Source: Megamerina dolium
Taxonomy: Eukaryota; Arthropoda; Insecta; Diptera; Megamerinidae
Reading direction: 5' to 3'
Assembly: GCA_963854835.1 (NCBI GenBank)
Contig: OY978525.1
Span: 64,512,907 to 64,576,906 of the forward strand
DNA length: 64,000 nucleotides
The position numbers and the translations under genes were made by a program. The notes below the pieces were generated by a model. That model saw only the letters and a list, made by a program, of their open reading frames with translations, did not search any database and was not told the origin of the DNA. Shown here piece by piece: positions 1-64,000 of the stretch (the first letter of the stretch is position 1; each line of letters opens with the position of its first letter).

Positions 1-425
1 TATGAATGGTAGAATCTTGCAACGGTAAATAAATTAACTTCTAATAGTCAGAAAATAATGTTCTACACAAGTGTCTTCTTTTTGACACTTGTGTGACCTT
101 GGCTGATGACACCAATTTGTGCAACATCATGTACCGCAGAAGAGCGCTACAACATAGCGCACAAGTCAACTCGAGCTCTAGTGGAAAGATGCATTGACTT
201 ATTAAAATGCAGATTTCGCTGTCTGTTGAAGGAAATACCCCTTTTTTCCTTTCTACTAAAAGCAGGCCTCATAATCAACGCTTGCTTGGTTTTACATCAG
301 TATTTGATTCGGGCTAGAGTGCCGTTTTAGAGGACTCTGATGAACCTAAAGAATCTGCTGAACCTTCTTCAGCTATTTTAACTAGATATATTAGCCGTTG
401 CGAAGACAACGATTGTAAATTGTAA
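1..425 (+). pseudogene. PIF/Harbinger transposase, C-terminal fragment
   Basis: The plus-strand translation from about 106 to 330 carries the end of a HARBI1-like DDE transposase: an EERYN-AH-TR-VERC segment, then LKCRFRCLLKE and KAG-IINACLVLH. This is the usual C-terminal signature around the last acidic residue of the DDE_Tnp_4 family. The frame stops at 330, but an acidic tail (LEDSDEPKESAEPSS) follows in the +1 frame to about 420, so a frameshift is likely. The N-terminal part lies outside the window. It converges with the Myb-like ORF relic on the minus strand at about 930-1320, the normal layout of a two-gene Harbinger element. Not functional as it stands. Confidence 0.7.
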
Positions 426-889
426 AAAATGCTCAAACACTCAAAAATAGTTTGTAAAATTTCTACTTTTTTATTCACATTTGTATATTTACTTATATTA
501 ATAAATATAAAATATAGTGTATAATGTAATATAATATAAAATATACTTATATATTATATTTCAAAAATAAATCTTTTTAAAAGCAGTTTTTATCATATAC
601 ATATAAGTTTTGTACATAAATTCATTACGTTTATATATCTTATATTATATATCACGTTTTAGATGTACTAAATTCATTTTCTTAAATGCTAATAAAAATT
701 AAACACAAAAATTATAAATTCGTACTTTCTTAGATACTAATGAGAAATTAAAAATAAACACATTCATTGTTTCCTAAATACTAAAATATGTTAAAAACCA
801 AAATACATATTCATAATAAAAAATATTTACATTAATCTCTACGTCTAAGTATAATAAAATCTTGGCCTCAGTATCTGCGTTCGTAGCTA
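426..889. other. AT-rich spacer, no gene
   Basis: Very AT-rich DNA with many short TATA/ATAT runs and no long ORF. It lies between the two convergent Harbinger reading frames and is probably the intergenic part of that element. Confidence 0.4.
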
Positions 890-1320
890 ATGTCTGTTCT
901 TTGAGAATAGCGAATTGTTCCCGTTTTAAATTATTAGCTATTTCCATTTCTTGTAATTTCTTTTTCCTCCAATATAAGAAATTTATCCATTTGTGGTTTC
1001 TCTGGCTGCGCTTCTCTTTTTCGTGTCCTTGATTGGCTTGTTGCCGTCATACCTCCAATTGTCGCAGCAGTTCTATTAGCACCCGAGATAGTTGTAGCAG
1101 CATCTGCAGGAGTTGTTTCTGCATTACCATATAGTTCGCAATCAGACAAAATGGTTTGTAATGGATCTTCGTAGCCTCAATATTGCTTGAACTCTCCTTT
1201 TTATTATTAGTTGTTTTACTATCGATAGTGCTTTGACTCGGTTCAAACCATTTATGCCACTTATTTGTTCTGCTTGCCTTATTGCACTATATTTGGCGCG
1301 CATGTGGAGTCTTATTTTGG
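890..1320 (-). pseudogene. Harbinger Myb/SANT-like accessory protein, C-terminal relic
   Basis: Reading the minus strand from about 1320 gives short frame-shifted pieces: a W-K-W segment, an acidic and threonine-rich linker (ETTPADAATT), a basic stretch (RTRKREAQPEK), and after the stop near 934 a helical K/E-rich tail (REQFAILKEQ in a shifted frame). That order resembles the second ORF of PIF/Harbinger elements, whose Myb/SANT-like protein ends in a charged helix. Its position, facing the HARBI1-like fragment on the plus strand, supports the assignment. At least two frameshifts; no activity expected. Supported by context more than by motif. Confidence 0.45.
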
Positions 1321-1339
1321 ATATAGAAACGAAATATCA

Positions 1340-2575
1340 GGTTAGTCCATAAGTTCGTGCGTTTTTCATAGGTGCTTTTAAAATAAATAAAAAAAGTTTT
1401 CCGTATTTATTAATCAATAATATATTATTATTATACAATTATTTACAATGTCTTCCCAACGTTTACGCAAATTTTTAATTCCCTGCTAAAAAAACTGTTT
1501 TTCCTTGGAGCCAAAATACGCGTTGATATCCCATTTTATAGCTTCTTTTTCAAGTACTTCATTCAGTTTGGATAGTTGATGGCAATAATAATCAGCTGTG
1601 ATCGTCTGGTTTGGTTCCAGCAGATCAAAATAAATGATACCGGCCATATCCCACCAATAGGAGGCCGTCTCTGGGGGTTGGTTCTGATGTTTCATATTTA
1701 TCTAACCACTGGCGTTTGCGAACATAATGGTTGTAAAGGACCCATTTTTCGTCCCCAGTAACAATCCGGTTAAAAAAACTCATTTTTAAGCTGAGAACAC
1801 ACATTCACTCTCTGCTGAAGGTTTGCGACGGAAAATTTATGCGGAACCCATTTTCCCAGCTTTGGGAACTTGTTCAATTAAACCAGGTGCCTGTAAACTG
1901 TTCCATGTGATGAATTTAACCTTCCAGCCTTCATATCGGCTGTCAAACTTGGCTCAGCTTCCACGAGTTCCAGTAAGGCGTCGGAATTTGGAAAACCACT
2001 TTTGCGCATTCCTTATGCTCACGGTATTCTCCCCATTCTCCCCCTGATATTTCACTAAACATCTTAATCGGCAAAAATTAATATGCTATGTCACTCCAGT
2101 ACGTTCTTCATCTCGCACCATCTTTTTGGGTCCAGCCAAGAGCATTAAATTTCGCCGCCATTTCTTTTATGAGTTCACGCATAGCATTTATGGTTCCTGG
2201 CACAATTACTGAAATTCGTCCTGGAGCGAACGGCGACCAAGCTTGAATTCGTTAAACCAGTTATAAATTGTCTGGAAGGTTGGTGCTTCATCGCCAAATG
2301 CCGCATGAAGATGATCGAAGCACTGTTGTTGAAATAACTCACTTTGAAAATCGTAAAAAATGTTCATGAGTTAAATCCATTTTTGACCGAGTTGCATTTT
2401 TCATGTCACTGTAAACAGCACAAATGGCTCCTGTACATCAAAACGTTCTGAGTACGTTTATGCTAAAAAATTTTAAACTTTCGAATGGAAATGTCAGAGT
2501 TGAAGAAAATGTACTAGATCATACTTTTTACAAAAATATAAAAGGCCACCTACGAAGCACTCCCTACAGTAATAT
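1340..2575 (-). mobile_element. Decayed mariner (Tc1/mariner) element
   Basis: The left end (1340 onward) reads like a mariner terminal repeat (gttagtccataagttcgtgc). The reverse complement of about 2525-2570 resembles its inner part (gtgcttcgtaggtggccttt against gtgcgtttttcataggtgct). Between them lies a broken transposase on the minus strand. The outer right terminal repeat is mutated, so the right boundary is approximate. Confidence 0.6.
1486..2404 (-). pseudogene. mariner transposase, deleted and frameshifted
   Basis: The putative start is the reverse ATG at 2404. After a frameshift a mariner N-terminus follows (FYDFQSELFQQQC, then APTFQTIYNWFNEFK), a helix-turn-helix region. Near 1640-1690 the translation has the family's WWD-GIIYFDLL-PNQTI segment, typical of the catalytic core. 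The reading then jumps from EKEAIKWDI to YFGSKEKQFF, which belongs at the C-terminus. The second and third catalytic aspartates of the DD34D triad are therefore deleted. Nonfunctional. Confidence 0.7.
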
Positions 2576-2822
2576 ATCAGTATAAGAATGACGAATGATT
2601 GACAAAAAGAAGTGCTGCAGACTTGAAGACGGAAGGCAATATTTTTCACTTAAAAGTCTAAATTTTAAAATAAATTGGAGTTGGATGACGTACTCGCATT
2701 TTTTTTTATATTATTATAATAATAAAATTAAATGAATCATATTATCAATTTGGTATTTTTAGTCGAATGATTCTAAATTAAAATTCACAATTTTTTCTGC
2801 TTAACTCTCATATTATTCCCGC
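2576..2822. other. AT-rich spacer
   Basis: No ORF or repeat recognised. It separates the mariner relic from the SINE. Confidence 0.3.
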
Positions 2823-2832
2823 TAATTTAGAG

Positions 2833-3182
2833 TGGGTGCCGTAGCTCAGTGGTTAGTGTGTTCGCCTTCTGATCTGTAGGTCGTGGTTCAATACCCGGCT
2901 GATGCATAACAAATTTAATATCGAAAAGATTTTTCTTTCGAACGGTACCCACCTGTCGGCAAGCAATTGGCAATTCTTCCGACAGTAACAACTTGCCATG
3001 AAAAAGCTTCTAAAAAGAACTCTGTGACAAAGCTCAGGAAAAGTGTTCTGCTGTTGGGAATCGGCTAAAATAAGTAGGTCCCTTCTAATACTGTCCAAAA
3101 TTTAAGACGCACAACAGTAATGGAAGAGAAGCTTCGCCAATGAGCCCTTTGGGGCTTTAAGTGCCACATATTTATTATTTTT
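2833..3182 (+). mobile_element. tRNA-derived SINE, copy 1 (complete, perfect 10-bp TSD)
   Basis: The head (about 2837-2905) is tRNA-like: an A-box-like tagctcagtggttag and a B-box-like ggttcaatacccgg at pol III promoter spacing. A unique body of roughly 250 bp follows, then a tail ending in ttaagtgccacatatttatt. The 10-mer taatttagag occurs immediately before (2823-2832) and after (3183-3192), a perfect target-site duplication. Two more copies of the same body lie at 6899-7223 (minus) and 43851-44173 (plus). Short open frames through the body are accidental. Confidence 0.85.
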
Positions 3183-3189
3183 TAATTTA

Positions 3190-4010
3190 GAGAATGTTTT
3201 TCAAACATTTGAGTTGTCCTGTCTGGTTACAGAAGACTTCAACAGCTGGCACAGAAATTGGGAATCTCCTCCTAACAATCTGAGAGGCAAACTAATATCT
3301 AGATTTTTAGACAATGCACCCTATATATTACTTAATGATGGATCACCAACTCACCACAACTAGCCATTAGTGCTGATTGGCAGCCCAATTCTCATTACTT
3401 TATCTTATTTTAACTCCGACTCGAACAATAATATTATACCAAGATTCGTTACTAAAAACGCCAATTATATCATGGCCTTGCTAACAAATGCTCTTCAGAT
3501 ATATCTGTAAGCCAAAATATTAACCAGGAAGCAGCTACCTTACAGCGAATAATTATTAGAAGTGCCCATTTATTTATACCCCAAACCTCAAAACATTCTA
3601 CAATGTCTGTGTCTTGGCGAAACCAATACCTTGAAAGTTTTAAAGTACAAAAAGCCAGTCAAAATATTGTTAGAATATTGTTAATATAGAAAAGCTGCTG
3701 CTAATTTGAAATGAGAAGTCAAAATTGCTAAATGCATTTCAGTTTCGGAATTCACGTCGGACAAAAATCCCACAACACCATGTGGAAAAATATGGTCTAA
3801 CATCCGACACTTTTGTGGTGTTGAAACTTGACAAGATACACATTGCATAGTGCGAGATAATATTGCTATCGTTAATTCCACTAAGTGGCAGATAAATTCT
3901 GCGAACATTGGTCTGACGAGTCTTCGGATGCTAAAATTCCCCAATCCTTTCAGCACAATCAGAGACATATATGCTTAGAGAATTCTCATATTCCAGTATA
4001 CAAAATTTTA
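3190..4010 (+). pseudogene. Jockey-type LINE endonuclease/linker relic
   Basis: Plus-strand translation starting near 3230 gives EDFNSWHRNWES, then LNDGSPTHH at about 3340, the GDFN...W and NDGSPT segments of an APE-type endonuclease. After several stops a linker follows (SWRNQYLE near 3610, an LWRK-type segment near 3780, and NSTKWQINSANI-type text near 3870). The order matches the endonuclease-to-RT linker of Jockey-like non-LTR elements. Start and reverse transcriptase are missing; many stops and frameshifts. Confidence 0.55.
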
Positions 4011-4907
4011 GAAGGAATAACCAGAAATCAGCGGGAGTGGATTTTCTGTTGAACGTGTATGAATCGAAATATCAGACGAAATAGAAGTGGACAATCGAAC
4101 AAATGGTTCGATCATACGGCAAAAAGTAGAAAGCGACATGATATGGGAAGAAGACGAAAGCGGACTGCACATAACATACAAAAGCAAAACGTGCGTACAG
4201 ATTTTGTATTGTTTACATTATGAATTATGATATTCCTGGATCATATTCAATAATAATTCTTCATTTATATCATTTATTTAATATTATTTGTTATTTAATC
4301 TTTAAGTAATATTCATTATTTAGACATAATTTATTTATTTCATTTAATTATTTTAAAAACATCTTATTTTATAAAAAAATTAAATTTACAAAATATTTAT
4401 ATATTATAATATCATTATCAGAGAAATCAAAATGCCTTATCAATATCCAACACGCATGTGCAATCAATTTTTATTTTATCCACATATGTACATACGCTCA
4501 TACATATCTGCAATATACAAACAATCAAACTCGCTGAATTTCAATTTTTCTATTTGCCTATGTAAAAGGTATATGTACGTATGGTCAGCAGAATACTATA
4601 ATTTTCATTGATAATAGCACTCAATCGGCAACACAGCACTTGCGATTGGATAATTTGGCATTTTTTGAAGATTTTGTCATTTCATGCCATCCAATAACCA
4701 TCAAAATCGAGAAGAAGCACCCCAACACAACACAAGACGATCAAGTATTTCGTCGATTTCAATCTCATTGGTACACACACTCATCTACTTACGCCTGCGT
4801 ATTTGTTGTTGCTTTCGCTCTCGTTTCTTGGGGAAGAAAAATACTCTTCAATTTTCTGATGTTCTATTTTGTCTTCCATACACAGAACATTCATGTGTGA
4901 CCACGCG
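4011..4907. other. No supported gene
   Basis: AT-rich DNA. Two overlapping open frames at 4640-4962 have no recognisable motif and are not accepted as genes. Confidence 0.3.
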
Positions 4908-5277
4908 GGTCGAACTTGTATGGCGAAATAGGCATAGATATATATTTTTTAATTTTATTTGAAAATATGAATTTTGTATGAATAAACATACTTATTTCTC
5001 AAATGCGGGAAGTCAAAATTAATTTTAGACCCTTCGTTTCTCGAAAAAAATTCTACTTTTGCTATACAATATGTGACCAACAAATTTCTATCAATTAAAA
5101 AATAATTCTTTTAATATATTATAATTGAAGATTTTAATTTTAATTTTACCAGTGGAAATACACGAAGTCTAAATAGATTTTAAATAAGCGGTATCTTAGA
5201 AAAATATACCTAGAATCTATGGCAGTTTCAGATTTTGCTATAACTTTTGTTGATTTTTTCGCCATACAAGTTCGACC
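4908..5277. mobile_element. MITE-like element with 21-bp perfect terminal inverted repeats
   Basis: The 21 bases at 4908-4928 (starting ggtcgaacttgtatggcg) are the exact reverse complement of 5257-5277. The interior (about 330 bp) is AT-rich and non-coding. Total length about 370 bp fits a non-autonomous DNA transposon. No clear target-site duplication is visible, so the superfamily is undetermined. Confidence 0.6.
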
Positions 5278-5374
5278 TTACTGAATTGTACACATTTTAA
5301 ACGGCATAGAAATTATACTTTTTGTAGCACTAATCCTTTAGAATTACTCTCTTCACCCTCTATAGAAAACATTA

Positions 5375-5475
5375 AGGGCCATTTTCACAGTAGCAAGTTA
5401 ACTCATAGTTTTCAGTGGAAAAAATGTTAGTTAACTCTATTCTATGAGTTAACTTGCTACTGTGAAAATGGCCCT
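5375..5475. mobile_element. 101-bp foldback MITE with 34-bp arms
   Basis: Bases 5375-5408 are a perfect reverse complement of 5442-5475 (arms begin gggccattttcacagtagc), leaving a loop of about 33 bases. TTAA stands at the left edge (5372-5375) and TAAG at the right, so a degenerate TTAA target site, as in piggyBac-like MITEs, is possible but unproven. Transcripts across it would fold into a long hairpin. Confidence 0.65.
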
Positions 5476-5478
5476 AAG

Positions 5479-6049
5479 AAAATAATTTCATTTCAAAAAT
5501 CATTTTATTATACTATCAAATTTAAGTTAGTCATGTAAAACACATTCTATATTATTTTCTGTGAGCTTAAGGCCTTTGTTACCACTGCTCTTGTATTTAA
5601 TATTAATTTATAATTTAAATTATCAGTTAGTTTCTAAAATAAATAAATAAATAATGAACGTAATAATATTTTATTTCTTGAATATGAGTACATATAACTT
5701 TTGTTAAGTTAAAAAAAATGATTTCAATAGTAATTTCGGCTTGAGTAATATTTTTCAAGTTTGCGTAGAAATTTGAAGTTTGTGTGCAAAAAATTATGTT
5801 CCTCGCTTTTGCGAATTTTGAATAATTCACATTTTTCTGAGATAACTACTACGAGCGATCTTTTTATTTATTTGAAGTATTGAAGGAGGTGCCAATGGAG
5901 CTTAAGTCTAATGCCTGTAGACAACCAGCAGTCTTTGATTTTTTGTTAGAAAACATTATTAGAATCGACTTTTTCATAAATATTCTGCCTATTTATAGGG
6001 AAAAAAATCATGTTTAGCTGAATTTTAGGTGAAGGTCAAAAGTTATGGC
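5479..6049. other. No gene seen
   Basis: AT-rich sequence, probably Rho1 intron, with a short (aaat)n run near 5638-5656. No coding motif found. Confidence 0.3.
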
Positions 6050-6054
6050 CTGTA

Positions 6055-7620
6055 ATGGCCCATTGTGATATCATACGAACTTGTCCTTATCGTACTGGGT
6101 TCTCCTTAAACCATCCTGACGATTTGATCAACGATATTATCTTTGTTAATTTTATGTTAGCAATTTGGGTTATGCTGTCAAAAGAGAGTCGATTCCGAGA
6201 TTGTTATTTCTTCTCTTGCACAGAGCCAAGCACCCGCACAGAATATGTTCTACGGTTTCATCCTCTTCTTACTCTTGACAGCTTCTACAATAATCATAAT
6301 GCGGTGCCCCTAGTCTAGTAGCGTGCCTACCAATAAGGCATAGACCTGTTAGGATTCCGATTGTCCTTCTAGCATCCAGCCTATTGAATTTTAGCAGTAG
6401 CTTAGTCCGACTTAAGCTCCATTCCGGCCAAGTTAGCATACTGGTTAGACAGTTTGCCGTCTGTCGCCAACGTGTGTTAGTAACATCGATGGTGTACCTG
6501 TCTATTAACAATTTGCAAGTTGACAACGGCATCGGCACCGAACCTCTATCCGGGTGGAGTGGTAAAGTTGGTAACGTTCATCCGCCTTGCAATTACCCTC
6601 GATATTGCTATGCCCTGGTATCCAGAGGAGGTGTATGGTGAAGTATTGAGCAAGTTCGCTTAGTAACTCGTGACATTCGATCACAGTTTCTGATGAATGC
6701 CTTACCGATTGGAGATATCTCAGAGCCGTTTAGCTATCTGAGTAAATATAGAATTCATTTGTTGTTAGAATGCAGCTTCTAACAATTACCAGGGCTCCTT
6801 TAAAGCTAAAACTTCAACCTGGAATACACTGCAATGATCCGGGAAGCGGAAGGATGGTTGGTTGCCCAACACCTCAGAGTAAATACTCCCTCCTACTTAA
6901 ATAAATAAATAAATATGTGGCACTTAAAACTCCGAAGTGCTCATTGGCTGAGTTTCTCTTCCGTTACTGTTGTGCGTGTTAAATTTTGGACAGTATTACA
7001 AGAGACCTACTTATTTTATCCGGTTCCGAACGGCAGAACCCTTGTGATATCACTTTTTCTGAGCTTTGTCACAGAGTTCTTTTAGAAGCTTTTTCATGGC
7101 TAGTTGTTACTGTCGGAAGAATTGCCAATTGCTTGCCGAGAGGTGGGTAACGTTCGAAAGAAAAATCTTTTCGATATTAAATTTGTTATGCATCAGCCGG
7201 GGATTGAACCACGACCTACAGATCCCTCCCACTTGCTCATCTAATATAGATCCATCTGTAAAGATGTTAACCCTGTCAGTACAATCTATCTTGCCATTAT
7301 CCCACTCGTCTATTCAATGGAAAATTGTAATGAAGGATTTATTTAAATGCAATTTCACCGATTTACAAAAGTCAGTGGTAGGTAGCTAAAAGAGAGGATT
7401 CCCTTAGCCTTACAGCCGATCTCTGTTAGCTGTTTGCCGTATAGGTCAATCGGTAAAAAATGCAGATTGACATTTAATGCCGCAGTTGATTTGCTTATGC
7501 ATAAGCCTGTTGCCTTTTGAATGCTTTCCATGCGTTTAACAGCGTTAACTTTTTTAAGTGTCGGCCACCAAACTAGAATGGCGTACGTTAAAATTGGTCT
7601 CATAACCTGTGTACTACCTG
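6055..7620 (-). pseudogene. LOA/R1-type LINE: RT C-terminus and RNase H, split by a SINE
   Basis: Minus-strand reading. From 7603 the end of the reverse transcriptase (MRPILTYAILVWWPTLKK, ALNVNLHFLPIDL) leads into RNase H at about 7262 (IFTDGSILDEQVGG). The frame breaks at the SINE and resumes at 6887 (SIYSEVLG), continuing through a wIPGHSNIEGNCKADEL-like segment near 6600 to a C-terminal LTGLCLIGRHATRLG and a CRSC zinc-like motif near 6280. This is the 3' end of a LINE with RNase H, as in LOA/Outcast/R1-related clades. Several stops; endonuclease and most of RT absent. Confidence 0.7.
6899..7223 (-). mobile_element. tRNA-derived SINE, copy 2 (5'-truncated)
   Basis: Reverse orientation of the family seen at 2833-3182. 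It starts inside the tRNA-like head, keeping the B box and lacking the A box, and ends in a tttattt-type tail. It is flanked by ccctcctactt (6888-6898) and ccctcccactt (7224-7234), an 11-bp duplication with one mismatch. The LINE RNase H frame is continuous across the site once the insert is ignored, so the SINE is younger than the LINE. Confidence 0.85.
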
Positions 7621-7624
7621 GGGT

Positions 7625-7840
7625 TTAAAGCCCCATCTCGCCCCACCGCTCTTACAACAAAGCGACTGCAAATATTCAGCAACAATTAAATTTAGTTATA
7701 GATTGGTTTGACAAGTGGGCCGTAAAAAATATGTTGAAGTAATGAAAAAAGCAACAAAAATAAAATAACTTGGAATAATAATTGACTAAAAGCTCACTTG
7801 GAGAGATCATATTAAACAAAAACAAATTGATTCAATATAA
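7625..7840 (+). pseudogene. Jockey-type RT fragment
   Basis: Short plus-strand relic. Pieces in shifted frames read RPTALTTKRLQIFSNN, then WFDKWAVKN, then LGIIID and LTWRDHIKQKQ, matching the region after the catalytic FADD box in Jockey-like reverse transcriptases. Only about 70 codons remain. Confidence 0.45.
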
Positions 7841-8064
7841 TGTAATTATTAAATACTGATTTAATGTTATTTAAGTAAATCCATTGCCAGTTATAAGAAT
7901 TACTTAATGCAGTTTGGCAGTTGTAATAAATCATGGATGGAAAAAAAATAAAAAATCTTTTTTCTTAAGGATAAATCTTATCTCATATATTTGAATTAAA
8001 AATTGAGTTGAAATTTTGAGAAAAACCTACTTTCATATTTTTTAATTCGCTAACTTCTTGATAA

Positions 8065-8232
<168 letters not shown>

Positions 8233-8334
8233 TGAAAAAATTAATAATTAAAAATATATATACAATATAACATAACGTACGAATGGCTTAAAAAAAGTTC
8301 ATGAAAATAAAATACTTCGACTTTTCTCTTATAG

Positions 8335-8415
8335 GTCAAACATTTTTGCCCAAATGTTCCAATCATTTTGGTAGGAAATAAAAAAGATTTACGGAACGAT
8401 CCTAATACGATTAGG
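8335..8415 (+). CDS. Rho1: Rho1 GTPase, internal coding exon (G4 motif)
   Basis: Twenty-seven codons between acceptor ttatag and donor gtaaat, phase 0 on both sides. They encode [20 protein letters not shown] and NDPNTIR. NKKD is the G4 guanine-specificity motif. The 114-bp intron before it (8221-8334) is typical in size for a fly gene. Confidence 0.97.
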
Positions 8416-8475
8416 GTAAATTTTATTGTTGGTGGTCTTATTAATTAACAACTGATGTTATTTGAATAATTCTAG

Positions 8476-8667
8476 GATCTGGCAAAAATGAAACAAGAGC
8501 CAGTAAAGCCTCAAGAAGGTCGTGCTATGGCTGAAAAGATAAATGCCTTTGCCTATTTGGAATGTTCGGCTAAATCCAAAGAAGGTGTCAGAGATGTCTT
8601 TGAAACGGCTACTAGAGCTGCATTGCAAGTCAAAAAAAGGAAGAAGACCAAATGCCTTTTGCTTTAA
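8476..8667 (+). CDS. Rho1: Rho1 GTPase, terminal coding exon
   Basis: Sixty-three codons plus TAA follow acceptor attctag after a 60-bp intron (8416-8475). The translation runs [20 protein letters not shown], then [13 protein letters not shown], and ends in a polybasic KKRKKTK followed by CLLL. ECSAK is the G5 motif; CLLL is a CAAX box predicted to be geranylgeranylated, with the lysines adding membrane affinity. The three exons give 140 residues, matching residues about 53-192 of a 192-residue Rho1. No disruption is visible, so this is the functional host copy. Confidence 0.97.
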
Positions 8668-10070
8668 GAAAGCAACTATATAACACAACACTCCCCAATT
8701 AATTTTTTGAAACCGGGCATAATTTCCAACACAGATAATATAATATTTCATTATCTTTATGTTTTATTTAAATCGTTTTCGTTCTTTTCAAAACATCATA
8801 CAATTAAAGAAAATAACAAAACAACAAAATAGGAATAAAATCATAAAAAAAAATCAACAATAACTCTTGATTAGATAAGAATACCAAACTGTAAGCAAAA
8901 GAGGAAATGATATGTAATAAATATGTATAATAAAAATTCTACAAAATCATTAAAACCCCTAACCATCATATTTGCTCAGAAAGTACACACATTTACAGTG
9001 GGAAAATACGTAATGCATTAACAAAAGATCTTTATTTCAACGATTACAAAGATATCAAAGTAAAAGCTACAGTTGGGATGAATTATTTGGTAATATGGAA
9101 TAATACAATATTTTTAACACAGCGATGTCATAGTCAAAGTAACGTCGACCTTTTCCATTTTTATGGGATACACTGAACAATCAATAATATTAAAATCAAA
9201 TATTTGAAAAAATGACTACATTAATTATTTCTGAAATAAAATATATTTAGAATGCGATTTTCTGCTCTTTATAAGAAAATTGATATCTGCTGAAATAAGC
9301 ATAAATGTCTCGACACACAATTATGAAAAAGGTCTTCAACGGTTTTAAGCCCCTTTTTGATGTGTGGTTATGATTCATTTTTGGCCAGGTTTACTATAAT
9401 ATGCGCCTATCCTTGCACCAATGGACAACTTTCAAAATGGCTTAAACTTAAGGTTCGATGTGGTTTAAAAGGGCTTATTTCAAGTTTTGTTTTTCAACTG
9501 TTTTAGTAATAAATAAAAATTTGTCTAATTTTTATAACTGAAAATGTGCATTTTTTCAAATTTGTTAAAATATTTGGAAATAGGTCCAAATTTTGCTATT
9601 TAATTCCATTTAAAGAAGGTTTATCCTGCTAATCTTTATGCATTGATCAAACCAGTAGATATATAAAATCATTAATATACATATATTTTAAAGGTGTGAA
9701 CGAAATATTTGTGGCGCAAGGTTTTTGTAATTTTCGAAATCAGCTGATATTTTAGAACACATTTCTTTATAACGCGTCAATTAGAACAAAAGTGGAACTC
9801 CAATGCACGTGTAGGCGTATGCGTACATATGACAGCAACAATCTTATGGGATTAACTCCAGAGGCAAGCGCGTAAAAGTATTGAACGGATAAAAGTTGAA
9901 GTTTTTCTTTCATTCGTAAAATGATAACTGCCATGTGTGTGCATAAATACTAATACTATAACGCTGTAAATCAATATGAGAGTAAATCGAAATGATGAAA
10001 TGATAGAAGTGAAATGAAATGTGATAATGAAATAAAACAAAAATATTTATTTTATGTTCAACTTTTTACT
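8668..10070. other. Rho1 3' UTR and downstream DNA
   Basis: AT-rich. Candidate polyadenylation signals (aataaa) occur near 8834 and 8917, which would give a 3' UTR of roughly 200-300 bp. No other gene or repeat recognised. Confidence 0.4.
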
Positions 10071-10627
10071 TAAGGTTTTTCATGGGAAAAAATAATGGAA
10101 AGAACAGTCTGCACTCCGCCGGAATTACAGGTCTTTTGGATGCTTTTACAACTTTGTGAGGCTGAATAAAGCATCAAAGATTGCGGATTTCATGCGAGTT
10201 CAGGAACCCGCTGTTTTAATTTCTTGAACGTTATGGCAAAGAAACCACTAACTTCATGGTCCATGTGTATTTTTTGCGTCCACATACAATTATCATCGAT
10301 ATAAACATGACATCTTCATCCATTCTTATTCTTAAAATAATAATATGTCACTTTCATACGTATATAACGTATAATATGGAGCTGCCTTATCTGTTCGCAC
10401 GAAAATGCATAGAAAGGGAGAATGCAATCGAATGCACGCGGATGTTATGAAGTACCACTTTAAAGCAGGGACAGTTCGCAGCGCTGCGTGATCAGCTGCT
10501 CTATTTCTAAATTCACAAGAATGATAGAAACAAATAGTGCACCCTGTGACGTCATTAATAAAACAGTACGAATAGTAGGCAAATAAGAAGTGTCAGACTC
10601 GAACATTATATAAAATTGTAAGCGAGT
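10071..10627. other. Unassigned, possible transposase remnant
   Basis: Around 10080-10250 broken plus-strand frames give helix-turn-helix-like text (ASKIADFMRVQEPAVL) suggestive of a mariner-type N-terminus, but no terminal repeats or further domains support it. The rest is anonymous. Confidence 0.2.
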
Positions 10628-10862
10628 TCAATCGAACCACAAGTTCTTCGGTATCTTTTGATAAAGCTGATTTACCCAGGTATAACTTGAATCTGTGCCA
10701 TCCTGAATCGCAATGTCTCCCACTTCGTGCCGTAATTTGTAACATATACACCCGGAAATATTTTCGAGGCCGTCATATAGCAATCCTTCCATCTCCTCCA
10801 TTTCCGTGGGTGTGTCGTCAACATCAGGAGTAACACGTATTATGCTGAACATTTCACCTAAG
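10628..10862 (-). pseudogene. Possible DNA transposase fragment (P/THAP9-like?)
   Basis: The minus-strand frame of 74 codons opens just after a splice-acceptor-like cttag (10858-10862 reversed). It reads GLLYDGLENISGCICYKLR, then a YTWVNQLY segment before the stop. A 'hydrophobic-SGYIC-KLR ... TWVNQLSKGG' arrangement is reminiscent of C-terminal parts of P-element/THAP9-type transposases. There is no second exon and no terminal repeat. It could equally be an exon of an unrelated gene. Confidence 0.25.
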
Positions 10863-13085
10863 AAAATTGTAGAAGATTATATAAATATCGTATATGCATT
10901 TTTGCTTGAGGTTTATAAAATCATCATTTATAAAATGGTCCTTTCAAATCACACTATTTTCGACTTGATCTCCGGCAGAAACTAATTCACTTTTTTGCCA
11001 AAGCCACATCACACGGAAAGGGAAAACAATACTTTAATAACGATTTGTCGGAACTGTCGTTAATGCAACTCGCCACTGCACACTTCATTTATAAAACACA
11101 TTTTTTCAATCAAAATTGTTTTAAGTAACCACGTAGAATACAAATGCAAGTTATAAAAATGTATTTGCCCTTTTTGGTTAATTTTCTTTTCGTTTAAGAC
11201 GTCACCATACGAACAGTTGACTGTCAAACTCAAACCAATAAAGATAATTGTTCATTCTGGGCTGATTGTTCAAGGCATTCTAGCTAGCATAATATTAATG
11301 TGTGCAATATGAGTAATTTATGCCCATATTACGAATGGTAACTCTATCTATGTTTTGCCTGAGAGGCAACTGCTCAATTATAGTTGCTTTCGCAACCGTT
11401 GCCACAGCCGCTGATTTCTGCGGTTGCAAAATACGCAGTCACTGCAGCGCTCTATTTTATTTACAAAGGCAGTAAGTGTGAATAATGGCAGAGAATTGCA
11501 ACTTTCGGAAACTGCCACTGTCGCAGCTAAGGCCTTGTAATTTGTACTCATAGCCGTTAGTTTCCATGTAATCAGAAAGATGGAAATGTAGTAGGCATAG
11601 CAAAATGTATATGAAACAACAATTTTGTTTTAGTATAACGGTACAAAAATTAATTAAATCAAAAATGATGTATAATTACCATATAAAATTGAATTTAAAT
11701 TAACAATATTTTTAAAATACTTTTGGTCTATATATGTAATAATTTAATTGAGCTCACGATTCGCTAAAAATGTTTAGCAGAAAAGTACCGTTAAAGGCAT
11801 ATAAATCAGCTTATCCACACAATTTTCGTTTACCCTTGAATCAATAACATGCTGACTTCTTAAACGTTTATATTCAAAATATTAATACGCCTTTAATGCG
11901 GTCTTGATACTTGCAGTACTGCCACTAGAATACATTGCTAAAGTTTTGCATAATTTAATAATTTTCATGTGAGCGTAGATGTATGGTTTCCAACTAGTTA
12001 GAAAATTTGTTTGTTTACCGAGTAGTGTATTATCGAATGAACAACATAATAAAAAAACTGTAGCCAATTTATATTTATTCTGAAATTAATAAAATAAGTG
12101 ATTCATGTATAATAGTAGAAATAATGTATTATATATTCAATTCATGGTATCTTCCCGCTTGGCAGTGATGGTGTATTATTGAGCGATGATGGTTTTAGGT
12201 ATTTTAATACCGAAAAAATGATAATTTTTCTAATATTGAAAATACAAAAAACTACTATTTACTATTACAAAGTATATACTTACATAGACTATTACTGCAA
12301 AGAAAAGAACAAACCGCCTATACAAAGACAACTACAACAAAATAAATCGCATTAAATTTTTCATATATTTCGAAATAAGCAATTTATTTGTAATAAACAA
12401 TTTACACTCCAATATTACTTTTGTATTTGTCATTATATATTAGTTTTGTAACTGTTATAATATGCAATGGGTAAGGAAAAAATCGAAACAAAATTACAAG
12501 TAACGATATTTGTTCTATATATATACCAATGTGAAAACATACAGCTACAATTTACAGAAGTTACTACAAATTTTATTACAAGTTTACTATTGGTTATTTT
12601 CAATTTACAACTGCGCGAAATAACAACTCAAAATTAGCAAAAATTGGATTTCTTTTGTTTTTGCAATTGTCCATAAGCTGAATAAACACGTACATACATA
12701 TGTACATATATAATATCAACAAGTTATATTTTAAATACGGTTATTTCATTTTGTTTTTAATTCGAACCAAATATTCTGTAAAATCGTTCATTTATTTTTT
12801 ACATACATATTTTGCTGTTTCTTTTCCTATATTTTTTCTTAAATTATATGTGTATAAGATTGGCGTTATTTATCTTTTTTCTGAATTTTTGGAATTCGCA
12901 TAATGCTCTAGTATAAAATAAATATTTTACTAATATAACCACAAAAATATATATTATATAAAAAGTAAACAATAAATAAAATACGCATAAAAACCAACAC
13001 GTTTATGATTTCGGATGATTTCCTAAACGATAGTTTACAATGTATCAGTACAATTGTTTTTACCGTATTGATACATTCTGTAGTT
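10863..13085. other. Long anonymous stretch
   Basis: Over 2 kb, AT-rich apart from a less AT-rich patch at about 11330-11540 (gcaaccgttgcc, ctgcagcgctct) that could be regulatory. The open frames at 11882-12067 and 12700-12903 are low-complexity and not accepted. No transposon ends recognised. Confidence 0.3.
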
Positions 13086-13182
13086 ATTATTATATATTTT
13101 AGGGATTAGCCGAATCAGACCACTTATATGGGTCCCTTTTCGTCCCTCAAATTGTGTGTTAATTATTTGTTCGGTTGCAGAA

Positions 13183-14288
13183 TTATTCTACTTCCTTCTT
13201 CATAATAACATCACGCGTTATTTTAAGCATGTCTTTGTGGGGTATGTTCCACATTTCGAGTTTATCAATAAATTGGCGACCCAGTGTGGACATCCTCCTG
13301 CTTGCCAATGCAGGACACTGGCATACTATGTGCGCCGCTGCCTCTACCTCTTCCATGCATAATCTGCAAATGTCAGCATCCTCCCCTTCAAGAAGCCCCA
13401 TCTTGAGGTGGTACCTGAAATTGCCATGCCCAGTTATTAATACAGTCAACCAGCTTAGAGTCAATCGTCCTAGACTGAGAGCCCTCCCCGATTCAATGCC
13501 CTTTGATAGCCTCGACGAAGCCTTTGCCTGTCTACAAGTGGATAAGTTCTCCCATATCGTGAGATGGAGTTTCTTTATCCACCCTTCGACATTTTCCTTC
13601 ACCGTCCCGCTGCTAAGAGCAACTACTGGTTACGGTCCATAAAATTCAGCTTCACATTTCTTGTCTAGCCAAGACGTCTGCAGCTTCATTTTGTTTTATA
13701 CCAATGTGTCCCTTCACCCACATAAGAGTAATCGCAAGACTACGAGCACACCCCTTAGGTTTCTGAACACATTCGAGCGCCAATTTAGAAGATACCATAG
13801 GTTGTTGCAGTTGCCTGACCACCGTCTGGTTATCGAGTGCTAGCAAGATTTTCTTACCTTGCACCTTTCCATCCAGTAGATGGTCTAGCGCATGCATTAG
13901 ACCGATACGTATCTTCCCAGATTCTGGTGCATGCCAGTCCCAACTCTTTAGAGAAGATTCCACCACCCGCTCTGCCATCCATTAATGAACCATCTGTAAA
14001 AATACTGATGTCGTTTTCCTCACATACATCATGTGTGAGGCCGTCTTCAATGAGTGTTCTGTGTGACTCTTCAGTTATCTTTAACGTACTCAGTGAAAGG
14101 ATACTTCTGTGTCCTATCTCCCTGCCGAATCCATAATTACTATTGGTTGTCTTCAGACATAATGCTGGTAATGTCGCCGACTGCATAATATACAAGTCCA
14201 ACGGCAGCTGCTCCAGAAAGCCTTCCAATGCTTCTACCGGGGTCATCCGGATAGATCGGGAAATCCCAATATAAGACATTCTTTGCAC
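13183..14288 (-). pseudogene. LINE ORF2: RT C-terminus, RNase H and zinc-like domain
   Basis: From 14288 the frame gives the post-RT region (TPVEALEGFLEQLPLDLYI) and the first RNase H motif (IFTDGSLMDGRAGGG). The frame then shifts and RNase H continues (LLALDNQTVVRQL, then LMWVKGHIGIKQNEAADVLA) to about 13652. A third frame (13602-13183) carries SWLTVLITGHGNFRYHLK and a C-x2-C-x8-H-x4-C-type CRLCMEEVEAAAHIVCQC motif. DGS, LDNQ and the ADVLA segment carry RNase H catalytic positions. At least two frameshifts. Confidence 0.7.
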
Positions 14289-14374
14289 CCTATCTAACTT
14301 ACTCTTCGCGGCCTTTTGGGTGACCTTAGGTCACCAGAACACAGCAGCATACGCTATTAAGGACCTTACCACCG

Positions 14375-15305
14375 TTACGTAGATCCAATGCATTGCACTG
14401 GAAGTAATTCCCCACATGAAACCGTACACTCTCTTACACTGATGAAATACCCGCTTACCCCTCTGGATTTTATTGTCGATTTGATTGTATGCCTCCTTAG
14501 TCTAGAAGCTGGAGTTGGAAATAGTCGATCGATAGTGGTCGATAGTACGCCCCTCTGTGGATATCCTTTGACTACCCTATCTCTGAGCCTGTAACTCCCA
14601 TTTTGAAAGGTTATGACTCTTTTCCTCAGCATACTCTCCATCCATCTTATAATGGTTGAGCTGACTTCACGAGTAGCAAGGGCCATCCTTAGCTTATCGA
14701 AACCAATCTTATCGAAGACTCTTTCTATATCCATAAAAGTAGACATAGATATCCCTCCACAAAACATTTCTGTCAGGGTTCGTACAGGGCCGTTTCAGTG
14801 GATTTGCCAGCTCTGTATGCGTGCTGACACCTGCTCAGTGGTTTTGTCAGAAGCGTTGTCCTTTCCATGTAGTCCGCCAGTACTCCCTCCATACATTTAA
14901 GCAGAAAGGATGTCAAGCTAACCGGCCGGAAAGATTTAGCCTCTCAGTAGTCCCTTTTCCCGGCTATGGAAGAAAAACAACCTTAGTCTCTCTCCATTGA
15001 GTCGGGATATATCCTGTAGCCACGCAAGTAGTAAATATGCCCAGAAGCCTGTCGACCAGAGCTTCTGTACCCCACTGAAGTAAGACTGGAAATATCCCGT
15101 CTGTACCCGCTGTTTTGAATGTAGAGAAACGCTTAATGGCGTTTATCACTCCTTTTCTGGTGACTATCCTTTCAGCTTTCAATCTTTCATTTCTGTTTGC
15201 ACCCTTGCGGGTGGCTTCCCAAGGATCTTCCGATCTAAAGCTTCCCGGAAAATGCAACTCCATCAGGTATATCAGTGACTCCGATTGTCTCTGTAAAGGA
15301 TCCAT
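14375..15305 (-). pseudogene. LINE ORF2: reverse transcriptase core, broken
   Basis: The first piece (15305-14964) has FKTAGTDGIFPVLLQ and a GYIPTQWRETKVVFLP segment, RT blocks 1-2. The second (14767-14375) has FMDIERVFDKIGFDKL, where the family motif is F-D-I-E-x-A-F-D, and GYPQRGVLS. The downstream FADD-type block expected near 14450 is scrambled, so the catalytic aspartate pair is lost or out of frame. Confidence 0.65.
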
Positions 15306-15479
15306 TCGTTTTGCGGATTAAACCCAACTTTGACACCGGGTCCTTTGATATAATCCTCTGTAATCTACATACATCGGTTATATCTTGCATATTTGAGCAG
15401 AATTCCCTCCACGTTTTCCTTTTACGGTTGCGTAGAGTCTTCTTCAGCTCCCTTTTTGGGGTCCCCTCTCATGTGACGA

Positions 15480-16335
15480 TTAAAAGCCTTCCTTGTCTCC
15501 TTTTTCATGGTTTCCTTCGTCCACTACCGTCAGAGGATATAAAGCTTCAAATGCTTTGAACATGGCTGAGCTGATAGCCCTCACCTGATACTCAACATCT
15601 GCGGTTGTTCTAGGTCTCTTAAACCTTCCTGGCAATAATTCCTCAAGAACTTTGCAGTACCTTGTAGAACCCGTTCGTTTCGGTATCCTTACCATTCTAC
15701 AGTCGTTCCTATGTCTTTTATCGGACGTAACCCCAAACTGAATGGCCCAGTGGTCCGACATGGTTAGTATATCCACAACCGTCCAATTCAAAATCCTATC
15801 CAACATTTTGACATTCGTCAGGGTAATATCAATAACCTTGCAACGACGTGCGTCGACAAAGGTCGGTTCTGTTCCCCTATTGGCAACTTGTAGACCAAAT
15901 CTTTCTATAAATTCGAGTAGACACTCTTCTCTATAGTGTTCATTGCTGCTGCCCCACACAGAACTGTGCGCATTGGCATCGTAGCCTAATATCAGACCAA
16001 CCCCCTTTCCATCACAGAATCTCACTAGAGCTTCCACCTCTCTTGGAGGTGGTCCCTCTGGAGAATCGTATGAAAAGTATGCTGATGCAATCATAAATGA
16101 ACCCGCACCGTCACCTATTCTAACTAAAATGCATGTCCTCAACTTCCTCTCTGTTTGTGGATAAAACAAAATGGTCTTTTGTGCAGATAGGCTTTTAATC
16201 CGTCCATGAAGGATCCAGGGCTCCCGAACCTGTGCAATGACAAGCATATCCTCATCGAAGCTCCGCACGATCAATGCTGATGCTGCTTTGCTGTGGTGAA
16301 TATTGAGTTGACACACATTTAGTGGTTCCTTGTTC
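15480..16335 (-). pseudogene. LINE ORF2: APE-type endonuclease
   Basis: A nearly uninterrupted frame (GTG at 16316, open a few codons upstream). It starts LNVCQLNIHHSKAAS, continues with VREPWI, then LGYDANAHSSVWGSS near the active site, GLQVANRGTEPTFV, a CKVIDITLT segment and MSDHWAIQF. These are the N, E, D-N and SDH motifs of apurinic-like endonucleases that nick the target for target-primed reverse transcription. The frame ends at 15480 (GDKEGF), short of the RT. Confidence 0.75.
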
Positions 16336-16479
16336 TGTAGTTACTTTCATAATACGTTGTATACAGATACTTTGCAACCCTGGCGACGTTTAGGAACATC
16401 TATATGAATTGCTTTCATTAGTAAGGCGAATAAAGACAAAATTTGTTTGAATTGTGCACACAACACGCCTATAAATGAC

Positions 16480-17250
16480 CATGAAATTCAAGATTTTGCG
16501 GTTAGAATTAGAAGATTCCACCCATCTTGAGTCCAAAGCGATTTGGTCTTGGAGAAGAAGTTGCTGGTTGGTCGAGATCGACCAACAATTTTTTTCGTTT
16601 AGGATCCTCAAAGTATATCCACTTTTCATCGCAAGTCACCACAAGATGCAGGAACGACTTTCTTTTTTGTCTACCAAGCAAGATTTCGAATGTGTTTTGG
16701 CGTCGCTCCATCTGCCTATCGTTCAATTCATGGGGTATCAATTTTCCAAATTTTTGAACCTTCCTGTAGCTCGTAAACGTGTCAAAATGACTTGTTGAGT
16801 AACGCCTAACTGTTCGGCAAGCATTTTTTGCGATTGGGTGTCGTCCTCATCCAAAAGAGCCTGCAAATCATGGTACTCAACTTTTGTGGGTCTGTTTTCA
16901 CGCTTCTTGTTACTAAAGTCAAAATGGCCTTCTTTGAATCGACCAAACCAGTCTCTGCAAGTGGTTTCCGATAGCGCACTGCCTCCACAAGCATTCGATG
17001 CAACTCAGCAGCAGGTTTCTTCATATTGAAGCAAAAAAGTAGAGTTTCCCGCATATGCTGTTTTTCTGGCACGAAACTAGACATTATACGAGGAAAAATG
17101 TATGTTGTTGTATGAAATCACTGATGATGTTTACTAATTGATGAAAACAGATGTCGAACTCATAAAAAAAGGATGCACAGTCTATAATAGCTCAATATGC
17201 TCACTAACGTCATCTACGAGCAAACATCGGATTTAAGCTTATAGACCTGG
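16480..17250 (-). mobile_element. mariner (mauritiana-type) element, right end only
   Basis: On the minus strand a terminal repeat starts at 17250 (ccaggtctataagcttaaat), preceded by TA (17251-17252 on plus). A transposase N-terminus and middle follow. The other terminus is absent; homology stops at about 16480, before the LINE. Confidence 0.7.
16508..17084 (-). pseudogene. mariner transposase, N-terminal two thirds
   Basis: The start at 17084 gives MSSFVPEKQHMRETLLFCF and MKKPAAELHRMLVEA, the N-terminal helix-turn-helix of mauritiana-subfamily mariners. Later in other frames come a LDEDD-QSQ-type segment (near 16850) and PHELNDRQMERRQNTFEILL with LVVTCDEKWIYFEDPKRKK. The first catalytic Asp is present in CDEKW, where TGDEKW is usual. 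The frame ends at GLKMGGIF, so the second and third aspartates are missing. Multiple frameshifts. Confidence 0.7.
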
Positions 17251-17299
17251 TATAATAATAAATAAATATTTAGAAAACCTGTGAACAATTCAGTTGACG

Positions 17300-17347
17300 A
17301 TCAGCACACACACACGCATATATACATATGCGTGTGTGTGTGCTGAT
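17300..17347. repeat. Perfect 22-bp inverted repeat, 4-nt loop
   Basis: Bases 17300-17321 (atcagcacacacacacgcat...) are the exact reverse complement of 17326-17347. The arms consist mainly of CA/TG dinucleotides. It could be an expanded microsatellite palindrome or a small foldback insertion. Confidence 0.7.
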
Positions 17348-17383
17348 ATATATATTTTGGTTTTTGTGCAGATAATTTTTTAA

Positions 17384-17911
17384 GTACTTTGCCGTGATTT
17401 TTTGATAAAGTGTAAACAAAAGTCGAATTTCGTGTTAAAACCTGGTACTTTTAAACATATTGCCTGTCGTATTAATGTATATCCACCAAGTGGGAAGTGC
17501 TACGTATTATTTTACTATGGTCTGCGTCGTGTAAAATATAATCCCGAAATATTTATACAGCTTCTCACATCAATGGAAAACAATGGGAACCTAATGCCGA
17601 TTCAATACAATAGCAAATTCTATTCGCTAGATTCAATAGTGACACATTGGAAAGGGTTCAATTGGAAGTATCATCAATCATACAGAAACGGACAGGTACG
17701 TACATTTATTGAAGGTATCTATATATATCGATTTGATTTATTTTTTGGTAATGCAATTTTAGAAAAATCCTTCAAATGGTTGCTGTACAACGACACGATA
17801 ACAAAATGTAGGCTATACCTGGTATGGTTGATCCGAGTGAATAACGTAAACAATACATCAATTCCTGAATTTATGGAAGAAGGTTTAGATAATATGGGTA
17901 TTCGCATTTGA
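17384..17911 (+). CDS. Unrecognised ORF with an embedded intron-like segment
   Basis: Open from 17384 to the stop at 17909-17911. It has no upstream ATG; the first in-frame Met is at 17573. Its amino-acid usage looks like a real protein (KPGTFKHIACRINVYPPSG, YYGLRRVKYNPEIF, VTHWKGFNWKYHQSYRNG). I do not recognise the family. A strong donor-like cag|gtacgt occurs at 17696 and an acceptor-like attttag near 17762; removing the roughly 67-bp segment would end the protein soon after (KNPSNGCCTTTR). So either it is read through, or this is an exon of a spliced gene whose 5' exon lies upstream. Confidence 0.4.
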   Translation, partial: VLCRDFLIKCKQKSNFVLKPGTFKHIACRINVYPPSGKCYVLFYYGLRRVKYNPEIFIQLLTSMENNGNLMPIQYNSKFYSLDSIVTHWKGFNWKYHQSYRNGQVRTFIEGIYIYRFDLFFGNAILEKSFKWLLYNDTITKCRLYLVWLIRVNNVNNTSIPEFMEEGLDNMGIRI

Positions 17912-19050
17912 ACACCTCTATGTTCGTATATACAACAACGAAAATTTTAGAAGATATGCCATCAAATTGGTTTAATAGATATTATATTTTAAGAAATAAT
18001 TAAGTAGCAGCAGTAACAATTAAGCAGTAATAATTAAGCAGTAACAGTGTCCAAACTTACTTTATAATTATTTTTTTTTCCTACAATAATAAAAAATCAA
18101 TGAAAAATAATGAGTCTTTATTCTAGCTATTTATTAAATAGATGTATAAGAATCAAGGAGTATAATTTGTTTAATTTCTTAATACAATAATTCGGCTTCA
18201 CCACCAACAGTTTTTCCTTTGGCTACGTCTTCACATACACCTACATATGCACCTGTATATTGGTTTTACTGGTTTTTATACCGTTCGAAAGGATATTATA
18301 AGGCCTTTAATCCGATTCTAAATTGTTGATATTTATTCCTTTCTTATACTTTAGTTACACACTTGTTTTTTTTTTTCTGTTTGTCATTTTTTACACTTGT
18401 GTTGAACACTTGTTTTGATTGTTTTTTTTTTCTGTTCATTCTTTTGCTACACACTTGTTATGCTTTTTTTTCTGTAGATTATTGCTTCATTACACTTTTG
18501 AAGATTGGAAACAATCTTCTAATAATATTCAAAAATAAACAACATGACAGAATTTATTGAGAATTCAGAAGTTTTCACATGCAAATTCTATTCGCTTGAT
18601 TAGTAATGGCAAAGTTTCTGACATTCGCCTGATCCTGATACAGATGGCATATGCAGCTTGGTGACTCGTTATTCATAATATCATTTTGGGCGAAATGCCA
18701 AAAATTCTGGCAAGTCGCGAATCACAACAGGCCTAGTAATTTAGTTGTATTATATTGTATTTACATGTCAAAAATTTTGTATTTTCTATTCCATTTGCAT
18801 ACATAAACATATACTTATATCTAATAATTAATTAACCATCTTATAAACTAAAGTAAAAAAATAAAAAAATACAAACAAAAATATTTCAATTAATTGTGGC
18901 ATATTTAAGACGACAAGAAAAAACTAAAGAAATTGCTTCAAATATAATATAATATTAATAGTTATTCAGACAAAAAAACTTTTACAATATTTTAAAATTT
19001 ACGATTGATTATATGCTAAAAACTTAAGTACGAGTAAAACTCCTTTGTGT
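17912..19050. other. AT-rich spacer with T-rich imperfect tandem repeats
   Basis: No gene. At 18358-18478 three imperfect units share a cacacttgtt-(N)-ttttttttctg pattern. They generate a spurious Phe-rich open frame. Confidence 0.4.
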
Positions 19051-19261
19051 AAGAGATTATCAGCCCGATTCTAATTGGTATTTCCCGAGAATAAATTACT
19101 CCTATTGTAAACAATCAGGGAACAGAACAAAAAGTTAAACAGAATTTGAAATTTTCGAAGACAGTTGTTTTACTTATTGTGTTTTGTTATGAATAAGAAG
19201 TGTAATTTATTTGTGACACTTTAACAGTACATCTAAATCAATCAACATAAAAACAATATAA

Positions 19262-20386
19262 TTGTGCACAAACAATAAAAAAATTATGTATAGCATAGCA
19301 TTTAGATTACTAGCAGAGGAGCAGAAGCGAGAGAAGCAACAACAAAGGATTGCAAGAAGGCTGTTACGCGATGCAGTAAATCCGCGTGAACTGCCGGAAA
19401 CTTTGGAAATACATGAAGTTACTTTTATATTTGTTTATTTTATTAATTTATTAATGATTTTTTATTAATTATTAATGATTATTTATTAATGATTTTCGAA
19501 GGTTTGAAAAATATTATACAGTGAACAAGCCCGCTTTTAAGTATCTGCTGGATGTGTTGGCGTCGCATATTCAGCCAAAAAAGGCATTCGCAATTTCCGC
19601 GCTTGTAAAGTTGAGTCGTACTCTTCGTTTCTTGGACGAGGGCGGCTATCAGACAGGGATAGGGAAAGATTGTGATGCGTCCCTGGCCCAGTGTAGCTTC
19701 AGCAAAGTGTTGACGGAGGTCATAAATATTTTTGAAGAAAATGTATGTCCAAAATGGAAAAGTTTTTCCAAAATGGCTATAGAAATAAGGAAAATATCAT
19801 TAGCCTTTTATATAAAGCACGGCGTTCCAGGTTTTATAAGATGCATTGATGGGACGAATATTCGTATTATTGCTTCCTCAAGCAATTAACATTTGTATTA
19901 CAATAGGAAGGGGTACTACAGCTTAAAAGCTATGCTGGTAAATGATGTTTATAATCTGATCTTGTTAATAAAAAACAAAATTTCCAGGTATGTGATAATG
20001 GGCTCAGAATACAGTACGTAGATGCCTCACATCCCGGTGCATGTCATGACGCTTTCATTTGGAATGCGAGCGAGCTGCGAAGTCACCTGGAACAGGAATA
20101 TTTGCGGAGCAATCTCAATTATTGGCTCCATGGTAAAATTTTCGAAAGGTTGAATATTCATTTATTAACAATGCATAATTTATTTTTTATTAGGAGATGC
20201 GGGAAATCCATTAGAACCGTGGCTTTTGATGCTTCATTGAGGCCCGGAAGAAAGTCTGTTGCAATGAAATTCAACGAAGCCCATTCAAAGTGTCGTAATG
20301 TTTTAGAACGTACCAATGGAGTGCTGAAGAATCGTTGGAGATGCCTTCTTGGTGCAAGAGAACTGCATTACTGCATATTTGATTAA
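19262..20386 (+). pseudogene. PIF/Harbinger (HARBI1-like) transposase relic
   Basis: The N-terminal piece (19286-19420) is basic: RIARRLLRDAVNPRELPETL. An AT-only gap (19420-19500) separates it from NKPAFKYLLDVL, LRFLDEGGYQTGIGKD and GVPGFIRCIDGTNIRI (19521-19889), which includes the first catalytic Asp (CIDGT). DASHPGACHDAFIWN near 20015 carries the second. An intron-like gtaaaa...ttattag (about 20131-20192) precedes GDAGNPLEPWL. After a frameshift the family's EAHSKCRNVLERTNGVLKNR and RWRCLLGARELHY close the domain. Harbinger transposases work with a Myb-like partner; none is seen nearby. Confidence 0.75.
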
Positions 20387-20479
20387 AAAGTTGGGTCGAA
20401 AATTCCTAACACAAAAACAGTGCTTTTATTTTAAAACATTTATTTTATTTTTTTTAAATGTTCAAAATACTAATACGTT

Positions 20480-20680
20480 AATCAATTGACCCAAGTTTTT
20501 TTTAGTTTTTATTAATATGTTTAAAATCTAGTGGTAATCAATTGACCCAAGTTTTTTTTAGTTTTTATTATTATGTTTAAAATCTAGTGGTAATCAATTG
20601 ACCCAAGTTTTTTTTTAGTTTCTATTAATATGTTTAAAATCTAGTGGTGTGCCGCCACACGCCACTAGAATATTATTATT
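20480..20680. repeat. Three 56-bp tandem repeats followed by a palindrome
   Basis: Units start at 20480, 20536 and 20592, each with aatcaattgacccaag, a T-run, then atgtttaaaatctagtgg. The third ends at about 20648 and is followed by a near-palindrome (ctagtggtgtgccgccacac / gccactag) and then a reversed version of the unit end (ccactagaatatt). A related block lies at about 20745-20795 (ttctaggggcatgtcccgac). Confidence 0.75.
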
Positions 20681-20896
20681 CAAACATATTTAAACCTTTT
20701 TTTTTTGTAATTTTTATAAAAAATAACGATAAAAATGTTAGAATAGTAATATTCTAGGGGCATGTCCCGACACTCTCCCGGAATATCATTATCTTAAAAC
20801 CTAATAATGATATAAATATTAAAAATAACATCTCTAAAAATGTTTCTTTCAGAGACCGTGAACATAGTTCACATATTTACAAAGGCAACCAATTAC

Positions 20897-21734
20897 TTAC
20901 TTATGAGGCCATAACAACCGAATATCGATTTAGGCCGAATATAACATGCTTCGCCACCCAGCTTTGTTCTTCGGTAGCTGGCGCCAGTTAGAAATTCCAA
21001 GTGCCGTCAGGTTCTCCAGTACTTGGTCTTTCCACCGAAGGTTAGGTCTTCCTCTTTTGCGTCGTCCTCCAGCGGGTTCCTAATATAACACCTTCTTAGC
21101 TGGAGCTTGTTCTTCCATTCGCTCGACAAGACCTAGCCAGCGCAGCCGCTGGATTTTCATGCGCTTTACTATGTCAATATCGGCATACACCTCGTACAGC
21201 TCATGGTTGTACCTTATTCGGTACTCGCCACCAACGCAAATAGGTCCAAAGATCTTGCGTAGGACTTTTCTCTCGAAAACTCCAAGCATTCGCTCATCCG
21301 AGGTGGAAATTGTCCAGGCTTCACCGCCATATGTGAGGACAGGGATGATGAGAGACTTGTAGAGTGTAGTTTTCGTTCTTCGAGAGAGAGCTCGACTTCT
21401 CAATTGCTTACTTAGCCCAAATTAGCATCTGTTTGCAAGAGTGATCCTTCGCAATATCTCCAGGCTGACGTCATTACTGCTGTTAATGCTGGTTCCAAGA
21501 TAGACAAAGTCCCTTACTACTTCAAAAGCGTAGTTGTCAACAGTGACGTGCTGTCCAAGACGCCTGGACTCTTTGTTTGTTGACACTAGATACTTCGTCT
21601 TGCCCTCGTTCACCGTATGACCCATCCGACGCGACTCTTTTTCTAACTCTGAGAATGCTGCACTGACTACTCGCGGGTTCATGCCGATTATGTCAATATC
21701 GTCGGCATACGCTAACAGCATGACACTTTTGTTG
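20897..21734 (-). mobile_element. RTE-clade LINE, 5'-truncated copy
   Basis: Minus-strand 3' end of the RTE element that is almost complete at 39878-43167. It is flanked by aaggcaaccaattac (20882-20896) and aaggcaacccattac (21735-21749), a 15-bp duplication with one mismatch. The 3' end finishes in ataagtaagtaa-like sequence. The 5' truncation falls at the YADD block. Confidence 0.85.
21065..21721 (-). pseudogene. RTE ORF C-terminal part
   Basis: Begins at LLAYADDIDIIG, the catalytic block of the RT (21721 downward), and runs through SELEKESRRMGHTVNEGKTK and FVYLGTSINSSNDVSLEI to a stop at 21422. After a frameshift it continues with ALSRRTKTTLYKSLIIPVLT, an RLRWLGLVERMEEQAPAKK segment and KKVLY before a stop at 21080. 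It lacks the endonuclease and the first half of RT. It retains 10 bases that the longer copy lost, so it helps reconstruct the element's history. Confidence 0.75.
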
Positions 21735-21827
21735 AAGGCAACCCATTACAAAAGTAATTATAAATGATTTACAATTGGTTTATAAAAACAGCGTTCTGAA
21801 AAAACGGGCGTTCCTAAAGGATCTCAA

Positions 21828-21908
21828 AAAGTTCTTTGTGGATTCGAACCAACAAAATTATTGCTTGTTAATGGTTCTCCACCCTTAACCAACTCAGCTA
21901 AAGATTCA
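21828..21908 (-). tRNA. tRNA-like pol III unit (degenerate)
   Basis: On the minus strand an A box (tagctgagttgg, 21889-21900) and a perfect B box (ggttcgaatcc, 21840-21850) stand at tRNA spacing, and a run of five T follows (21826-21830 reversed). The acceptor stem pairs only partly (about four or five of seven) and the T stem three of five. The anticodon stem does not fold cleanly, so no isotype is assigned. It lies inside the Maverick remnant, next to a hairpin element. Most likely a decayed tRNA or tRNA-derived sequence. Confidence 0.35.
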
Positions 21909-21939
21909 CTTTGCGAATGGTTGATAAAGTCAACATAGA

Positions 21940-22239
21940 TTCATATCTTCATCACATTTAAAGTTGAGTACTTTGATTGCACCAGCAAAATTAGAAATGA
22001 AAATGCTAAAAATAGTTCAAGCTTTTTAAAAGCTTTTCAAGTACTTTTGGAATCCGGGTGATTCATATTTATAGAAGTTGCATTCAAACAGATTTTTGGA
22101 TGAACCATAACGATCGACACCGATCGAAACAAAATTATTCAGCAATTTACTTAACGGAGCTTTACTGACGTTGATTTTTAGTTTTTTTACATGTTTCTAA
22201 TGGAAACGGCTCACCTCGCGAATATAATTTTCACAAATT
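21940..22239. other. Maverick-internal spacer
   Basis: AT-rich; no ORF recognised. Lies downstream of the integrase on its strand. Confidence 0.3.
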
Positions 22240-23060
22240 AAAATAAATAATTAATTTTCTTGAACAGTTTTTTGTAGTTCATTATAAAATTTACCTAAAA
22301 TTGGTTCATAATTTAAATCTCTCTGATATAAAATATTTCATGAGTCCAATTATTTTTATATTTGTTTTTAAATGGTTTTTTATGTGATTGTATTCGTACT
22401 TGTATCATTAATTTTAAAAACAGGTTTTTCTAAATGTTCGCGAAGCGAACGGTTGATTTCGGAAATATGTTCACTTTGTGAACCATTTCCTTTGGAAAAG
22501 TGTTCACTTTGTGAGCAATTTCCTTTGGAAATATGGTATTAATTAAATAACCTATTAAAAACTTCTTGTTCATTTTTTTCATTCACTTCACAAGGCCTCA
22601 TATCAATTGTTTTATACATGTCTTTAAAATTATATTCATACAACAATTTATCAATTACATTAACTCAATTAATATTTTGTTGAATTTGAAATTGTACTTT
22701 CAATTTTTCATTAATTGTTCTATTAAATCTTTCTACAATTGCAAATCTCTTTTCACTAAATGTTTGATACATTTGAATCTCATGTTTATTTAAAACTTCC
22801 TGAAAATGTTTATTTAAAAATTCTTTACCAGAGTCTGTATGAAGTAATTTTGGTGCACAACCAGCTCTTTTAATAATTTTTAAAAACGCTTCAGTTGTAC
22901 TATTCCCATCTTTCTTTTTTAATGGCTCTAAATAGGCAAATTTCGTAAGTGTATCAATTACTTTAAGCATATATTTGTATCCTCTATTAATTCTTACATT
23001 AACAGTTGTCAAAATAAATCAGCCGCCCATAATTCTTTTATTCCTTTAGTAATTATTTTT
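22240..23060 (-). pseudogene. Maverick retroviral-type integrase (rve)
   Basis: Reads from GIKELWAADLF (about 23050, shifted frame) into the 22665-23012 frame. The DDE triad is visible: Asp in VIDTLTKFAYLEPL, Asp in LHTDSGKEFLN and Glu in AIVERFNRTINEK. After a stop the frame continues (YEYNFKDMYKTIDMRPCEVN, NEQEVFNRLF) to a C-terminal NWTHEIFYI segment near 22340. Just before that come three in-frame 11-residue repeats of the type FPKE-x-V-H-K-V-N-x, encoded by the hairpin array at 22436-22532. Integrases of this type insert Maverick DNA. At least one frameshift and one stop; triad intact. Confidence 0.75.
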
Positions 23061-23099
23061 CTTATTTCAAAATTTTTTTAAATTGGTTTAAGCAATTCT

Positions 23100-23951
23100 T
23101 TTGCTAAAATTGAAGATCTTCAAGCAATTATTCAAACATTAAATTAATCACTTTTTAATAGCAATTATTTAATTGATGGATTAAATAGTTTAAAAGAAGA
23201 TTTAAATATAACTTTTCATCAAATAATTATTTAAAATCAATCGATAAGTATGGAAAATTAAATGTTGAAAAATATTTTGAAAAACACAATTACTTCGACC
23301 TGAAATAAAAAAATTTGCCCCTGTTAAAGATAATTTAGAAAAATTACAATCTGATTTTACTAAATTATTACCTGTTTTCGAGGGAAACCGTTCGCTTTGC
23401 GAACATACTTCCACTCTTCCAAAGTTAAATCAAGACAGTTCAATCTTAGAAAGCCCAAAACCACAATCTAGTCCTAAAAATAAAGATATATTTGTTACAC
23501 CATCAAGATTTAAAACAGCAAAACCGTTTGTTGAAATCACACGGAATTCTTCAGACAGAAGCGTACGTTAATGAAACATTATCAACTCCAGTAAATTTTG
23601 TTGAACATAGATTTGGAAATATGGCAATGAAATATTTAAATTTAAATTCTACTAATGCTAAAGTTAGTGATAATATATTTGGTATGGAAATCACTATTTC
23701 CATTCCACAAAATTAATGGTAATGATAGAATTATAAAATATAAACAATATGAAGGTACTAAAGGTTTATGGGAATTATTGCCTTTGAAAGATTCTTCTTC
23801 ATTCATACAAAATGATTTAGAAATTTATGAAGAAATTATTTTAACAACTTGTGCTTACATGCAAAATAATGATAAAACTACAAAAAGAATTAAATCAATT
23901 GCTAGTAATAACTATATTCATTTTATTAGACCAATGTTAATAAAAAATTAA
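23100..23951 (+). pseudogene. Maverick-type protein of unknown function (several frames)
   Basis: From about 23302 the frame reads RPEIKKFAPVKDNLEKLQ and KLLPVFEGNRSLCEHTS, the latter half encoded by the hairpin at 23374-23404, to a stop near 23570. A second frame gives FVEHRFGNMAMKYLNLN and NIFGMEI; a third gives NDRIIKYKQYEGTKGLWELL and FIQNDLEIYEEIILTT to the stop at 23951. The Y-x-GT-GLWELL followed by D-x-x-x-Y-E-E-I-L pattern is a recurrent feature of an uncharacterised Maverick/adintovirus-associated protein. No enzymatic motif. Broken by at least two frameshifts. Confidence 0.6.
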
Positions 23952-24197
23952 ATTCTAAAAGAAAAAACTGGAGCAGGAATTGAAAAAAATTTGTTTCCAA
24001 AAGAAACCAGTTACAAAGTAATTATAAAGTTTATACTAAATTTCTTGTTGAATATGTTTATTGGAATGATATTAATGAACTAAATGAAAGATTAATTTTG
24101 TTACTAGAAGAGCATGAAGCAGGAAATGATAGTCCTGAAATACATAACGAAATTATGAATATCATTGAAGCATTAATAGAAGATAATTTGATATAAC
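23952..24197 (+). pseudogene. C-terminal segment of the preceding Maverick protein
   Basis: After a hairpin (23993-24023, translated LFPKETSYK) the frame reads KFLVEYVYWNDINELNERLI, then LLEEHEAGND and NEIMNIIEALIEDNLI before a stop near 24196. The YW-D-NEL-RL-LL...AGN...NEI-IIEEL arrangement is a common C-terminus in Maverick-associated proteins of this type. Fused or separate status cannot be told because of frameshifts. Confidence 0.55.
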
Positions 24198-24291
24198 TTT
24201 GCGAGGCAAAAGAAATTGATTGTTTCGTAATCATCTTCACTTCGTGAACCGTTTCTCTTGGAAATATATTCGAAATTTTACTACTTAAATA

Positions 24292-24703
24292 AATGGGTAT
24301 AGATAAGTTTGGACAAAAAACTTTTTCAGAATTAAATTTTCCTAATGAATATTCTATTAATAGAATAATGTCAGTAGAAAAACTTTTCGAAGAATAACGT
24401 TTAAGTAGTGAAAAAGTTCTCAAAAATTTGAAAATGCATATTGAAGAAGTTTCTGAAGGAAATCAAAAATTTCGAGAATTTATAGAAAACCAAATTGATG
24501 AATTAGAAAAACTATTAAACAATAATAAGTCTGAAGTTATTGATTTAATTAAAAAACTGGAATTTATGGAAGACCATATTGAAAATTTTAAAATCAGTTT
24601 TCTAAAAAAACTTGATTGTTCAGAAAAACAAAATTTAATGCAAAAATATCTTAGTGATTTATCTTCACGAAGTGTAGAGTTAACAGAAAAAATATTAAAA
24701 TGA
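24292..24703 (+). pseudogene. Coiled-coil Maverick ORF
   Basis: MGIDKFGQKTFSELNFPNEY opens at 24292, stops near 24398, and the same frame resumes with a Lys/Glu-rich helix (EEVSEGNQKFREFIENQIDE, EKLLNNNKSEVIDLIKKLE) to the stop at 24701-24703. EVSEGNQKF is encoded by the hairpin-like segment at 24449-24479. Heptad-like L/I spacing suggests a coiled coil. I know no specific function. It lies between the preceding gene and the 3' end of polB. Confidence 0.5.
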
Positions 24704-25350
24704 TATGTCTCCTTTTGAGACCATCACCCTTGGTGATATGATTAATAAAGGCACTCAAGTTTCATCAGAGATGATGTTGGGAGCACGTTCTAATGATGAA
24801 GACCAAATGTAATTAAAAAATAATAAAAAAAAATTTCTATGTTAAGTGGGAGAAAAAAAATATATAGAAAAATTAAAAATGTTAAATAGAAAAAGTATAA
24901 ATCTTAATTTAAAATAACTTACAAACTAAAATTACTCGAATTTTCTAAGGTAATATCTATTAGCATATAAGTGAAGGGGTAAGGGGGTTCGTTTTATTAG
25001 CTACCTAATGTTCTGAGTGAGAACCATCACCTCTGGTGACGTACTTTTTATTTTGAAATGTCCTCAAGATAGTTTATAAATATTATTTAACTTATTTTCT
25101 TCATTATATTTGCGAAGAGAATCGTTTCCTTCAGAGACAAAATTACTTGTAAATTAGTTTCCTTCAGAGACATGCTGTAAACTATTAAAATGAAACTCAT
25201 CATCATAAGGTGATAATCCTATTTTATTTTCTTTTGTAGTATACAATGTCATATCATATGATGTAATATTACAAACAGTTTCAATTTTATTTTCTAAGTT
25301 AACTAAACAATTTTTATAATCTTCTATGGTTAACTTTTAAATATTATTTT
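24704..25350. other. Convergent intergenic region of the Maverick
   Basis: Non-coding, between the plus-strand ORF and the 3' end of polB. Contains four double-hairpin loci (24707, 25010, 25108 and 25157). Confidence 0.5.
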
Positions 25351-25353
25351 TCT

Positions 25354-27588
25354 TTATACCTTTACAAACTTTTTTCTCATCAACATCAGTTTTAAACGAA
25401 TACATTTTACTTCTAAGCCCACAAAATTCTCTATAGGAATTCGATTATATTCATCTTTAAATATTTCAGGTGTTTTCCTTTTATCGTTAGATTTAAGATC
25501 AGTAATAGGAAAATGATCTATAAATTCACTAGTATCATAAAGATGACTATCATTCTTCATAATGTCATAAATATCAAAATCATCACCAAAATGTGTACCT
25601 TCAAAATAAAAAATAAATGAATCAGTATCTGTACCTAATAACTTCATTCTATTTTCGAATTTATTCTTCAATTGAACGTACATTTTAAACATTAATAATT
25701 TTGGTAAATCTAAATATATAAAATATGGCTTTAGCCATGCTCCATGTCGGCATTTCATACCTCTATAAACTTTAGTTAAACTTACACCATTCTTTAAATA
25801 TTTTTTTAATAATCTAATATCAATTACATAATTTTTCTTTGGTAATAAAGTACACATTAGTTTCTTATTTTTTTTATGTGAACTGTGTTCACGGTTTCCT
25901 GAGGAAACATTTGATTTTTTTCCAACACCTTTCTCAATTAATTCTTTTTGAAGAGGAGATAACTCATTAGCGTAATCATTAAAGAAATCATGTAAATTAT
26001 CTAGTACATACATATCAACTTCTAAAGTGTATCCGGTATCACTTTCATCGTTATACTTTAAAATATTATTGACATTACAAAAGTATTTAATTTCATCTTC
26101 ATTTAACCACTTATGATCACCAATAATTAGCTTTTGACACATAGCCTATCTATATAAATTATTTGCATCTAAATATAAGATATAACTAGTTAATTTTTTA
26201 GGATCATCTATTCTATTTCTTTCAGCTTCTTCTTTACTTAATTTATAAACTTGTTCTACATCATCGTAATAATAGCAATTATTTGCTCTAGCATAATTAC
26301 GTGATATTTGAGATATTCCACTTCTAATTCCATTTTCTTCATATTCATACTGATCTTGATCAGTTAATAATCCTATTTTTTGTGTAGTTAATTTTAATAA
26401 TGTTGAATCACTTAAATATGGCGCACTTACATAATAAACAAGATCTAATTTATAATTTTCAAATTTTCACATTTCTCTAAAATTGTCATAAATATCTTAT
26501 AACAAAATAGCATATAATTTTAAATACCATTCATGATAATCTTTAAATGTTTTACAGTTAAAATGATTAAAAAATTTCTTTGCAAATTTATAATCTTTTT
26601 TACTAATATTACCATTTAATTTTAAGTAAAAATCTTCATATTGAGGAAATTGTGTTATATTTAATTTTTCATCATCATCAATAAATTCCTATGGACAAAC
26701 ACCTTATCTAAGGAAATAGCATTTATCTTCTTCAGAGACGTCTTTAAAAATATTAAAGTTTTTAAGATGATCAATATTAATTCGTTTTATATTTCTAGTA
26801 CTACATGATAAACACTTACTACTAGCTATGATTTTATAATTACTTTGTAATTGGTTTCCTTTGGAAACACAATTAATCATTTTATAAGATGAATAATAAA
26901 AGCTTCTAATTTTTTTACATTTAACACAATATACATTATTAACATCTAATAAATTTTTAACTGCTTTATCTAAAGACGTATTAATAAACTTCATAGAATC
27001 TATGAATCTTAATTCTATAGTTTCTTTTATCACATTCAATTTCAAGTTATTTGACTTACATTTATAACATTCTTTCCTTGCTACTTTATTGTATTCATAT
27101 CACTCATTATTTTTACATTTTAAATATTTAATTTCATCTACATACTGTTACTTTCTTTCTAATTTGTCTAAATTTTTCTGTACTTGTAGCTTTTAGCGTA
27201 GTTTCTGTTTGAGGATAAACAGATTTTAAATATTTTAAAAATAATTTAGAATCATAACCTTTTAAATTATGAATAATTGGTAAAAAAAATTAGGTATTTT
27301 CAAATTTAGATTACATTTATTGCATAAAGCCATTCTATATTTACCAGTTACGTGATCATGATCCCAACATTTATGAATTAAATCGTTAAACTCAATATTA
27401 CATGCCCGAATTTGTTGGGCGGTTTCGAAAGAGACGAAACATATTTCACAGTTTTTAGTATTTTCAAACTTTAATACAGATTCTCTATCTTGAATTATAT
27501 CAATATCACTTTTCCCTATTTTATTATATTCTTTAGCATGTTGTAATATATGATCAAAAAATACTTTAATTAAACCTTTTTTAGGTTT
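25354..27588 (-). pseudogene. Maverick protein-primed family B DNA polymerase, C-terminal part
   Basis: Minus strand, continuing from 36415 across the copia insertion. 27045-26704: VIKETIELRFIDSMKFINTS and SLDKAVKNLL. 26690-26150: DYKFAKKFFNHF, then KIGLLTDQDQYEYEENGI and YLDANNLY, the Asp-containing motif A. 26142-25354: GDHKWLNEDEIKYF, PKKNYVIDIRLLKKYLKNG, and GTDTDSFIF at about 25620-25640, the DTDS motif C. This polymerase type replicates Maverick DNA from a protein primer. In-frame hairpins occur at 25878-25908 (coding SSGNREHSSHK) and 26838-26868. Stops near 26150, 26500 and 26690 inactivate it. Confidence 0.75.
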
Positions 27589-27759
27589 TGTTGAAATGCA
27601 ATACTAAATACATCTCTGTGTAAAATTGCCAAAAAAGAAAAAACATACATACATATATTTATATATACGTGCTTAGCGCATTGACTTATTATAACTTAGT
27701 TTTTAGTTCTTAATAAACCGTACAACGCGAAACATATAAGCTGCGTTTCTTTGCTAACA
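27589..27759 (+). repeat. copia 5' LTR
   Basis: Starts tgttgaaatgcaatac and ends gctaaca. Contains a TATA-like tatatttatatata and, near the end, aataaa for polyadenylation. Confidence 0.9.
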
Positions 27760-27761
27760 TT

Positions 27762-27776
27762 GGTTATGGGCCCAGC
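27762..27776 (+). promoter_or_regulatory. copia primer-binding site (half-tRNA initiator Met)
   Basis: ggttatgggcccagc is complementary to the anticodon-loop region of fly initiator tRNA-Met, not its 3' end. Copia-group elements are known to prime from a tRNA-iMet half. Confidence 0.75.
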
Positions 27777-27926
27777 GTGAGCAGTTGGCTGGCGTTTGTT
27801 CGGTTTATAGTTTTGTGAATTCAAAATCGTTTGTCGATATCTAGTGTTCGTCGCTAAGTATTACGCGTGTGTCGCGACTGATTGAAACATAAAAAAAAAA
27901 ATCATTTAAATAAAGACGCAAACGAA

Positions 27927-29861
27927 ATGAGTTCGGCGGGACTTTACTCATTTGAGAAACTAAATGAAAATAACTATGCATCTTGGGCCATTCAGATGAA
28001 AAGTGTATTAATACACAATGAGCTCTGGCCAGTGATATCAGGGAATTTGAATGCAGGAACAACAGCAGATTCTAAGGCACAATTCGAAGCGAAAGACCAA
28101 AAGGCGTTAGCGACTATTATCTTGTGTCTTCATTCTTCGCAGCTGAATTATGTAAAATACAGTAAAACTTCGTTGGAAGCCTGGAATGCTCTTCGAGACA
28201 TTTACAATCGCAAGGGAGCAGCTCGGAAAGTGACCTTGTTTATACGGTTAATGTCATTGAAATTGCAAGAGGGTACAGTTATGTCTGCACATATAAATGA
28301 ATTTTCTGAAAGAGTTGATATGCTAGCAGAAATCGATACGAATTTACCAGAGGAGATTCTCTCTATAATTCTTTTATCCAGCTTGCCGGAAGCGTATGAC
28401 AATTTTGTTGTTGCAATCGAAGCAAGAGAAACATTTCCATCGTTGAATACATTAAAGGTAAAGCTTCTAGAGGAGGGCGAGCGAAGGCAAAGCAAGGGAG
28501 AAAATAATTCTAACGGTGAAAATCACGCATATTACGCATAAAAGAATGTAAAATGTTATTCGTGCGGTCGACGGCATTATGCAGCGGAATGCAGAAAGAA
28601 GAAGAAAGAGGAAAAGAAAGACGAAAATCAAAAGTTGTCTGTGTTAGTCGCAGCAGTAAATGAAAACAACAACTCAAATCGTAATTTGTGGTGCATTGAC
28701 AGTGGAGCAACAACACACATGAGTTGTGAAACTGAATTTTTTACATCGTTAATCGAAGTTCGCGAAAATGTTAGGCTTGCTGACAATAAGGTAGTAGAGG
28801 CGTGTGGTCGCGGTACAGTCAAAATAAAAATCGGTGAAAAGGTATTAGAAGCGGATGATGTACTGTATGTACCAGCACTACAAAATAATTTTATTTCGGT
28901 CAGTCGAATAACTAATGACGGTAGTTCAGTTATTTTTTCTAGTTCGGGCGCGATAATAAAAAATAAAAACGGGATTTTTGTAATAAAGGCAAAAAGAATT
29001 GGTGATCTTTATGCGTTTGAAGGTCAAGTAAATGAAAACGATAAAAATAAATGCAGTTTCGCGAGCAATACAAAAGACAATATTTTAAAGTGGCATAACC
29101 GTTTTGGTCACATTAATTTTGGTGCGCTTAAAGAAATGTCAAACAAGCAAACTGTACTTGGTTTAAACATTAAAGAAAAACAAGACAATTACGCGTGTAA
29201 GTCGTGTGCTCAGAGCAAAATTTGTGTTAAGCCATTTAAATCGTCGGAAAATCGGGCAGATGAACTTCTTGAAATTATTCACTCTGATTTGTGCGGGCCT
29301 ATGAACAAAAAATCGTTTTCGGGTTATCAATATTTCGCTACATTTATTGATGATAAATCGCGTTTTATTCGTTTACATCTTTTAAAAAACAAATCCGATA
29401 TTTTTGAAGCGTTTAAGTCGTTTAAAGCAAGCGTAGAGCGGGAAACCGGCAAGAAAATTAAAATTTTGCGTACCGATAACGGCAGAGAATACTTGAATAA
29501 AGTATTTGATGAATTTTTGGCTGAAAAGGGAATCAAAAGACAAACAACAGTGCCGTACACCCCTCAGCAAAATGGTGTGGCAGAAAGAGCCAATAGGACT
29601 TTGGTCGAAATGGCTAGGAGTATGCTTGTGTTTTCGGGATTAGACGAAGCGTATTGGGCGGAAGCAATCCTCACGGCAGCACACATACGAAACAGAGCAA
29701 CTCCAAAGATTCTAGTCGATAAAACACCATTTGAGGTATGGTATAAAAGAAAGCCGTCAGTGTCTTATTTTAGAACGTTTGGTTCACCAGCTATTGTGCT
29801 AGACAAGAAGGAAAAGCACAAGTCCAAAGGGGAGAGAAATGACGTTTGTTGGTTATTCTGA
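27927..29861 (+). pseudogene. copia Gag, protease and integrase (one internal stop)
   Basis: ATG at 27927. Gag: LYSFEKLNENNYASWAIQMK, then LLSSLPEAYDNFV; an in-frame TAA at 28539-28541 interrupts the otherwise continuous frame, just before the zinc knuckle CYSCGRRHYAAEC. Protease: CIDSGATTHMS near 28700. Integrase: WHNRFGH...CKSCAQSKIC zinc region, HSDLCGPM, RTDNGREY and QQNGVAERANRT, giving an intact DDE triad. The frame ends at 29861 after a 1-nt frameshift near 29835; the shifted frame continues with TFVGYSEQSKAYRL. Otherwise well preserved. Confidence 0.85.
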
Positions 29862-30699
29862 ACAATCAAAAGCGTATCGATTGGTCGAAAAAGACACAAA
29901 AAGAATTGTTAATAGTAGAGATGTGATTTTTTTGGAAGATATGATGGAGAAAACAAAATCTGAAATCGTACAAATAGAAGCTGAAATAGTCGAAAAAATG
30001 AAACAAAATCAAAGCAAGATTGCTGAAGAAGCAGAGAATGAAATTAGTGACTCTTCGGACGATGAGGTATTTGTCGATGACGAAAAGAGATCAACAAGCA
30101 AGGCAACTTCTTCCAATAGTATAGCGAGCAGCGCTCGAAGAGCAGGTGAAAGGCCGAGATTGCTACGAACGGGTAAACCAGGGCGTCCAAGAAAACGTTA
30201 CAATACGGTGGGCTTAGTAACAAATCAACATCAAGTCGAAGTACCACAGACTGTTAATGAAGCATTAAATGGTGAAAATATGCATGAATGGAAATCAGCA
30301 ATGGAGAAGGAGTACGAAGCATTGGTAGCAAACAATACGTGGTCGTTAGTCGATCTTTCGAAAGGTCAAAAGGCCTCCAAGACCCTTGGATGCCGTTGGG
30401 TCTTTAACGTAAAGAGAAGTAAGGATGGCGAAATCGATCGTTTCAAGGCGCGACTAGTTGCAAAAGGCTGTAGTCAGCAACAAGGCGTTAACTACAGTGA
30501 AACATTTTCTCCAGTAGTACGTTACGCTACCATACGGATGATTATTGCGTTAGCCGTTCAACACGAGTTATATTTGGACCAGATGGATGTCACAACAGCT
30601 TACTTGAATGGCGAACTTAGTGAGAATATTTATATGCAGCAACCCGAAGCGTTCACAAGCAGCGAATATCCAAATCACGTTTTGAAACGTGATATATAA
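29839..30699 (+). pseudogene. copia integrase C-terminus and RT, first part
   Basis: Starts FVGYSEQSKAYRLVEKD, passes an acidic linker (EISDSSDDEVFVDDE) and enters RT with GCRWVFNVKRSKDGEIDRFK, ARLVAKGCSQ and QMDVTTAYLNGEL, which carries the first RT aspartate. True copia coding stops at 30688, where the Jockey element begins; the last few codons are LINE sequence. Confidence 0.85.
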
Positions 30700-30759
30700 T
30701 ATATAATAATATAATAATAACATAATAATAACATAATTTGCAAACATTTTGTTTACAGT

Positions 30760-32373
30760 ATGAGTGTTCAGCGCTCTCCTCTCCGGCAACGGCAATCGCC
30801 TGTTAATGTGTGTGTAAACAATAATTTGCAGTCACCCGCGCAAACCCCCCCGATAAGTGCATTATCAAATAAAACAGTTGATACACACTGCACAAGTGAA
30901 AGTAACAGTGCAAATCTTTTGCCTGCACATATTAAAAATTCATCAAATTTTGCAACAACAATAAATACAGACAAAAAAAATAATTTGTTCTATCGTGATA
31001 TACTATCTCCCTCTATAACGTGGAGTGTACAATGTGCTTCTCCTGCTGTAACACCAACAGCTACAACATCAAAGCAATCAAATAACGGCACTTCTACTGA
31101 AGTGCATGACCCAGTAGTTAAAGCAACTAGTGCGATGACTAATAAAGAACCAGTTGCTGTTCAAACTGGTATTGATCGCTACATTACTGTAGTAAAGCGA
31201 AAGAGAAGTCCGCAAAATTCAAAACAAATGAATTCAACAAAAATTCAAAAACAGAACACTGTCCCTATTAGTTCGGAAAATAGATACGCTCTGCTTTCAG
31301 GTGATGAAAGTGACGAAAATATTATCTCCAAGAAAAATTTCAAACCCCCACCCATTTTCTTGAGAGAACGCAACTCAGATAAGTTGATTTCTAGAATTAC
31401 AAGTCATATAGGACCAAAGAATTTCCATGTTGTTTCTATTCGCAAAGGCCAAATTGAGGAAACAAAAGTGCAAATCTACAGCGAAACTCATTATCGCAAA
31501 GTAATAGCGGAATTTGATGCTGTAAAAAAGAATTACTACACATATCAGCTAAAAAGTAGTAAGGGCTTAATCGTTGTACTCAAAGGCGTCGAACCCAACG
31601 TTGATATTAACGAAATCAAACTTGCCCTCCAGGAAGAAGGGTTTCAAGCCAAAACAGTATTCAACATTCTCAACAAGAGCAATATACCTCAACCGTTATA
31701 TCGTATTGAGCTTCAGCCTGAAACAAAACCCCTAAAAAAAGGTGAAGTACACCCCATATATAAAATTCGATATTTATTGCATCGCAAAATCACAATCGAA
31801 GAACCCCATAAGAGAACTGGACCTCCTCAGTGCAGCAACTGCCAAGAATATGGACATACTAAGACATATTGTACCCTGCCAGCTGTTTGTGTGATTTGTG
31901 GAGATCTCCATAAATCAAACATATGCCCAAAATCTAAAGGCGATGCTAGCATGAAAAAATGCAGCAATTGTGGAGGTAATCACACCGCAAATTATAGAGG
32001 TTGCCCAGTATATACAACCCTAAAGCTAAATTTCTCCGCTAGCAATCAACCTCTAAAACCAGTTGAGCAAATTCAGATAGCCAACTCAAGTAAGAGACAA
32101 AATATTGATGCAACACAATTCTTCTCTGCAATCCCAAACAAGAATCAAACCAATTCATACGCTAGCGTGTTAAAACAAAACCCACAACAACAAAGCAATG
32201 TAAATAATGAGCAGAAACACTCACTGCCCACCCAACAACCAAGTACCCTTGAACATTTGCTTCAAACATTGATTCAGAATATGAACCAATTCATGAACTC
32301 AATGCAAACAATGATGCAAGAAATGATGAAAAATCAATCGATGTTACTCCAAACATTGCTATCCAGACCATGA
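30760..32373 (+). CDS. Jockey-type ORF1 protein (Gag-like, zinc knuckles)
   Basis: Intact 537-residue ORF. The N-terminal half is Ser/Thr/Asn-rich and disordered-looking. From about residue 195 there is an RNA-binding-like region (FHVVSIRKGQIEE, LKGVEPNVDINEIKLAL). Three CCHC-type knuckles follow near residues 358-430: CSNCQEYGHTKTYC, CVICGDLHKSNIC and CSNCGGNHTANYRGC. The C-terminus is Gln/Met-rich. ORF1 proteins of this clade bind element RNA and form the RNP. The stop overlaps the ORF2 start (ATGA at 32370-32373), the usual reinitiation arrangement. Confidence 0.9.
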   Translation: MSVQRSPLRQRQSPVNVCVNNNLQSPAQTPPISALSNKTVDTHCTSESNSANLLPAHIKNSSNFATTINTDKKNNLFYRDILSPSITWSVQCASPAVTPTATTSKQSNNGTSTEVHDPVVKATSAMTNKEPVAVQTGIDRYITVVKRKRSPQNSKQMNSTKIQKQNTVPISSENRYALLSGDESDENIISKKNFKPPPIFLRERNSDKLISRITSHIGPKNFHVVSIRKGQIEETKVQIYSETHYRKVIAEFDAVKKNYYTYQLKSSKGLIVVLKGVEPNVDINEIKLALQEEGFQAKTVFNILNKSNIPQPLYRIELQPETKPLKKGEVHPIYKIRYLLHRKITIEEPHKRTGPPQCSNCQEYGHTKTYCTLPAVCVICGDLHKSNICPKSKGDASMKKCSNCGGNHTANYRGCPVYTTLKLNFSASNQPLKPVEQIQIANSSKRQNIDATQFFSAIPNKNQTNSYASVLKQNPQQQSNVNNEQKHSLPTQQPSTLEHLLQTLIQNMNQFMNSMQTMMQEMMKNQSMLLQTLLSRP

Positions 32374-33146
32374 GTTGTCTCAAGATATGCCACTGGAACG
32401 CCAACGGCTTAAGCCACCACCGTTTGGAGCTAATTCAATTCCTTGAATCCAGCCAAATCGACATAATGATGATATCTGAGACCCATTTCACTGACAAAAA
32501 TTGCTACCAAATACCATATTACAAACTGTACACCACAAATCATCCGCATGGTAAGGCACGCGGAGGAACTGCCATATTGATAAAAAGCAGAATAAAACAT
32601 CATGTTCTTGAAGATTTTAGTAGCGTTTACTTGCAAGCAACATCTATATGTCTGGAAGAATACATCTCTAAGCTAGTAATATCTGCGATATACTGTCCCC
32701 CAAGATACAGTATTACCGAACAGCAATATAAAGAATTTTTCTCAACTCTTGGTAGCAAATTCTTGGTTGCTGGCGATTTCAACGCCAAACACACTCACTG
32801 GGGCTCCCGATTAATAACTCCAAAAGGTAAAAGACTATGTTCAATCATCACTAACCACGGCTACGATGTTATTTCAAATGGTCAACCGACATATTGGCCG
32901 ACGGACAAGAGGAAAATACCCGATCTCATAGACTTTGGAGTCGCCAAAGGTTTGCAGATGGAAAATATCTCCACAGAGTGTAATTATGATCTATCATCTG
33001 ACCACTCACCCACGGTAATATCTATAAAATCACCAAGCCCCCAAGGTAATTGCGTTAGAAAGAAAATAGACTGGTTAAAATTCAAGAAATATATAAATTC
33101 CCATCTTCCTCTGAGTACTGTATTAAGAAATGGACACGAGTGCTGA
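32370..33146 (+). pseudogene. Jockey-type ORF2, endonuclease part (ends at premature stop)
   Basis: MSCLKICHWNANGLSHHRLE opens an APE endonuclease with MMISETHFT (catalytic Glu), LVAGDFNAKHTHWGS (D-x-N), TYWPTDKRKIPDLIDF and LSSDHSPTVI (SDH). It ends at TGA 33144-33146 after GHEC. Comparison with the 45097-49130 copy shows that this stop was made by a local inversion at 33138-33153. All endonuclease motifs are intact. Confidence 0.85.
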
Positions 33147-33159
33147 GTCTACACAGCAC

Positions 33160-34846
33160 TCGAAAAATTCAACCAGCTGCTCTCATTAGCTCTCAGCTCA
33201 GCCACCTGCACAAAGGTATGCAAGCAATCAAACTATAGCCCATACACACCAGCCGATATTGAATTGCTAGTAAGACAGAAAAGAATTCAAATCGGCCAAT
33301 TCTCACTGATTCCCCCATCCGTTTGAGTGACGGTAATTGGGCTAGAAGCAACTGTGAGAAGGGTTTGGCTTTTGCAAACCACCTAAAAAGTGTGTTTACA
33401 CCCAATGCACCCTCTTCACAGTCCTCATTACCAATATTAACTTCTCAACCTTGCTCAATAACGCTCAAAATTAAAAAAAAGGACATATTCAAAGCAATTT
33501 ATAAAGATTTAAACCCAAAAAAATCACCTGGTCCGGATAAAGTTACCGGTAAAATGATAAAAGAGCTACCTCCGGCTTCAGTAATTCATCTCATGCACAT
33601 TTTCAATGCTATCCTTCGTATTAAACACTATCCCAAATGCTGGAAAACTTCAAAAATTATTATGATAGCAAAACCAGGAAAAGACCCTACAAAAGTTGCA
33701 TCGTACAGACCTATCAGCCTCCTGCCTCTACTTTCTAAAGTATTCGAAAAGCTACTTGTCATGAATATAACTCCATTTATTAATCTTAACCAACTGATTC
33801 CTCAACATCAGTTTGGATTTAGAAAACAGCACGGCACAATAGAACAAGTCCACCGCATTGTAACTCTGATAAGGAACACTTTTGAAGAAAAAAAGTATTG
33901 CTCAGCTGTCTTTCTTGATATCACTCAAGCTTTCGATAAAGTATGGCACGATGGCCTTATTTACAAACTCAAACTATTACTGCCTGCAAATGTCTCCTCA
34001 TTGCTTAGTAGCTACCTCACGAAAAGACAATTTCTCGTACATCACAAGGATTACACAACAAATCCATTGGATATTCACGCTGGCGTTCCTCAAGGAAGCG
34101 TTTTGGGTCCCTTACTGTATCTCTTATACACTTCAGATATGCCCAACAATAACTATACATTCATATCGACCTTTGCTGATGATACGGCAATATTGTGCTC
34201 TCGCTCTAACCCCATAGAAGCTACTAAACTCCTGCAGACTCATGTCGATTCTCTCGAAATCTGGCTAGCAAAATGGCGTATAAAAGTCAATGAATCAAAG
34301 AGCGTACATGTAACCTTCACGCTAAGGCTAGATACATGTCCCCCACTTAAAATTAATGGCCAATCAGTTCCACAATGTTCCTCAACAAAGTACTTGGGTA
34401 TTCACCTCGACAGAAGGCTGACATGGAAAAATCACATAGAGGCAAAGAAAACTCAGATCAAGCTTAAAATGAATCAGTTATGGTGGCTGTTACACAAAAG
34501 ATCAAAGTTGAATCTTGAATACAAAGTGCTATTATATAAAGCAATCCTGAAACCAATCTGGACTTATGGTATTCAGTTTTGGGGCACCGCATCTCCCTCT
34601 AATATCGAAAAATTGCAGCGAATACAATCCAAGTGTCTGCGAATTATTGTAAACGCGCCTTGGTATATGAGGAACGTTAACATCCATCGAGATTTAAATG
34701 TATCCACAATTTCTGAGGAAGTTGCAATGTCCTGCAGAAGCTACATTCAAAAATTACACAATCATCCGAATCCCCTTGCTAGGCAATTGTTGCTGAGCAA
34801 GGGGCATCGTCGATTAAAAAGAAAAGACACACTGAATATGCTGTAA
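33160..34846 (+). pseudogene. Jockey-type ORF2, linker and reverse transcriptase
   Basis: After the stop the linker resumes (TALEKFNQLLSLALS) and loses roughly 170 bp at about 33282, relative to the second copy, which changes the frame. RT is then open from 33323: KKSPGPDKVTGKMIKEL, ASYRPISLLPLLSKVFEKLL, VFLDITQAFDKVWHDGL, GVPQGSVLGPLLYLLYTSD and STFADDTAIL, with the FADD catalytic pair intact. It ends RRLKRKDTLNML at 34846. No RNase H domain. Confidence 0.85.
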
Positions 34847-35011
34847 AATTGCTACATCTCGCGACTCACCAAATTGTGATGGAACGTAGGGGATATCACA
34901 TAGTTTTATTTAGTTTGTAAGATTTTAATACTTATTGTTAGTTTCTTATATTTAAGAAAGATTCAATAAAAAAAAATAAGCTAACAAAAAAAAAAAAAAA
35001 AAAAAAAAAAA

Positions 35012-36123
35012 ACGTTTTGAAACTGCACAAAGCACTTTACGGTTTGAAGCAAAGCGGCCGTGAATGGAACAAGAAGCTGGGCGGTGTTTTGCGTAATATT
35101 GGGTTCATACCAGGTGAGAGCGATCCATGTGTCTATACGCGAAATGGGTCAAATACATATAATATCATTGCCGTATATGTTGATGACCTTTTATTTGCAA
35201 GTACTTCCAGAGATGAATTGAATGAGATAAAGGTACAAATTGCTAAATATTTTGATGTAGTCGATGGTGGCACCTTGACTCATTTCCTGGGTATGGAAAT
35301 GTGCAGAAAAGGCGCTACGGGTCCAGTTACTGTGTGTCAGCAACAATATATATTGGATCTATTGAAGCAATATGGTATGGATGAGTGCAAAGGGGCTTCA
35401 ACACCGTTACCACCGAACTTTCAAGTTAGTTGCAAGAGCGAGTGCTGCAAAAAGGTGGATGCTACTAACTATCAGTCTATAGTAGGGGCACTCATGTACT
35501 TGGGCTTGTCAACGAGACCAGATATCCTCCATTCGGTCACAAAATTAGCACAGTGCAACGTTGATCCACACACAGAGCATGAGGCAGCTTTAAAGCATAT
35601 CCTACGTTACTTAAAGCAAACTGTGTCCTACAAGCTGCATTATGTGAAATCACAGAAGCCAATCGAGGGTTTCGTAGATGCTGACTGGGCAGGTGATGAA
35701 ACTGACAGGAAATCGTTTACTGGGTACGCGTTCATCGTAGCCAATTGTGTTTTTTCATGGCAATCCCAGAAACAGAGCGTTGTTGCACTAAGCAGCACCG
35801 AAGCGGAATACATTGGCTTAACAGCAATAGGTAAAGAAGCCGAGTATTTACATAAGCTGCTGAAGGATATGGGTTTCAAGATGAATGAAGCGATGACTAT
35901 TCACAGCGATAACCAAAGCGCACAGCATCTCGTACGTAATCCAACTTACCATGCAAGGAGAAAGCACATAGATGTGCGATATCATTATATTCGGGAAATT
36001 TATAAAACTAACAAAATCAAATTGAATTATTTAGGCACTAATGAGATGATTGCCGACATACTAACCAAAAATGTACAGAGAATTAAGCACCAAAGGTTTG
36101 TTAGAGAAATGGGACTTTATTGA
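35012..36123 (+). pseudogene. copia RT second part and RNase H
   Basis: Continues the copia frame after the LINE: KLHKALYGLKQSGREWNKKL, then IIAVYVDDLLFAST (YVDD catalytic box), LGMEMCRKG, ALMYLGLSTRPDI and ADWAGDETDRKSFTGY. RNase H shows ALSSTEAEYIGL and a C-terminal DILTKNVQRIKHQRF. All catalytic motifs are intact; only the LINE insertion interrupts it. Confidence 0.9.
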
Positions 36124-36234
36124 AAAAAGGTAACATGAATTTTCCTTTTTGATTAACTTGTCTATTGAAATGAAGTACATATTGAAAATGAAATATTTAA
36201 AGAAAAATGTGAACACAGAGATATATCCTGAATT

Positions 36235-36243
36235 GAGGAGGAG
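36235..36243 (+). promoter_or_regulatory. copia polypurine tract
   Basis: gaggaggag lies directly before the 3' LTR; plus-strand DNA synthesis primer. Confidence 0.7.
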
Positions 36244-36414
36244 TGTTGAAATGCAATACTAAATACATCTCTGTGTAGAATTGTCAAAAAAGAAAAAACA
36301 TACATACATATATTTATATATACGTGCTTAGCGCATTGACTTATTGTAACTTAGTTTTTAGTTCTTAATAAACCGTACAACGCGAAACATATAAGCTGCG
36401 TTTCTTTGCTAACA
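36244..36414 (+). repeat. copia 3' LTR
   Basis: Same length as the 5' LTR, with three transitions between the two. Followed by Maverick polB sequence. Confidence 0.9.
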
Positions 36415-37300
36415 GATTTTACTGCTGAAAAATACTTTTTCGTATGTTCGTGAAGCGAACTATTTCCTTCAGAAATATATTCACTTTGGGAGTAGATTCT
36501 AAATCAGCATATAAAACATATGGATGAAATAATTCTGCACCGTTTGAATTATATTCTAAAATGTTTTGACCTTCTTTAGGTAACTATATATTGAAATATG
36601 TCGAAATATGTCAATAACATATTTTTTATGTTCTTCTAATTTATTTAAAGATTTACATTTCCTAAAACATTTATAACAAATATGTAAACGCTAATTTTGA
36701 TGGTGAATTTTACCATATATTTTATATTTATTTGTATCTTCTAAATATAAAATATTAATATGATGTTTATTAATATTAATATTAAAAGATTTACTTTTAT
36801 ACAATAATTGAATTTGTTTAATTGTATCTTTTTCTTCAGAATTGAAATAATAAAAGTTCATGGTGATATTCAAATAATTTCTTCTAATTTCTTAACATTT
36901 TCTTTATTAACTTCAATTGGATAAGTTATATTTAAGTTTTTAAAATTTTCATCATTTAACATGTCTTCAAAATATTTTTTATATTTAGTTGGTCTTTGTG
37001 GATCTTTAGTTATTTAATTTTGGTGTATACAATATAAGATACAATATAACACACAATAGCTGTCATAATTTTTAATATTTATACAATTTTTATTTGTGAA
37101 TGGAATATATGACCCATCTGAAATACGCTGACTTTTATCTCCTGAAACAATTGTTTTTACTATTTTTACAAACTCCCATCCAATTCCTGCTTTATTAATT
37201 CCATAAAAACTGTTACATAGTTCATCCATCATGATATCAAATTTCTGTTTAATATTTATTTTATTAATGTTATGTGTCTTAGACCGATACCAAAAGACCA
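36415..37300 (-). pseudogene. Maverick DNA polymerase B, N-terminal part
   Basis: Minus strand from about 37300: GIGWEFVKIVKTIVS, SDGSYIPFTNKNCINIKNYD and CVLYCILYCIH, the N-terminal domain of Maverick-type polB. Next come KYKKYFEDMLND and ITYPIEVNKENVKKLEE, then (36873-36691) INKHHINILYLED, and HPYVLYADLES at about 36495-36522, the exonuclease motif I. Directly after this motif the double-hairpin array 36446-36493 is translated in frame (TPKVNIFLKEIVRFTNI). The gene then breaks at the copia insertion and resumes at 27588. Several stops. Confidence 0.7.
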
Positions 37301-37442
37301 GATTCATTTCTCTTTTTCTCATTGGCGTGTTCTGGTTATCGTCTATTTCTTGTCGTTCGTATCGATGCTGCCAACATTCGTGTTATTCACAATAGTGCCA
37401 GTCACAATAATTATGAGTAACCAACCATCGATACTCGTTACA
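37290..37442 (-). repeat. LTR fragment related to the LTR at 62916-63343
   Basis: Shares long stretches with 63215-63343: ctcattggcgtgttctggtt against ctcgttggcttgttctggtt, gatgctgccaa, gatgagtaaccaac-like text, and the same end atactcgttaca. It lies between the polB N-terminus and sequence that may be its 5' region. Confidence 0.7.
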
Positions 37443-37820
37443 CTATTAAGATGTCGCTTTTTATGTTTCTGAAGAATTTCTTTACCACAGTCCCATACAA
37501 TCCTTTTATTTTTTTATGGTAATTTATTACGATATTTATATTTTTCATTAAAACATTATTTACACCATCCAGGGCGAACTGTACTATATTAATAATAATT
37601 ATGGTGTTAATAACATTTTAACACCATTAACTATACGATGATACAGTCTTTGTTTTTCTGGAACTTCTCCCATTTTAACTTTGCAGATTTATTACTAAAA
37701 TAATGTTATTTTTAAAGCTTTTTCCTTCGATACCATAAACGATTCGTTTCACTAATTATATTTTTGAAGAAAATCGTTTGGCAAAAGTCAAATAAGATTA
37801 TCAGTTCACTTCACGATCGT
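37443..37820. other. Maverick spacer or decayed coding DNA
   Basis: No certain ORF. A small palindrome, ggtgttaa...ttaacacc, lies near 37600-37623. Minus-strand text near 37670 (MGEVPEKQRLYHRIVNGV) might be the start of a gene but ends quickly. Confidence 0.25.
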
Positions 37821-38560
37821 TTAATCTAATTCTAATTTTTCATTTCTAAAATCAATTAAATTATTGTCTTGATCAACTATTGGAATATTTATATTTGTAA
37901 TTGTATTTGTATTTATAGGATAATAAATTAAATTTCTTGGTATCTCATTTATTTTTTCACCAGGTTTATCATCAATAAAAAATTCATGAATAATATTTAT
38001 TTGTCTATTATTCTCATAACTACCAGATGCAATATTACATTTTATTCTATTTGAATTACCATTCATAATATTTACTGGCAAATCTAATGAAACTAATGTA
38101 TTAGGTTAAATAATTTGTTTACTAAAACCCAATAAAGAAGCAATAGAATTTTCTTGTGTAAAGTCAATTGTATAATTACTTTTAATTTCAACTTTTAATG
38201 TTGTCATATTTGGTTTAATAACAATACCATCAATTCTTTCTTTAATAAAGTTATTTATTTCATTAATTTCATATGATCCTTCAGAGACAAATTCACTTCG
38301 TGAACCCTTTTCTTCGGAAATGTGTTCGCTTTGCTAACCGTTGACTATGTCAACCTGTGAACTGTGTTCCCGGTCTCTTTCAGAAATATAATGTAAAAAT
38401 TATTTTTTAACTTTTCAGATATATTTGGAATAGAATTAAAAGTAGAAAAATTAGGCAAGCACATTTCATAATTAGAGTTATCATTGAATTTTATTGGTTC
38501 GTCAAAATCGCAAGAAATTATTGATGAATTTTCATCTAATGAAATGGTGGCATTATTCAA
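37821..38560 (-). pseudogene. Maverick penton-like minor capsid protein
   Basis: Start at 38560: MNNATISLDENSSIISCDFD, then YEMCLPNFSTFNSIPNI, the N-terminal pattern of Maverick/adintovirus minor capsid (penton-like) proteins. It continues after the hairpin array with GSYEINEINNFIKERID, IKPNMTTLKVEI and IDFTQENSIASLLGFS. A stop near 38108 follows, then VNIMNGNSNRIKCNIASGSY and the C-terminal FFIDDKPGEKI, IPRNLIYYPINTNTITNI and LIDFRNEKLELD. Seven hairpins (38274-38387) sit between the NFYI and SYEI segments. Their frame is open except for one stop caused by a single arm substitution. Encodes a virion vertex protein by homology. Confidence 0.7.
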
Positions 38561-38599
38561 TTAAGTAAAAATTTTAAACAAAGATGACCACATGTAATT

Positions 38600-38880
38600 T
38601 CAAATATTTCTTGGTCAATATTATAATTAAAATTTTTTCATTGGATTTAAAATATTTTTCAACTAATATAGGTCATTTATTTAAAGCAAATCATAATATA
38701 CGATATAATTATTTTTATTTTTATATGCTATCCAATGAGTACCATTACCATTATTATCTAAATTTATTATTCCACATTCTATATCTTTTATCTTTTTTGG
38801 TAATCTACCTTTCATAAAAACACCTGTAAAATTTGGAATATTGAATTTTCTAGCATATTTTTAAAAATCATAATTACATT
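38600..38880 (-). pseudogene. Maverick adenain-like cysteine protease
   Basis: Pieces in shifted minus-strand frames: KFYRCFYERQITKK / NFTGVFMKGRLPKKIKDIEC near 38790-38850, IINLDNNGNGTHWIAYKNK near 38730-38780 and a following YYDLL. The GTHW-Y box holds the catalytic His of adenain/Ulp1-type virion maturation proteases. The C-terminal catalytic Cys region was not recognised. It lies immediately upstream of the penton-like gene on the same strand, as in other Mavericks. Frameshifted. Confidence 0.6.
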
Positions 38881-38885
38881 TTGTT

Positions 38886-39202
38886 TGCTGCTTGAGAGAC
38901 CATGGTCGCAGCCATTCTACCTACCTACTGTTTTATATGATAGTGATAGTTCTTTTTTTTTTTTTGGAATGTGTATTATTAAAAAAACTTATCAAATAAT
39001 GTTATATTAAATGTTTAGAGGATTTTAAAGAATTTGATTTTTTTATTTTATTTTAAAATTAATGCAAACTTACAGAACTTAAGGAATGTGATTTTTTATA
39101 TGTAATATTAGTGACTATTTGTCTACCTAGTTGTGAATAAAATTGTTTCTGTTCCTCCAAAATGACACAACTTATAAAGATGATGATGATAAAAGTCATA
39201 TA
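38886..39202. other. Spacer between Maverick and rosa copy A
   Basis: AT-rich with a T-run at 38953-38965. No ORF or repeat end recognised; the Maverick break must lie here. Confidence 0.3.
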
Positions 39203-39877
39203 TAAAGGGTTATGCATTTCGCGGTTTCAAAAGTATAGGGCTAGAATTCGACATCTGTCAAACTGAGTTGTTAAAACAATTTCTTTCTTTTTCAGTTCAA
39301 AGTCTGACATTTGCGAAAATGGATCGCTTAACTATCGCACAACGCATTAAAATTGTAAAAACCTACTACAAAAATGGTGATTCTGCCACAGCCACATATC
39401 GTGCTTTAAGAGGAGATTATGGTTTACATAATCGTCCAACTACGCAAGCAATTGGCAAAATTGTGAAGAAATATAAAGAGACTGGATCGGTTACAGATAT
39501 TGTAAGGCCTGTGCATCATCGTTTCGCTCGTACCACCGAAAATATCGCTGCTGTAAGTGAAAGTGTTGCCGAAGACCCGAATGTGTCGATTCCTCGTCGT
39601 TCTCAGGAATTAGGACTGTCTTACGGCACATTATGGCGTATTTTGCATTTGGATCTACACCTACATCCATATAAAATCCAGCTCACACAACAACTGAAGC
39701 CAGCTGACCATTCACAACGTCGTAGATACGTCGAATGGGTGCTTGAACAACAGGCGCTTTTTCGAACAAAATTTTCTTCAGCGACGAAGCACATTTCTCA
39801 CTCGGTGGGTATGTTAACAAACAAAATTGTCGTATTTGGGGTTCTGAGAATCCTCAAGTAATTGAAGAGAGGCCACT

Positions 39878-42800
39878 TCTTCTTCTTATGTGGCCACAAC
39901 AACCGAATATCGAATTAGGCCGAAAATAACATGCTTCGCCAGCCATCTCTGTTCTTCGCTAGCTGGCGCCAGTTAGAAATTCCAAGCGCCGTCAGGTTCT
40001 CCAGTACTTGATCTTTCCACCGGAGGTTTGGTCTTCCTCTTCTGCGTCGTCCTCCAGCGGGTTCCGAATATAACACCTTCTTAGCTGGAGCGTGTTCTTC
40101 CATTCGCTCGACATGACCTAGCCAGCGCAGCCGCTGGATTTTGATGCGCTTTACTATGTCAATACCGGCATACAGCTCGTACAGCTCGTACCTTATTCGG
40201 TACTCGCCACCAACGCAAATAGGTCCAAAGATCCTGCGTCGGAGGTGGAAATTGTCCAGGATTCAGCGCCATATGTTAGGACAGGCATGATGAGAGACTT
40301 CTAGAGTGTAGTTTTCGTTCTTCGAGAGAGGGCTCGACTTCTCAATTGCTTACTCAGCCCAAAGTAACACCTGTAGCAAGAGTTATCCTACGCATGATCT
40401 CCAAGCTGACGTCATTACTGCTGTTAATGCTGGTTCCAAGATAGACAAAGTCCTTTACTACTTCAAAAGCGTAGTTGTCAACAGTCCAAGACGCCGGGAC
40501 TCTTTGTTTGTTGACACTAGATACTTCGTCTTGCCCTCGTTCACCATGAGACCCATCCGACGCGACTCTCTTTCCAACTCTGAGAATGCTGCACTGACTG
40601 CTCGCGTGTTCATGCCGATTATGTCAATATCGTCGGCATACGCTAACAGCATGACACTTTTGTTAAAGATAGTGCCATTATGTCGTAGATCAGCAGCTCG
40701 TATTATTTTCTCCATAATAAGATTGAAGAAGTCGCACGATAACGAATCACCTTGTCTGAAACCTCGTTCGGTATTAAACGGTGCGGAGAGGTCCTTCCCA
40801 ATTTTCACTGCACAACGGGAGTTATGCAGTGTCATTCTACAAAGTCGAATGAGCTTTGCAGGAATATCGAACTCAGATATTGTTGCGTAGAGGTAATCCC
40901 TTACCGGACTGTCGAAAGCGGCTTTATAATCAACAAATAGGTGGTCTGTGTCGATCTGTTTTTCTTGGGTCTTCTCCAGGATTTGGCGCAGTGTGAAAAT
41001 CTGGTCGATGGTGGATTTACCAGGTCTGAAGCCACACTGATAAGGTCCAATCAGGTTGCTGAGCATAGGCTTCAACCTTTCACACAGTACGCTCGATAGA
41101 ACCTTGTATGCGATGCTCAGGAGACTTATTCCACGGTAGTTGGCGCAAATTGTGGGGTCTCCTTTTTTATGTACAGGACAGAGAACACTGAGCCTCCAAT
41201 CATCAGGCATGCTTTCATCCGACCATATTCTGCTTATGAGCTGGTGCATGCGGGTGAGCAGCTCGTCGCCTCCGGTCTTAAGCAACTCGGCAGGCAGGCC
41301 ATCAGCACCTGCAGCTTTGTTGTTCTTCAGCCTTAAAATGGCCGTTTCAACCTCGTCAAAGTCGGGTGGTGGAACATCAACACCATCATCTGTAATTGGG
41401 GTTATCGGGCAATCCTCTCCACTGTTCATAGCATCGCCATTCAGTAACGTGGAGAAGTGTTCCCTCCATAGGCTCAGTACACTCTGGACATCTGTAACCA
41501 GATTCCCATTTCCATCAGGGCAAGAAGAGGCTCTGGGATTTAAACCTCCACTTAGGCGCTTGATCTTTTCCAAGAATTTTCGAGTCTCATTCTTGTCGGT
41601 ACACATCTCTATCTCCTCACACTCACGTCTTTCCAACTCCCTTTTCTTGCGCCTGAAAAGACGTCTCTCTGCACTCCTTTTCTCTCTATACCGCTCCTTA
41701 ACAGCTCGCGTTACGCCTGCACGCAGGGTTTTTCTGTAGGCGGCGTCTTTCTCTGCGGTAGCGTCGCGACACTCCTGATCATACCACTTATTCCTCAGAG
41801 GCCGGTAGTAACCGATTACCTCCTCGGCAGCAGTAGTAATGGAATGGGATATATGTGTCCACCGTGCGCATGTATCATCAAGTGGGGGAGTGTTCTGCAT
41901 AAGCAGGTCCGATAGTCGAGTGGAAAATGCATCTGCTGTCTCTGGTGATTGCAGCTTACTGACGTGGAGCTTTCTCTGTGTGGGACTTCTCTTGTTGTTT
42001 GCGACACATAAACGTGTGCACACCTTAGCTGCAACAAGGTAGTGATCCGAGTCGATGTTGGCACCACGGATCGATTTCACGTCCATCACACTGGAAGCAT
42101 GCCTTCCGTCAATCACCACATGATCAATTTGGTTACTTGTACGTTGATCTGGAGACAGCCATGTCGCTTTGTGGATATCGAGATGCTGGAATCTGGTACC
42201 ACCAATTACCATGTTTCGTGCTGTGGCGAAGTCGATCAGCCTCATTCCGTTATCGGAGGTGTTCTGGTGGAGGCTGAATTTTCCGACAGTTGGACCAAAG
42301 GTACCTTCCTTGCCCACCCTAGCATTAAAGTCGCCAAGCACGATTTTGATATCGTGGCGGGGGCAGCGGTCATAAGCTTCTTCGACGCGCTGAAAGAAGC
42401 CCTCCTTGGTCACATTGTCCTTCTCATCCGTCGGAGCGTGGGCACATATAAGGCTGATGTTGAAAAATTTTGCCTTGATGCGGATTGTGGCCAGCCGTTC
42501 GTTCACAGGCGTGAACTGTGAGACAAGATGTCGTAGTCTATTGCTGACCAAAAATCCACATCCTAATTCGTGCCTTTCAGCATGGCAACTGCAGTAGATG
42601 TCACAGGACGCTCTTTTGGAGCAGCCCTGTACCGTCCATCGCATTTCCTGGAGAGCGGTGATGTCAGCTCTGTATTTTTCGAGGACATCAACCAGCTGGA
42701 TAGAGGCACCCTCCCTATAAAGGGATCGGACATTCCAGGTGCATATCCGTAAATCGTTGTCATTTTTTCGTTTGCGGGGGTCATCAACAAAAGCGGTAGT

Positions 42801-43167
42801 CCTTATCAGAGGCATATTTGTTTTTTTCATTGGGGGGTTTTTTTATGTGGCGGGTCCCAAACCCAACGCACAACCTCTAACCGAGGAGATTTTCGCCACT
42901 CACTTCAGCCGCCTCCCAGCGGGTGCCAGGAAGGGTCGCCACATGAAGGGCCCCCATTAATAATAATGAAAGCGCCATCACATAGTAAGCAGAGCAAGCT
43001 ATATGACTACCCGTCATTAACAAATAAAGGTATCATCACATAGCGCTCATATCAAACTACATGACAGCCAGTGAGTTGACTTGCGATGAGTTCAACAAGG
43101 ATTGCGCTAGCCCCACCCGGTTGAGGCAGTTAGGCACGTTACCTTGCGAAAACACCACCAGACCACC
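39878..43167 (-). mobile_element. RTE-clade LINE, nearly complete
   Basis: Flanked by gaagagaggccact at 39864-39877 and 43168-43181, a perfect 14-bp duplication inside the rosa transposase gene. The 3' end (left) finishes ataagaagaaga, a short simple-repeat tail typical of RTE. About 3.3 kb, with a 5' UTR of roughly 330 bp. A truncated sibling lies at 20897-21734. Confidence 0.9.
39915..42830 (-). pseudogene. RTE endonuclease-reverse transcriptase (one large frame, 3' frameshifts)
   Basis: The frame 42830-40458 encodes 790 residues. Endonuclease: LRICTWNVRSLYREG, ITALQEMRW, KIVLGDFNARVGKEG, HKATWLSPDQRTSNQIDHVV, NIDSDHYLVAA. RT: LKNNKAAGADGLPAELLK, DDWRLSVLCPVHKKGDP, CANYRGISLLSIAYKVLSS, CGFRPGKSTIDQIFTLRQIL, LFVDYKAAFDS, GFRQGDSLSCDFFNLIME and LLAYADDIDIIGM. 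All endonuclease and RT catalytic motifs are intact. A 10-bp deletion near 40489, seen by comparison with 21549-21558, ends the frame early. The C-terminal part continues in other frames to a final HAPAKKVLYSEPAGGRRRRG / NLRWKDQVLENLTALGI block at 40103-39915. Confidence 0.88.
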
Positions 43168-43850
43168 GAAGAGAGGCCACTACATCCACAAAAAGTCACT
43201 GCTTGGTGCTCTCTTTGGCCCGGAGGTGTGATTGGACCTTACTTCTTCGAAAACGACGATGGAACGACTGTCACCGTCAATTCGGAGCGTTATGGTCATA
43301 TAATAACCGACTTTTTTTTGCCTGCTATTGAAGAATACGACTTAGAGAATATGTGGTTTCAACAAGACGGTGCCACATGCCACACAACTCGAGCGAATAT
43401 GGCTTTATTGCAAGAAAATTTTCTGGACGCGTAATTTCTCGTCGTGGCGATATCACTTGGCCACCAAGATCATGCGATTTGACACCGCTTGACTTTTTTT
43501 TGTGGGGCTACGCGAAATACCGTGGTTATGCAGATAAACCTTTAACTCTTGAGAACCTAAAAACCAACATTCGTCACGTTATGGCTGAGATACCGCCCAA
43601 TATGTGTCAAAAAGTGGTCGAAAATTACCTCAAAAGAATCGATGCTTGCAACAATTCGCGTGGTGGTCATTTAAATGATGTAGTATTTCACACATAATGT
43701 CAACGTTCAAACTTTATAATAAAAAAGAAATATCATGATATTTTATATGTGTTTTATTTACATTTACTTTTGAAACCGCAAAATGGATAAAAATAAATAA
43801 GCACACAAAAAATCAATACATCTGTTGTTTAAAAGGAAGTAATCTGATTC

Positions 43851-44173
43851 CGGTAGCCGTATCTCAGTGGTTAGTGTGTTGGCCTTCTGATCTGTAGGTC
43901 GTGGGTTTAATCCCAGGCTGAAGCATAACAAATTTAATATGGAAAATTTGTTTATTTCGAAAGGTACCCAGCTGTCGGCAAGCAATTGGCAATTCTTCCG
44001 GCTGTAACAATTTGCCATGAAAGAGCTTCTAAAAAAACTCTGTGACAAAGCTCAGAAAAAGTAATGTCACAAGGGTTCTGCCATTCGGAACCGGCTAAAA
44101 AAGCTAGTCCCTTTCTAATACTGTCCAAATTTAACACGCTCAACAGTAATTGGAAGAGAAGCTCGGCCAATCA
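43851..44173 (+). mobile_element. tRNA-derived SINE, copy 3 (3' tail missing)
   Basis: Head gtatctcagtggttagtgtg and ggtcgtgggtttaatccc, then the same body as copy 1 (gtcggcaagcaattggcaat; ctctgtgacaaagctcag). It contains a segment (gtcacaagggttctgccat) shared with copy 2 but altered in copy 1. It stops at gctcggccaatcag, before the cttt-aagtgccacatattt tail. No clear duplication. Confidence 0.8.
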
Positions 44174-44519
44174 GTTGCAAAAAGTAAAGTAGAAGAAAAA
44201 TAAACGCGTAGGGAAAAATGAAATTGAATTTTAAACTTTAATTTCTTAATTTTCTACAGTTAAATGCATTGGCAGGCGTATAAAAAAATTATAAAAAATT
44301 AAAAAATTTTAAATACTGACACACGTTCTTCACTTTACGACAAAGAGAAACCGACCTGCTTAACGGAGAGTAAAGAAGTGAGATGAAGTAAAATGGAAAA
44401 CTGCTGCATAATCGCTATGCAAAGTGCTGCAATCAAGCTCTTTATTTGCAGCGCTATTTGAAAGCACACGTCAGTGAAGCGCATTAAAAATTTTTGCTCA
44501 GCACATAGGTCGAGGACAG
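44174..44519. other. Spacer
   Basis: AT-rich; no gene recognised. The open frame at 44335-44523 on the minus strand lacks motifs. Confidence 0.3.
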
Positions 44520-45096
44520 CCAACTTGGATGCAGGTCTTCTTAGTTTTCCAACCGAAGTCTTTACAACCGCTGAACTAACCTAACCATCGGCTGCGGTAG
44601 AAATTTCCAAAATCACACCTCGCTTCCATTCACCACGAGCCTCGTTGTCAACACAACATACTATTACCACGTCACCGACATTCAGTTTTCTTACCGCATT
44701 GGCATTGTTTCCGTTCGATATTCGGCCATCCAACTAAAAAATTACTGGGTGTTAACTATTCACTATCCGTAACCTCAATGGGTAGATTAGTGAGTGGACG
44801 TGTATTCACCAAGTTCTTAGCTTCGATCAATAGGCTGTTCAGAGTTTCCACCTGAGGAGCCTTTTCTTTCAATGTGAATGCTGAAACGTTTTTAACAGGT
44901 CGCACCATACGTTCCCAAGTCCCACCAGTTGAAGGGGTGCTGGAGTATTTAAGAATCATTCAATTCCATTCCTCCGCAGCAAAGTTGGTGCCTCCACTGC
45001 ACTCCCCTGCGATTGCCAAAATTTCGAATACACAATATAACAGCGTCCGTTGATAAATCCTTTGCCATCTCCAAATGAATCTCTCTCTCTTCCTCA
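44520..45096 (-). pseudogene. BEL/Pao retrotransposon integrase, C-terminal fragment
   Basis: Minus strand from about 45085: EIHLEMAKDLSTDAVI leads into the integrase core, then a frame-shifted SGGTNFAAEEWN where family members have SDNGTNF. Next STPSTGGTWERMVRPVKNVS, then VETLNSLLIEAKNLVNTRPL (44959-44756), and after a stop KLNVGDVVIVCCVDNEARGE and WKRGVILEISTAADG, the C-terminal domain. The order is characteristic of BEL/Pao Pol. The N-terminal zinc region and the rest of Pol are absent; the Jockey copy begins immediately upstream at about 45097. Confidence 0.75.
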
Positions 45097-47416
45097 TATA
45101 CCAAGGCGCGTTTACAATAATTCGCAGGCACTTGGATTGTATTCGCTGCAATTTTTCGATATTTGAGGGAGATGCGGTGCCCCAAAACTGAATACCATAA
45201 GTCCAGATTGTCTTCAGGATTGCTAATATAATAGCACTTTGTATTCGAGATTCAACTTTGATCTTTTGTGTACCAACCACCATAACTGATTAATTCTTAG
45301 CTTGATCTGAGTTTTCTTTGCTTCTATGTGATTGCTCCAGATCAGCCTTCTGTCGAGGTGAATACCGAAGTACTTTATTGAGGAACATTGTGGAACTGAT
45401 TGGCCATTTATTTTAAGTGGAGAACATATATCTAGCCTTAGAGGGAAGGTTACATGAACGCTCTTTGAATCATTTTGCTAGCCAGATTTCGAGAGAATCA
45501 AGATGAGACTGCAGGAGTTTAGTAGCTTCTATGGGGTTAAAGCGAGAGCACAATATTGCGGTATTATCAACAAAGGTCGATATAAATGTATAATTATTGT
45601 TGGGCATATCTGAAGTGTATAAGAGATACAGCAAGGGGCCGAAAACGCTTCCTTGAGGAACGCCAGCGTGAATATCCAATGGATTTGTTGTGTAATCCTT
45701 GTGATGTACGAGAAATTGTCTTTTCGTGAGGTAGCTACTTAGCAATGAGGAGACATTTGCAAGCAGTAATAGTTTGAGTTTGTAAATAAGGCCATCGTGC
45801 CATACTTTATCGAAAGCTTGAGTGATATCACGAAAGACAATACTTTTCTTCATCAAAAGTGTTCCTTATCAGAGTTACAATGCGGTGGACTTGTTCTATT
45901 GTGCCGTGCTGTTTTCTAAATCCAAACTGATGTTGAGGAATCAGTTGGTTGAGATTAATAAATGGAGTTATATTCATGAGAAGTAGCTTTTCGAATACTT
46001 TAGAGAGTAGAGGCAGGAGGCTGATAGGTCCGTACGATGCAACTTTCCTGGTTTTGATATCATAATAATTTTTGAAGTTTTCCAGCATTTGGGATAGTGT
46101 TTAATACGAAGGATAGCATTGTAAATGTGCATGAGATGAAGTACTGAAGCCGGAGGTAGCCCTTTTATCATTTTACTGGAAATTCTATCTGGACCAAGTG
46201 ATTTTTGGGTTTAAATCTTTATACATTGCTTTGAATATGCTTTTTTTTTAATTTTGAGCGTTATTGAACAAGGTTGAGAAGTTCATTTTGGTAATGAGGA
46301 CTGTGAAGAGGGTGTATTATGTGTAAACACACTTTTTAGGTGGTCTGCAAAAGCCAAACCTTTCTCACAGTTGCTTCTAGCCCAATTACCGTCACTCAAA
46401 CGGATGGGGGAATCAGTGAGAATTGGCCGATTTGAGTTTTTTGCTGATTTCCACAAAGAGTAGTCTGACGCTTCACCAGGTGTTAATTTCGCTATGTGCT
46501 CTTCTAACTCTTTGTTGTTTTTATTTTTTAACTTTAACTTTCGAGTGCAGTGCTGTAGCTGTGTTTTCAGATTCGGTGATCTGAATTCTTGCCATTGCCT
46601 TCGAAGTCTTCTTTTCTGTCTTACTAGCAATTCAATATCGGTTGAAGTGTATAGGCTATAGTTTGATTGCTTGCATACCTTTATGCAGGTGTCTGAGCTG
46701 AGAGCTAATGAGAGCAGCTGGTTGAATTTTTCGAGTGCTGAGTCTACATCGTGTCCATTTCTTAATACAGTACTCAGAGGAAGATGGGAATTTATATATT
46801 TCTTGAATTTTAACCAGTCTATTTTCTTTCTAACGCAATTGCATTGGGGGCTTGGTGATTTTATAGATATTACCGTGGGTGAGTGCAAACCTTTGGCGAC
46901 TCCAAAGTCTATGAGATCGGGTATTTTCCACTTGTTCGTCGGCCAATATGTCGGTTGACCATTTGAAATAACATCGTAGCCGTGGGTAGTGATGGTTGAA
47001 CATAGTCTTCTGCCTTATGGAGTTATTAAGCGGGAGCCCCAGTGAGTGTGTTTGGCGTTGAAATCGCTAGCAACCAAGAATTTGCTACCAAGATTTGAGA
47101 AAAATTCTTTATATTGCTGTTCGGTAATACTGTATCTTGGGGGACAGTATATCGCAGATATTACTAGCTTAGAGATGTATTCTTCCAGACACATAGATGT
47201 TGCTTGCAAGTAGACGCTACTGAAATCTTCGAGAACATGATGTTTTACTCTGCTTTTTATCAATATGGCAGTTCCTCTGCGTGCCTTACCATGCGGATGA
47301 TTTGTGGTGTACAGTTTGTAATATGTTATTTGGTAGCAATTTTTGTCAGTGAAATGGGTCTCAGATATCATCATTATGTCGATCTGGCTGGATTCAAGGA
47401 ATTGAATTACCTCCAA
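45097..47416 (-). pseudogene. Jockey-type ORF2, copy 2 (frameshifted)
   Basis: Endonuclease 47416-47015 (MMISETHFT, FLVASDFNAKHTHWGS). A stop follows, then a linker frame from 46888 through CVRKKIDWLKFKKYINSHLP, GHDVDSALEKFN and AKLTPGEASDYSLWKSAKNS, which is missing in copy 1, to 46283. RT pieces: 46171-45974, 46088-45828 (SYGPISLLPLLSKVFEKLL) and 45856-45470, where the catalytic box reads STFVDNTAIL instead of STFADDTAIL. The last piece, 45283-45097, ends KLQRIQSKCLRIIVNAPWYM. GDFN to SDFN and the box change suggest inactivation of both enzymes. Confidence 0.85.
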
Positions 47417-47466
47417 ACGGTGCTGGCTTAAGCCGTTGGCGTTCCAGTGTCATATCTTGAGACGAC

Positions 47467-49082
47467 TCATGGTCTGGATGGCAATGTTTGGAGTAACATC
47501 GATTGATTTTTCATAATTTCTTTCATCATTGCTTGCATTGAGTTCATGAATTGGTTCATATTCTGAATTAATGTTTGAAGCAAATGCTCAAGGGTACTTG
47601 GCTGTTGGGTGGGCAGTGAGTGCTTCTGCTCATTATTTACATTGCTTTGTTGGTGTGGGCTTTGTTTTAACACACTAGCGTATGAATTGGTTTGATTCTT
47701 GTTTGGGATTGCAGAGAAGAATTGTGTTGCATCAATATTTTGTCTCTTACTTGAGTTGGCTATCTGAGTTTGCCCAACTGGTTTTAGAGGTTGATTGCTA
47801 GCGGAGAAATTTAGCTTAAGGGTTGTATATACGGGGCAACCTCTATAATTTGCGGTGTGATTACCTCCACAATTGCGCATTTTTTCATGCTAGCATCGTC
47901 TTTAGACTTTGGGCATATGTTTGATTTATGGAGATCTCCACAAATCACACAAACAGCTGGCAGGGTACAATATGTCTTAGTATGTCCATATTCTTGGCAG
48001 TTGCTGCACTGAGGAGGTCCAGTTCTCTTATGGGGTTCTTCGATTGTGATTTTGCGATGCAATAAATATCGAATTTTATATATGGGGTATACTTTACCTT
48101 TTTTTATGGGTTTTGTTTCAGGCTGAAGCTCAATACGATATAACGGTTGAAGTATATTGCTCTTGTTGAGAATGTTGAATACTGTTTTGGCTTGAAACCC
48201 TTCTTCCTGAAGGGCAAGTTTGATTTCGTTAATATCAACGTTGGGTTCGACGCCTTTGAGTACAACGATTAAGCCCTTACTACTTTTTAGCTGATATGTG
48301 TAGTAATTCTTTTTTCCAGAATCAAATTCCGCAATTACTTTGCGATAATGAGTTTCAATGTAGATTTGCACTTTCATTTCCTCAATTTGGCCTTTGCGAA
48401 TAGGAACAACGTGGAAATTCTTTAGTCCTATAAGACTTGTAATTCTGGAAATCAACTTATCTAAGTTGCGTTCTCTTAAGAAAATGGGTGGGGGTTTGAA
48501 ATTTTTCTTGGAGATAATATTTTCGTCACTTTCATCACCTGAAAGCAGAGAGTATCTATTTTCCGAACTAATAGGGGCAGTGTTCTGCTTTTGAATTTTT
48601 GTTGAATTCATTTGTTTTGAATTTTGTGGACTTCTTTTTCGCTTTACTACAGTAATGTAGCGATCAATTTGAGTTTGAACAGCAACTGGTTCTTTATTAG
48701 TCATCGCACTAGTTGCTTTTACTACTGGGTCATGCACTTCAGTAGAAAGGCCGTTATTTGTTTGCTTTGATGTTGTAGCTGTTACAGCAGGAGAAACGCA
48801 TTGTACACTCCACGGTATAGAGGGAGATAGTATATCACGAGAGAACAAATTATTTCTTTTGTCTGTAGTTGTCGTTGTTGCAAAATTTGATGTAGTGTTA
48901 GAGTGAGGAATATGTGAAGGCAAAAGATTTGCACTGTTACTTTCACTTGTGCGGTGTGTATCAACTGATTTTTTTGATAATGCACTTATCGGAGGGGTTT
49001 GCGCGGGTGATTTCAAATTATGGTTTACACACACATTAACAGGCGATTGCCGTTGCCGGAGAGGAGAGCGCTGAACACTCAT
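47467..49082 (-). pseudogene. Jockey-type ORF1, copy 2 (one frameshift)
   Basis: Starts at 49082, MSVQRSPLRQRQSPVNVCVN. Runs 423 residues with knuckles CSNCQEYGHTKTYC and CVICGDLHKSNIC, then shifts frame near 47880 within the third knuckle (CGGNHTANYRGC is in the second frame, 47880-47467). The Gln/Met-rich C-terminus is preserved. Confidence 0.85.
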
Positions 49083-49130
49083 ATTACAAACAAAATGTTT
49101 GCAAACTATATTATTATTATTTTTGTATTT

Positions 49131-50739
49131 TTTTTTTTATTGTTCTTTCTGCTTATCTGTATAAGCAATAAAAAACCACAGAAATAACTGCTTGAGTTTA
49201 TTTAGCGACTTTTTGCAATATATTTAATTTTATAAACCGAAATCAATCACTTTTTCGACTCTATCAAAGGAGAGATGCAAAACACGTCCACTCTTATTGG
49301 TGACTATCACGAACATGCAAGTGAAGAATGGAGCGCGGAATTCAACCGTGATACCCGTGAAATATAAGTATTATAAATAATAATAAAGAGATTAAAACAA
49401 ATTCAAATTATATCTTTAATTACTAAAAGAGTTAGGCGAATATGTATATTAAAATAAATGAGAAATAAAAAAAGAGAATGGAAACCAAACAATTCAAAAA
49501 AATCAATAATAGGAGAGAGGCCACAATTCAAACTTAATTAAAAATTTTGTTAACAACAACTTAAAATTATAGAGAGAAATTAAAAAAGAAATAGGGGTAA
49601 AATAACAAAATTCATGGTAATTCGAAAAAATTATGGTCTAAAGTATTTAAAGCTATATGTTAAATGTGTTCAACCAAAAAATGAGTAACAGTATTTCGGC
49701 AGAGGTAAGATGAATTGAAATGTTGAATTAAAGTTGTTTTATGATTAGTAATTTTTACTAGGCCTTCCAAATTATTATTATGTAGCTCTGATCATGTTTT
49801 GCCTTTCCATAGTAGATAGAAGGGTTTGTAGAAAGTATAAAAATAAAGGTTGGTCGTAGACCAAGTGTATACGAATGATAAGTCAACATAATTGACAAAT
49901 GAAACTGAAAATGTCGAGTTGAAGTGTGTCATGATAAATCAGTGTCGAGCACTAGATTTGTGAGAATGAAATTTTGAGTGAGTGAGACATCATATCAATG
50001 CGCCTCGGAGCTCTAATACGATCCAAGTATCAGCAGCCATAAAATGATACTTTTGACCGTTGTGGCCCTGAAAAGGCTCGTACGTACAGTGCGCAGAAAA
50101 TGTTCTCGGCTCGTAAAGCACGAAAGCAGAGATAGGGATGCAAAATTGTCTGTATTGCCTTGCCTAAGTTAAAAATGCTTGAACCAAATTCGGGTTCATG
50201 ATAGCCCGATAGTTCACTATGTTCATGAAAGTGTATTGTAGCAAATAGTGTACACTTAAGACCTTCTTCATACGCATTAAGCTATACCAATACATAGTTT
50301 AGTTGACGCTTCATAGAATTCAGTCAATTGAAACGTTCAGTTCGTGTTGCGAGCCAAAATATGAAATATGCACATATACATATTTTTCCTCGCGACATAT
50401 TTCCCAAAATTGTGAAATACATTTTTATCCGTACAAATACCAACATTGCTCGAAGTTGTGATATACACAATCCATACTAATATTTGTGGAATGTCAGAAC
50501 ATTGCGCCAACTAAGTTGCAGTTGGGTGCGAAAATGCTGAAAAAAAAACACTTTCCCACACAATTCGTAGTTCTGCACTTACGTAAGCATACCTGTGTAA
50601 GCATACATGTTTAGACATTCCATGATAACTAAAATCACGTGGACTACTCATGTGTGAGAATATCAAAAAGTTGCCATCTCACATAATGGGTACATACATA
50701 TACACAAGTGGTGGGTAGATCAATATGTAGATAGTCTGA
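49131..50739. other. Long non-coding stretch, probably in part retrotransposon LTR
   Basis: No ORF. A small hairpin (tgcttatctgtataagca) lies at about 49153-49170. The part nearest 50740 may belong to the gypsy LTR, whose left edge I could not fix. The rest is anonymous. Confidence 0.3.
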
Positions 50740-51068
50740 GAAAAATGGTATATAAGCTGCTTTCTTTCAGTTGTGAGCCTTGTTCCAAGTTGTGAAGTGT
50801 TAGCGTGTAAGCAATTGTAAAATACTACGATACTTACGAGGCCCTCCAGTATTAGTGTAAATGTTTAGTATAAAAGTGTAAAGTAATACCAGGAATAAAG
50901 TGAAGACTTAAAAGCGCAAGTATCGTATAATTAACCCTGCTTTATATCAGCTAACCAGGGTCATAGTCTCGAAGGATATTTAGAAGCTTAGGTCTAGGTG
51001 CGAATCTTGTGCGTTACATCCTTGAGTCTAGCCGTTAGGTATTTTGTGAGTATTGTGGAAAAACATTT

Positions 51069-51086
51069 TGGCGCAGCCGGTAGGAT
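51069..51086 (+). promoter_or_regulatory. gypsy primer-binding site (tRNA-Ser)
   Basis: TGGCGCAGCCGGTAGGAT matches the reverse complement of an insect tRNA-Ser 3' end including CCA over 18 nt. It marks the end of the 5' LTR just upstream, near aaaaca at 51060-51066. Confidence 0.8.
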
Positions 51087-51182
51087 ACTGCGAAATATAT
51101 TGAATATACAAGGTGTCTTACGTTCAACGTTTAACGCAGTACAGGACCTGATTCTAGTGTGTGTTTGCCTTTTTGTGGTGTA

Positions 51183-52690
51183 ATGGACAAGAAATCCTAC
51201 GAATCATTAGCAACAGAGCTAGACGTGGCAATAACCGAGTCAATCGACTTCGTGTGGAGCTTGATTAAGCAACACAGCACATACGAGCAATTCCAGCTCA
51301 TAAAATCAAAGGTGCATCACGGAAAGGTACTAACTCCAATAAGGGAATTAGACGCCACGTTATCCGAGCTAAACGAACTATGAAAAGCCAGGCTGAAACA
51401 GCCTTAAAACAAAAGGACGATTTAGAGGCAGCAGATATACAAATTAGGGCTCTGCGAACTCAGATCGCAAAACAGGGATCCGACGCGGAACAGCTAGAAG
51501 TGGAGATTACTAAGACTCTTAATAGAAATGAAGAATTAGAAGATTTACTAAAAGAAAAGGGCATTACAGAAGAATTTATAGAGAAAAGGCTCAGAACCTC
51601 GGTTGACTCTGAGCAGCTAAGTGCACTCCAGGAAAAAGAGAGGAATCTCGAAAGAGAACGCTGCCTAGCACAGGAGACCTCTTCGTCGCCGTACACCAGT
51701 ACGGAAAACACAACCAGAAGTACAACCTGAAATAAGGCTAAAAATACGTATTGACGAAATTGCACAGACCGTCAGTAGACTAGTCCCAGTACTCACTGGA
51801 GCGGAGTCTAAAGATTTGAGGACTGAAGTACACCAGTTCATTTCTGGGTGCGAATTAGCACGAAAAGCCATAAAACCCGACGAGTTGGAAGATTTCGTAG
51901 CTTGTATAAAACAGCGACTATATGGTGATGCTTATAACTTGGTGCTAAGTAAGAAATTCGCTAATATAGAAGAATTGTATACACTTCTGCGAAACACATA
52001 TTAGAAGACTGTTCGCCTGGAACCCCTCACGCACCAAATACAAGTCGCACGCCAACTACCTCAGGAAGATATACGTGTTCTTGCAAGGAGATTAGGTGAT
52101 TTACAATACACGGCGATACAGTGTATTAAGAATAGATATGATGGGATCGGAGACCAAGCATTGTTTAAAGAGCTAGAGGGGTATTCGAGGACATCTTTTA
52201 TATCAGGCCTTCAAGACTCATTGTTAAAAACTCATATGCTAGGTAAGACGGGCACGTTAGAAGAATTAGTAGAGGAGGCCGTAAACACGGGTATTCTGCG
52301 TGGGTGTTCACTCGGAGTGAACAAATACCAAAATAATAACGTAAGACCCCAAAATAGCCAAAAGAAAGTACCTACCTACTCCTTCTGCGACAAAAAAGGG
52401 CATACTAGAGATGACTGTTTTAAGAAAAAAAAAGCCCTATTGCATAAAGTGTAAAAAATACAGACATGAGCTCAATTTGTCATGCACACCATTTAGCAAA
52501 ACAGGTCACAAGGAAATGCAATAAAACACATGCACCTGGTAAGAGAGTTCAAGAAAGCAAATTCCCTAATCGCGGAAATTCTGAGACCAAATGTTTTTTC
52601 TGTAAGAAGCCGGGACACAGGATCGCCGACTGTTATAAACGCAAAGAATTGGAAAAAATTCAGGGAAACTGCGGGGGGCCCAGGTACGGC
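51183..52690 (+). pseudogene. gypsy Gag
   Basis: ATG at 51183 (MDKKSYESLATELDVAITES). The frame is broken at 51380 by a small indel; a long coiled coil follows (KQKDDLEAADIQIRALRTQI, AQETSSSPYT). The capsid region is in another frame (EVHQFISGCELARKAI, DFVACIKQRLYGDAYNLVLS), with a stop near 52003. The nucleocapsid has two knuckles: a degenerate YSFCDKKGHTRDDC lacking the first Cys, near 52380, and an intact CFFCKKPGHRIADC near 52590. Gag of this layout assembles the particle. Confidence 0.75.
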
Positions 52691-52727
52691 CAATAAACCA
52701 AAATTTTGCTAAAGTAGGCCAATTGAA

Positions 52728-53385
52728 ATGGAAGGTGCCAGTCATGCGTCCTTAGGGATTGTTGGCACACTCTCCAAGTTAGATAACAAGATGGCGGAAG
52801 TTGGTAGTCAAGCGTTCAGGGGGATTGTTGAACTATCTTTTCCATCCAGTAATTACAAAAATGGCTACTGTTTGGGAGTCTCTGATGTAGATGATGTGTT
52901 CATTGTGTTTCCGTGTGAGGAAGCAAAAAATGGAAAACTCATTTTACTTGTAGACTCTGGGGCAGATACCAGTTTAATAAAGTCATCAGTAATTAATGAA
53001 TCTGTTACCAAGAAGCGACATTTAAGGAAAAATCTTAGTTCGGAGGATTTGTCACCACACTAGGGTCAATAGCAGTTCAACACGAGAGGACTAAAGATTT
53101 GATTTTAAAATTACACTTAATCTCTGAAGAGCGAGGAATACCTGCTGATGGAATCCTAGGTAGAGACAATTTATGGAACCGATCGGTTCTCAATACCATG
53201 AAAAAGAAGCTGACTTTCTTCGGTGAACGAGAACAGCATTTGATGATTATACATTTCAGACCGTCGAACGAGGGTAATAGAATACTACACACCAGTGAGG
53301 TTGTAGTACCTGGGAGAACTATGAAGGTAGTCCCCATTAAAGTAAATACAAATTTCGAAATAATTATAGCAGAGAAACAGGAAGT
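52728..53385 (+). pseudogene. gypsy protease region
   Basis: LILLVDSGADTSLIKSSVI near 52945-53000 holds the DSGA active site of a retroviral-type aspartic protease. The frame ends at 53063; the C-terminal flap part continues shifted (ERGIPADGILGRDNLWNRS at 53130). Confidence 0.75.
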
Positions 53386-54235
53386 ATGTCTTGGAAACTG
53401 ATAGCCACAAAAGGGTTACTAATATTAGAAACAATTAAGCTAGACGAAAACTTAAACATTGAGGAAAAGAGATCCATAGACGGCATACTTAAGTCATTCC
53501 ATGATTTATTTTTCTTGGAAAGCGACAAATTGTCTCACACCACAGGTATAAAACACACAATACCAATAAAAACAGATCAGGCGCCAATCAACCAAAGACA
53601 GTACAAGCAACCAATAGCTCATAAGGAAGAAATCAAGTAAGAAAACAAAATGTTGGAAGACGAGATAATTATTCCCAGCTCATCGCCCTGGAACACTCCC
53701 ATAATTTTGGTGCTAAAGAAAGCGGGAGAAGATGGAGGCTAGTAGTAGATTTCAGGAAATTAAAAGACGCCACCATTAAACAAGTCTTTCCCATTCCATT
53801 GTAGATATTGTAGATATTTCACTACACTTGATTTTGCCAGTGGGTATCATCAAGTGTTATTGAAAGGTGTCGGGCACTATGAATTTAATAGAATGTCTTT
53901 CGGCTTAACAGGAGCCCCTTCCACCTTCCAAAGACTAATGAACCATGTACTAATAGGAATTCAAGGTATATATTGTTTTGTTTACTTGGTTGACATTGTC
54001 GTATATGGTCGGAGCTTGGCACAACATGAATCGCGTTTACGAAGAGTATTTGGACTTTTACGTAAATATAACTTGAAGTTAAATACAGAAATGTGCCAGT
54101 TTCTAAAATAGATAATTTACCTAGGCCATAAATGCACTGAGGAAGGAGCGTTACCAGACCCTGGTAAGGTGGAATGTGTTAAAAATATTCCTGTGCCAAA
54201 AAATAAGAAAGATGTTCAGGCATTTCAGGTTTAGT
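53386..54235 (+). pseudogene. gypsy reverse transcriptase, inactivated
   Basis: LNIEEKRSIDGILKSFHDLF leads to IPIKTDQAPINQRQYK, then a stop. PSSSPWNTPIILVLKKAG and LVVDFRKLKDATIKQVFPIP follow in shifted frames; the first catalytic segment is disrupted near 53810. From 53854: YEFNRMSFGLTGAPSTFQRL, then FVYLVDIVVYG, where the family has YLDDIVVY, so one of the two catalytic aspartates is replaced by Val. Stops and frameshifts throughout. Confidence 0.8.
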
Positions 54236-54314
54236 AAATTATTACTGAAAATTTGTTGAGAATATGGCTAGTATGGCACTGCCAATCAACAAACTACTCA
54301 GGAAAGTCGCGAAA

Positions 54315-54748
54315 TTTGAATTGACAGAATAATGTCAGAATGCTTTTGAAGATTTGAAGCAAGCAATTTGCTCTCCGCCAATTTTAGCCTACCCAGATTT
54401 TTCTAAACCTTTTGTGTTAACAACAGATGCCAGTAACGAGACTGTAGGTGCAATTCTATCGCAAGGTGAAATTGGAAAAGATAGATCAATAGCCTTTGCG
54501 AGCAGGGCGCTCATTGATACCGAGAAAAGGTATTCTGGCCATCGTGTGGGCTGTGAAGAATAATCGAGCTTATCTACTCGGTAGACCGTTCAAGATCTAC
54601 ACCGACCACCAGCCACTACGAGGAAGTGCAAACCTAAAGGATCAGACATCACGTTTATCACGTTTCAGGCACAAACTATCTGAATTTCATTTTGAAATAA
54701 TTTATAAACCAGGCAAATGGAACTTGAATGCGGGTGCGCTCAGCTGAG
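54315..54748 (+). pseudogene. gypsy RNase H
   Basis: PPILAYPDFSKPFVLTTDAS and SIAFASRALIDTEKRYS, a one-base frameshift near 54540, then ILAIVWAVKNNRAYLLG, FKIYTDHQPLRGS and RLSRFRHKLSEFHFEIIYKP. TTDAS and YTDHQPL are the RNase H catalytic segments. It ends with ALS then a stop, where the family has DALSR. Confidence 0.75.
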
Positions 54749-54774
54749 TTCCACAACCGAATCAGGAGTCAACA

Positions 54775-55735
54775 ATGGTTGTGATCCGTTCTATGGCGAG
54801 GAATAAAGTCGACGAAACTGAAAGCCAAGAAGAGCCTGAAGAAAGCTCTGATGATGAATTAGAACTATATGAATATGCAGAAAATCAGGATAACAAAAAT
54901 GCGGAACTTCTCACTGATGAGAAGGATATATCGACGATACTTCGCAACTTCCATGATTCTCCTTTAGGAGGGCATCAGGGTGCTTTGAAAACTTATTTCA
55001 GGATTAGAAGACAGTACAGGTGGAAAGGTATGCGAAGCCAGATTAAAGAATATGTTAAAAATTGTAAAAAATGTCAAACTAACAAGAGCTCAAGGCTCAC
55101 GAAAATGCCAATGATATTAAGTGATACACCATCTAAGCCATTTGAAAAGGTATATATGGACATGGTACGAATTCTTCCAGAGACGACATCTGGAAACAAA
55201 TACATACTTACATTTCAAGGTGATTTTTACAAATTTTTATTTGTGTAGCTATACCAGATGCTGAAGCTAGCACGGTAGCGAAAGCGTTTTACAACGTAGT
55301 TATTGCGCGTTATAACATACCAAAAATTTTAGTGACTGATACGAAGTTGTTTTCCGATACATGCAAGATGCTGGGTGTTAAAAAATTACATATAACACCG
55401 TACCATCCACAAGCAAATGGTTCTTTAGAAAGGAGCCACAGACCTTTAGCAGAATATCTTAGGAGTTTTGTTAAAGAAGATGGGTTTAATTGGGACCAAT
55501 GGTTAGCATCAGCGATGCACGTACACAATAACACCATTCAGTGTCCTATACGGTTTCAATATCGATATGACGACAAACCTAAAAACAAAAAAATCACCTG
55601 TGTACAATACAGATGATCAAAATAAAGTATTAAAATACCAACTACAAAGGTCACACGAGTTAGTAAGGGAAAATCAAGAAAAAGCAAAGAAATCAGCTAA
55701 AATTCAATACGACAAAGGGAATAATAAAATTTAAT
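54775..55735 (+). pseudogene. gypsy integrase
   Basis: Acidic linker, then the HHCC zinc region (FHDSPLGGHQGALKTYF, VKNCKKCQTNKSS), then KPFEKVYMDMVRILPE with the first catalytic Asp. The frame stops at 55248; the core continues shifted (KILVTDTKLFSDTCKMLG, ITPYHPQANGSLERSHRPLA), giving the second Asp and the Glu. Terminal part: QLQRSHELVRENQEKAKKSA to a stop near 55733. No env gene follows. Confidence 0.75.
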
Positions 55736-56469
<734 letters not shown>

Positions 56470-56471
56470 TA

Positions 56472-57776
56472 AAGGGTTATCCATTTTGCGGTTTCAAAAG
56501 TAAATGTAAATAAAACACATATAAAATATTTTTTAACATGATATTTCTTTTTTATTATAAAGTTTGAACGTTGACATTATGTGTGAAATACTACATCATT
56601 TAAATGACCACCACGCGAATTGTTGCAAGCATCGATTCTTTTGAGGTAATTTTCGACCACTTTTTGACACATATTGGGCGGTATCTCAGCCATAACGTGA
56701 CGAATGTTGGTTTTTAGGTGCTCAAGAGTTAAAGGTTTATCTGCATAAACACGGTCTTTCGCGTAGCCCCACAAAAAAAAGTCAAGCGGTGTCAAATAGC
56801 ATGATCTTGGTGGCCACTTGATATCGCCACGACGAGAAATTACGCGGCCAGAAAATTTCTTTTGCAATAAAGCCATATTCGCTCGAGTTGTGTGGCATGT
56901 GGCACCGTCTTGTTGAAACCACATATTCTCTAAGTCGTATTCTTCAATAGCAGGCAAAAAAAAGTCGGTTATCATATGACCATAACGCTCCGAATTGACG
57001 GTGACAGTCGTTCCATCGTCGTTTTCGAAGAAGTAAGGTCCAATCACATCTCCGGACCAAAGAGCGCACCAAGCAGTGACTTTTTGTGGATGTAGTGGAC
57101 TCTCTTCAATTACTTGAGGATTCTCAGAACCCCAAATACGACAATTTTGTTTGTTAACATACCCACCGAGTGAGAAATGTGCTTCGTCGCTGAAGAAAAT
57201 TTTGTTCGAAAAATCGCCGTCCACCGCCTGTTGTTCAAGCACCCATTCGACGTATCTACGACGTTGTGAATGGTCAGCTGGCTTCAGTTGTTGTGTGAGC
57301 TGGATTTTATATGGATGTAGGTGTAGATCCAAATGCAAAATACGCCATAATGTGCCGTAAGACAGTCCCAATTCCTGAGAACGACGAGGAATCGACACAT
57401 TCGGGTCTTCGGCAACACTTTCACTTACAGCAGCGATATTTTCGGTGGTACGAGCGAAACGATGATGCACAGGCCTTACAATATCTGTAACCGATCCAGT
57501 CTCTTCATATTTCTTCACAATTTTGCCAATTGCTTGCGTAGTTGGACGATTATGTAAACCATAATCTCCTATTAAAGCACGATATGTGGCTGTGGCAGAA
57601 TCACCATTTTTGTAGTAGGCTTTTACAATTTTAATGCGTTGTGCGATAGTTAAGCGATCCATTTTCGCAAATGTCAGACTTTGAACTGAAAAAGAAAGAA
57701 ATTGTTTTAACAACTCAGTTTGACAGATGTCGAATTCTAGCCCTATACTTTTGAAACCGCGAAATGGATAACCCTT
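56472..57776 (-). mobile_element. rosa-type DD41D mariner, copy B (intact ends and ORF)
   Basis: 1305 bp. Terminal repeats aagggttatccattttgcgg (left) and, reversed on the right, aagggttatccatttcgcgg match over about 30 bp with one or two differences. TA stands at both edges (56470-56471 and 57777-57778). Encodes one uninterrupted transposase. Confidence 0.92.
56577..57662 (-). CDS. DD41D mariner transposase
   Basis: 361 residues from the ATG at 57662 (MDRLTIAQRIKIVKAYYKNG); the frame is open further upstream, but this ATG matches copy A and follows the 5' UTR. HTH region: PTTQAIGKIVKKYEETGS and NVSIPRRSQELGLSYGTLW. Catalytic core: IFFSDEAHFSLGGYVNKQN (Asp 1), NMWFQQDGATCHTTRAN (Asp 2) and LTPLDFFLWGYAKD (Asp 3). 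Forty-one residues separate Asp 2 and Asp 3, defining DD41D. Ends RGGHLNDVVFHT. It performs cut-and-paste transposition at TA. One substitution near the third Asp (CYLTPLD where copy A has CDLTPLD) may matter. No stop or frameshift. Confidence 0.92.
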   Translation of the reverse strand: MDRLTIAQRIKIVKAYYKNGDSATATYRALIGDYGLHNRPTTQAIGKIVKKYEETGSVTDIVRPVHHRFARTTENIAAVSESVAEDPNVSIPRRSQELGLSYGTLWRILHLDLHLHPYKIQLTQQLKPADHSQRRRYVEWVLEQQAVDGDFSNKIFFSDEAHFSLGGYVNKQNCRIWGSENPQVIEESPLHPQKVTAWCALWSGDVIGPYFFENDDGTTVTVNSERYGHMITDFFLPAIEEYDLENMWFQQDGATCHTTRANMALLQKKFSGRVISRRGDIKWPPRSCYLTPLDFFLWGYAKDRVYADKPLTLEHLKTNIRHVMAEIPPNMCQKVVENYLKRIDACNNSRGGHLNDVVFHT

Positions 57777-57778
57777 TA

Positions 57779-58479
57779 TTATATTACACATTTCATCTTC
57801 TATATATTCTCATATATATTTTCTTTGGTATATATATTCACTTCTTTTAATATATTCTCATATATATACGTATATATATATTTTGTATATTTTTTTATAT
57901 ACGTATATACATATTTCTTTTTTGCAATTTAAACTTTGAGACTGCAATCTCTTTTTTTTTTGGAAAAAAAAAAACACGCAGTTCACTCGATTTTTGCTTC
58001 CATTACATAATTTGCATACAGCGGAAGTTTTATTGCTTATAATCTAACCACAATTATCCCTAAATAGTCGTTATATTTAAATTCAAATTTTTATATTTTT
58101 TTGTTTGCCCATATTCAGTCATTAACGAAAAAAATTCTAATTTATACATTATATCGATAACATTTCTGTTATCGATCGATACATTTGTTTATATCGATAT
58201 TCTCGCATAATCGATCAGTGCATTTTGGTGCATTTTTTGATCAGTTAAACTATCTCTAGTTGACAAAGTGAGAACTCTCTTCACTCTATAAATCTTGATA
58301 GATTCGCTCAAGATATGCCAGCTACAAAATCTCCAGAAAAGCCCATAGTAAAACTATGTATTTTACCACTTGCATAAAAGCGTAATATCAAATACCACTA
58401 GGATTAGGATCACTAGGATTAGGCCTTAGTTCCAGCCGCAGTTTAACTCTCAAATTAATTAATTATTCTTTGCGGATTC
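57779..58479. other. AT-rich spacer with a cluster of TATCGATA sites
   Basis: 57790-57920 is TATA-microsatellite-like. At 58152-58212 there are TATCGATA (58152-58159), tatcgatcgata (58170-58181), TATCGATA (58192-58199) and ataatcgatc. TATCGATA is the DREF/DRE core-promoter element of flies. A 20-codon ORF from 58314 (MPATKSPEKPIVKLCILPLA) follows but has no known relative. A 13-bp near-duplicate, cactaggattagg, occurs near 58398-58424. Confidence 0.35.
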
Positions 58480-58760
58480 TTGGCGATGATTTCAAACCAG
58501 ATAAAGGATGCAGTGCGCACGCATCGGTATTGCCGCAACTGCTTGGCTCGGTCGGATGGCACCCGATCGTGTGATTCGCTGAACTCGTGCAAGAAACGTA
58601 GGCTGGCGCATCACACGCTCCTCCATCCATTCTCGTCCCCTACTGGGCAGGGGCCGCCGAATCGAGCGCAGACGTTTCCCTAATACTCCTCGGAGGGCCA
58701 CACCGGCGACCGAAGACGCGATCGGCTCATTGGCTCGTCTAAGGAATGCGCTCAACTAAT
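58480..58760 (+). pseudogene. Gag-like zinc-finger fragment (BEL/Pao-type)
   Basis: The frame 58480-58683 reads VRTHRYCRNCLARSDGTRSC, then DSLNSCKKRRLAHHTLLHPF. CxNC...C...C...HHTLLH is the conserved zinc-binding box after the capsid in many insect BEL/Pao Gag-Pol proteins. Base composition is much more GC-rich than the flanks. The rest (to about 58757, ATEDAIGSLARLRNALN in another frame) is anonymous. No protease or RT follows; possibly part of a non-autonomous element. Confidence 0.5.
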
Positions 58761-59235
58761 ATAGGAGTGCATGCGAGCTGCGATGTGTAAATCTCTTTAG
58801 ACAAGCCATATGGTGGTCCTTGAAATAAAGGAAATACCTTCATACGAATTGAATAATACTTACCTTACCTTAAAACTTACCTGGATATCATACTTACCAT
58901 ATGGCAACCCAACTCTCCACATAAACTCCCCTTTTATGTTTTTGCGTTTTCGCGGCTCGTGCTACGATCGACCGATGTGTTTTGGTTAAATTCGGTCCTT
59001 GAGCACATTCGAAAGAGATCGTGCTTTTTCCGCGCCTTTCATTGTAATTCAAACTATTTTTTTCTATTTTATATTTGCATCTCGAATCTACTTATTGTAA
59101 TAATTTTCGGTATACAAAGTAGTGCATGAATTATAAATTTCACCGTGTATATGTTAAAATAAAAATATGTGCATAAACGTACATATAAAAAAAAACAGAG
59201 CATTAAAATAATTACCTTCACTTTTTGTAGTGATA
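58761..59235. other. Spacer, possibly non-autonomous element DNA
   Basis: No ORF. The segment 58910-59030 is less AT-rich (gttttcgcggctcgtgctac) and may belong with the Gag-like fragment. Confidence 0.3.
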
Positions 59236-59486
59236 GAACAGGGTGATTTTTTAGCCACTTTCTTTTTGGCAACACTGTTTTTGGCAGCTCAACTGTTTTC
59301 GTGTAACATGTTACTGTCAAGCATCTTCAGTTTGATCTGTAATTTAACCATGAATCGACTTACAAACGAACAAGGCTTGCAGATTATTCAATCTTATTAT
59401 CAAATTCATGCTCGGTTCATTCATTCATTCATTTTATGGTCAGTTTGGGCGACCTTCTGAGGCGACTATTCGGAATCTTGTGACTA

Positions 59487-60619
59487 CGAGGGCGGATTGA
59501 TAAAGAAGCTACCTAAATACGAAAAAAGCAGCACAAACATAAACACTTTTTTTTTTAAATTGCGATCTGTGAAACGTCAGCTGTTATAATTTCGCTCAAA
59601 TTCATCGATTAGTTTATTTGTTGTAGTCGTTTAAAGTAACCAACTTTTGTGTTTCTTGAAAAATGGAAAAAGCGAATTTCGTGCAGTGATTAAACACTAT
59701 TATTTGAAAGGGAAACCGGCGAAAGAGACAAAAGAAAAGCTCGATAAACTTTACGGTGAGTCTGCTCCGTCAGATTACATGGTAAAATATTGGATTACTG
59801 AATTTAAACGTGGCCGAACAAGCACTGCAACAATACCATCAATAGGAAGGCCAAAAGAGATGGTTACTAAAGAAAATATCAAGAAAATCCTCGGTATCGT
59901 TATGAATAATCGCCGAGTCAAGTTGCGTGAGATTGTTGATATGGTAAACATCTCATATGAACGTGTGTTCAACATTTTGCATGAACATTTGCATATGAAA
60001 AAGTGTTCAGTGTCGAACAAAAACGAGTTCGAGAGACCACTTCACAGCGGTGTTTGGACATGAAGGCGAAGGCAGTGAAATCGGCTGGCAAGGTTATGGC
60101 CACTGTATTTTGGGATGCACTCGGAATATTGCTTATCGATTATCTTGAAAAAGTATCCACAATCACAGGAAAATATTATCGTGCAATTTTGGATAAATTA
60201 AATGATGCCGTCAAGAAAAAACGACCACATTTAAAGAACAAAAAGTGGTCTTTCTTCAAGACAACCCACCAGTTCACACAGCATTAGATACGATGCTAAA
60301 ATTACGTGAAATACACTTCGAATTGGTTGATCATCCACCTTATAGTCCAGATTTAGCTCCTAGTGACTTTTTCCTATTTCCAAGCTTGAAAAAATGGCTC
60401 GCAGGAAAAAGATTCAACTCAAACGAAGAAGTAATTACCGAAACTAACGCGTATTTGGAGGGGTTCGCGAAATCGTATTATTCATATGGTATAAAAAAAT
60501 TGGAATAGCATCTTAATGAGTGTGTCGAAGTAAAAGAAGACTATGTTGAGAAATATATGGTTTTTGAAAAAAAAATTTTTTTTTCCTACTTAGGTAGTTT
60601 CATTATCAATCCTCCCTCG
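59487..60619 (+). mobile_element. Nested mariner (DD34D) element
   Basis: Terminal repeats cgagggcggattgataaaga (left) and, reversed on the right, cgagggaggattgataatga, with TA on each side (59485-59486 and 60620-60621). The host DD41D sequence is continuous once it is removed. Confidence 0.88.
59663..60508 (+). pseudogene. DD34D mariner transposase, deleted and frameshifted
   Basis: MEKANFVQ-like start near 59663 in a shifted frame, then FRAVIKHYYLKGKPAKETKE, LDKLYGESAPSDYMVKYW, GRPKEMVTKENIKKIL and ISYERVFNILHEHLHMKK. A deletion near 60055 removes the segment with the first Asp. KVMATVFWDALGILLIDYLE continues, then after a frameshift FLQDNPPVHT (second Asp) and HPPYSPDLAPSDFFLF (third Asp), ending YYSYGIKKLE. 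QDN to D-x-x-PSD spacing fits DD34D. Confidence 0.8.
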
Positions 60620-60969
60620 TAAATTTCGCACCAAATTTACATTATTAGACTTTAACCCACCAACACGCATACGTAGAGTGGGAACAGAGGAAAATATCGC
60701 AGCTGTATCCGCCAGTGTTGTTGATGACCGTGAATTATCGATTTATTCGTGAGATACCGGCCGATATGTTGGAGAGAGTATGCCAAAATTGCACCCAGCA
60801 TATGAACCATTTGAGGCGCATCCGCGGTCAACATTTACTTAAAATAGTCTTTAAACATTGAATTATATAGATCGTTCTATCGACTCAAATAAAGATTTTA
60901 TACATTTTTCTAAATTTCATGTGCTTTTTTTTAAATCAAATCCAAAGGCTCTTAAAAAATCAGCCTGTA

Positions 60970-61560
60970 ATATTAAAGTTAAAGTATGTCGTGAGGTTTT
61001 CTTGCAACACTCAATGTGTAAGTAAAACCCAAATTTACGTTGTTCATCGAGACAACCATGGCCGCCACGCTTCACATAACAAACTCTCTGCTATAGCAGT
61101 GAAATGTATACAAAAGCTCATTTTGAGCTATCCCATTGTTGAGTCACAATACTGTCGAACAAGGTAGTATAAAGTAAAATGTGATTAGTTTTATCAAGTT
61201 ATGAAGACATAAACATTTTTTATCAAAATATTTTAGAAACTGAATTTCTATTCCAAAAAATGCCATATTATCTTGTTAAAAATTTAAATTTAAAATTTAA
61301 ATTTAAATTTAAAGGTAATTTAATTTTCTTTCTAATAGTACGAGTATATAACACATATTTTAAATAATTTGTCTAAATTTTTAATAATTTTTACTTTAAT
61401 AAATTTTACTTCGGTATCAAGTGATAGTGTAGAGAATGATGAGACACTGTTTATATGTGGCATAAACACTGTGGCTGCGAATTAAAACTTTTCGTTGATT
61501 TCACTGTTCAATGGCGTTAAAATTACTGTTAGTCGCAAAGCCGACTTCGGCCATACAAGA
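60970..61560. other. Spacer
   Basis: AT-rich, with a low-complexity (aaattt)n run at about 61280-61312. No gene recognised. Confidence 0.35.
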
Positions 61561-61561
61561 G

Positions 61562-62886
61562 TTAGTTTTTTATTTCCCGGCCAAAGGCTTGCGTTGGCTT
61601 TCGTCGTAGACGGCAGTCATGCGCCATGTGTCCTGGTTTCTCGCAAATAAAGCACTTACCAGAAAATTTGATTTCACGTCCACCTGTTGTTCTTCCTTCA
61701 GGCTTCACTACTGACTTAACTGCCTGACACACTGCTTCAACCAGATCTGATGTTTCTGCCTGTAGTTGGCGTACACGTGGCACTGGTCGACACATTAAAC
61801 TGGCGGCTTCATATGTCAAGGCACTACTGACTGTTTCGGCATATGTATTCCTGGGTGACATGACTAGGGCACGCTTTGTCTCTCCGTCACGTATGCCATC
61901 TATGAATGCCTCTATTTTAATTTTTTCGACGAACTCTTCCGAATTACTAGAGAACGCAAGATGACATAAGCGCTCAATGTCAGAAGCGAATTCCTGCAGG
62001 CTCTCATTACTGCGTTGCACTCGCGATCTTAACTCCACTCGATGTAACTGACTCTTGTATTCATTTCCATATTTCCGCTGGAGTGTGTTCATCAGTGACT
62101 GATAGCTACCACGATCTTTCTCTGGAACCATCTGTAACACCTAGGAAGCATTACCTTTTAATGCGACTATTAAAGCAGCAGTCTTGTCGCTGTCATCCCA
62201 TTGATTCTTCGAAGCTGTTGTCTCGAATTGATGCTTGAAGATGTTGAATGGCGTGCTTCCGTCAAATGTTGGTGGCTTTAGTTTGATTGTACTTGGATCT
62301 CTAATCACTGATGTGGCTGTTCCATTTATTTTTAGTTGATTGAGTTCGTACTGTAATTTCTCGAACTTGTCTTCCCAGTCGTCGACATGTTCCTTCAGCT
62401 TATCATCCAACTCATCCACGTGTTCTTTCAGCTCTGTGACTTTGTCATTAATAGCTCCGGAAATTTCCTGAAATCTAAGTTCAATTCCTTTCTGTAGATT
62501 TTCGATGACATGTTCTTGGCGAGCCGAATGTTCTTGAAGCTTGGAGTCAATGCGAGACGCATTTCCTTGAATTTCCGTATGCAATTCAGCCGAATGTTCT
62601 TGTAACTTCACATTAGCAGCTGCTGCTGCTGCTGCTGTTGCATCATGGATTTCATAAATTCCATGAGTTGACCACTCGAATCTACCTTGCTCTCTTCCTC
62701 GGCGTGTACGACTGCATGTATCTCGGCTTCGTCAAAGAACTCATGTTCTTCTACATTAATACCCTTAGTCTCCATGGCTTGCCTTAGCCTCACCAGCAGT
62801 TCTGCTTTTGTACCTGATGACGATAGATTCCTCTCTGACAACTGTTTTTTCAGTTGGTCCACTTTTAGTTGGTCAATTTTCACCAT
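61562..62886 (-). pseudogene. LTR-retrotransposon Gag with SAP domain
   Basis: Minus strand from 62886: MVKIDQLKVDQLKKQLSERN and LSSSGTKAELLVRLRQAM form a SAP DNA-binding motif. An acidic linker and a Gln run (QQQQQQQ, from a CAG repeat) follow, with a frameshift at about 62610. A coiled coil comes next (ELKEHVDELDDKLKEHVDDW), then capsid: LKPPTFDGSTPFNIFKHQFE, an in-frame TAG at 62138-62140, YQSLMNTLQRKYGNEYKSQL and ESLQEFASDIERLCHLAF. The zinc knuckle is CFICEKPGHMAHDC. The frame ends at 61562 with no protease or Pol, so the element is truncated. SAP-Gag proteins are known from some insect Ty3/gypsy elements. Confidence 0.8.
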
Positions 62887-62895
62887 CTTTACAGA

Positions 62896-62913
62896 ATCCC
62901 ACTTCTGACACCA
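62896..62913 (-). promoter_or_regulatory. Primer-binding site (tRNA-Leu)
   Basis: On the minus strand TGGTGTCAGAAGTGGGAT lies two bases downstream of the LTR. It matches the reverse complement of an insect tRNA-Leu 3' end plus CCA over 18 nt. Confidence 0.75.
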
Positions 62914-62915
62914 AT

Positions 62916-63343
62916 TGTTACGTTTTTATTCTATGAGCGTTTAATTCTATTTGAATTACCTTGTTCGATCACTGGATTCTGTTAATAATAACTGCAACAC
63001 TTATTTTATACAACTATATACAGCAACAATTTATTTAATAAACTCTATTTACAATCAACTCTGTTTATAATCAACTATTTACAATAACACTTTAATGTAC
63101 TAGCCTCTGTATAGATGTTTGCGCAGTCACGTTCGGAATTCGATTGATTCTCACTTCTCAACACTGGCTCTATTTATGCTCTGTTGGCAACATCCCAGAA
63201 TCTTCCTTTATCGAGATTCTTCTCTTTCTTTCTCGTTGGCTTGTTCTGGTTATTACTTATTTCTTTTTGTTGACATTCGTTTCGATGCTGCCAATAGTGT
63301 CAGTCCAATAGTGATGAGTAACCAACTATCGATACTCGTTACA
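62916..63343 (-). repeat. 5' LTR of the SAP-Gag element
   Basis: 428 bp, TGTAACGAG...CGTAACA on the minus strand, with a 7-bp inverted end repeat (tgttacg/cgttaca on plus). Placed by the adjacent primer site and Gag. A partial relative lies at 37290-37442. Confidence 0.75.
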
Positions 63344-64000
63344 ATACTTTAACTCTGAAATATTTATGTACTAATCTACTGTTGTTTGTGAAGCCGACAA
63401 AAATAGTTAAATATAAATTCTTAAAAATCATTACAAATCTTGAAAATTTATTTATAAATATGCGTTATATACCAATGGAAAGGAAATTTCATGCCCTTTA
63501 AATTGGTCTTAAATTTTTGATTAGTTAATAAAGCATTTTTTAGAAAAAAACATTTAGGTAACCAAATATTTTTTTCCTTTTTTTTTTCATAACTAAAAAA
63601 AAAATTTTAATTTATATAAGATATTATTATTACCGATATTGTAAAAAACAAAAAATTGCGACATTAATGAGTAACGTGGATTTGAAATAAGAACTTCAGC
63701 CACGTCTCCTGTAGTCAGGACAATTCCGCGGACAATTTTTTGGTTAGTTATGTTCATAAAAATAAGCTCTTTATGTTGAAAAATAATTTTGTTTTCCCTC
63801 AAAGTGTACTATTCTGCACTTGCTTCTTATTTTTTAGTTCACTGAATTTTTTTATATTGTATTGTGTTAAAGATGGACAATAAACCGTATACCAACATTT
63901 TTTTATTTGTTTCAATCATTTCTGAACACTTATTGTGATAGTGTTCTGGGACTATAAACAAATTTTTTCGACATCCTCAAAAACCGCTAAAAGAATTCTT
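63344..64000. other. No gene seen
   Basis: AT-rich to the window end; no repeat ends or ORF with motifs. Confidence 0.3.

Follow-up and report, generated by a model that had tools for sequence, protein, structure and literature searches.

Hairpin insertion elements whose mechanism of mobility is still obscure occur in mitochondria and in Rickettsia, and the short blocks inserted in Magnusiomyces mitochondrial genes are known as byps. In an insect DNA virus genome, the baculovirus hr are likewise dispersed palindromes of ~30 bp; they are intergenic origin or enhancer elements and are not AT-bordered 33-nt insertions in genes. The units described here lie in a Maverick/Polinton copy within a 64,000-nt stretch of the genome of the fly Megamerina dolium (the window). 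The GC clusters of yeast mitochondria (GC42, for example) have short direct-repeat flanks resembling target-site duplications (PMC4478555); in the Maverick, 8 of 14 sites are flanked by AT on either side, presumably by duplication. GC clusters are mitochondrial and mostly intergenic, with 42 nt among other lengths, and their changes are concentrated in the loops, whereas the Maverick units are 31 nt long with two hairpins whose stems are kept paired, belong to an integrated virus in the nucleus and often lie in ORFs (PMC4478555). The mitochondrial double-hairpin elements of Allomyces share, by their name, two adjacent hairpins and are also dispersed in copies for which mobility has been proposed; they reportedly lack flanking duplications (PMC2800124), whereas the Maverick units have AT, presumably a duplication, at 22 of 28 outer flanks. 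The repetitive hairpin-forming elements of sponge mitochondria are short tandem hairpins that form double hairpins, some inserted in protein genes without frameshift and with complementary substitutions between copies; they are mitochondrial, and the passages on them in PMC2800124 mention neither a fixed 33-nt unit nor an AT border.

Rickettsia palindromic elements are also palindromic and insert in ORFs without loss of frame but are bacterial, from Rickettsia or Wolbachia, 100-150 bp long and of a different architecture, a distinction drawn from their description rather than their sequences (PMC3767692). The mitochondrial genes of Magnusiomyces capitatus carry short inserted blocks at many positions, but these break the reading frame and translation compensates for them, whereas the Maverick inserts mostly keep the frame (PMC5009743). 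Coding palindromes in Nematomorpha mitochondria are inverted repeats in protein genes as well; they reach 284 bp and their arms encode conserved protein, whereas the Maverick units are extra to it (PMC6649704). The initial annotation had likened the units to Rickettsia and fungal mitochondrial elements; the likeness stands for adjacent hairpins, dispersal and in-frame insertion in ORFs, and fails for the mitochondrial location and the 100-150 bp length. Among the matches listed for Maverick, Polinton and adintovirus literature, the titles and abstract openings (few from subscription papers) describe no such element in Mavericks.

Architecture and distribution of the units

The Maverick consists of two pieces with 8,522 bases in total, separated by a Copia-like element. 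Its initial assignment to the Mavericks is borne out by the rve integrase core (E 4e-12) and by the relatives of its polymerase. The 263-aa polB piece matches P0001, which has 7309 relatives, at 53% over 45% of the query, and is also related to P0002; we take both relatives to be protein-primed polB. A segment common to the two is missing from this piece, for which a Pfam search gave no match. Pfam likewise finds no family for the pieces that we take to resemble the capsid and protease genes of Mavericks; the gene around 38291..38387 is presumably akin to the Maverick minor capsid protein. The copy is a virus-like transposon in decay, and its host is an insect as judged from the mitochondrial proteins.

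One unit is a 15-nt hairpin (6-bp stem, 3-nt loop), one base and a second 15-nt hairpin, 31 nt in all. The span from 20842 to 38387 is as originally reported, and the count of about 18 loci becomes 19 well-formed units at 14 sites (Table 1) plus one longer unit (27404-27440) and partial units recognized by eye, namely one unit split by a LINE, one lone hairpin and two half hairpins. Units occur both between and inside genes, as had been claimed and as the ORF positions confirm. The pattern GTTTCCnnnGGAAAC, allowing at most 2 mismatches, has 13 matches in the window against 2.15 expected, and GTTCACnnnGTGAAC has 9 against 1.65; in each case two matches lie outside the Maverick part as delimited here.

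Table 1. Double-hairpin units and Maverick genes in the window
Feature	Coordinates	Strand	Remarks
Unit A-C-B (hairpin A, C, hairpin B)	20842..20872	+	AT both sides; 38.6 bits
Probable first part of tandem second unit	20875..20896	+	interrupted by LINE fragment; rest presumably 21750-21759, then AT (by eye)
Unit, B-type and GTTGAC-type hairpins	21904..21934	-	flanks AG, AT; 35.2 bits
Unit A-G-B, second hairpin decayed	22193..22223	+	3 Watson-Crick and 1 wobble of 6 pairs; AT both sides; 35.3 bits
Three-unit tandem array (22436, 22469, 22502)	22436..22532	-	33-nt period; outer AT both ends; 42 bits at 22467
Maverick integrase core, rve PF00665	22668..23018	-	E 4.3e-12; 46.6 bits, cutoff 32.6
Unit in open ORF 23281-23571	23374..23404	+	hairpin from codon position 1; flanks CT, AT; 38.5 bits
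Unit, AATTAC-type second hairpin, in ORF 23984-24196	23993..24023	+	flanks TT, AT; 40.7 bits
Unit between ORFs	24235..24265	-	AT both sides; 37.8 bits; half hairpin upstream, 24217-24231
Unit, ATCACC-type second hairpin	24707..24737	+	right after stop of ORF 24398-24703; AT both sides; 35.4 bits
Unit, GTTCTG-type and ATCACC-type hairpins	25010..25040	+	between convergent genes; flanks AT, GT; 29.7 bits
Two tandem units, polB 3' end	25108..25171	-	AT both outer ends; 32.7 bits at 25106; register of first unit chosen by us
Maverick polB piece, 263 aa	25354..26145	-	relatives P0001, P0002
Perfect unit, 12/12 pairs, in polB ORF 25354-26145	25878..25908	-	AT both sides; 43 bits
Perfect unit, AATTAC-type hairpin, in polB ORF 26704-27099	26838..26868	-	in frame; flanks AT, AC; 42.5 bits
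Longer unit, 17+1+19 = 37 nt, in polB ORF 27262-27603	27404..27440	-	AT both sides; 39 nt with one AT
Unit in open ORF 36419-36583	36446..36476	-	AT both sides; 37.9 bits
Single imperfect B-type hairpin (half unit)	36479..36493	-	adjoins unit 36446..36476, AT between
Three-unit tandem array (38291, 38324, 38357) in capsid-like gene	38291..38387	-	33.0 bits at 38322; half hairpin 38274-38288

A purely structural scan for double 6-3-6 palindromes, requiring 10 or more of the 12 pairs and a GC content of at least 25%, finds 13 cases in the 8,522 bases of Maverick versus 1 in the other 55,478 bases of the window; without the GC cut the figures are 21 and 17. Requiring at least 11 pairs leaves 8 versus 0 with the GC cut, all 8 with a one-base spacer, and 9 versus 1 without it. 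In 240 kb of host DNA (including 2,835 N) the scan with the GC cut finds 43 double palindromes; four have at least 11 pairs, none with a one-base spacer. Spacing in the Maverick is fixed as well. The partner offsets of 44 strong palindromes peak at -16 (12 of 44) and +16 (16 of 44), and lower maxima stand at -17 (8), -33 (10) and +33 (9) over a background of 8%; the last two, together with the arrays, confirm the 33-nt period first noted for tandem copies.

Hairpin types are mixed in a modular way among units and stems are variable. The observation that arms vary but stay paired holds, with an arm covariation of 0.511 versus 0.205 in shuffled and at most 0.170 in slid controls, a value that fits selection and copying of structure alike because replication repair of imperfect palindromes would pair changes too. 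Changes on both sides are found at 10 of the 12 pairs and are strongly enriched. Enrichment, fixed spacing and covariation together establish the double-hairpin elements as real. Their mean pairwise identity is only 0.57 and thus does not demonstrate recent jumping.

A covariance model scores Maverick units at up to 43 bits; the longer unit is unmatched by it, and a weak match at 37758-37795 within the Maverick (20.9 bits, E 0.044) was left out of the count. When built from 9 units the model recovers 4 of the 10 held out at E 0.001 or below and one more only at E 0.09, missing five, and finds nothing below E 3.7 in the window clear of the Maverick. The remaining 55 kb of the window contain nothing above 17 bits, 24 host stretches of 10 kb (240 kb) score 16.9 bits at best, and a further 10-kb host stretch and the 16,674-base mitogenome give 0 matches. 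The proposed restriction to Maverick DNA therefore holds in the window, in all 25 host stretches of 10 kb and in the mitogenome; in the 250 kb sampled, a small part of the genome, the motif is not frequent. A mitochondrial origin of the units was rejected on the 0 matches in the mitogenome.

Outside this genome, pattern and model searches of prokaryote and viral contigs and of one IMG/VR Maverick gave no convincing homologous unit. Two exact unit patterns had 0 and 0 matches in prokaryote contigs, and exact and relaxed patterns had 0, 1, 1 and 0 in viral contigs. One viral match (L001) fits the relaxed pattern but is solitary and lacks AT borders; its 19.1 bits (E 0.027 within two loci) follow selection from the whole collection, and it is taken as chance, as is another (L003) with one hairpin only and 15.3 bits. 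An Rfam search over 20800-38900, up to E 1, matched 0 families, and a protein search with the translated array gave no candidate. Scanning IMG/VR with the polB piece and with a capsid-like piece yielded no relatives; the polB alignment led to one IMG/VR Maverick (L002), the one other Maverick examined, in which the unit search had 0 matches.

Borders, reading frame and an empty site

The outer flanks are AT in 22 of 28 cases and AT lies on both sides at 8 of the 14 sites, compared with an AT dinucleotide frequency of 0.133 and 0-4 of 14 per side in shifted controls. Each of the six other flanks differs from AT by one base, and the longer unit, outside this count, is also AT-bordered on both sides. 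The borders resemble a 2-bp target duplication. As AT is identical on both strands, it could also belong to the element and not be a target duplication. A 31-nt unit with one AT measures 33 nt, or 11 codons, so copies landing in genes keep the frame.

Accordingly, units 25878, 26838 and 27404 sit in open polB ORFs, the last in frame between the CxxC and an HNH-like motif. A YADLE motif, which we take to be polB-exonuclease-like, stands just before unit 36446..36476. ORF 22380-22538 runs open through the array at 22436..22532, which seems to be part of the integrase gene, following its rve domain. Not every unit keeps the frame: unit 38324 has no open A-first frame, the capsid-like array has a frame change, and the C-terminal polB pair contains a stop, with unit 25141 as the exception there.

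The one clean empty site, at 25878, is at the protein level, read from polB homologues and not from DNA. With this unit polB is longer than its nearest relative by exactly 11 residues, as two anchors enclose 29 residues in the window and 18 in P0001. In an alignment of 121 homologues (P0002 and the best 120 of 7309), 61 of the 62 with letters at both anchors have 14-18 residues between them; the sole exception, P0059, has a poly-Q-rich insert there. At this one well-testable site the hairpins are thus not ordinary coding sequence shared with homologous Mavericks. A weak predicted structure of the homologue P0003 (mean pLDDT 58.3), given little weight, would put residues 123-132, the point of insertion, within a coil linking a helix and a strand. 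Across the 39-nt unit at 27404 an Endonuclease_7 match takes 57 residues for 45 profile positions; a search for the HNH motif in the 121 homologues gave 0 matches. The zinc-ribbon region at site 26838 has no good homologue, as judged by eye. The AT flanks, the frame-keeping 33-nt unit and the protein-level empty site are additions to the initial annotation.

Origin and meaning of the units

The units are probably copies of a single family of short hairpin elements that could once move and expanded in this Maverick lineage. A 31-nt copy would enter at an AT dinucleotide and leave AT on both sides, with a net gain of 33 nt; copies in genes would stay in frame and would survive where a loop or linker tolerates them. 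Movement presumably accompanied replication of the Maverick. The protein-primed polymerase, replicating by strand displacement, might expose single strands, on which hairpins might be recognized and then copied or pasted by some enzyme. Tandem arrays may arise from repeated insertion at the flanking AT or from slippage. A more specific version, which we hold only tentatively, is that Maverick viruses carry their own hyperparasite, a 33-nt double-hairpin transposon copying itself at AT within the viral genome, probably during protein-primed strand-displacement replication, with an 11-codon length that lets it settle in frame in polymerase, integrase and capsid genes.

Alternatively, the units may never have been mobile, one or a few palindromes being multiplied locally by replication slippage and template switching while hairpin-templated repair keeps the arms paired without selection or transposition. 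The 33-nt tandem arrays, the paired double changes, the variable stems, the low overall identity and the modular mixing all suit this explanation, which is nevertheless unlikely, as 14 dispersed sites with sharp AT borders over 8.5 kb of Maverick sequence speak against it and slippage alone does not explain the gains of about 11 and 13 residues in polB relative to homologues and profile. Somewhat less likely again are cis-acting viral signals under selection, either origins or enhancers like baculovirus hr or hairpin 3'-end signals. Such signals would account for dispersed palindromes and for the several units at gene ends and in the convergent intergenic stretch 24703-25171; however, many units lie in open frames (polB at 25.9, 26.8, 27.4 and 36.4 kb, as well as the integrase region and a further two ORFs), where 3'-end signals would be harmful, and neither AT borders nor a frame-keeping length is expected of them. 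Chance insertion of a repeat from the host genome would account for the insertion-like borders but is improbable, since the rest of the window (55 kb), 250 kb of host DNA (a small genome sample) and the mitogenome contain no significant match. Chance palindromes or ordinary coding sequence are scarcely credible: AT-rich DNA does yield weak palindromes everywhere (17 in the non-Maverick window without the GC cut, 43 in 240 kb of host DNA with it), but such an origin is contradicted by the enrichment, the fixed spacing, the covariation and the lack of counterparts in homologous proteins.

If the family was once mobile, every empty site that it predicts should be short of exactly 33 nt with a single AT left, which makes empty-site tests simple. 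If the hyperparasite version is true, the Maverick double-hairpin unit would rank with the smallest mobile elements that leave the frame intact and, to our knowledge, would be the first such element known in a DNA virus of eukaryotes. That an integrated nuclear DNA virus with a protein-primed polymerase shares the architecture of the mitochondrial and Rickettsia elements suggests a mechanism that may go with a mode of replication and not with an organelle. The units also show a route by which viral proteins can gain short in-frame peptides.

The decayed Maverick and its neighbours

The window is AT-rich (GC 35.5%) and dense in transposons. Contigs in the assembly reach chromosome size (C1 122.5 Mb, C2 95 Mb, C3 74 Mb, C4 73 Mb and C6 63 Mb), and a contig of 16,674 bases encodes mitochondrial proteins that look like those of an insect. 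In the window lies a decayed Maverick, split in two by a Copia-like element that itself contains a LINE. The integrase core of the Maverick matches rve in Pfam (E 4.3e-12) and a polymerase piece of 263 aa has relatives in the protein databases. Two further pieces without a match in Pfam are what we take to be capsid-like and protease-like genes. As Maverick sequence we used 8,522 bases, from which the LINE fragment at 20.9-21.7 kb is excluded.

The Copia-like element was apparently inserted inside polB; GGTTT adjoins one of its LTR-like ends and GATTT the other. The LINE 3′ fragment interrupts a double-hairpin unit and has a 15-base sequence (one mismatch) on either side, like a target-site duplication. 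The LINE nested in the Copia-like element has a second copy in inverted orientation (88-99% alike across many segments). Two transposase copies, presumably mariner-like, are also inverted relative to each other (97-99% alike), the second with a stop-to-stop frame of 410 codons.

Features in the window (units are named by start coordinate)
Feature	Position	Strand
Decayed Maverick, two pieces	about 20.8-27.6 kb and 36.4-38.9 kb	
Units in open polB frames	25878, 26838, 27404, 36446	
Units in two open ORFs	23374, 23993	+
CxxC...CxxC stretch in polB	26704-27099	-
Copia-like retrotransposon	27589-36414	
LINE nested in it	30.7-34.9 kb	
LINE-type 3′ fragment	20882-21749	
Inverted LINE copies	30705-34674 and 45090-49137	
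Inverted mariner-like copies	39202-39882 and 57089-57779	
Double palindrome outside the Maverick	58155-58196	

Structure and confinement of the double-hairpin units

The double-hairpin units are real and form one family. The 19 units of alignment A3 share a layout of two hairpins one base apart, each with a 3-nt loop between 6-nt stem arms, and have a mean between-unit identity of 0.57. Usually one of the two hairpins belongs to the GTTTCC type; the second is GTTCAC, GTTCGC, GTGAAC, AATTAC or ATCACC, GTTGAC occurring too; the loops are AAA, GAA, TTC or TTT in 25/38 hairpins. Standard pairs fill 87.7% of 228 pair cells (71.5% in shuffles, 35-47% in slid controls), both-sided changes affect 10/12 pairs against a shuffle mean of 6.5, and the covariation score is 0.511 versus 0.205 shuffled and at most 0.170 slid, all values biased towards structure because the units were picked partly for being palindromic. 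Folded as single-stranded DNA, four single units each form two hairpins (z -3.5 to -4.6), and two arrays give one longer structure (z -5.6) and one poor fold (z -1.7).

The two single-hairpin consensuses, allowing up to two mismatches, have 13 and 9 matches compared with 2.15 and 1.65 in shuffles. A structure-only scan for double palindromes with at least 10/12 pairs and a GC content of at least 25% finds 13 within the Maverick and a single one in the remaining 55.5 kb of the window. Dropping the GC cut gives 21 and 17, which shows how common weak AT-only palindromes are throughout. At 11 or more pairs with the GC cut there are 8 and 0, all 8 with a one-base spacer. Among 44 strong Maverick palindromes, a partner lies at offset -16 in 12 and at +16 in 16 (background 8%), with weaker enrichment at -17, -33 and +33. 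A generalised scan of the window gives a sole AT-flanked double palindrome outside the Maverick, which differs from the units in length and stems and overlaps a tandem repeat.

Within the DNA searched the units are confined to the Maverick. The full covariance model (19 units) recovers 14/19 at E ≤5e-4; the other five, all in tandem arrays, comprise one weak match (E 0.95) and four that are unlisted. A held-out model, built from 9 units at 20.8-24.3 kb, recovers 4 of the remaining 10 at E ≤0.001 (25876, 26836, 36444 and 38322) and one more at E 0.09, missing five. In the window outside the Maverick, the best match reaches only 16.5 bits (E 0.39) with the full model and E 3.7 with the held-out model once 21726-21761 (E 1.6) is set aside, a match that overlaps the rest of the LINE-split unit. 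The full model gives at best 16.9 bits (E 1.2) over 240 kb of sampled host DNA and no match up to E 5 over another 10 kb and the mitogenome. The one other Maverick scanned, L002 from IMG/VR, is without units.

Borders, reading frames and an empty site

Most unit borders are AT. With borders defined by the hairpin ends, AT occupies 22/28 outer flanks at 14 sites (frequency in this DNA 0.133) and both sides of 8/14; the remaining 6 flanks are one base away from AT. Dinucleotides shifted one to six bases outward are AT at 0-4/14 sites per side. The register of unit 25108 was picked from two possible ones. The longer unit 27404-27440, not among the 28 flanks counted, likewise lies between two AT dinucleotides, and the two-base joints within the three arrays are AT, GT, AA, GT and CT.

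A unit plus one AT measures 33 nt and the longer unit plus AT 39 nt, both frame-keeping lengths. Besides the units in open frames tabulated here, three tandem units occupy an open ORF placed in the integrase gene, with a stop codon just upstream of this array. Codon position 1 is the usual start of the GTTTCC-type hairpin; units 27404 and 36446, on our reading, are in other phases. On the strand reading hairpin A first, 15, 3 and 17 of 19 units are stop-free in the three phases, and on the opposite strand 13, 12 and 9. Against frame keeping, there is a stop in the C-terminal unit pair of polB, and the capsid-like array has a frame change and a unit that is closed in every A-first phase; since the Maverick is decayed, these exceptions may be later damage.

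In the nearest polB relative found (P0001; 53% over 45% of the 263-aa piece), precisely the 11 residues of unit 25878 are missing. The window ORF was aligned with 121 homologues (P0002 and the best 120 of 7309 relatives of P0001), of which 62 have residues in each of the two anchor columns. Between the anchors 61/62 have 14-18 residues (P0001 18) and the window 29; the exception, P0059, has 48 residues there, including a poly-Q-rich insert. Judged from these lengths and this insert, the place of unit 25878 seems to be a permissive loop. In the HNH-like region, 45 positions of the Endonuclease_7 profile align to 57 window residues; the surplus of 12 is near the 13 expected from the longer unit. 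No good polB homologue covers the region of site 26838. The CxxC...CxxC stretch of polB, extra residues before a KGVYPY-like motif, is absent by eye from 29/30 homologues listed there; P0005 has a similar cysteine pair.

Origin and affinities of the units

The units are most likely copies of an insertion element: they belong to one family, lie dispersed with sharp AT borders, add a constant net length and are absent from homologues. Local multiplication with hairpin-templated repair, a role as cis-acting signals and descent from a host repeat would each explain part of the data, but each fails on AT-bordered 33-nt genic gains combined with confinement to the Maverick. For an insertion element, AT would be the duplicated target and the copies would have moved within the virus, probably using single-stranded intermediates of viral replication.

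Yeast mitochondrial GC clusters, described in PMC4478555 as palindromic with AG or ACT direct repeats at their flanks, share flanking-repeat borders with the Maverick units. The double-hairpin elements of Allomyces share, by name, the two-hairpin shape; in PMC2800124 they are reported without flanking duplications, whereas the Maverick units are AT-bordered. The same paper describes similar hairpins in sponge mitochondria, a few of them inside protein genes whose frame is kept. Rickettsia palindromic elements (100-150 bp), which according to PMC3767692 reside in ORFs and leave frames intact, share residence in ORFs without frame loss. The Maverick units, located in a nuclear-integrated virus, resemble one of these families in shape, another in borders and the Rickettsia elements in their occurrence inside genes, and each family has a defining feature that they lack. 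On these shared and missing traits, we would call the Maverick units a variant of an already known kind of element.
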